Part shown: one piece after another, positions 1 through 22,838 of the stretch
Layout: each line of letters starts with the position of its first letter
Position numbering within the stretch: the first letter of the stretch is position 1
Virus record (IMG/VR): IMGVR_UViG_3300025141_005715
Span: 1-22,838 of that record
From: a virus
Length of the DNA: 22,838 nt
Direction: 5' to 3' (one strand)
The notes under the pieces: generated by a model
What the model was told of the DNA's origin: nothing
The model's input: only the letters and a program-made list of their open reading frames with translations
The model's database searches: none
Program-made: the position numbers and the translations under genes

Positions 1-2
1 AC

Positions 3-344
3 TTTGAAAAAGACAGATCACTTGAATGCTTCGTCGGAGCCTATGATGTGGCCCCCGAAGACCACATTCGGGTACAAGCGACGATCCAAAAATACATGGA
101 CTCCTGTATCTCGAAAACTATTAATCTTCCTGCCACTTCTACACCTGAGGAGTTCTCTCAAGCGGCTTTGGATTATGCTCCGTACCTGAAAGGGTTGACG
201 GTGTATAGAGCAGGAGCAAAGGAAGGAGAGCCTCTTCAGGCGATCCCTCTGACGCAGGAGAATATTGAGGAACACATGACGGTGTTTGTAGATACTGGCG
301 TTGCTAGTGGAGATATGTGTTCCTTGGCAGGAGGTGAATGCTAA
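3..344 (+). CDS. nrdJ: Class II (adenosylcobalamin-dependent) ribonucleotide reductase, C-terminal part
   Basis: The gene enters from upstream of the window; the frame is open from base 3 to the TAA at 342-344, leaving 113 residues. The fragment contains the run YMDSCISKTINLP followed by LKGLTVYRAGAKEGEPLQ, which matches the end of the catalytic barrel of B12-dependent ribonucleotide reductases (SISKTINLP and GLTVYRDGS in the family). The protein ends GDMCSLAGGEC, a C-terminal pair of cysteines as expected for re-reducing the active site. The enzyme makes deoxynucleotides from ribonucleotides in the cytoplasm without needing oxygen or a separate radical subunit. It sits just upstream of the helicase and SSB, as expected for phage DNA synthesis. 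Family assignment is confident; the missing N-terminal part cannot be judged. Confidence 0.88.
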   Translation, partial: FEKDRSLECFVGAYDVAPEDHIRVQATIQKYMDSCISKTINLPATSTPEEFSQAALDYAPYLKGLTVYRAGAKEGEPLQAIPLTQENIEEHMTVFVDTGVASGDMCSLAGGEC

Positions 345-841
345 TGCCTATTTATGAATGGATATGCCCCGAATGTGAAATTTGGTGGGACAAAGAGTAT
401 AAAATGGGAAAAGCTCCTGACAGAACTCGTTGCCCGAAGTGCAAGAAGCTATCTTCCAGATATTGGCAAAATAACATCCCTGCTGTTCATTTTAATGTAA
501 TAGGATTTCCCGATAGAGATAGAAAATTAGCAAAAACGGGGGGTCATGTATCAGGAGATTCCGATGAGGTTTGTAAGGAGCTTATTCAAGACTCTAAAAA
601 TGCTATAGAGCATGGAAATGCTATGTATCAGCGAGTAACTTTTAATCCTGAGGGATACAATGCAGAGGCTGCCAAATTAAGTGGAGAGGATAGAGAGAAG
701 GCTGGATATTTTAAACCTCTTTCTGATGATAAGAGGGAAGATAAAGCAAGAAGAGCTAAAAAACAGACTGCTGATCACTATAATAAACATATGTCCGACA
801 AGAAAACTGGCCCTAATGACCCTAGAATAAAGATTCAATGA
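344..841 (+). CDS. FmdB-like zinc-ribbon protein
   Basis: 165 residues from ATG 344. An ATG at 338 in the same frame is possible, but AGGAGG just upstream is too close to 338 and well placed for 344, and the protein then begins MPIYEW, the usual start of FmdB-type zinc ribbons (MPIYEY). Two CxxC pairs, C8/C11 and C29/C32, would hold one zinc. The rest is charged and lysine-rich with no recognised domain; the last third is probably helical. The start overlaps the end of the reductase gene and the stop overlaps the helicase start (ATGA at 838-841), so the three genes are probably co-transcribed. Zinc ribbons of this kind are often called putative regulators, but the role here is unknown. Confidence 0.75.
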   Translation: MPIYEWICPECEIWWDKEYKMGKAPDRTRCPKCKKLSSRYWQNNIPAVHFNVIGFPDRDRKLAKTGGHVSGDSDEVCKELIQDSKNAIEHGNAMYQRVTFNPEGYNAEAAKLSGEDREKAGYFKPLSDDKREDKARRAKKQTADHYNKHMSDKKTGPNDPRIKIQ

Positions 842-2133
842 AATACGATTTCTCGGATAATATTCAAAGAGGAATGCTTTTCCTCTTGAAGAGTGATACC
901 GACTTCTATTCACAAATTACCAACCTTGTTCAGCCTGAATATTTTGAGTATGATATTCATGCTAACATTTTCAAGACTGTACAGAAGTATTACAACGAAT
1001 ACAGGCAACTCCCTACGGACGATTTTATTCTTCAAGAGGTAAAGTCCATTAAGTCTGGGCGTGAGGATCTGGCTGATTATGCTGACGAGCTTGAGTATGT
1101 GAACACCTTAGATACTTCTTGCGTGAGTAATCAAGAGTACTTCATGGATATCGTGGAGGATTTTGCAAAACGGGAGGCTATGAAAGGTGCTATTACTGAG
1201 AGTGTTATCCTCCTTAAAGAAGATAGGATTGGGGACATTGAGGGGATTGTAAGAAAAGCACTTACGGTTAGTAGGTTTGTGGATAATGGGCAGGACTACT
1301 TCTCTTGTGTTGCTGATCGTTGGGATCGTATTATCAACAGGAAGGAGGAGAAGAAGTATCCTACCATTCTCCCTTCTTTGAATACATCACTAGAGGGGGG
1401 TCTTGGTATTAAAGAGCTTGCTATGGTGGTAGCCCCTCCTGGGGTTGGAAAATCTCTTTACTTGGTTAATCAGGCTGTGAGAGGTTTGATGGACGGCAGT
1501 AATGTTCTTTATATCTCTCTTGAAATGGCAGAGGATAAGATTGCCCAACGATTCGATTCGATTATGAGTCTAATTCCTCAAAAGAAACTTAAAGAGCCTA
1601 CTGGTCAATTAGACCTTAAGGAGCGTTTGGATATTTTTCAAGAAGAGTTTAAAAGTAGGCTGGTGATTAAAGAGTTCCCGACGAGTACAGCTACCGTAAA
1701 TACGGTCAGAGCGTTGCTAACACAGTTGGCTAACTACGAAGAGTTTCAGCCCGACTTGATTATTGTGGACTACCTTGAGCTTCTTCGCCCAACACGGGAG
1801 ATCCAACATGAGTATCAGGCCCAGCAGAGGATTGCAGAGGAGCTTCGTGGGCTTGCTATGGAGAACTCTCTACTAGTGTGGACTGCTACTCAAACAAACC
1901 GCATGGGCCGAGCCGTGAAGATTATTACTGATGCAGAACTAGGAGATTCCTATGGTAAGATTCGTACCTGTGATTTCGCTGTATCCCTTAATCAAAAAGA
2001 GGAAGAGTTTGATGAAGGTATTATGAGAGCTTATGTAATGAAGTCTAGAAACGGACGACCTAGATTTATCGTTCCTATGCTTGTCGATTATTCTACACTT
2101 CGCATGACAGAGGATGAGGGGTTCGATGACTAA
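838..2133 (+). CDS. dnaB: DnaB-like replicative DNA helicase
   Basis: 431 residues. Residues 1-150 are a helical N-terminal domain of the DnaB type (LVQPEYFEYDIHANIF and a following LPTDDF). Residues 170-431 are the RecA-fold motor: Walker A APPGVGKS at 199-206, YISLEM at 225-230, Walker B LIIVDY at 307-312, the TQTNR segment at 351-355 and a late K-SRNGR-RF segment at 402-409 typical of the family. It would form a hexamer that unwinds DNA ahead of the phage fork. Length is slightly below bacterial DnaB (about 470). The start overlaps the previous stop as ATGA and there is only a weak Shine-Dalgarno, so translation is probably coupled. No primase gene is seen in the window. The T4 gp41 group is a related possibility. 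Confidence 0.92.
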   Translation: MKYDFSDNIQRGMLFLLKSDTDFYSQITNLVQPEYFEYDIHANIFKTVQKYYNEYRQLPTDDFILQEVKSIKSGREDLADYADELEYVNTLDTSCVSNQEYFMDIVEDFAKREAMKGAITESVILLKEDRIGDIEGIVRKALTVSRFVDNGQDYFSCVADRWDRIINRKEEKKYPTILPSLNTSLEGGLGIKELAMVVAPPGVGKSLYLVNQAVRGLMDGSNVLYISLEMAEDKIAQRFDSIMSLIPQKKLKEPTGQLDLKERLDIFQEEFKSRLVIKEFPTSTATVNTVRALLTQLANYEEFQPDLIIVDYLELLRPTREIQHEYQAQQRIAEELRGLAMENSLLVWTATQTNRMGRAVKIITDAELGDSYGKIRTCDFAVSLNQKEEEFDEGIMRAYVMKSRNGRPRFIVPMLVDYSTLRMTEDEGFDD

Positions 2134-2491
2134 TCAATTTTACGAAACATTAAAGGAAAAGAAGCTTACCTTTAATGCAGGATGGAGAGTTTATTCTTTT
2201 AAGTTTGTAAAGAGTTTAAAGTCTAGTGGAGTTCCTTGTTACGGAGAGGCAGACTTTGATAAGTGTATTATTTCTTTAGATGTAACTGTAGATGATGATA
2301 CAGCGAGACATACTCTCCTTCACGAAATTTGCCATGTTCTTTTGGAAACTATGGGGCTGGGAGGTCATCATGAAACAAAAGAGGATTGGGTGGAAAATAC
2401 TAACGAATATATTACCGAAAGCATGGCAAGAGGGATGCTCATGTTAAAAAACTTAAACCCTAAATTATGGAGTGTTATTTTTGATGAATAA
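2126..2491 (+). CDS. Small zincin-type metalloprotease-like protein (HExxH)
   Basis: 121 residues from ATG 2126, which has GAGGGG upstream; an in-frame ATG at 2114 lies deeper in the helicase gene and is less likely. The central segment TLLHEICHVLLETMGLG contains HEICH at 66-70, the zinc-binding and catalytic HExxH signature in the setting seen in ImmA/IrrE (DUF955) and SprT-like proteins. A conserved-looking NEYITESMARG at 93-103 supplies a glutamate that could be the third ligand. There are no membrane segments or signal peptide, so it acts in the cytoplasm. Possible roles are cleavage of a host regulator or repressor, or trimming DNA-protein crosslinks; nothing in the sequence decides. It overlaps both neighbouring genes by 8 bases. 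Confidence 0.7.
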   Translation: MTNQFYETLKEKKLTFNAGWRVYSFKFVKSLKSSGVPCYGEADFDKCIISLDVTVDDDTARHTLLHEICHVLLETMGLGGHHETKEDWVENTNEYITESMARGMLMLKNLNPKLWSVIFDE

Positions 2492-2933
2492 ATCAGAGCA
2501 ACTATTATTGGCATACGAGGACATGACTTGGGATAATTATGTTACTATTTGTGATGCAATTGTTAGAATCAATCCTGAAAATCTGGAAGAGGAACTAACA
2601 AATCAGCCCGTAAACTATTCTCATTGGTCTGGGCTTCTTGCAAGGGCTAAGAGTGAAATGGATACTGCTAATTTCCACCTCACTCAGTTTATTGCGACCA
2701 CAACTAATGCTACTCAGGAAGAGGCTCGTCTAAGTGGGAAGAAAAAAACAGCAAAAGACTTAGATGCTTTTGTAGAAAGTCATCCTGATTATGCTATATA
2801 TATGGGAAAGGTAAACACCATTACTCAAAAGTATAACATGATTAAAGGGCTTGTTTCGGCTCTTGATCAACGAATGAGTTCGCTGGTGCAACTATCTAGC
2901 GCAAAAAAAGCAGAAATGAAACTTTACAGTTGA
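2484..2933 (+). CDS. Small helical protein, possible UvsY-like recombination mediator
   Basis: 149 residues from ATG 2484 (a GTG at 2472 in the same frame is less likely). No catalytic motif is visible. Residues 45-149 look all-helical: a segment YSHWSGLLARAKSEMD, a lysine-rich stretch GKKKTAKDL near 84-92, and a long C-terminal helix pair ending in charged residues. This order (helix with KWxxxxxxK-like pattern, basic linker, long helices) recalls T4-type UvsY, which loads UvsX recombinase onto SSB-coated DNA. Position immediately before the gp32-like SSB and after the helicase fits that role. The similarity is by eye and weak; it may simply be an unknown phage protein. The TGA stop is part of the -35 box of the next promoter. 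Confidence 0.4.
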   Translation: MNKSEQLLLAYEDMTWDNYVTICDAIVRINPENLEEELTNQPVNYSHWSGLLARAKSEMDTANFHLTQFIATTTNATQEEARLSGKKKTAKDLDAFVESHPDYAIYMGKVNTITQKYNMIKGLVSALDQRMSSLVQLSSAKKAEMKLYS

Positions 2934-2958
2934 AAATTAAGTGCCTACCGTCTATAAT
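2930..2958 (+). promoter_or_regulatory. Sigma70-type promoter for the SSB gene
   Basis: TTGAAA at 2930-2935, a 17-base spacer, and TATAAT at 2953-2958. Both boxes are close to the bacterial consensus and the spacer is ideal. The predicted start near 2965 would give a leader of about 36 bases ending in CGGAGAAAC before ATG 3001. The -35 box includes the TGA stop of the preceding gene. The same arrangement recurs at 18717-18745. Confidence 0.8.
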
Positions 2959-3000
2959 AGACCTCCTGCACTAACTAACTAATTAACGGAGAAACTAAAA

Positions 3001-3732
3001 ATGGCTATTGATCTTGAGGCTCTGAGAGCCAAACACGCAGAACTACAAGGAAACAAAACGGAAGGTAATTCTTCCTTCCTTTCTAACTTCTTTCAAGTGA
3101 AAGAAGGCACTAATATTGTTCGTATCCTTCCTGGGAAGGATGATGATACTCTCTTCTATGCAGAGACAAAGATTCACAGAATTCCTGCTGGAGAAGGTGG
3201 AACAAAAAATGTCCATTGTCGAAAGATTCATGGGGAAAAGTGTCCCCTTTGTGATGCTTACTACGGTCTTTGGGATCGTGTAAATAAAGGTCACAAGGAA
3301 TACGAAACTATGGCTCGTCAGATTAAACCTCGCGCAAGGTACTATATGAATGTACTGGATCGAGAGACTGAAGAAGTTAAAATTCTATCTGTTGGCGTTA
3401 TCCTTTTTAAAAAGGTTGTCGCTGCCATGCTAGATGAAGACTTTGGAGATATTACGGATCCTGCGGAGGGCCATGATTTCAAGATCGTTAAGATCATGGA
3501 AGGTCAATGGCCGAAGTATGATCAGTCACAACCTCGTCCCAAGTCAGAAAAGCTTGGAACGGCACAAAAAGTTGCTGCGGTCATGGAGCAGCTTCACGAA
3601 ATCCATGAATTGGTGAAGCTAGAAGATTACGATGCTGTTAAGCAGTTCGCTGAGAACATTCTAGTAGCTAATGAAGGTAGTCCCTCTAAAGAAGAAGGAG
3701 ATGAGGATTACCTCAGTAAATTGCAAGGTTAA
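3001..3732 (+). CDS. gp32-like single-stranded DNA-binding protein
   Basis: 243 residues. The N-terminal 22 residues are basic and helical, as in the gp32 cooperative-binding region. The OB-fold core starts at about residue 27 (FLSNFFQVKEGTNIVRILP) and carries a zinc knuckle with H72, C73, H77, C81 and C84 (CPLC at 81-84), comparable to the H-C-C-C site of T4 gp32. The C-terminus is acidic (SPSKEEGDEDYL), which in SSBs recruits replication and recombination partners. It coats single-stranded DNA during phage replication. Length is shorter than T4 gp32 (301). It is first in its own transcription unit with a strong promoter and Shine-Dalgarno, consistent with stoichiometric demand. Confidence 0.85.
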   Translation: MAIDLEALRAKHAELQGNKTEGNSSFLSNFFQVKEGTNIVRILPGKDDDTLFYAETKIHRIPAGEGGTKNVHCRKIHGEKCPLCDAYYGLWDRVNKGHKEYETMARQIKPRARYYMNVLDRETEEVKILSVGVILFKKVVAAMLDEDFGDITDPAEGHDFKIVKIMEGQWPKYDQSQPRPKSEKLGTAQKVAAVMEQLHEIHELVKLEDYDAVKQFAENILVANEGSPSKEEGDEDYLSKLQG

Positions 3733-3738
3733 TTAATT

Positions 3739-4278
3739 ATGAGAGATATTATTATCACCCTTTTACTTACTGCTGTACTAGGCTTGGGGTTGGGTTCCTG
3801 CGCTGCTCTTGAAGGTTTCTTCGGGGAAGGTACGGTATTTACGACTGCGGATCAGCTTGAGGAAGGACAGGAGGGAGCTATTATTCCCTTCGATCAACTT
3901 CCTGATTCGGTGAAGGCAAAGATCCCAGAAGGGACTTCTCTTGTTATGGCTACTAAAGATCAGTTGAAAGCTGATGCTGCTTATGTTGCTACTGGTCCTA
4001 TGGACGGTGACGATATGGGAGGCATGATTGATGCTGGTTTTGGTATCGCTAAAGCTTTTATTCCTGGGCTTGCTGCGTGGGAGGGTATGGTTACTCTCTT
4101 TAGTAAGCGTAAGCGTAAGCACTACGGTAAAGCTCTGAAATCCATTATCCCTACGGATAAGAACATGGATATTGGTGGTGCTGTGGGTAGTCTTGCGGCT
4201 GCTATTGGTATGTCTCACTCGACTGAGAACTCCAAGATGGCTTTTGAAGAAGATGAAGAAGATGCAGATTTAACTTAA
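3739..4278 (+). CDS. Putative lipoprotein, function unknown
   Basis: 179 residues. The N-terminus has a short charged start (MRD), a hydrophobic run IIITLLLTAVLGLGLG and then LGSC with Cys21, a plausible lipobox for cleavage and lipid attachment. A glycine-rich, partly hydrophobic stretch at about 93-121 (GIAKAFIPGLAAWEGMV), a basic patch KRKRKH at 123-128, and a second hydrophobic stretch at 144-158 follow; the tail is very acidic. It would sit on a host membrane. It follows SSB by 6 bases, with AAGG upstream, and precedes a terminator, so the two are co-transcribed from the strong promoter at 2930. A superinfection-exclusion or membrane-anchoring role is possible but only a guess. Confidence 0.6.
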   Translation: MRDIIITLLLTAVLGLGLGSCAALEGFFGEGTVFTTADQLEEGQEGAIIPFDQLPDSVKAKIPEGTSLVMATKDQLKADAAYVATGPMDGDDMGGMIDAGFGIAKAFIPGLAAWEGMVTLFSKRKRKHYGKALKSIIPTDKNMDIGGAVGSLAAAIGMSHSTENSKMAFEEDEEDADLT

Positions 4279-4301
4279 ATACTACAAGCTAATAGACTAT
4301 T

Positions 4302-4333
4302 ATAAGGTGAGGGTAAACCCTCACCTTATTTTT
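4302..4333 (+). terminator. Intrinsic terminator after SSB-lipoprotein unit
   Basis: A perfect 12-base-pair stem, ATAAGGTGAGGG at 4302-4313 and CCCTCACCTTAT at 4318-4329, with a TAAA loop, followed by TTTT to 4333. The first base after the T-run is the A of the next gene's ATG (4334). Confidence 0.9.
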
Positions 4334-5542
4334 ATGAATGCAAACGCTACACCAGAAGAAGTATCGAAGTGGGAGGGGTTTTTTCCTGATGGAAGGAAGC
4401 TCAACATATTAGTTGTCCCAGCTAATGAAGGGGGTTGTGCCTATTATAGAGCTTGGTCCCCTTATCAAAAACTTGCTCAATTATATCCTAATGCTTGCGA
4501 TATTAGGTTTGATAAGAATCCTTTAGGAATTGATGAAAAAAAGGGTGAATTGGATCTTGAATTTGAGTATGAAAACATAAAGTGGGCTGATGTTGTTGTT
4601 ATGAATAACATTTCAAACTTTGGAGGACCGTACACTACTAGAGTTTGTGGAATAACTAAAGAGTTCGGGAAGTTTTTTCATATGGATACTGATGATCTTC
4701 TTACTGAACTTTATGATGGTCATCGCTTGTCTGATGTTTATAAAGAAAAAGGTTTGAGTGAAATGACAAAGTTTATTTATAATAATTCAGACTTAGTAAG
4801 TGTTACACAAGATAAGTTCGCTCATAGAGTTTCCGCTTTCTGCCAAAAGAAGCTGGCTGTAGTAAAGAACGCTGTCGATTATACTTTACCTTGTTGGAAT
4901 GCTCCAAGACAGGAAGCTAAAAGGAAAAAACTAGTTCGTCTCTGCTGGGCAGGAGGTATTCACCATGAGGAAGATGTTAAAGAATTCGCTGGTATCCCCC
5001 ACTTTGTAAATGGTAGAGTGGGTAAAGAAAATCTTCAATGGAATTTTTATGGCTCCCCCCCTCCTCCAAGCGAACAACACCCTAGAGATTGGCAGCATGA
5101 TGTTTGGGATAACTATAGGAAAATTTTAATGAAAGGATTTAAAGGAGGAAAGAACTGGAATGTTTATCAAGCTATGCCAGCAGCCGAGTATGGTAGGTTA
5201 TACTCCATAAATGATGTAGCTCTTGCTCCTCTTCAAATGAATGCTTTTAATGATAGTAAATCTGATATTAAGGTGGCAGAGTGTGGAAGGTATGGTATCC
5301 CTCTTATTGCTTCAGATGTTGGTTGCTATAGTGAAACAATTAAGAACGGGGTTACAGGTTATTTGCTCCCCCCCGAAGCTACCTCTAAGGACTGGGTTAC
5401 CGTGTTAACAAAAGCTCTTAAGGATAAAAAGCATATTAAAGAAATGGGACAAAATTTGAAACAAATTGTAGATGAGTACTATGATTTAAATAAGGTGGTT
5501 CACTTTAGATTATTGATGTATAAGGAGAGTATGAATGTCTGA
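4334..5542 (+). CDS. Family 4-like (GT-B fold) glycosyltransferase
   Basis: 402 residues from ATG 4334; an upstream GTG at 4307 lies inside the terminator stem and is rejected. N-terminal Rossmann half: LNILVVPANEGGCAYYRAW at 23-41. C-terminal donor-binding half: DVALAPLQ at 294-301 and DIKVAECGRYGIPLIASDVG at 311-330 followed by SETIKNGVTGYLLPP, the classic nucleotide-sugar-binding E-x7-E type region of GT4 enzymes. It would transfer a sugar from a nucleotide-sugar to a glycan or protein in the cytoplasm. It is the first gene of the glycan island and overlaps the next gene by 8 bases. It has no Shine-Dalgarno close to the ATG; expression must come by read-through of the terminator or from an unseen promoter. 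Confidence 0.85.
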   Translation: MNANATPEEVSKWEGFFPDGRKLNILVVPANEGGCAYYRAWSPYQKLAQLYPNACDIRFDKNPLGIDEKKGELDLEFEYENIKWADVVVMNNISNFGGPYTTRVCGITKEFGKFFHMDTDDLLTELYDGHRLSDVYKEKGLSEMTKFIYNNSDLVSVTQDKFAHRVSAFCQKKLAVVKNAVDYTLPCWNAPRQEAKRKKLVRLCWAGGIHHEEDVKEFAGIPHFVNGRVGKENLQWNFYGSPPPPSEQHPRDWQHDVWDNYRKILMKGFKGGKNWNVYQAMPAAEYGRLYSINDVALAPLQMNAFNDSKSDIKVAECGRYGIPLIASDVGCYSETIKNGVTGYLLPPEATSKDWVTVLTKALKDKKHIKEMGQNLKQIVDEYYDLNKVVHFRLLMYKESMNV

Positions 5543-6266
5543 TAAAAAAACTTTTAAGCATAGCGGAGATTTGGGAGATATAATTTGGTCTCTACCCACA
5601 GTTAGAGCAGCAGGAGGAGGAATCCTCTACCTTGATCCAAAAGGAGGAGAGGACGAACCTCTGGTTAATTGGGCTGGAGGTTTATTTACTCATACAAAGA
5701 TGAATAAGTCCACTATTGATAGTGCTATTTCCTTTCTTGAGTATCAAGAGTATATTGATGAGGTGAAATATTGGGAAGGGGAAGAAGTAGATTATAATCT
5801 TGATGAATTTAGAATGCATATTCGTTTTAATAATTTAGCTGATTCTCATTTAGCTGCTTTCGGCTTTCCTCTTGAGGAAAGAGATGAAGCTTGGTTGAAG
5901 GTTCCTTCATCATTAATTAATGATTTAGATCGTGATGTGGTTTTTGCTAGAAGTTGCAGGTATCACGGGAACTATAGCTTTTGGGAAACCATAGACAGAG
6001 ACTTAGTAGCCAAAGCTTTCTTCATGGGCTTTGAGGAGGAGTACGAGTTCTTTAAGTACACTTACCCCCATATGAAGGATGTTCCCCGACAAGCCGTAGA
6101 AGACATTCTCCAGATGGCTAGGGTCATCGAGGGGTGTGATCTTTTCGTAGGTAACCAAGGTCTACCACATTGTATTGCGGAAGGTTTGAAGAAGCCTATG
6201 GTGAACGAGGTTTACCGTCCGTATCCTGGTGCAGTCTTTCAAAGAGAAGAGGCTAAGTACATCTGA
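5535..6266 (+). CDS. GT9-like glycosyltransferase family protein
   Basis: 243 residues; AAGGAG at 5522-5527 supports ATG 5535. The N-terminus SGDLGDIIWSLPTVRA (10-25) resembles the glycine-rich start of heptosyltransferase-type (GT9) enzymes, and the C-terminus, CDLFVGNQGLPHCIAEGL around 201-218 with a later P-P-G segment, resembles their donor-binding end (FVGNDSGPxHxAxAL). The middle is shorter than in bacterial heptosyltransferases (about 340 residues), so the acceptor domain is reduced. It likely adds a sugar in the same pathway as its neighbours; donor and acceptor are not predictable. It may be inactive or a specialised phage branch of the family. Confidence 0.65.
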   Translation: MSDKKTFKHSGDLGDIIWSLPTVRAAGGGILYLDPKGGEDEPLVNWAGGLFTHTKMNKSTIDSAISFLEYQEYIDEVKYWEGEEVDYNLDEFRMHIRFNNLADSHLAAFGFPLEERDEAWLKVPSSLINDLDRDVVFARSCRYHGNYSFWETIDRDLVAKAFFMGFEEEYEFFKYTYPHMKDVPRQAVEDILQMARVIEGCDLFVGNQGLPHCIAEGLKKPMVNEVYRPYPGAVFQREEAKYI

Positions 6267-6469
6267 TGGGTATCTTTTTTCTTATTTACATTCTTGTTTG
6301 TTATAAAACAGGTTTAAGTGTTTACTGGTATGATTGGGTAATTTTTGGTCTCCTTGAACTATTTTCTTTGGCTAGATTATTGTATACAGAGGAAGTCAAA
6401 AAGGCTTATGATCATGGAGTCTTAGTGGGGTCTGCACAAGAAGAAGAAGATATTTTCTCAGATGTCTAA
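6266..6469 (+). CDS. Small membrane protein
   Basis: 67 residues, starting at an ATG that overlaps the previous TGA by one base, so probably translationally coupled. Two hydrophobic stretches, residues 2-13 (GIFFLIYILVCY) and 19-39 (VYWYDWVIFGLLELFSLARLL), suggest two short membrane passes; the tail is acidic (EEEDIF). It ends 8 bases inside the next gene. A membrane anchor for the surrounding glycosyltransferases is one possibility; no family recognised. Confidence 0.55.
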   Translation: MGIFFLIYILVCYKTGLSVYWYDWVIFGLLELFSLARLLYTEEVKKAYDHGVLVGSAQEEEDIFSDV

Positions 6470-7283
6470 ACTGTATTTTATTGATGATTTTCCTGATGGT
6501 GTAGGAGGATCAGAATTTGTTAACTCTGTGGTAGCGAAAAGATTCGACGCAGAGTTCTTAAAGTCTGATGAAATTCATACGCTTAAGAAAGATGATTTCT
6601 ACATCCTAGGAAATCTTTCTTTGATGCACCCTGATGCAGTTACTGCTTTAACTAAGCTTAACTATATCATCTTGGAGCATGACTACAAAATTTGCGAAAG
6701 TAGGCATCCTTGGAGATATGACAATAGTATAGTTCCCAAGGATGAGAGAATTAACTACGATCTTTATAAAAATGCTAAAGCTGTGTTTGTTCAGACTACA
6801 GACCACCAACACATCTTTGAGGATAATGATGTTGAAGCTAATTTTGTAAACTTAGAATCTAGTATCTGGTCAGACGAAGACTTGGATCTTTTAGAAAAGT
6901 TATATGTTAGTGCTATGGCAGGTAGAACTAAGTGGAAGTATGCAGTCGTTAGTTCTGAAAGTTGGATTAAAAATACAGAAGGATCTGAGACTTTTTGTAA
7001 AGCTAATCAATTAGATTATGATTTAATTTTACCAACATATAATAGACCATTTTTCTTAGAGAATTTATCTGAGTATTCTACTTTGGTATTTTTTCCTATT
7101 GCAAGGGAGTCTTGTTGTAGGCTTGTGGTGGAAGCTAGATGCTTGGGGATGAATGTTATTACTAGCAAGAACTACGGTGCTGTTTTAGAGCCTTGGTTTT
7201 CCTTATGGGGTAAAGATTTAATTAAGCTATTGAGAAAAAATACCAAGAGAAATCTTAAAACTATTGAAACATTTTTACCATGA
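6462..7283 (+). CDS. Glycosyltransferase-like protein (GT-B type), unassigned family
   Basis: 273 residues. The N-terminus LYFIDDFPDGVGGSEFVN has the GGSE element seen at the start of GT-B transferases. Later segments, YNRPFFLENLSEYSTLVFFP and CRLVVEARCLGMNVITS, resemble the donor-binding half of GT4 enzymes, where a glutamate in VVEA contacts the sugar nucleotide. It overlaps the previous gene by 8 bases and the next by 4 (ATGA at 7280). It is somewhat short for a full GT-B enzyme (about 350). The assignment to glycan transfer is by fold-like pattern and by context. Confidence 0.6.
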   Translation: MSKLYFIDDFPDGVGGSEFVNSVVAKRFDAEFLKSDEIHTLKKDDFYILGNLSLMHPDAVTALTKLNYIILEHDYKICESRHPWRYDNSIVPKDERINYDLYKNAKAVFVQTTDHQHIFEDNDVEANFVNLESSIWSDEDLDLLEKLYVSAMAGRTKWKYAVVSSESWIKNTEGSETFCKANQLDYDLILPTYNRPFFLENLSEYSTLVFFPIARESCCRLVVEARCLGMNVITSKNYGAVLEPWFSLWGKDLIKLLRKNTKRNLKTIETFLP

Positions 7284-9250
7284 TTATAGTATTAACTACA
7301 CTTTACAATTGTGAGACTTGGATTAAAAAGTGCATTAAGTCTATCCAAGATCAAAAGGAGCAGGATTTTAAGTGTTACCTCCTTAATGATATTTCTACTG
7401 ATGATTCAGTTAAGAAAGCACAAGAAGAGATCCAAGGTGATGACAGATTCGTTATTGTAAATAATACCAAGAAGTATTATCAAGGGGGAAATTACGATCA
7501 AATTATGAGATCGGATGAGGTGCAGGATGAGGATGTAGTGATTGAAGTTGATGGTGATGATTGGCTACCTGACGATGAGGTTTTCACCAGAGTCTTGAAG
7601 GTGTATGAAGATGATGAGGTGTGGCTGGCATACGGACAGTTTCAATACGATGACGGTCGCTCAGGGTTTGCGGCTCTCATGAATCCTGCAAGTTGTAGAC
7701 GAGACTTGTTTACTATCACTCACATTCGTACTTGGAAAGCTTTTCTGTGGAGGAAGATCTTACAAGAGGATCTATACTACGCTGATGGGTGGTATGCTAA
7801 AAGTGGGGGAGATACTTACTTCATGATCCCGATGTTTGAGATGGCAGGGCACCAACACACCAGATTCATGCCAGAAGTAAATTATATTTATAATGATAAT
7901 AATCCATTAAACGACAATAAAAAAAGCTTAAGTGATCAAGAAGAGTGTGCTAGATATGCAAAAAGTAAGCACCCTTATCCCCCTCTTAACCTTGCGTATA
8001 CTTATCTCACTAACACTAGATTCGATCTTATTCCAAAATATCTTTACGCTCTATATCGGGAATTAGGTATTAAATGTACTTACGGAGAGGAGATATATAA
8101 AGAGCATCTTAGGGTTTGGAATAATTTTAAAGAATTAGATAAACCTAATAAGAATACATACGAAAAGTTTAAAGATGAATTCGATAGCATTCTTGATTCC
8201 ATGAAAAAGGAAGGATTCAATAAAGAATTTCCTGTTGTAGTTTCTCAAAGAGGGAACTTGTTAAATGGAGGGCATAGGACGGTTGGTGCATTACTATACA
8301 ATTCTTCTCTTAAAACTAGAATAGGAACGGATACTGAAGGCCAAGAAGATTGTGGAAGTGCGTATTTTAGGAGGCTAGGTCTTGGAGAGGAGTGGTGTGA
8401 TGCTATAGCTCTGGAGTATGCAAAGCTAAAACCCTCCTCTAGGTTGGTTACACTCTTTCCCTCTTGTGGTGTCGTCGGTGGTGATGAAAAGATTCATGCT
8501 GCGTTTAGTATCCTTCAGAAAAAAACCAATATCTACTATATCAAAGAGGTAAGTTTAAACAAAACTGGTTTTGAGAATTTTATGAGACAGGTATATCTTG
8601 GTGAAAGCTGGTTAGGTAACCCTACTAATGGTTTTGCGGGAGCCAAAGAAAAGGCAACTCTTTGCGGAGGGGCAGGGAAGATGCTTGTGCTTTTGGTTGA
8701 GCCCCCCTCGTCGGTAGATATGGTGAAGGTAAAAGATGAAGTTAGGACTCTCTTTGGTTTAGGTAATCATTCTATACATATTAATGATACTCATGATGAG
8801 ACTCTTCGCCTTGCAAGAGTTGTTTATAACAAGAATAGTTTACACTTCTTAGAGCAGGGCCAACCTGATAAATATAACAAACTCACAGGGCTGTTATCTA
8901 TTTATGAAAAAACTCTAAGAATGGCGGGAATTTCCCCTGATATTTTCTCTATTACGGGTAGCGCAGTCCTTTCGATGTATGGGTTGCGTGAGTGTGGAGA
9001 TTTAGATTACCTTCATTTCCATAAAAATCATATTCTCACAGGTCATCCGTTGATTAATTCTCACGAAACGGAGTTAGATAAATATCCCATGCATAAGCAT
9101 GATATTCTGTTTAATCCTAACAACCATTTTTATTGGAATAATGTAAAGTTTACTTCCCTTGGTGCGGTTACCGAAATGAAAGCTTTTCGTGGAGAAGAGA
9201 AGGATAAAAGGGATATAACTTTGATGGAGTCTGTCCTTGGAAACTCCTAA
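7280..9250 (+). CDS. Multidomain glycosyltransferase: GT2 + ParB-like + nucleotidyltransferase-like
   Basis: 656 residues. Residues 1-230 are a GT-A family 2 transferase: IIVLTTLYNCETWIKKCIKSI at the start, LLNDISTDDS at 34-43, and the metal-binding VDGDDW at 90-95. Residues 310-345 contain FPVVVSQRGNLLNGGHRTVGAL, which resembles the ParB/sulfiredoxin-like nucleotide-binding domain (hydrophobic strand, then GxHRxxAL). Residues 555-650 contain ITGSAVLSMYGLRECGDLDYL with GS and DLD spaced as in nucleotidyltransferase-fold proteins, then HDILFNPNNHFYW and a terminal EKDKRDITLM. The middle region 390-500 is unassigned. The GT2 assignment is firm; the two later domains are inferred from motifs. 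The start overlaps the previous stop as ATGA. Confidence 0.75.
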   Translation: MIIVLTTLYNCETWIKKCIKSIQDQKEQDFKCYLLNDISTDDSVKKAQEEIQGDDRFVIVNNTKKYYQGGNYDQIMRSDEVQDEDVVIEVDGDDWLPDDEVFTRVLKVYEDDEVWLAYGQFQYDDGRSGFAALMNPASCRRDLFTITHIRTWKAFLWRKILQEDLYYADGWYAKSGGDTYFMIPMFEMAGHQHTRFMPEVNYIYNDNNPLNDNKKSLSDQEECARYAKSKHPYPPLNLAYTYLTNTRFDLIPKYLYALYRELGIKCTYGEEIYKEHLRVWNNFKELDKPNKNTYEKFKDEFDSILDSMKKEGFNKEFPVVVSQRGNLLNGGHRTVGALLYNSSLKTRIGTDTEGQEDCGSAYFRRLGLGEEWCDAIALEYAKLKPSSRLVTLFPSCGVVGGDEKIHAAFSILQKKTNIYYIKEVSLNKTGFENFMRQVYLGESWLGNPTNGFAGAKEKATLCGGAGKMLVLLVEPPSSVDMVKVKDEVRTLFGLGNHSIHINDTHDETLRLARVVYNKNSLHFLEQGQPDKYNKLTGLLSIYEKTLRMAGISPDIFSITGSAVLSMYGLRECGDLDYLHFHKNHILTGHPLINSHETELDKYPMHKHDILFNPNNHFYWNNVKFTSLGAVTEMKAFRGEEKDKRDITLMESVLGNS

Positions 9251-10100
9251 GGTATATTTCCCTGCGACTTGGGGGATGAGTACACAGGAGTTGTATGAGT
9301 TGTACTTACGCCTTGCACCGATTGAGAACCCTCCTGTTGAGATTGTTCCTCGTATTACAGACGCAGACTATGTGGTTGTTCAGGATATTCCTGATGAAAT
9401 TATTCCTCTTGACAAGAAGGTTATTTTCTTTCAGAGGGAACCAGACCATGTAGGTCGTTGTAGCTATAACAAAGAAAATTTGTACAAGTCCTACCACCAT
9501 GATGAAGGCGAATGTTGGCTCCCCCAGACATGGTGGTTGGGTTTTTCTTATGATGAGCTAAAGAAGCTCCCAATTCCTCCTAAAAAGCATGACCTAACCG
9601 TTGTAGATTCAGGGAGAACTGAGTTACAAGGCCATTATATTCGCTTAAACGCAATTCAAGAAGTCCTTAATAAAGTCCCCGACTTACATATGTACGGGCA
9701 TATAACACAGGGTAGAGAGCGTACTGGTCCTTTTAAATGGAGTCTTCCCCCTCGCGCTAAAGAAGAGGCTCTTTTAGATTATAGGTACACCCTTTCTATA
9801 GAAAATGGGCGCACTCCGTTCTACTTTTCAGAAAAGATTGCAGACCCAATCCTCTGTTGGAGTACTCCTATTTATTGGGGGTGTTCAGAGATAGGTAAGT
9901 TCTTACCCGCTGGCTCATTTATTGAAATTAAAGAGCTAACTTCGTCAATTGGAGAGCAGGTGCGCTCTATAATAGAGAGTGATTTCCATGAGCAGAACAT
10001 CGACGCACTTGCAGAGGCGAGGGATTTAATTTTGGATAAGTATAATTTAATTCCAACGGTAAAAACAGCAATAAGTGAGGGGGAGTTTTTTCTTGGGTAG
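9237..10100 (+). CDS. GT10-type fucosyltransferase-like protein
   Basis: 287 residues from TTG 9237, supported by GGAG at 9226-9229 with a 7-base gap; the next ATG is 13 codons further in. The C-terminal half contains YTLSIENGRTPFYFSEKI at 184-201, then STPIYWGCSEIGKFLP and SFIEI at 227-231. These match the family 10 alpha-1,3-fucosyltransferase donor-binding core (FxxxxENS, YxTEKxxD, PVYxG, SFIDI). In that family the donor is GDP-fucose; here the GDP-mannose 4,6-dehydratase in the same island makes the precursor of GDP-fucose and related deoxyhexoses, so the two fit together. No reductase completing GDP-fucose synthesis is seen in the window. It overlaps both neighbours. Confidence 0.75.
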   Translation: METPKVYFPATWGMSTQELYELYLRLAPIENPPVEIVPRITDADYVVVQDIPDEIIPLDKKVIFFQREPDHVGRCSYNKENLYKSYHHDEGECWLPQTWWLGFSYDELKKLPIPPKKHDLTVVDSGRTELQGHYIRLNAIQEVLNKVPDLHMYGHITQGRERTGPFKWSLPPRAKEEALLDYRYTLSIENGRTPFYFSEKIADPILCWSTPIYWGCSEIGKFLPAGSFIEIKELTSSIGEQVRSIIESDFHEQNIDALAEARDLILDKYNLIPTVKTAISEGEFFLG

Positions 10101-10830
10101 AACAAATCAAGGCACCCATAAGCCTCTTTCTTGGGAATCTGTTCCCGAGGAGGTCAAGGAGGAATTTTTAAAAGATTGTGGTTCTTTTCACGATTGGTAC
10201 ATCGACGGGAGTGTTCATACTCCGACTGAGTATAAGAAGGAACTAATTGATGAGTTTATAGAAGAGATAAAGAAGGGAAAACAAGGCTATTACCAGTACA
10301 CAGACACATACCTGTACACAGCGTTGGAGAAATTCCCTATAGAGGGGAAGGAAGTTGCAATTGTTGGTTCTGTTCAACCTTGGTATGAGTCTGTTGTACT
10401 AGCATATGGGGGGTTTCCCACAACTATTGAGTATAACCAGATAGAGACTGATGATCCTCGGCTAACGCTCATGACCGTTGCGGAGTTTAACAAGAAGCCT
10501 AAGAAGTTTCCTTTTGTTTTTTCTATTTCTTCTTTTGAACATGATGGTTTGGGAAGGTATGGAGATCCAATTGATCCTAATGGGGATTTAAAGGCTATGA
10601 AAAATGTAAAGGAGAATATGCTTGAAAAAGATGGGATTCTATTTCTTGCGGTCCCCGTAGGGATGGATAAGCTTGTTTTCAATGCTCATAGGATATACGG
10701 CAATCGTTTGGAGAAACTTTCAGAGGGGTATGAGATATTAGGTTTTGTGCCTATGCAAACATCTGAGAGAGTAAAGCTAGACACTATCAACGGTGATTTT
10801 CAACCTATTTTGGTTCTTAGAAACAAATGA
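10093..10830 (+). CDS. DUF268 family protein (methyltransferase-like)
   Basis: 245 residues from TTG 10093, chosen because GGGGGAG at 10079-10085 is 7 bases upstream; a GTG at 10075 in the same frame is an alternative. The hallmark SSFEHDGLGRYGDPIDPNGD lies at about 146-165, followed by LEKDGILFLAVPVGMDKLVF and NAHRIYG, which together define DUF268. An earlier VAIVGSVQPWYE at 88-99 resembles the nucleotide-binding loop of SAM-dependent methyltransferases. Members occur in surface-polysaccharide loci, and modification of a sugar is likely. The next gene overlaps as ATGA at 10827. Confidence 0.75.
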   Translation: MGRTNQGTHKPLSWESVPEEVKEEFLKDCGSFHDWYIDGSVHTPTEYKKELIDEFIEEIKKGKQGYYQYTDTYLYTALEKFPIEGKEVAIVGSVQPWYESVVLAYGGFPTTIEYNQIETDDPRLTLMTVAEFNKKPKKFPFVFSISSFEHDGLGRYGDPIDPNGDLKAMKNVKENMLEKDGILFLAVPVGMDKLVFNAHRIYGNRLEKLSEGYEILGFVPMQTSERVKLDTINGDFQPILVLRNK

Positions 10831-11546
10831 AGATCTTTATAACAACCTGCAATACTCACTTGCATTTGGTTCCTATTTTTTGCCATCTTTTTAATAAGTA
10901 TTGGGGAGCGGAACAACCCGTCACTCTGTTAGGGTATAACCATCCCCAGTCGTATAAGTTCTTTAAGCTACCTGAAAATTTTAGCTTTGAGCAGTTGAAT
11001 GGTGGGGACCAAGGAAGAGTTGAGGATTTCAGCAACCATCTCCAGGCTTATTTTAGTACGGTCGAAGATGAGTATTTTATTTGGGGGGTAGAGGATACTT
11101 TTTTAAAGAGTCCCGTGAACTTTGATGTCTTGAATGCTTTTTTTAAAGTCTGTGAGGATGCCAACAACACTAAAATTGGAAGAATTGATCTTACGGAGGG
11201 GATGTCTCATCGTCCCACCAGCCTGTGGAAGACTGTGGAGGGAATTGATATTCTAGTTAATCCCCAAGACGCAGAGTGGAGAGTAGCTACGCAAATATCT
11301 ATTTGGAATAAGGAATATCTTCTCTCTAGTCTTAAACCTAATCGAAGTCCCTGGGATGTTGAGATCCTAGCTTTACAAGAAGCACTTCATGATGGTTGGG
11401 ATATTTTAGGTACTCACAGAGAAGTTAAGCTCGCTGTCACTAAAAACGAGGGCGTTACAAGACACGATATTTATAAATTAAATGTCAATGGCATGACACC
11501 AGACACACTACAAGAAATTCAGGAGATTATAAATGATAAAAATTAA
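10827..11546 (+). CDS. Putative glycosyltransferase-like protein
   Basis: 239 residues. The start MKIFITTCNTHLHLVPIFC, followed by a strand-like VTLLGY, resembles a GT-A nucleotide-sugar-binding N-terminus. EDEYFIWGVEDTFLKSPVN near 83-101 has acidic pairs in the position of a DxD metal site, and DAEWRVATQISIWNKEYL at about 148-165 could be the acceptor side. No classical family can be assigned by eye. Context inside the glycan island is the main support. It may alternatively be a non-catalytic relative. Confidence 0.5.
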   Translation: MKIFITTCNTHLHLVPIFCHLFNKYWGAEQPVTLLGYNHPQSYKFFKLPENFSFEQLNGGDQGRVEDFSNHLQAYFSTVEDEYFIWGVEDTFLKSPVNFDVLNAFFKVCEDANNTKIGRIDLTEGMSHRPTSLWKTVEGIDILVNPQDAEWRVATQISIWNKEYLLSSLKPNRSPWDVEILALQEALHDGWDILGTHREVKLAVTKNEGVTRHDIYKLNVNGMTPDTLQEIQEIINDKN

Positions 11547-11943
11547 ATCTAAAGTAAAGGATAAGGTTTTGCATCTCGTTTGTCGTTTAGAAGAATTTAC
11601 AGAAGACCGCACAGAGCTTGTGTCTCCCGACCAGTTTATCCAATGTGCATTCTTAAGATTGTCGGAAGGTAAGACCTTCAGACCACACAAACATATTTGG
11701 AAAAGCCCTAACTTCGATAGAGTTATAGCTCAAGAAAGTTGGGTAGTTATTAAAGGCAGCGTTAAGGTTTTCTTTTACGATATAGATGGAGAGCTATTAG
11801 AAACTCATATTCTGAAAGCAGGAGATGCTTCTTTTACTTTAGAAGGAGGGCATACCTATGAGATATTGGAAGACCATACACTAGTCTACGAGTATAAGAC
11901 TGGTCCTTACGAGGGGCAAGAATTAGATAAGGTATTTATATGA
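11533..11943 (+). CDS. Cupin-fold protein (WbuC/FdtA-like)
   Basis: 136 residues with GGAG upstream. A single cupin barrel with candidate metal ligands H52 and H54 (FRPHKH), E68 and H107 (EGGHTYE). The order RPHKH, ESWVVIKGSVKVFFYD, LKAGDASFTLEGGHTYEIL is typical of WbuC-type cupins found in O-antigen and capsule clusters, and related to the FdtA-like sugar 3,4-ketoisomerases. If the latter, it could act on the 4-keto-6-deoxy sugar made by the dehydratase at 14470. The exact reaction is not visible. It overlaps both neighbours by 4-14 bases. Confidence 0.7.
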   Translation: MIKIKSKVKDKVLHLVCRLEEFTEDRTELVSPDQFIQCAFLRLSEGKTFRPHKHIWKSPNFDRVIAQESWVVIKGSVKVFFYDIDGELLETHILKAGDASFTLEGGHTYEILEDHTLVYEYKTGPYEGQELDKVFI

Positions 11944-12467
11944 AGTTACATTTAGGCTGTGGTAAAAGAGATTTCGGATCTGACTGGGTTCATATTGATC
12001 AATGTGAATTTCCTCATGTAGTTCATCAGGATGTTACTAACCTTCCTTATGAGGATGATAGTTGTGATCTTATTTATGCCTCTCATCTTTTAGAGTATTT
12101 TGATGGAGGAGAGGTTCTAGGGGTGTTAGATGAATGGAATAGAGTACTTAAGCCTGGAGGGGTTTTACGAATAGCTGTTCCTGATTTTGAAGCAATGAGT
12201 ACTTTATATAACTCAGGAAAGAACTTAGATTTATTTTTAGGTCCCTTGTACGGAAAGATGGGCGACCCTCCTATTTACCATAAAATGGTATATGATTATA
12301 GATCCCTTAAAAGATTACTTGAGAGCGCAGAGTTTTCTGATATTAAAAGATACAACTGGAGAGATACAGATCATTCTAATTTTGATGATCATTCACAAGC
12401 ATATATCCCCCACATGGATAAAGACAAGGGAACTTTAATTAGTTTAAATGTAGAGGCATCGAAATGA
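11940..12467 (+). CDS. SAM-dependent methyltransferase (class I, type 11-like)
   Basis: 175 residues. LHLGCG at 3-8 is the SAM-binding loop, VHIDQ at 17-21 gives the acidic residue that binds the ribose, DVTNLPYEDDSCDLIYASHLLEY spans motifs II-III, and RVLKPGGVLRIAVPDFEAM at 68-86 is the usual motif after the fourth strand. Predicted soluble. In this context it probably methylates a sugar, sugar nucleotide or other small metabolite. AAGG upstream supports the ATG, which overlaps the cupin stop as ATGA. Slightly short but complete as a Rossmann core. Confidence 0.85.
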   Translation: MKLHLGCGKRDFGSDWVHIDQCEFPHVVHQDVTNLPYEDDSCDLIYASHLLEYFDGGEVLGVLDEWNRVLKPGGVLRIAVPDFEAMSTLYNSGKNLDLFLGPLYGKMGDPPIYHKMVYDYRSLKRLLESAEFSDIKRYNWRDTDHSNFDDHSQAYIPHMDKDKGTLISLNVEASK

Positions 12468-13198
12468 AAAACATATATTACGGACAAGAAGGACAGGACT
12501 CTATAATCTCACAGTTTTTTGAGGCTAAAGGAATTAAAAATGGTAAATTCTTAGATGTAGGATCATTAGATGGCATTAGGTTTAGCAACACTTTGCGTTT
12601 AGAACAAGCAGGGTGGTCTGGTATTTGTGTGGAAATGCACCCCTCTTACTATGAGCTACTTATAGAGAATAGACCCAATTCAGTCTGCTATAGTTGTGGA
12701 GCGTCTGATGAGGATAAAGTTAAGCGTACTGTTTCCTTGAATTGGAGAGCTTCTATGAGTACCACAGACTTTAGCTTAGAGGAAGAGTTTGGTAGAGACG
12801 AGCGATACTACGGTGATCGAAAAGAGAAGGAGATTAATGGATTTCTTAATGGGCATCACGAAGTCGAGTTACGGACTTTAGATAGTATTCTGACCGAGAA
12901 CAAGGAGGAGTTCTCTAGCTTGGATTTTGTTTCAATTGACATTGATGGTTCCGAGAGGAAGGCTCTCCCTCATTGTGATTTGAATGAGTGTGCCCCTGAT
13001 CTTCTTAGCTTGGAGTATTCCGTTGTCGGAGATCAGTTCGTCATGGAGTATGCTGCTAAGTATGGACTTTACCCTTCTCGGAGAATAGGCGCGGATATCC
13101 TCTTTGTGAGGAATCAAGAGGATAGTGACCTCTTAAACTCTTTATTAGTGCAGGGAGAGAGGTATCACAATAACCACCCAGCCACAGGAGGCGACTAA
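12464..13198 (+). CDS. FkbM family SAM-dependent methyltransferase
   Basis: 244 residues; GAGG upstream of ATG 12464. SAM-binding FLDVGSLDGIRFSNT at 29-43, VEMHPSYYELL at 56-66, the FkbM-type RTLDSIL at 137-143 and FVSIDIDGSERKAL at 155-168, and SLEYS near the end. This is the standard arrangement of FkbM methyltransferases, which O-methylate sugars or polyketides. The second methyltransferase in a row suggests a glycan with at least two methylated positions or two substrates. The ATG overlaps the previous stop. Confidence 0.85.
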   Translation: MKNIYYGQEGQDSIISQFFEAKGIKNGKFLDVGSLDGIRFSNTLRLEQAGWSGICVEMHPSYYELLIENRPNSVCYSCGASDEDKVKRTVSLNWRASMSTTDFSLEEEFGRDERYYGDRKEKEINGFLNGHHEVELRTLDSILTENKEEFSSLDFVSIDIDGSERKALPHCDLNECAPDLLSLEYSVVGDQFVMEYAAKYGLYPSRRIGADILFVRNQEDSDLLNSLLVQGERYHNNHPATGGD

Positions 13199-13872
13199 TG
13201 CAAGATGTTCCCGAGCTTTTTGGTATTCCTCGCAGCGGAAGCACCGCAATTTACAATATTTGTAGAATAATCTATGGAGATGAATTACTTAAACGACCAA
13301 CATCTCCTCATGAGTATTTTGGGGGGGATAGCTCTGTGATTGCTACTTATAGAGATTTTCGTGATTGCTTAGTATCTCAATGGAGAGCCCATATTCTTAC
13401 TTTAGAAGGTCGCTCTTTTGATGACGAATCAGAAGCTATTGAAATGAGGCTTGACCATGCTTTGTTTCATGCAAATGATTTTAAAAGAGCTATTAATAGT
13501 TTAGATCATTTTAAAGCAGACAAGGATCGAGGACGAAATGTACTTTTTTTGAGGTATGAAGATTTTTTTAATAGTGAGGTGGGAGATTTAAACTTTGAAT
13601 ATATCTTTGAGCAGATGGAGACTTTTCGAGGAAAGGAGATCCCTCATCTGACCAAGAAATATATTACTGAAGAATGTAATTTTAAAAAAGTAAAGGAACA
13701 CTCACAACAGTTCGATGATTTTGATCAGTATGATCCTCAAACTCTGATTCATGGGAAGCACTTATATACAGGTAAAGCTGGAACATGGAAGACTCTTATT
13801 GCTGATGAATATCATGAAGTGGTGACTGCATCATTACGCGATGAATTAACTAGGTGGTGCTATGAACTTTGA
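13198..13872 (+). CDS. PAPS-dependent sulfotransferase-like protein
   Basis: 224 residues with AGGAGG ahead of ATG 13198. The P-loop-like 5'-phosphosulfate site GIPRSGST is at 9-16. The 3'-phosphate site is VIATYRDFRDCLVSQW at 47-62 (YRDxRD is the family signature). FLRYEDF at 117-123 is the strand and loop that follows. TGKAGTWKTL at 191-200 matches the C-terminal RKGxxGxWK loop that closes over PAPS. All main sulfotransferase elements are present in the right order and the length is only slightly short. It would transfer sulfate from PAPS to a hydroxyl or amine, most likely on the glycan made by its neighbours. The substrate cannot be predicted. Confidence 0.8.
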   Translation: MQDVPELFGIPRSGSTAIYNICRIIYGDELLKRPTSPHEYFGGDSSVIATYRDFRDCLVSQWRAHILTLEGRSFDDESEAIEMRLDHALFHANDFKRAINSLDHFKADKDRGRNVLFLRYEDFFNSEVGDLNFEYIFEQMETFRGKEIPHLTKKYITEECNFKKVKEHSQQFDDFDQYDPQTLIHGKHLYTGKAGTWKTLIADEYHEVVTASLRDELTRWCYEL

Positions 13873-14455
13873 TGTGGTAAAAGAGTTTGAAGATAGTATA
13901 GCTGAGTTTTATGGTTCTAAGTACGCAGTAGCTACGGACTGCTGTACTCACGCTATAGAGTTATGCCTAAGGTACACTAATCCAGCATCAGTCTTTTTTC
14001 CCATTAGAACATATATATCTATTCCTTTTTTGGGAGAAAAGTTGGGCATACCTTGGAGTTGGAACATAGCAGAGTGGAAAGATTCTTATTTTATAGGAAA
14101 CACCAGCATAGTAGACGCAGCAGTTCTTTGGAAAGAGAATAGTTATATCCCAGGCTCTTTTATGTGTTTAAGTTTTCAGTTCCAAAAACACCTTAGTCTT
14201 GGCAGAGGTGGGATGATACTTACAGACGATAAAGAAGCAGCCCAAGAATTAAAGAAAATGTCATATGACGGGAGAGAGCCTGACAAGCCCTGGAGAGAAC
14301 AAAACATCTCCTCTATGGGATACCATTACTACATGACCCCAGAGATAGCACAAAAGGGGTTGGACCGTTTAGAAGAAGCCATAGCTACTCCTCCCCGTAA
14401 GTGGCAATATACTGATTGGCCTGATTTAAAAAGTATGAAAGTCTTTCAAAAGTAA
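13862..14455 (+). CDS. Shortened DegT/DnrJ/EryC1/StrS aminotransferase-like protein
   Basis: 197 residues, about half the usual length (about 370). The N-terminus FEDSIAEFYGSKYAVATDCCTHAIELCLRY is the family's first substrate-binding segment. SIVDAAVLW at 82-90 matches the family's EDaAqa segment with Asp85 in place to hold the pyridoxal nitrogen. SFQFQKHLSLGRGGMILTDD at 104-123 is the cofactor-lysine segment (Lys109), and MGYHYYMTPEIAQKGLDRL is the usual following helix. The stretch between the first and second segments is greatly shortened and the C-terminal domain is missing. It may be a minimal aminotransferase for a deoxyamino sugar, or a non-catalytic relic; the key residues are kept. 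It overlaps the sulfotransferase gene by 11 bases. Confidence 0.65.
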   Translation: MNFDVVKEFEDSIAEFYGSKYAVATDCCTHAIELCLRYTNPASVFFPIRTYISIPFLGEKLGIPWSWNIAEWKDSYFIGNTSIVDAAVLWKENSYIPGSFMCLSFQFQKHLSLGRGGMILTDDKEAAQELKKMSYDGREPDKPWREQNISSMGYHYYMTPEIAQKGLDRLEEAIATPPRKWQYTDWPDLKSMKVFQK

Positions 14456-14472
14456 AACTATAATATTGTATG
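14435..14472 (+). promoter_or_regulatory. Candidate leaderless promoter of gmd
   Basis: TATAAT at 14459-14464 preceded by C and followed by A, with exactly 5 bases before ATG 14470. ATGAAA at 14435-14440 lies 18 bases upstream and is a fair -35. No Shine-Dalgarno is visible before the ATG. Transcription from this box would begin at or next to the start codon. Confidence 0.55.
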
Positions 14473-15432
14473 AATAAAACAGCATTAATCACAGGTATAG
14501 CAGGACAGGATGGAAGCTACCTTTCCGAATATCTTTTATCAAAGGGTTATGAGGTTCATGGCATTATTCGTCGTAACTCAGTAGCAGAGAATCAAGATGA
14601 TAGAATTAAAGACTTAAATGTTACAACTCATTATGGAGATCTTCTTGATATTCATTCACTAAATAGGATTATAACACAGGTTCAGCCCCATGAAGTTTAT
14701 AATCTTGGAGCCCAGAGCCATGTAAGGATTAGTTTTGATGTACCTTCTTTTACTATTCAAACGAATGCTATGGGTGTTCTTAATATGTTAGAGGTGTGTA
14801 GAGCGTTGGTGCCTCATGTTAAGTTTTATCAAGCGAGTTCTTCAGAGATGTTTGGAAACTCTGTTGATGAGGACGGTTATCAGAGAAAGACTACTCCAAT
14901 GATGCCTACTTCTCCTTATGGGTGTGCCAAGGTTATGGGATACAATTTGGTGCGTCACTACAGAGCAGCATATGAGATGCATACCTGTAATGGTATTCTT
15001 TTTAATCATGAGTCTCCCCGCAGAGGATCTAACTTTGTTACAAATAAGATTGTTAAAGGGGCTGTAGAAATTAAAAGGGGTTTAAGAAAAGAACTAGCTT
15101 TAGGCAATCTTGAAGCCTCTAGAGATTGGGGACATTCTAAAGATTATGTCCGTGCCATGCATAAGATCATTAACCATGAAGTGGCTGATGATTGGACGGT
15201 AGCAACAGGAGAGAGCCGCACTATTAGAGAGATGTGTGATGTTACTTTTTCAATTCTTGATTTAGATTATAGAGATCATGTCACGCAAGACCCAAAGTTC
15301 TTCCGACCCCAAGAGCTTAATTTCCTTAAAGGTGATTCCTCTGATATTCGTTCTAAGTTAAACTGGACCCCTCGCTACTCCTTTAGGTCTATGGTAGAGG
15401 AGATGGTTAATCATTGGATGGAAAAGATTTAA
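14470..15432 (+). CDS. gmd: GDP-mannose 4,6-dehydratase
   Basis: 320 residues. The short-chain dehydrogenase fold begins TALITGIAGQDGSYLSEYLL, with the NADP-binding TGIAGQDG at 8-15 and the GMD-type IIRRNS at 32-37. HYGDLLD at 54-60, YNLGAQSHVRISF at 77-89 and QASSSEMFG at 121-129 follow; Ser124 and Glu126 take the place of the catalytic Thr and Glu. Tyr150 and Lys154 in SPYGCAK are the other catalytic residues. NHESPRRGSNFVTNKI is the substrate loop and SRDWGHSKDYVRAM is diagnostic. It converts GDP-mannose to GDP-4-keto-6-deoxymannose, the precursor of GDP-fucose, rhamnose or perosamine. It probably supplies the GT10-like enzyme or the aminotransferase upstream. Slightly shorter than bacterial GMD (about 370). 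It starts without a Shine-Dalgarno. Confidence 0.93.
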   Translation: MNKTALITGIAGQDGSYLSEYLLSKGYEVHGIIRRNSVAENQDDRIKDLNVTTHYGDLLDIHSLNRIITQVQPHEVYNLGAQSHVRISFDVPSFTIQTNAMGVLNMLEVCRALVPHVKFYQASSSEMFGNSVDEDGYQRKTTPMMPTSPYGCAKVMGYNLVRHYRAAYEMHTCNGILFNHESPRRGSNFVTNKIVKGAVEIKRGLRKELALGNLEASRDWGHSKDYVRAMHKIINHEVADDWTVATGESRTIREMCDVTFSILDLDYRDHVTQDPKFFRPQELNFLKGDSSDIRSKLNWTPRYSFRSMVEEMVNHWMEKI

Positions 15433-16433
15433 TGAAGTGTGGAATTTTAAGAGGGAATGATTTACATACTTATAGGCTCTCCCAAGGTTTAATGTCTTGT
15501 GGCATAATGGTTGAGTATTTAACAGGCACCCGAGTAGCTCCTAATGTTTATGATATAGTTTTTGTTGACCCTTCTTATCCTGAGGAAGTGCAGCCTAACA
15601 TTGGGCGAAGAGTACACTTTTTCGACTGTGAGGATGATCCCAGACACTTCGATCCTAGCGCAGCTTATTATTCTCTAAAGGATCATGTGGAATACTATGC
15701 CAAATTAGTATATGTAGAAGATGATCGGAAAGATGGAATTAAAAATGTTGCTTTCCCGATTTCTCAGTTCATGACCTTACAACAATTGGCTATGACCGAC
15801 GACACCTCAATGAAATCTTCTTTTATTCCTATCCATATAGGTGTTCCTACTTGGCTTAGACCTCATGTACCCGTAGAGGGGGGGATTTATCATTTTGATG
15901 AGGATCAGGATATTTATTCTATAGAGAAACCGAAGGAAGAGGAAAATAATCTTAGATACAATCAGCGTATTGATTGGCTTCTCTCTTTGGAAAAAAATAA
16001 TATTCCCTTTATGGGAGGATTGGTGTTTAAAGAAGAGGAAGAGTGTTACTCCCAGGACTTTGTGGCGAGTGTATTTGGAGAAGGGATAAGGAAGTGGGCT
16101 CATCCCAGGATTAATTACATGCAAAATCTAGCTTCTTTGGCTCAATATAAATTAGCTCTATGCCCCGCAGGACATGATAGAATTTCATGGAGAACCTTTG
16201 ATATAATGGCTGTAGGTTCTATTCTCTTCTGGACAGATGTGGAGGATAGAAAAATGCTATATATGCCACAGTCTTATGTAAAAGTCAAAGACGGTTGTGA
16301 TCTAGGTACTGTATTAGAGGAACATGAGTCTGATTATTGTGAGTTAGTACAGGAAGCTAGGAAAAATGTAGAGTTAATACGATCTTTAACTCCTCCTAAA
16401 GTTAAAGAAGATTTTTTGAAACAGATGCTATAA
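15432..16433 (+). CDS. Glycosyltransferase-like protein with exostosin-like C-terminus
   Basis: 333 residues from ATG 15432, which overlaps the gmd stop (TAATG); an in-frame TTG at 15414 is less likely. The N-terminal half has a GT-B-like beginning (GILRGNDLHTYRLSQGLMSCGI). The C-terminal half contains YKLALCPAGHDRISWRTFDIM at about 239-259 followed by AVGSILFW and later YVKV. This resembles the donor-binding end of exostosin-like and other GT-B transferases (CPxGxxxxSxRxxExxxxGxIP). The middle carries acidic stretches. Probably the last glycosyltransferase of the island. The TAA stop at 16431-16433 lies inside the TATAAT box before mazG. Confidence 0.6.
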   Translation: MKCGILRGNDLHTYRLSQGLMSCGIMVEYLTGTRVAPNVYDIVFVDPSYPEEVQPNIGRRVHFFDCEDDPRHFDPSAAYYSLKDHVEYYAKLVYVEDDRKDGIKNVAFPISQFMTLQQLAMTDDTSMKSSFIPIHIGVPTWLRPHVPVEGGIYHFDEDQDIYSIEKPKEEENNLRYNQRIDWLLSLEKNNIPFMGGLVFKEEEECYSQDFVASVFGEGIRKWAHPRINYMQNLASLAQYKLALCPAGHDRISWRTFDIMAVGSILFWTDVEDRKMLYMPQSYVKVKDGCDLGTVLEEHESDYCELVQEARKNVELIRSLTPPKVKEDFLKQML

Positions 16434-16442
16434 TATATTATG
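16424..16442 (+). promoter_or_regulatory. Candidate leaderless promoter of the MazG-like gene
   Basis: TATAAT at 16429-16434 with TGC immediately before it (an extended -10, which can compensate for a poor -35), followed by 5 bases and ATG 16440. No good -35 is seen at 16-18 bases spacing, and there is no Shine-Dalgarno. The box includes the stop codon of the preceding gene. Confidence 0.5.
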
Positions 16443-16784
16443 GACAACGATTATTATCAATTAAATAGGTATCAGGAAGAAGCGTGGGAAACTGCGATCT
16501 ACCCTAACAAGGGGGATAACCTTTATTACCCTGCTCTCGGACTAGCTGGAGAGGCTGGAGAGGTTTGCAATAAAATTAAAAAGATCATGCGGGATCAGGA
16601 TGGTAGTCCTACCCCTGACCAGAAGCATGAGATCGCAAAAGAGTTGGGAGATGTGCTTTGGTACTTAGCTACTTTAGCCACAGAACTAGACTCGCACCTG
16701 GGGTGTATCGCTGGGAATAACCTAGAGAAGTTGGCAGACAGAAAAGGTCGTGGGGTGTTGGGAGGTTCAGGAGATAACCGATGA
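16440..16784 (+). CDS. MazG-like nucleotide pyrophosphohydrolase
   Basis: 114 residues. The MazG helical core is clear: YQEEAWETAIYP near the start, GLAGEAGEVCNKIKKIMRD at 34-52 with metal-binding Glu38 and Glu41, and EIAKELGDVLWYLATLATEL at 64-83 with Glu68 and Asp71. The family hydrolyses nucleoside triphosphates to monophosphates and pyrophosphate. Phage versions are proposed to adjust nucleotide or alarmone pools, or to remove noncanonical nucleotides. It is of the short single-domain type. It overlaps the next gene as ATGA at 16781. It lacks a Shine-Dalgarno and follows a TATAAT box. Confidence 0.88.
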   Translation: MDNDYYQLNRYQEEAWETAIYPNKGDNLYYPALGLAGEAGEVCNKIKKIMRDQDGSPTPDQKHEIAKELGDVLWYLATLATELDSHLGCIAGNNLEKLADRKGRGVLGGSGDNR

Positions 16785-17449
16785 AAGATTTACGAGAAGT
16801 TGAGGCTTCTTCTATAAAGATAATTGATGATTGGTGTTCTATTGAAGAGCTTCAATATTTAATTTGGTCATTCGAATATGATTGTGATGATAAATCTTTA
16901 TGGGAAGAGGTAAAACAGGGGGAAAATCATTTCCCAAGAAAATTATCTTCTTATCTTTATGATAAGAGTTGTAGAGCTACCCAATATATTTTTTCCTTAA
17001 GAGATAAACTTATAGAGACTGCTAGAGATTACTTTGAATACCCTACTCTTTTTGCTGGGCAATCCATGTTGGAAGGTTTAATAGACTCCTCTTTTTTAGA
17101 TGGTCTGAAACCTCCTGCTCATTATTATGAATTAGTATTATTCTTGAACGATGATTTCGAGGGGGGAGAAGTAGTTTTCAACGACAGAGATATTATAGTT
17201 ACTCCCAGAGCAGGTTCCCTTTTAATGTTCCCCTCTAAAGAGTTGTGGACTATTAAAGAGGTAAAAGGAAGTTCTTATAAGATAAGAATAAAACTTACGG
17301 ACAAACCAGAACACAGGGAAGATGACCCAGGGTACACCAAGATCCCCTTTAGCATGAAGCAATCTCCTACTGAGCAAAAGGGCAAAGTAAAAAAGTCAAA
17401 AGGTTGTGGGGGTTGCGTTGATCCTGAGAGAAAGGGTTTAATCATTTAG
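16781..17449 (+). CDS. 2OG-Fe(II) oxygenase-like protein with apparently lost iron ligands
   Basis: 222 residues; AGGAG precedes the ATG. Residues 112-172 have the double-stranded beta-helix pattern of prolyl-4-hydroxylase-like oxygenases: YELVLFLNDDFEGGEVVF, then TPRAGSLLMFPS, then SYKIRIKL. In active relatives an HxD pair lies before the YLNDDF strand and a second His follows FPS. Here the first position appears to be FLD (105-107) and the second is Trp156 (ELWTIKEV), so the Fe(II) site seems absent. The C-terminal tail is lysine-rich and carries CGGC at 209-212. It could be a binding or scaffold protein derived from an oxygenase, possibly acting on glycan or protein. The fold is likely; activity is doubtful. 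Confidence 0.6.
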   Translation: MKDLREVEASSIKIIDDWCSIEELQYLIWSFEYDCDDKSLWEEVKQGENHFPRKLSSYLYDKSCRATQYIFSLRDKLIETARDYFEYPTLFAGQSMLEGLIDSSFLDGLKPPAHYYELVLFLNDDFEGGEVVFNDRDIIVTPRAGSLLMFPSKELWTIKEVKGSSYKIRIKLTDKPEHREDDPGYTKIPFSMKQSPTEQKGKVKKSKGCGGCVDPERKGLII

Positions 17450-17458
17450 CCTTTTCTA

Positions 17459-17495
17459 TTGAGTTCTACGGGTATTTACACTATAATAGTATATG
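17459..17495 (+). promoter_or_regulatory. Candidate leaderless promoter of the recA/uvsX gene
   Basis: TTGAGT at 17459-17464, a 17-base spacer and TATAAT at 17482-17487, then 5 bases to ATG 17493. This is the strongest of the leaderless-type promoters because the -35 is recognisable at ideal spacing. There is no Shine-Dalgarno before the ATG. Confidence 0.65.
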
Positions 17496-18485
17496 GATTC
17501 AGGAGTTTTAGAGCGTCTTAAAAACGCAGGATTATTGTCAGAGCAACCATTAAATCTAGGGTTTGTTTCTACGGGTAACTATGCGTTAAATAAGGTCATT
17601 TCTGGTGACTACACTAATGGGGTGCCTATTGGAATGATTACGCAATTTCACGGGGAGTCCTCGACTGCAAAAACTGTGTTTGCTACGCATATCCTGAAAG
17701 AAGCACAGGCAGCAGGATACTATTCTATGCTGGTTGATTCAGAAAATGCCTACAACCCTGAGTTTGCTGCTCATCTAGGGATTGACCCCAAGAAGCTGAT
17801 CTACTCTGCACCTGAAACATTGGAGCAGTCGTTTGATGTTATTAAGAATACTGTTACGGAGATCAGAGAGAGTGATGAAGATACTCCTATAGTTATTGCG
17901 TATGATAGTATTGCTGTGTCCCCCTCAAAAGCTGAGTTTGAGGCTGAGAACTTTGATGGTAATAATATGGTGGGTGCCGTAAGGGCGAAAGCTACGGGGG
18001 CTTGTTTGAGAAAGATTAACCCCATCCTACGCACTAAGAAGGTTGCACTAGTAATCGTTAACCAAATTAGGAATAAGGTAGGAGTGATGTACGGCAGTCC
18101 TGACACTATGGCAGCAGGAGGGAAGTCCTTGGAGTATTACTTAGGTGTAAACCTTAAATGTATCTCTAACAAGACTAGCGATCTAATTAAAGACGAACGA
18201 AAGAATGTTGTAGGTATTGAAGGTAAGGTACGCAACACTAAGAACAAGGTTTCTCTCCCTCATAGAGAGTGTGAGTTTGAACTTTATTATAACGAGGGAC
18301 TAAGCCCCTACGCAGGATTACTTAAGCTCTTGGAGATGGATGGGTTGGTAACTCGTTCGGGAGCTTGGTACACCGTGACCGATAGTGAAAAGAAGTTTCA
18401 GTCCAAGGATTTTCAAGATCTCCTTGTGGGGAAAGAAGAGGGATTTGAATCAATTTACAAAGAATTAGGAGAAAAAAATGAGTGA
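17493..18485 (+). CDS. recA: RecA/UvsX-like recombinase
   Basis: 330 residues. Walker A is GESSTAKT at 54-61 (GPESSGKT in RecA). LVDSENAYNPEFAAHLGID at 80-98 matches the RecA strand after the P-loop helix. Walker B is PIVIAYDSI at 132-140. VNQIRNKVGVMYGSP at 189-203 and the GGKSLEYY that follows form the conserved NQxR segment and DNA-binding loop 2. The C-terminus GLSPYAGLLKLLEMDGLVTRSGAWY is also typical. It forms filaments on single-stranded DNA for strand exchange and repair, working with the SSB. The gene has no Shine-Dalgarno and begins just after a -10 box. The next gene overlaps by 8 bases. Confidence 0.92.
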   Translation: MDSGVLERLKNAGLLSEQPLNLGFVSTGNYALNKVISGDYTNGVPIGMITQFHGESSTAKTVFATHILKEAQAAGYYSMLVDSENAYNPEFAAHLGIDPKKLIYSAPETLEQSFDVIKNTVTEIRESDEDTPIVIAYDSIAVSPSKAEFEAENFDGNNMVGAVRAKATGACLRKINPILRTKKVALVIVNQIRNKVGVMYGSPDTMAAGGKSLEYYLGVNLKCISNKTSDLIKDERKNVVGIEGKVRNTKNKVSLPHRECEFELYYNEGLSPYAGLLKLLEMDGLVTRSGAWYTVTDSEKKFQSKDFQDLLVGKEEGFESIYKELGEKNE

Positions 18486-18720
18486 TGAGCAGGAAAGGTT
18501 TTACAAGGTACTAGAAGAGGTTATTGATGAGGCTTTTAAAAAGAGTTGGTCTTCTGTGGGGGACAAGAAAAAGAATAAACAAAGTGAAGCTCTACCAATC
18601 TATGAAAGTATCGAAGATTACAAAGCTCAGACGGGGAAGAGATTTCGTATGACCCGTGACCAGAAGACCAGAGGGCTCTCTAGGGAAGAAGCTTTCAAAG
18701 AAATTTGGGAAAAGCCTTGA
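18478..18720 (+). CDS. Small hypothetical protein downstream of recA
   Basis: 80 residues; AGGAG lies 7 bases before the ATG, which overlaps the end of recA. Highly charged and mostly helical (EQERFYKVLEEVIDEAFKKSW), with a lysine cluster DKKKNK and a C-terminal SREEAFKEIWEK. No domain recognised. Co-transcription with recA suggests a recombination accessory role but nothing in the sequence proves it. Its TGA stop lies within the -35 box of the following promoter. Confidence 0.6.
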   Translation: MSDEQERFYKVLEEVIDEAFKKSWSSVGDKKKNKQSEALPIYESIEDYKAQTGKRFRMTRDQKTRGLSREEAFKEIWEKP

Positions 18721-18745
18721 AAGTAATCTCCAAGTCTGCTATAAT
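18717..18745 (+). promoter_or_regulatory. Sigma70-type promoter for the DUF932 gene
   Basis: TTGAAA at 18717-18722, 17-base spacer, TGC then TATAAT at 18740-18745. This matches the SSB promoter in both boxes, spacing and flanking CTATAATAGA. The leader of about 39 bases ends in AAGGAGAAAC before ATG 18791, similar to the SSB leader (ACTAA-TAAC followed by GGAGAAAC in both). Confidence 0.8.
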
Positions 18746-18790
18746 AGAGCCCAACGAACGGGAAATGACTAAATAACAAGGAGAAACATT

Positions 18791-19579
18791 ATGGTTATCA
18801 AGAACGAAGAACTGCTACGCACCCATGCTCCCGCTGCTTTTGCTACGGAGCCCGAAGATGGACAGGTATCTAGTCGATACTCTTTCCTCCCTACTACTGA
18901 GATCTTGGAGATCCTTCAAGATGAGGGCTGGACTACTTGGAAAGCCCAGCAGGTAAGTCCTCGTAAATGGAGTCGAGGTCATGCCAAGCATATTATCCGT
19001 CTCAAGCATGAAGACATGGATATGCAATCTTTTGGGGTGGGTGATTCCTTCCCTGAGATGCTTCTTATGAATGCTCACAATGGAACTGGTTCTTACGATC
19101 TTATGGGAGGTATCTTCCGTATGGTCTGTTCTAACGGCATGGTTATCTCTGAGAGCGACTTTGGCAAGATCCACATCCGACACATCGGATTTGAGCCTAC
19201 GCAGGTTGTGGAGGCTTCCAAGGAGCTTATCATGAACTCCTCTAGGGTTGCTGATAAGATTGGAACTTGGAAAGAAGTTTCGCTTACTCCCCGTGCAAGG
19301 TTGGATTTCTTTACAGATGCTGCAAAGATTCGTTTCGAGAATCCTGATGATGGAGTTGTGCAGGACATATCTCAGTCTCGCAGAGAAGCAGATAAAGGAC
19401 TGGATCTTTGGTCTACCTTTAATGTGGCTCAAGAGAACCTAATTCGTGGAGGTTTCCGTAACGGCTCTACTAACCGTATGGTGCGCCCCATCACTTCTAT
19501 TCAAAAAGATGTGAAATTTAATTCAGAACTGTGGGACTTGGCTAGTAAATATAGTGAGGGTTTGGTTCCTTCCAACTAA
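18791..19579 (+). CDS. DUF932 family protein
   Basis: 262 residues with an ideal AAGGAG Shine-Dalgarno. SSRYSFLPTTEILEIL at 27-42, followed by GWTTWKAQQ and RGHAKHIIRL, and then FRMVCSNGMVIS at 109-120 with a later IRHIG, fit the DUF932 pattern common in phages and plasmids. The family has no settled biochemical function. The gene stands alone between a strong promoter and a strong terminator, so its product is probably made in large amounts. Its codons are less AT-biased than those of neighbouring small genes (many CTC, CGT, ATC), also consistent with high expression. It may act in DNA replication or protection. Confidence 0.75.
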   Translation: MVIKNEELLRTHAPAAFATEPEDGQVSSRYSFLPTTEILEILQDEGWTTWKAQQVSPRKWSRGHAKHIIRLKHEDMDMQSFGVGDSFPEMLLMNAHNGTGSYDLMGGIFRMVCSNGMVISESDFGKIHIRHIGFEPTQVVEASKELIMNSSRVADKIGTWKEVSLTPRARLDFFTDAAKIRFENPDDGVVQDISQSRREADKGLDLWSTFNVAQENLIRGGFRNGSTNRMVRPITSIQKDVKFNSELWDLASKYSEGLVPSN

Positions 19580-19627
19580 TTCCTTTGGGAATTAGGGGAG
19601 GGGCGTTTGCTCCTCCCCTATTTTTTT
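19578..19627 (+). terminator. Intrinsic terminator after the DUF932 gene, with a preceding small hairpin
   Basis: The main stem pairs TAGGGGAGGGGC at 19593-19604 with GCTCCTCCCCTA at 19609-19620 (12 pairs, one G-U) around a GTTT loop, followed by seven T. A 6-pair hairpin, AATTCC at 19578-19583 with GGAATT at 19588-19593, lies directly upstream and overlaps the stop codon. Confidence 0.9.
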
Positions 19628-19633
19628 ATCACT

Positions 19634-19951
19634 ATGAAAGAAAAAAATGATTTACCTGAAGATCCTCTTCTAGTTGATGAAGATGGATTATACATTACTA
19701 TAGGCCAAATGCAATTCTGGTTAAATGGTAGGAATAATAGAAAACTATTTAGAGAGGGGTCCACAGAGTTCTTTAAGTTCTACGATGCTTGTAGAGCTTA
19801 TAATATGATAAGTGATATGATTGTAGAAGATCCTGATTGTGCTTACCTGTATTGGGATCAGAAGCGAGGTGTTCCAGCGTTCAGCTTCCCCGTAAAGGGT
19901 TCCGTAACACAAGCTTTTATAGATTTAGGTTTAATTGAGGGCGCAGATTGA
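19634..19951 (+). CDS. Hypothetical protein
   Basis: 105 residues from ATG 19634; a TTG at 19607 in the same frame is inside the terminator hairpin and rejected. No recognised domain. It begins with charged residues (MKEKNDLPEDP) and has an aromatic-rich middle (QMQFWLNGRNNRKLF, FFKFYDACRAYNMISDM). There is no Shine-Dalgarno close to the ATG, as with the other gene that follows a terminator (4334). It probably depends on read-through. The next gene starts inside its stop codon. Confidence 0.55.
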   Translation: MKEKNDLPEDPLLVDEDGLYITIGQMQFWLNGRNNRKLFREGSTEFFKFYDACRAYNMISDMIVEDPDCAYLYWDQKRGVPAFSFPVKGSVTQAFIDLGLIEGAD

Positions 19952-20193
19952 AATATTTACATAATCTAGCTTATTATTGTATATCTTTTGTAGATAGTTC
20001 TATCAATTTCGTTGCATCTGTTGTATGTGCGTACCCTAAAGTAGATCTTGCTACCTCCTTTTTAGTTTATTTAGAACTAAAAAGAGTGGATAAGGAGATT
20101 GGAGGTAGGCTATCTAATAGAGAGGATAACCGACAGAAGGCAGATACCCAAATGGGGGCTGCTAAGGATATTTTGGATGGGAAAGACGAATAA
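19948..20193 (+). CDS. Small hypothetical protein with hydrophobic N-terminus
   Basis: 81 residues from TTG 19948, supported by GAGGG at 19937-19941. Residues 6-28 are fairly hydrophobic (NLAYYCISFVDSSINFVASVVC) and could be a single membrane pass or a signal anchor. The C-terminal half is charged (DKEIGGRLSNREDNRQK). The alternative frame across 20099-20176 is a shadow. Function unknown. Confidence 0.5.
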   Translation: MKYLHNLAYYCISFVDSSINFVASVVCAYPKVDLATSFLVYLELKRVDKEIGGRLSNREDNRQKADTQMGAAKDILDGKDE

Positions 20194-20371
20194 ACAGGAT
20201 AATTTTTGGGGAAAGCGTCCTCCCTATAAGAGAGATAAAAAACATAAATTAGAAAATTCTATTAAGATTCCAAAAGAATCTAAAGAACAGGATGCTTCTG
20301 AGTTGTGGGATGATCTTTACAGTAGCGAAGAAGAAGAAGAGTTTGAAAAATTTTCAAGAAGAAAAAAATAA
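20177..20371 (+). CDS. Small charged hypothetical protein
   Basis: 64 residues from ATG 20177, with AAGG upstream; a GTG/ATG-type extension to 20099 in the same frame would run through the previous gene and is less likely. The first half is basic (KRPPYKRDKKHK); the second half is acidic (SELWDDLYSSEEEEEFEKF), ending RRKK. It overlaps the previous gene by 17 bases. No family recognised; such charge-patterned small proteins are common in phage genomes. Confidence 0.45.
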   Translation: MGKTNKQDNFWGKRPPYKRDKKHKLENSIKIPKESKEQDASELWDDLYSSEEEEEFEKFSRRKK

Positions 20372-20522
20372 CTTACTTGATTGGGACGATATTTCTGTGA
20401 ACTATCTTCCTTTTCCTGGAGAAATGACATTAAAAGAATATGAAAATCTTTTAACCTATTTTGTACAAAAATGGAGAGATGACCGTGCCAACTACTTACA
20501 CATTGAAAAAATCAGTACTTGA
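20343..20522 (+). CDS. Small hypothetical protein
   Basis: About 59 residues if it starts at TTG 20343; the true start is uncertain. The stretch LLDWDDISVNYLPFPGEMTLKEYENLLTYF and the following WRDDRANYLHIEKI look like a real folded protein rather than a random frame. It overlaps both the preceding charged protein and the next gene. No Shine-Dalgarno stands out beyond GAAGAG-like sequence directly before the start. Function unknown. Confidence 0.4.
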   Translation: MKNFQEEKNNLLDWDDISVNYLPFPGEMTLKEYENLLTYFVQKWRDDRANYLHIEKIST

Positions 20523-20814
20523 TTATAATAGAGTACAGAAGATATGTAAACAAGTTTTAGAGGATTCAAAAGAAGATAGAGAGTTAGCTTTAGGGCTACA
20601 TCGTTATTTTCGTGAGCTAGTGGAAGAAAACCCACAGGACGGGGTAGCAAAAAATCTTATGGTAGATTGTTTAAAGCTTGCCCAGTCCTCTAAAACGAAT
20701 ACTCATAAGACTTTAGATCTTTTAATTAAGCTAGAGTCTGCTTTTACGAAGGACTCTAGTAAAGGATCCGATGAGAGTATGTTTAATCAATTGAGTGATA
20801 TTTTACATGACTGA
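20479..20814 (+). CDS. Small helical hypothetical protein
   Basis: 111 residues from ATG 20479; a TTG at 20461 in the same frame would add six residues. Almost entirely helical by composition (LDYNRVQKICKQVLEDSKED, LALGLHRYFRELVEENP, NLMVDCLKLAQSS, LDLLIKLESAF). The pattern of short helices with a long coiled region is reminiscent of small terminase subunits or other phage oligomeric adaptors, but no diagnostic motif is present. It overlaps the next gene by 8 bases, so it may work with the Clp-like ATPase. Confidence 0.5.
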   Translation: MTVPTTYTLKKSVLDYNRVQKICKQVLEDSKEDRELALGLHRYFRELVEENPQDGVAKNLMVDCLKLAQSSKTNTHKTLDLLIKLESAFTKDSSKGSDESMFNQLSDILHD

Positions 20815-22177
20815 AGTAAATTATAAAATAGTTTGCCCTCCGCTTAACCTAGTTCTTATCATAAAAAAATATGATATGAGAGAGGAAAAAAAGGTTTGGC
20901 AAAAGCTCAGAACTAAAGTTCAGGGAGCAACGGAACCTATTAATATTAATGCTTACATGGAAGCAATTCTTAGACTGTTCCTCGCAGATCCAGACCCCTT
21001 TTTTGATAATCTAGACGAAGACGATAGATCTGTGATAGTTAAGGCAGCTTACGAAGCAGTTGTTAGTCTGTATCCTATTTTCCAATTAGAATGGATATGC
21101 AATGAATTAAATACCAGAGTTTTCTCAGAATCTATCCGAGCTTTATTTAGTGACGACATACTAGACCAAGCAGATAATCCTTTCCCAGATGATTCACCTC
21201 TTGGTCTTGCTTTACTAGACAGAGAGAGACTTAGTATATTAGAAAAGTTCTTGTATAAAAATATTATAGGACAAGGGGAAGCTATCTCTAAAATTATAAA
21301 TTCCTTAAAGGTTGTAGCTGCTGGGCTAGGAGATTTTTGTTCATTTTTCTTCATTGGACCTACAGGGGTGGGCAAGACTCAGCTTGCTAGGATGTTGGGG
21401 AAACAATTAGGTGGTAACTTTTTTAAGATTAATTGTGGTGAGTATTCTTCTGGGCATGAATACGCGAAGCTAATTGGATCTCCCCCAGGGTATGTGGGAC
21501 ACACAGATAAGAGTATTTTGGCAGAGAAGGCAGAAGAATCTAGTCGATGGGTTTTTATATTTGATGAGATTGAGAAAGCCCATCACAAGTTCTATGATTT
21601 CTTATTGTCATTGTTAGATGATGGAACTGTCACGGATAACATGGGACGAGAGCTAGATTTTTCTGATTCCATTTTTATCTTTACTTCCAACCAAGGAATG
21701 TCTGATTTAAAGTTAGGGAGAAGTCTAGGCTTTGATAGGACTGAGAGGGATTACTCTGATTTGAAAGAAGATGTGAGAGAGTCTGTTAAGAAGCATTTCC
21801 CTCCCGAATTTCTAAATAGAATAGACGAGTTCATTATCTTTAATGAGCTTAGTAAGAAGGACATCCGTGAAATTGTATCCCTGGAACTCAAAGGGATTCC
21901 AATTAAGAAGACTAAATCTCTCCTTGATTTTGTGGTCAAGGGCGGGTACTCGAAAGAGTATGGGGCTCGTAATGTTAAGAGGTTTATTAAGAGTAATATC
22001 TCCGTTAAAGTGGCTGAAGCTATTCTAGACAAACAGGTTCCTAAAAAGAAGGGAACCATGTATAGTTCTAGTGTAAAAAACGGAGAACTTCAAATTATTA
22101 ATACCACTAATTACGAGGAGAAGAAAGATGGTTGGACCGAACAATGTGATTCACCGCAGACGAGCGGCACGAAATGA
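20807..22177 (+). CDS. Clp/Hsp100-type AAA+ unfoldase with one ATPase ring
   Basis: 456 residues from ATG 20807. Residues 1-140 are an N-terminal domain of unknown type, not the Clp N-domain. The AAA-2 core follows: IIGQGEAISKI at 153-163, Walker A GPTGVGKT at 184-191, the pore loop GSPPGYVGH at 224-232, Walker B VFIFDEIEKAH at 249-259, sensor 1 TSN at 293-295, the arginine finger in FLNRID (Arg338) and the sensor 2 GARNVKR (Arg388). It matches the second ATPase domain of ClpC/ClpB most closely. LGF at 307-309 lies in the loop where ClpA, ClpC and ClpX carry their ClpP-docking tripeptide. It would unfold or remodel proteins, alone or with host ClpP. No peptidase gene is seen in the window. 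Overlaps the preceding gene; no Shine-Dalgarno. Confidence 0.85.
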   Translation: MTEVNYKIVCPPLNLVLIIKKYDMREEKKVWQKLRTKVQGATEPININAYMEAILRLFLADPDPFFDNLDEDDRSVIVKAAYEAVVSLYPIFQLEWICNELNTRVFSESIRALFSDDILDQADNPFPDDSPLGLALLDRERLSILEKFLYKNIIGQGEAISKIINSLKVVAAGLGDFCSFFFIGPTGVGKTQLARMLGKQLGGNFFKINCGEYSSGHEYAKLIGSPPGYVGHTDKSILAEKAEESSRWVFIFDEIEKAHHKFYDFLLSLLDDGTVTDNMGRELDFSDSIFIFTSNQGMSDLKLGRSLGFDRTERDYSDLKEDVRESVKKHFPPEFLNRIDEFIIFNELSKKDIREIVSLELKGIPIKKTKSLLDFVVKGGYSKEYGARNVKRFIKSNISVKVAEAILDKQVPKKKGTMYSSSVKNGELQIINTTNYEEKKDGWTEQCDSPQTSGTK

Positions 22178-22301
22178 GGTAAAAGAAACCAGACAGGCTG
22201 AAGCTGCGGAGGCTGAAGTTATTCAGGAGGAGGTGATCCAAGAACCTGCACCACAACCTGTCGCTAAGAAAAAATTGTCTAAATGGAAAAAGAAAAAGTA
22301 G
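22128..22301 (+). CDS. Small charged hypothetical protein overlapping the Clp-like gene
   Basis: 57 residues, with GAGGAG at 22115-22120 at good distance from ATG 22128. It overlaps the last 50 bases of the Clp-like gene in another frame. It begins MVGPNNVIHRRRAARNEV, continues with an alanine and glutamate-rich helix (QAEAAEAEVIQEEV), a PAPQP hinge and a very basic end KKKLSKWKKKK. No family recognised. The strong ribosome-binding site and clear charge design support a real gene despite the overlap. Confidence 0.55.
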   Translation: MVGPNNVIHRRRAARNEVKETRQAEAAEAEVIQEEVIQEPAPQPVAKKKLSKWKKKK

Positions 22302-22347
22302 TCCAACAGCAGGGGGTCTACGCCTTTCCTGCGGTGGGAGCTTCGCA

Positions 22348-22390
22348 GAGGAATTGCTTACTAATAATAGGTGATTCCTCTTTAATTTTC
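22348..22390 (+). terminator. Terminator-like hairpin before the tRNA cluster
   Basis: GAGGAATTGCTTA at 22348-22360 pairs with TAGGTGATTCCTC at 22368-22380 (13 pairs, three of them G-U) around a 7-base loop, followed by TTTAATTTTC. Weaker than the other two terminators because the T-run is interrupted. A short CTGCG/CGCAG stem lies just upstream (22329-22347). Confidence 0.6.
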
Positions 22391-22403
22391 AACTGCCTTC
22401 TCC

Positions 22404-22409
22404 TATAAT
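22404..22409 (+). promoter_or_regulatory. Possible -10 box for the tRNA cluster
   Basis: TATAAT preceded by CC, 8 bases before the first tRNA. The region 16-18 bases upstream (TTTAAT and neighbours) is a poor -35, so this is a weak call. It follows the terminator-like hairpin directly, which would let the tRNAs be transcribed separately. Confidence 0.4.
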
Positions 22410-22417
22410 ATAGAAGA

Positions 22418-22493
22418 GGGGCAGTAGCTCATCGGTTAGAGCAGAGTCCTTATAAGGCTTTGGTAGGTAGTTCAACTCTACCCTGCCCTACCA
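22418..22493 (+). tRNA. tRNA-Ile(UAU)
   Basis: 76 bases with encoded CCA. Acceptor GGGGCAG with CTGCCCT (G1 opposite U72), D arm GCTC/GAGC, anticodon arm GAGTC-CTTATAA-GGCTT giving anticodon UAU, 5-base variable loop, T arm GGTAG-TTCAACT-CTACC, discriminator A and CCA. It would read AUA directly. Most bacteria read AUA with a lysidine-modified CAU anticodon instead. Confidence 0.88.
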
Positions 22494-22494
22494 A

Positions 22495-22570
22495 GGGACG
22501 GTAGCCCAATGGCAGAGGCAACAGACTTAAAATCTGTCAAGTGCGGGTTCGAATCCCGCTCGTCCTACCA
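22495..22570 (+). tRNA. tRNA-Leu(UAA) with short variable loop
   Basis: 76 bases with encoded CCA, one base after the previous tRNA. Acceptor GGGACGG with TCGTCCT, D arm GCCC...AGGC, anticodon arm ACAGA-CTTAAAA-TCTGT giving anticodon UAA, T arm GCGGG-TTCGAAT-CCCGC, discriminator A73. The variable loop is only 5 bases (CAAGT), whereas leucine tRNAs normally have a long variable arm. The anticodon says leucine; charging should not be assumed. Confidence 0.85.
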
Positions 22571-22577
22571 ATTACAC

Positions 22578-22706
22578 TATAAAAACTTGCTCTCTAAGGG
22601 CTCCAAATTTAGGGGGTCATATGGGTCGTCCCTGTACATCAAAGTCCAGCAGGGACGATCCTAGAGCGTCACTTGGACATTACTTAGGCTATTTCCCCCA
22701 AAAACA
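22578..22706 (+). ncRNA. Candidate structured non-coding RNA between tRNA-Leu and tRNA-Arg
   Basis: No credible gene lies here. A -10-like TATAAA at 22578-22583 in the context ACACTATAAAA resembles the boxes at 17482 and 22786. Downstream, GGGTCGTCCCTG at 22623-22634 pairs with CAGGGACGATCC at 22650-22661 (12 pairs). The 15-base loop contains GTCCA at 22644-22648, which can pair with TGGAC at 22674-22678 to form a pseudoknot. GGGGG at 22612-22616 could pair with CCCCC at 22695-22699, enclosing the whole element. The exact ends and any function are unknown; it might instead be a processing element for the tRNA transcript. Confidence 0.45.
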
Positions 22707-22707
22707 A

Positions 22708-22784
22708 GCTCCCATAGCATAATTGGATAATGCAACAGACTTCTAATCTGTAGACTTCAGGTTCGAATCCTGATGGGAGTACCA
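22708..22784 (+). tRNA. tRNA-Arg(UCU)
   Basis: 77 bases with encoded CCA. Acceptor GCTCCCA with TGGGAGT (G1 opposite U72), D arm GCAT/ATGC with a 9-base loop, anticodon arm ACAGA-CTTCTAA-TCTGT giving anticodon UCU, 5-base variable loop, T arm TCAGG-TTCGAAT-CCTGA. It would read AGA and AGG; AGA is a frequent arginine codon in this window's genes. Confidence 0.9.
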
Positions 22785-22785
22785 C

Positions 22786-22799
22786 TATAATATGTTATG
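22786..22799 (+). promoter_or_regulatory. Candidate leaderless promoter of the last gene
   Basis: TATAAT at 22786-22791 follows the tRNA-Arg CCA end by one base and sits 5 bases before ATG 22797. TTCGAA in the tRNA T-loop (22762-22767) is 18 bases upstream and would have to act as the -35. No Shine-Dalgarno is near the ATG. Confidence 0.5.
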
Positions 22800-22838
22800 G
22801 ATTACGAAGAGTTAGAGGAGCAAAGAAGAAAAGCTTGG
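22797..22838 (+). CDS. Start of a gene running off the window
   Basis: Fourteen codons are present, MDYEELEEQRRKAW, with the frame open to the last base. Too short to identify. The start is chosen because it repeats the TATAAT-five bases-ATG spacing of the gmd, mazG and recA genes, and there is no Shine-Dalgarno for any other start nearby. Confidence 0.5.
   Translation, partial: MDYEELEEQRRKAW

Follow-up and report, generated by a model that had tools for sequence, protein, structure and literature searches.

A single-ring Clp-type unfoldase of uncultured phages carries a conserved, putative ClpP-docking tripeptide

Results

The unfoldase gene and its motor module

A gene in an IMG/VR virus record, all 22,838 bases of which make up the window analysed here, probably encodes a single-ring Clp unfoldase that docks host ClpP through [LVMI]GF loops and degrades proteins chosen by the phage. 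The gene and the parts of its product are as follows.

20807-22177, + strand: phage Clp unfoldase, 456 aa, intact ORF with an ATG start; an N-domain joined to a single AAA+ module of the Clp D2 type
20807-21145, + strand: N-domain, residues 1-113, a beta-hairpin (5-10, 15-20) followed by helices; outside known families
21146-21217, + strand: linker, residues 114-137, low model confidence
21218-21841, + strand: AAA+ large subdomain, residues 138-345, from profile and PDB sequence matches
21356-21379, + strand: Walker A GPTGVGKT, residues 184-191, K190 invariant in the family
21488-21499, + strand: pore loop 1 GYVG, residues 228-231, with an aromatic residue at Y229 that is Tyr in 72 sequences and Phe in 4
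21560-21583, + strand: Walker B FDEIEKAH, residues 252-259, D253 and E254 invariant
21683-21697, + strand: sensor 1 TSNQG, residues 293-297, N295 invariant
21698-21751, + strand: ClpP-docking-type loop, residues 298-315, predicted flexible
21725-21733, + strand: putative docking tripeptide LGF, residues 307-309, [LVMI]G[FY] in 74/74, with codon usage and controls given below
21818-21820, + strand: arginine finger R338, in EFLNRI, invariant
21842-22051, + strand: D2-small subdomain, residues 346-415, with sensor 2 R388 (GAR 386-388)

The AAA+ core was identified as a Clp D2 module by its matches to Pfam AAA_2 (E 1.3e-38) and ClpB_D2-small (E 1.4e-11), and it carries the Walker A and B motifs, sensors, arginine finger and aromatic pore loop of the Clp/Hsp100 D2 type. 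Together with the best PDB sequence match of the protein, B. subtilis ClpC (E 3e-57), these matches bear out the ClpC/ClpB type that had been assigned to the core in the initial annotation. An AlphaFold2 model was obtained with a mean pLDDT of 79, and its top fold matches were ClpC chains, mostly out of ClpC-ClpP complexes. The protein has a single P-loop, with neither a D1 ring nor an M-domain. That it is a complete Clp motor with all catalytic motifs in place is well supported at the level of sequence. A clamp-loader or helicase-loader identity was rejected, the corresponding profile matches being far below those to Clp, and PADLOC matches to PDC-M37B and DolB, which fall mostly within the AAA+ region, were taken as generic ATPase similarity. 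The protein was also rejected as a ClpB disaggregase, since it has the tripeptide and a single AAA+ module.

The docking tripeptide is maintained across a divergent family

The segment SLGF, at residues 306-309 (DNA 21722-21733), lies after sensor 1 and before the arginine finger; both the translation and the alignment with ClpC confirm this placement, which had been proposed beforehand. In the alignment with B. subtilis ClpC, LGF stands opposite VGF, the ClpP-docking tripeptide of ClpC. Such an LGF loop is a published marker separating ClpP partners from ClpB (PMC10149685).

Relatives were collected by scanning IMG/VR with the unfoldase protein, which gave 32 relatives, and with the protein of the neighbouring gene p111, which yielded 80 loci; 78 of these were new, and all have the unfoldase adjoining p111. 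Of the 76 unique unfoldase sequences, including that of the window, 74 span the docking site. The [LIVM]-G-[FL] motif that marks a ClpP partner between sensor 1 and the arginine finger was found in 74/74, with one Tyr for Phe; these sequences share ancestry, so they do not represent 74 independent events, and their pairwise identity is as low as 35%. The tripeptide is LGF in 36, VGF in 25, MGF in 10, IGF in 2 and VGY in 1, making G308 invariant and F309 replaced once, by Tyr. Its flanks are hypervariable, with an entropy of 2.6-3.2 bits at positions 305-306 and 310-313. All four glycine codons are used for G308 (GGC 22, GGA 22, GGG 21, GGT 9) and both phenylalanine codons for F309 (TTT 42, TTC 31). 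This abundant synonymous change under constant residues indicates that the amino acids themselves are under purifying selection.

In the same alignment, E. coli ClpA and ClpC-type cellular sequences have the tripeptide, whereas E. coli ClpB is gapped at this place, as are the other ClpB-type sequences, in agreement with the earlier statement that ClpB lacks it. A buried LGF, or one outside an exposed loop, had been named beforehand as an argument against docking. Judged by pLDDT, the AlphaFold2 model gives no indication of either: the values of <50 at residues 304-308 and 310-312 suggest that the docking loop is flexible. From conservation and alignment, it is well supported that the tripeptide is of the ClpP-docking type and kept by selection.

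These data bear on the alternative that the unfoldase is a ClpP-independent remodeller, unfolding or disassembling complexes (for example of replication or recombination) alone, with the loop serving another partner or persisting as a relic. The position of the gene beside uvsX and the lack of a peptidase encoded nearby would fit such a role, and phage Mu, which uses ClpX as a remodeller without ClpP, provides a precedent. However, a relic would be expected to have decayed at this divergence, with identities down to 35% and a long stem, yet the tripeptide persists in 74/74 sequences while its flanks are free to vary; moreover ClpB, a Clp ATPase with no ClpP partner, has lost the docking loop. 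We therefore regard a ClpP-independent remodeller as unlikely.

No recognisable ClpP is encoded by the phages

The ClpP profile PF00574 gave no match in 54 distinct phage records (23 + 31), which are mostly fragments; a very divergent phage peptidase would escape this profile. One of these records (G033, 129.9 kb) is seemingly a complete genome, because its two ends share a 574-bp overlap (89% identity) and lie contiguously inside a related 130.6-kb record (G035). A ClpP partner would thus most simply be that of the host. Nearly all bacteria have ClpP, and on this ground the host is assumed to have it. The absence of recognisable phage ClpP suggests that the phage motor probably commandeers host ClpP. 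The docking-loop reading put forward in the initial annotation is accordingly favoured by the alignment position, the near-invariance of the tripeptide, the predicted flexibility of the loop, the contrast with ClpB, and the failure to find phage ClpP.

A tripeptide without a phage ClpP would likewise be selected if the ring were a decoy, occupying host ClpP and displacing ClpX, ClpA or ClpC so that host proteolysis is inhibited. For a pure competitor, however, the invariant Walker A and B residues, the pore-loop aromatic and the arginine finger would be superfluous, as would the conserved N-domain and the linked p111, and we consider a decoy very improbable.

The N-domain is outside known families

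A beta-hairpin followed by helices was modelled with confidence for residues 1-113. No Pfam or PHROGs profile was matched significantly by the first ~136 residues of the window protein; comparison of the N-domain with the PDB and fold libraries also gave nothing significant, and scans with the N-domain only gave no loci beyond those already known. In relatives, the N-domain had weak profile matches only, the best being to phrog_9236 ‘pyrophosphatase’, which was matched in three relatives (best E 2e-4, one run singly E 0.027) and which we treated as chance.

About 10 of the best 50 viral-library fold matches of the N-domain were named tail assembly chaperone, all with E >0.05, a lead only. The lead raises the alternative of a virion-assembly unfoldase, in which a tail-assembly-chaperone-like N-domain would bring tail or baseplate proteins to the ring, with or without ClpP. 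The Clp genes of jumbo phages do sit among tail genes. Nevertheless, no profile match of the N-domain to tail chaperones was found in Pfam or PHROGs, and hhalign of the N-domain to gp26-type baseplate proteins (PF12322), tried on account of a shared sequence pattern with T4 gp26, gave a probability of 0.1%; a gp26 relationship was rejected also because separate PF12322 genes exist in these phages. Furthermore, the unfoldase gene lies in the replication block of these phages, with the gp26-type and terminase genes elsewhere. A role in virion assembly is for these reasons quite improbable. The architecture of the protein raises the idea, put forward already in the initial annotation, that its N-domain is an adaptor for the selection of host proteins, which the data neither support nor exclude.

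p111 is strictly linked to the unfoldase

The gene upstream of the unfoldase, and its junction with it, are as follows.

20479-20814, + strand: p111, 111 aa, no known family; shares 8 nt with the start of the unfoldase gene and may be an adaptor or a dedicated substrate
20807-20814, + strand: ATGACTGA, overlap of the p111 stop and unfoldase start, with likely translational coupling

p111 was found upstream of the unfoldase on the same strand in 105/105 loci, some of which are two views of one contig. The commonest overlap, 8 nt, suggests translational coupling. A programmed frameshift from p111 into the unfoldase is not supported, because the spacing ranges from -17 to +8 nt. p111 itself matched neither a known family nor, by sequence, a known fold. 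Several identities were tried and rejected: a T4 gp16-type small terminase (hhalign probability 0.3%), a relative of the N-domain (no similarity found) and ClpS (no family match; a partial, below-cut-off ClpS match elsewhere in G033 and G035 was set aside). In the terL regions of two relatives (L214, L217) a small terminase was not recognised next to the large terminase, and PF11053 (small terminase) had no match in nine records of this clade. The adaptor-then-motor order of E. coli clpS-clpA resembles that of p111 and the unfoldase, a parallel in arrangement only, as p111 is not ClpS-like. p111 is an equally good adaptor candidate to the N-domain.

Genomic setting

Profile searches showed T4-like replication genes in the window, and the setting of the unfoldase gene includes the following.

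838-2133: DnaB-like helicase, profile match
2472-2933: UvsY-like protein, profile match
3001-3732: gp32-like SSB, profile match
17493-18485: UvsX, profile match
19593-19620, + strand: strong terminator-like hairpin, after the DUF932 gene and upstream of the p111/unfoldase transcription unit; consensus scan only
22347-22381, + strand: terminator-like hairpin downstream of the unfoldase, ahead of the tRNA genes; consensus scan only
22418-22784: three tRNA genes, 3' of the unfoldase

Across the family, with some losses, the genes follow the order uvsX, small gene, (DUF932), small genes, p111, unfoldase. Because the unfoldase lies close to uvsX and other replication genes, outside the terminase/baseplate region, action early or midway in infection is suggested. 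The DUF932 protein (18791-19579) is encoded within this conserved block, with uvsX on one side and the unfoldase on the other. Between gp32 and uvsX (4307-16433) lie about a dozen glycosyltransferase-, methyltransferase-, sulfotransferase- and GDP-mannose-dehydratase-like ORFs, identified from translations read by eye, and the content of this block varies among relatives. A 57-codon Ala/Glu/Lys-rich ORF (22128-22301, MVGPNNVIHRRR...KKKK) starts inside the 3' end of the unfoldase in another frame.

Phylogeny and relation to known Clp systems

In 10/10 records tested there was one unfoldase-type gene per record. When 84,980 bacterial and archaeal species genomes were searched, the best 80 relatives aligned only from residue 132 onward, and among 50,697 phage records there were no matches spanning 80% of the unfoldase. 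In a maximum-likelihood tree of D2 modules the family came out as a single clade with 100/100 support, and its stem measured ~2 changes per site; the jumbo-phage ClpA-like ATPases and cellular ClpB/ClpC lay outside it. The tree was midpoint-rooted and the stem is long, so that any choice of sister group is tentative. Judged from these sequences, the family is a deep, widespread clade of uncultured phages with a single AAA+ ring. It was not found in the open-access literature searched, a weak sign only of its being undescribed. In one relative (L168, 6338-7664) the unfoldase frame is seemingly broken before residue 226, possibly by an assembly error or a frameshift.

Bacterial ClpC (ClpC/MecB of Bacillota, ClpC1 of Actinomycetota) shares with the phage unfoldase the D2 module and the alignment position of the tripeptide, whereas the phage protein lacks the D1 ring, M-domain and ClpC N-domain, has an unrelated N-domain instead and belongs to a separate deep clade. 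Nor does it qualify as a ClpA/ClpC orthologue: the ClpA model scored 224 bits against an NCBIfam cut-off of 993, there is one P-loop and the N-domain is unrelated. ClpX, like the phage unfoldase, has one AAA+ ring and a docking loop of the [LIV]G[FL] type between sensor 1 and the arginine finger, but the phage core is of the ClpA/B/C D2 type and no zinc-binding N-domain was seen. The ClpX model had no match in the window protein at E 0.001, and in one relative it matched with E 3e-4 compared with 1e-64 for the ClpA model.

The jumbo-phage ClpA-like ATPases (phrog_4871; GAP32, RaK2, Atu_ph07, XaC1, Phosso) are likewise phage-encoded and most have the tripeptide at the same place. Unlike the single-module unfoldase, they have ~780 aa and two AAA+ modules, and the tree places them with E. 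coli ClpA. The window unfoldase matched phrog_4871 across the D2 of the latter only, and the two fall in separate clades. In GAP32, XaC1 and RaK2 (L039, L040, L042) the two-ring ClpA-like gene lies on the opposite strand, flanked by a tail sheath/virion structural gene on one side and a very large structural gene on the other. Of the three, XaC1 has an intact tripeptide (VGF), while those of GAP32 (LGM) and RaK2 (IGV) are degenerate. A 735-kb uncultured phage (LR756501, L043) has a two-ring ClpB-like ATPase without the tripeptide that groups with cellular ClpB-type sequences, which indicates that huge phages carry both Clp types.

The ClpI proteins of Actinomycetota are Clp unfoldases distinct from ClpB/ClpC whose partnership with ClpP was judged by the LGF loop (PMC10149685). 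They are cellular two-ring enzymes, some with and some without the motif, while all sampled members of the phage family have it. Jumbo phages encode ClpP, ClpS, ClpA and ClpX (PMC7824862), and Gp53 of SPO1 is an adaptor-like modulator of host ClpCP (PMC6873191). SPO1 Gp53 as an adaptor of host ClpC, and jumbo-phage ClpS and ClpP as adaptor and peptidase, resemble the unfoldase in exploiting the host Clp system; however, they supply adaptors or a peptidase, whereas in the family described here the phage supplies the motor. Phages are thus already known to encode Clp ATPases, ClpP, ClpS and adaptors of ClpC, and the family described here varies this theme with a single-ring motor, a novel N-domain and a linked p111.

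Discussion

In the mechanism we favour, docking of host ClpP by a phage motor, the unfoldase would assemble into a hexamer and use its [LVMI]GF loops to dock the host ClpP peptidase, to which it would pass phage-chosen proteins for degradation. Substrates may be selected by the N-domain, by p111 or by both, as the architecture and strict linkage suggest. Timing would be coupled to replication, and the task might be, for example, clearance of a host inhibitor or of a spent phage replication or regulatory protein. ClpP-binding Clp ATPases can also act alone.

A broader proposal, which we hold only tentatively, is that p111 and the single-ring motor form an undescribed two-gene module that makes host ClpP phage-programmed, and that this is a core function of mostly marine uncultured phages in a lineage separate from ClpX. 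If so, the phage would bring the motor and adaptor and the host the peptidase. A tripeptide kept without a recognisable phage peptidase would directly exemplify a virus motor plugged into a host protease. What such a phage must destroy would then become a trappable question, by ClpP-trap proteomics, and the compact single-ring D2 motor with its new recognition domain would offer a system for studying how unfoldases dock to peptidases.
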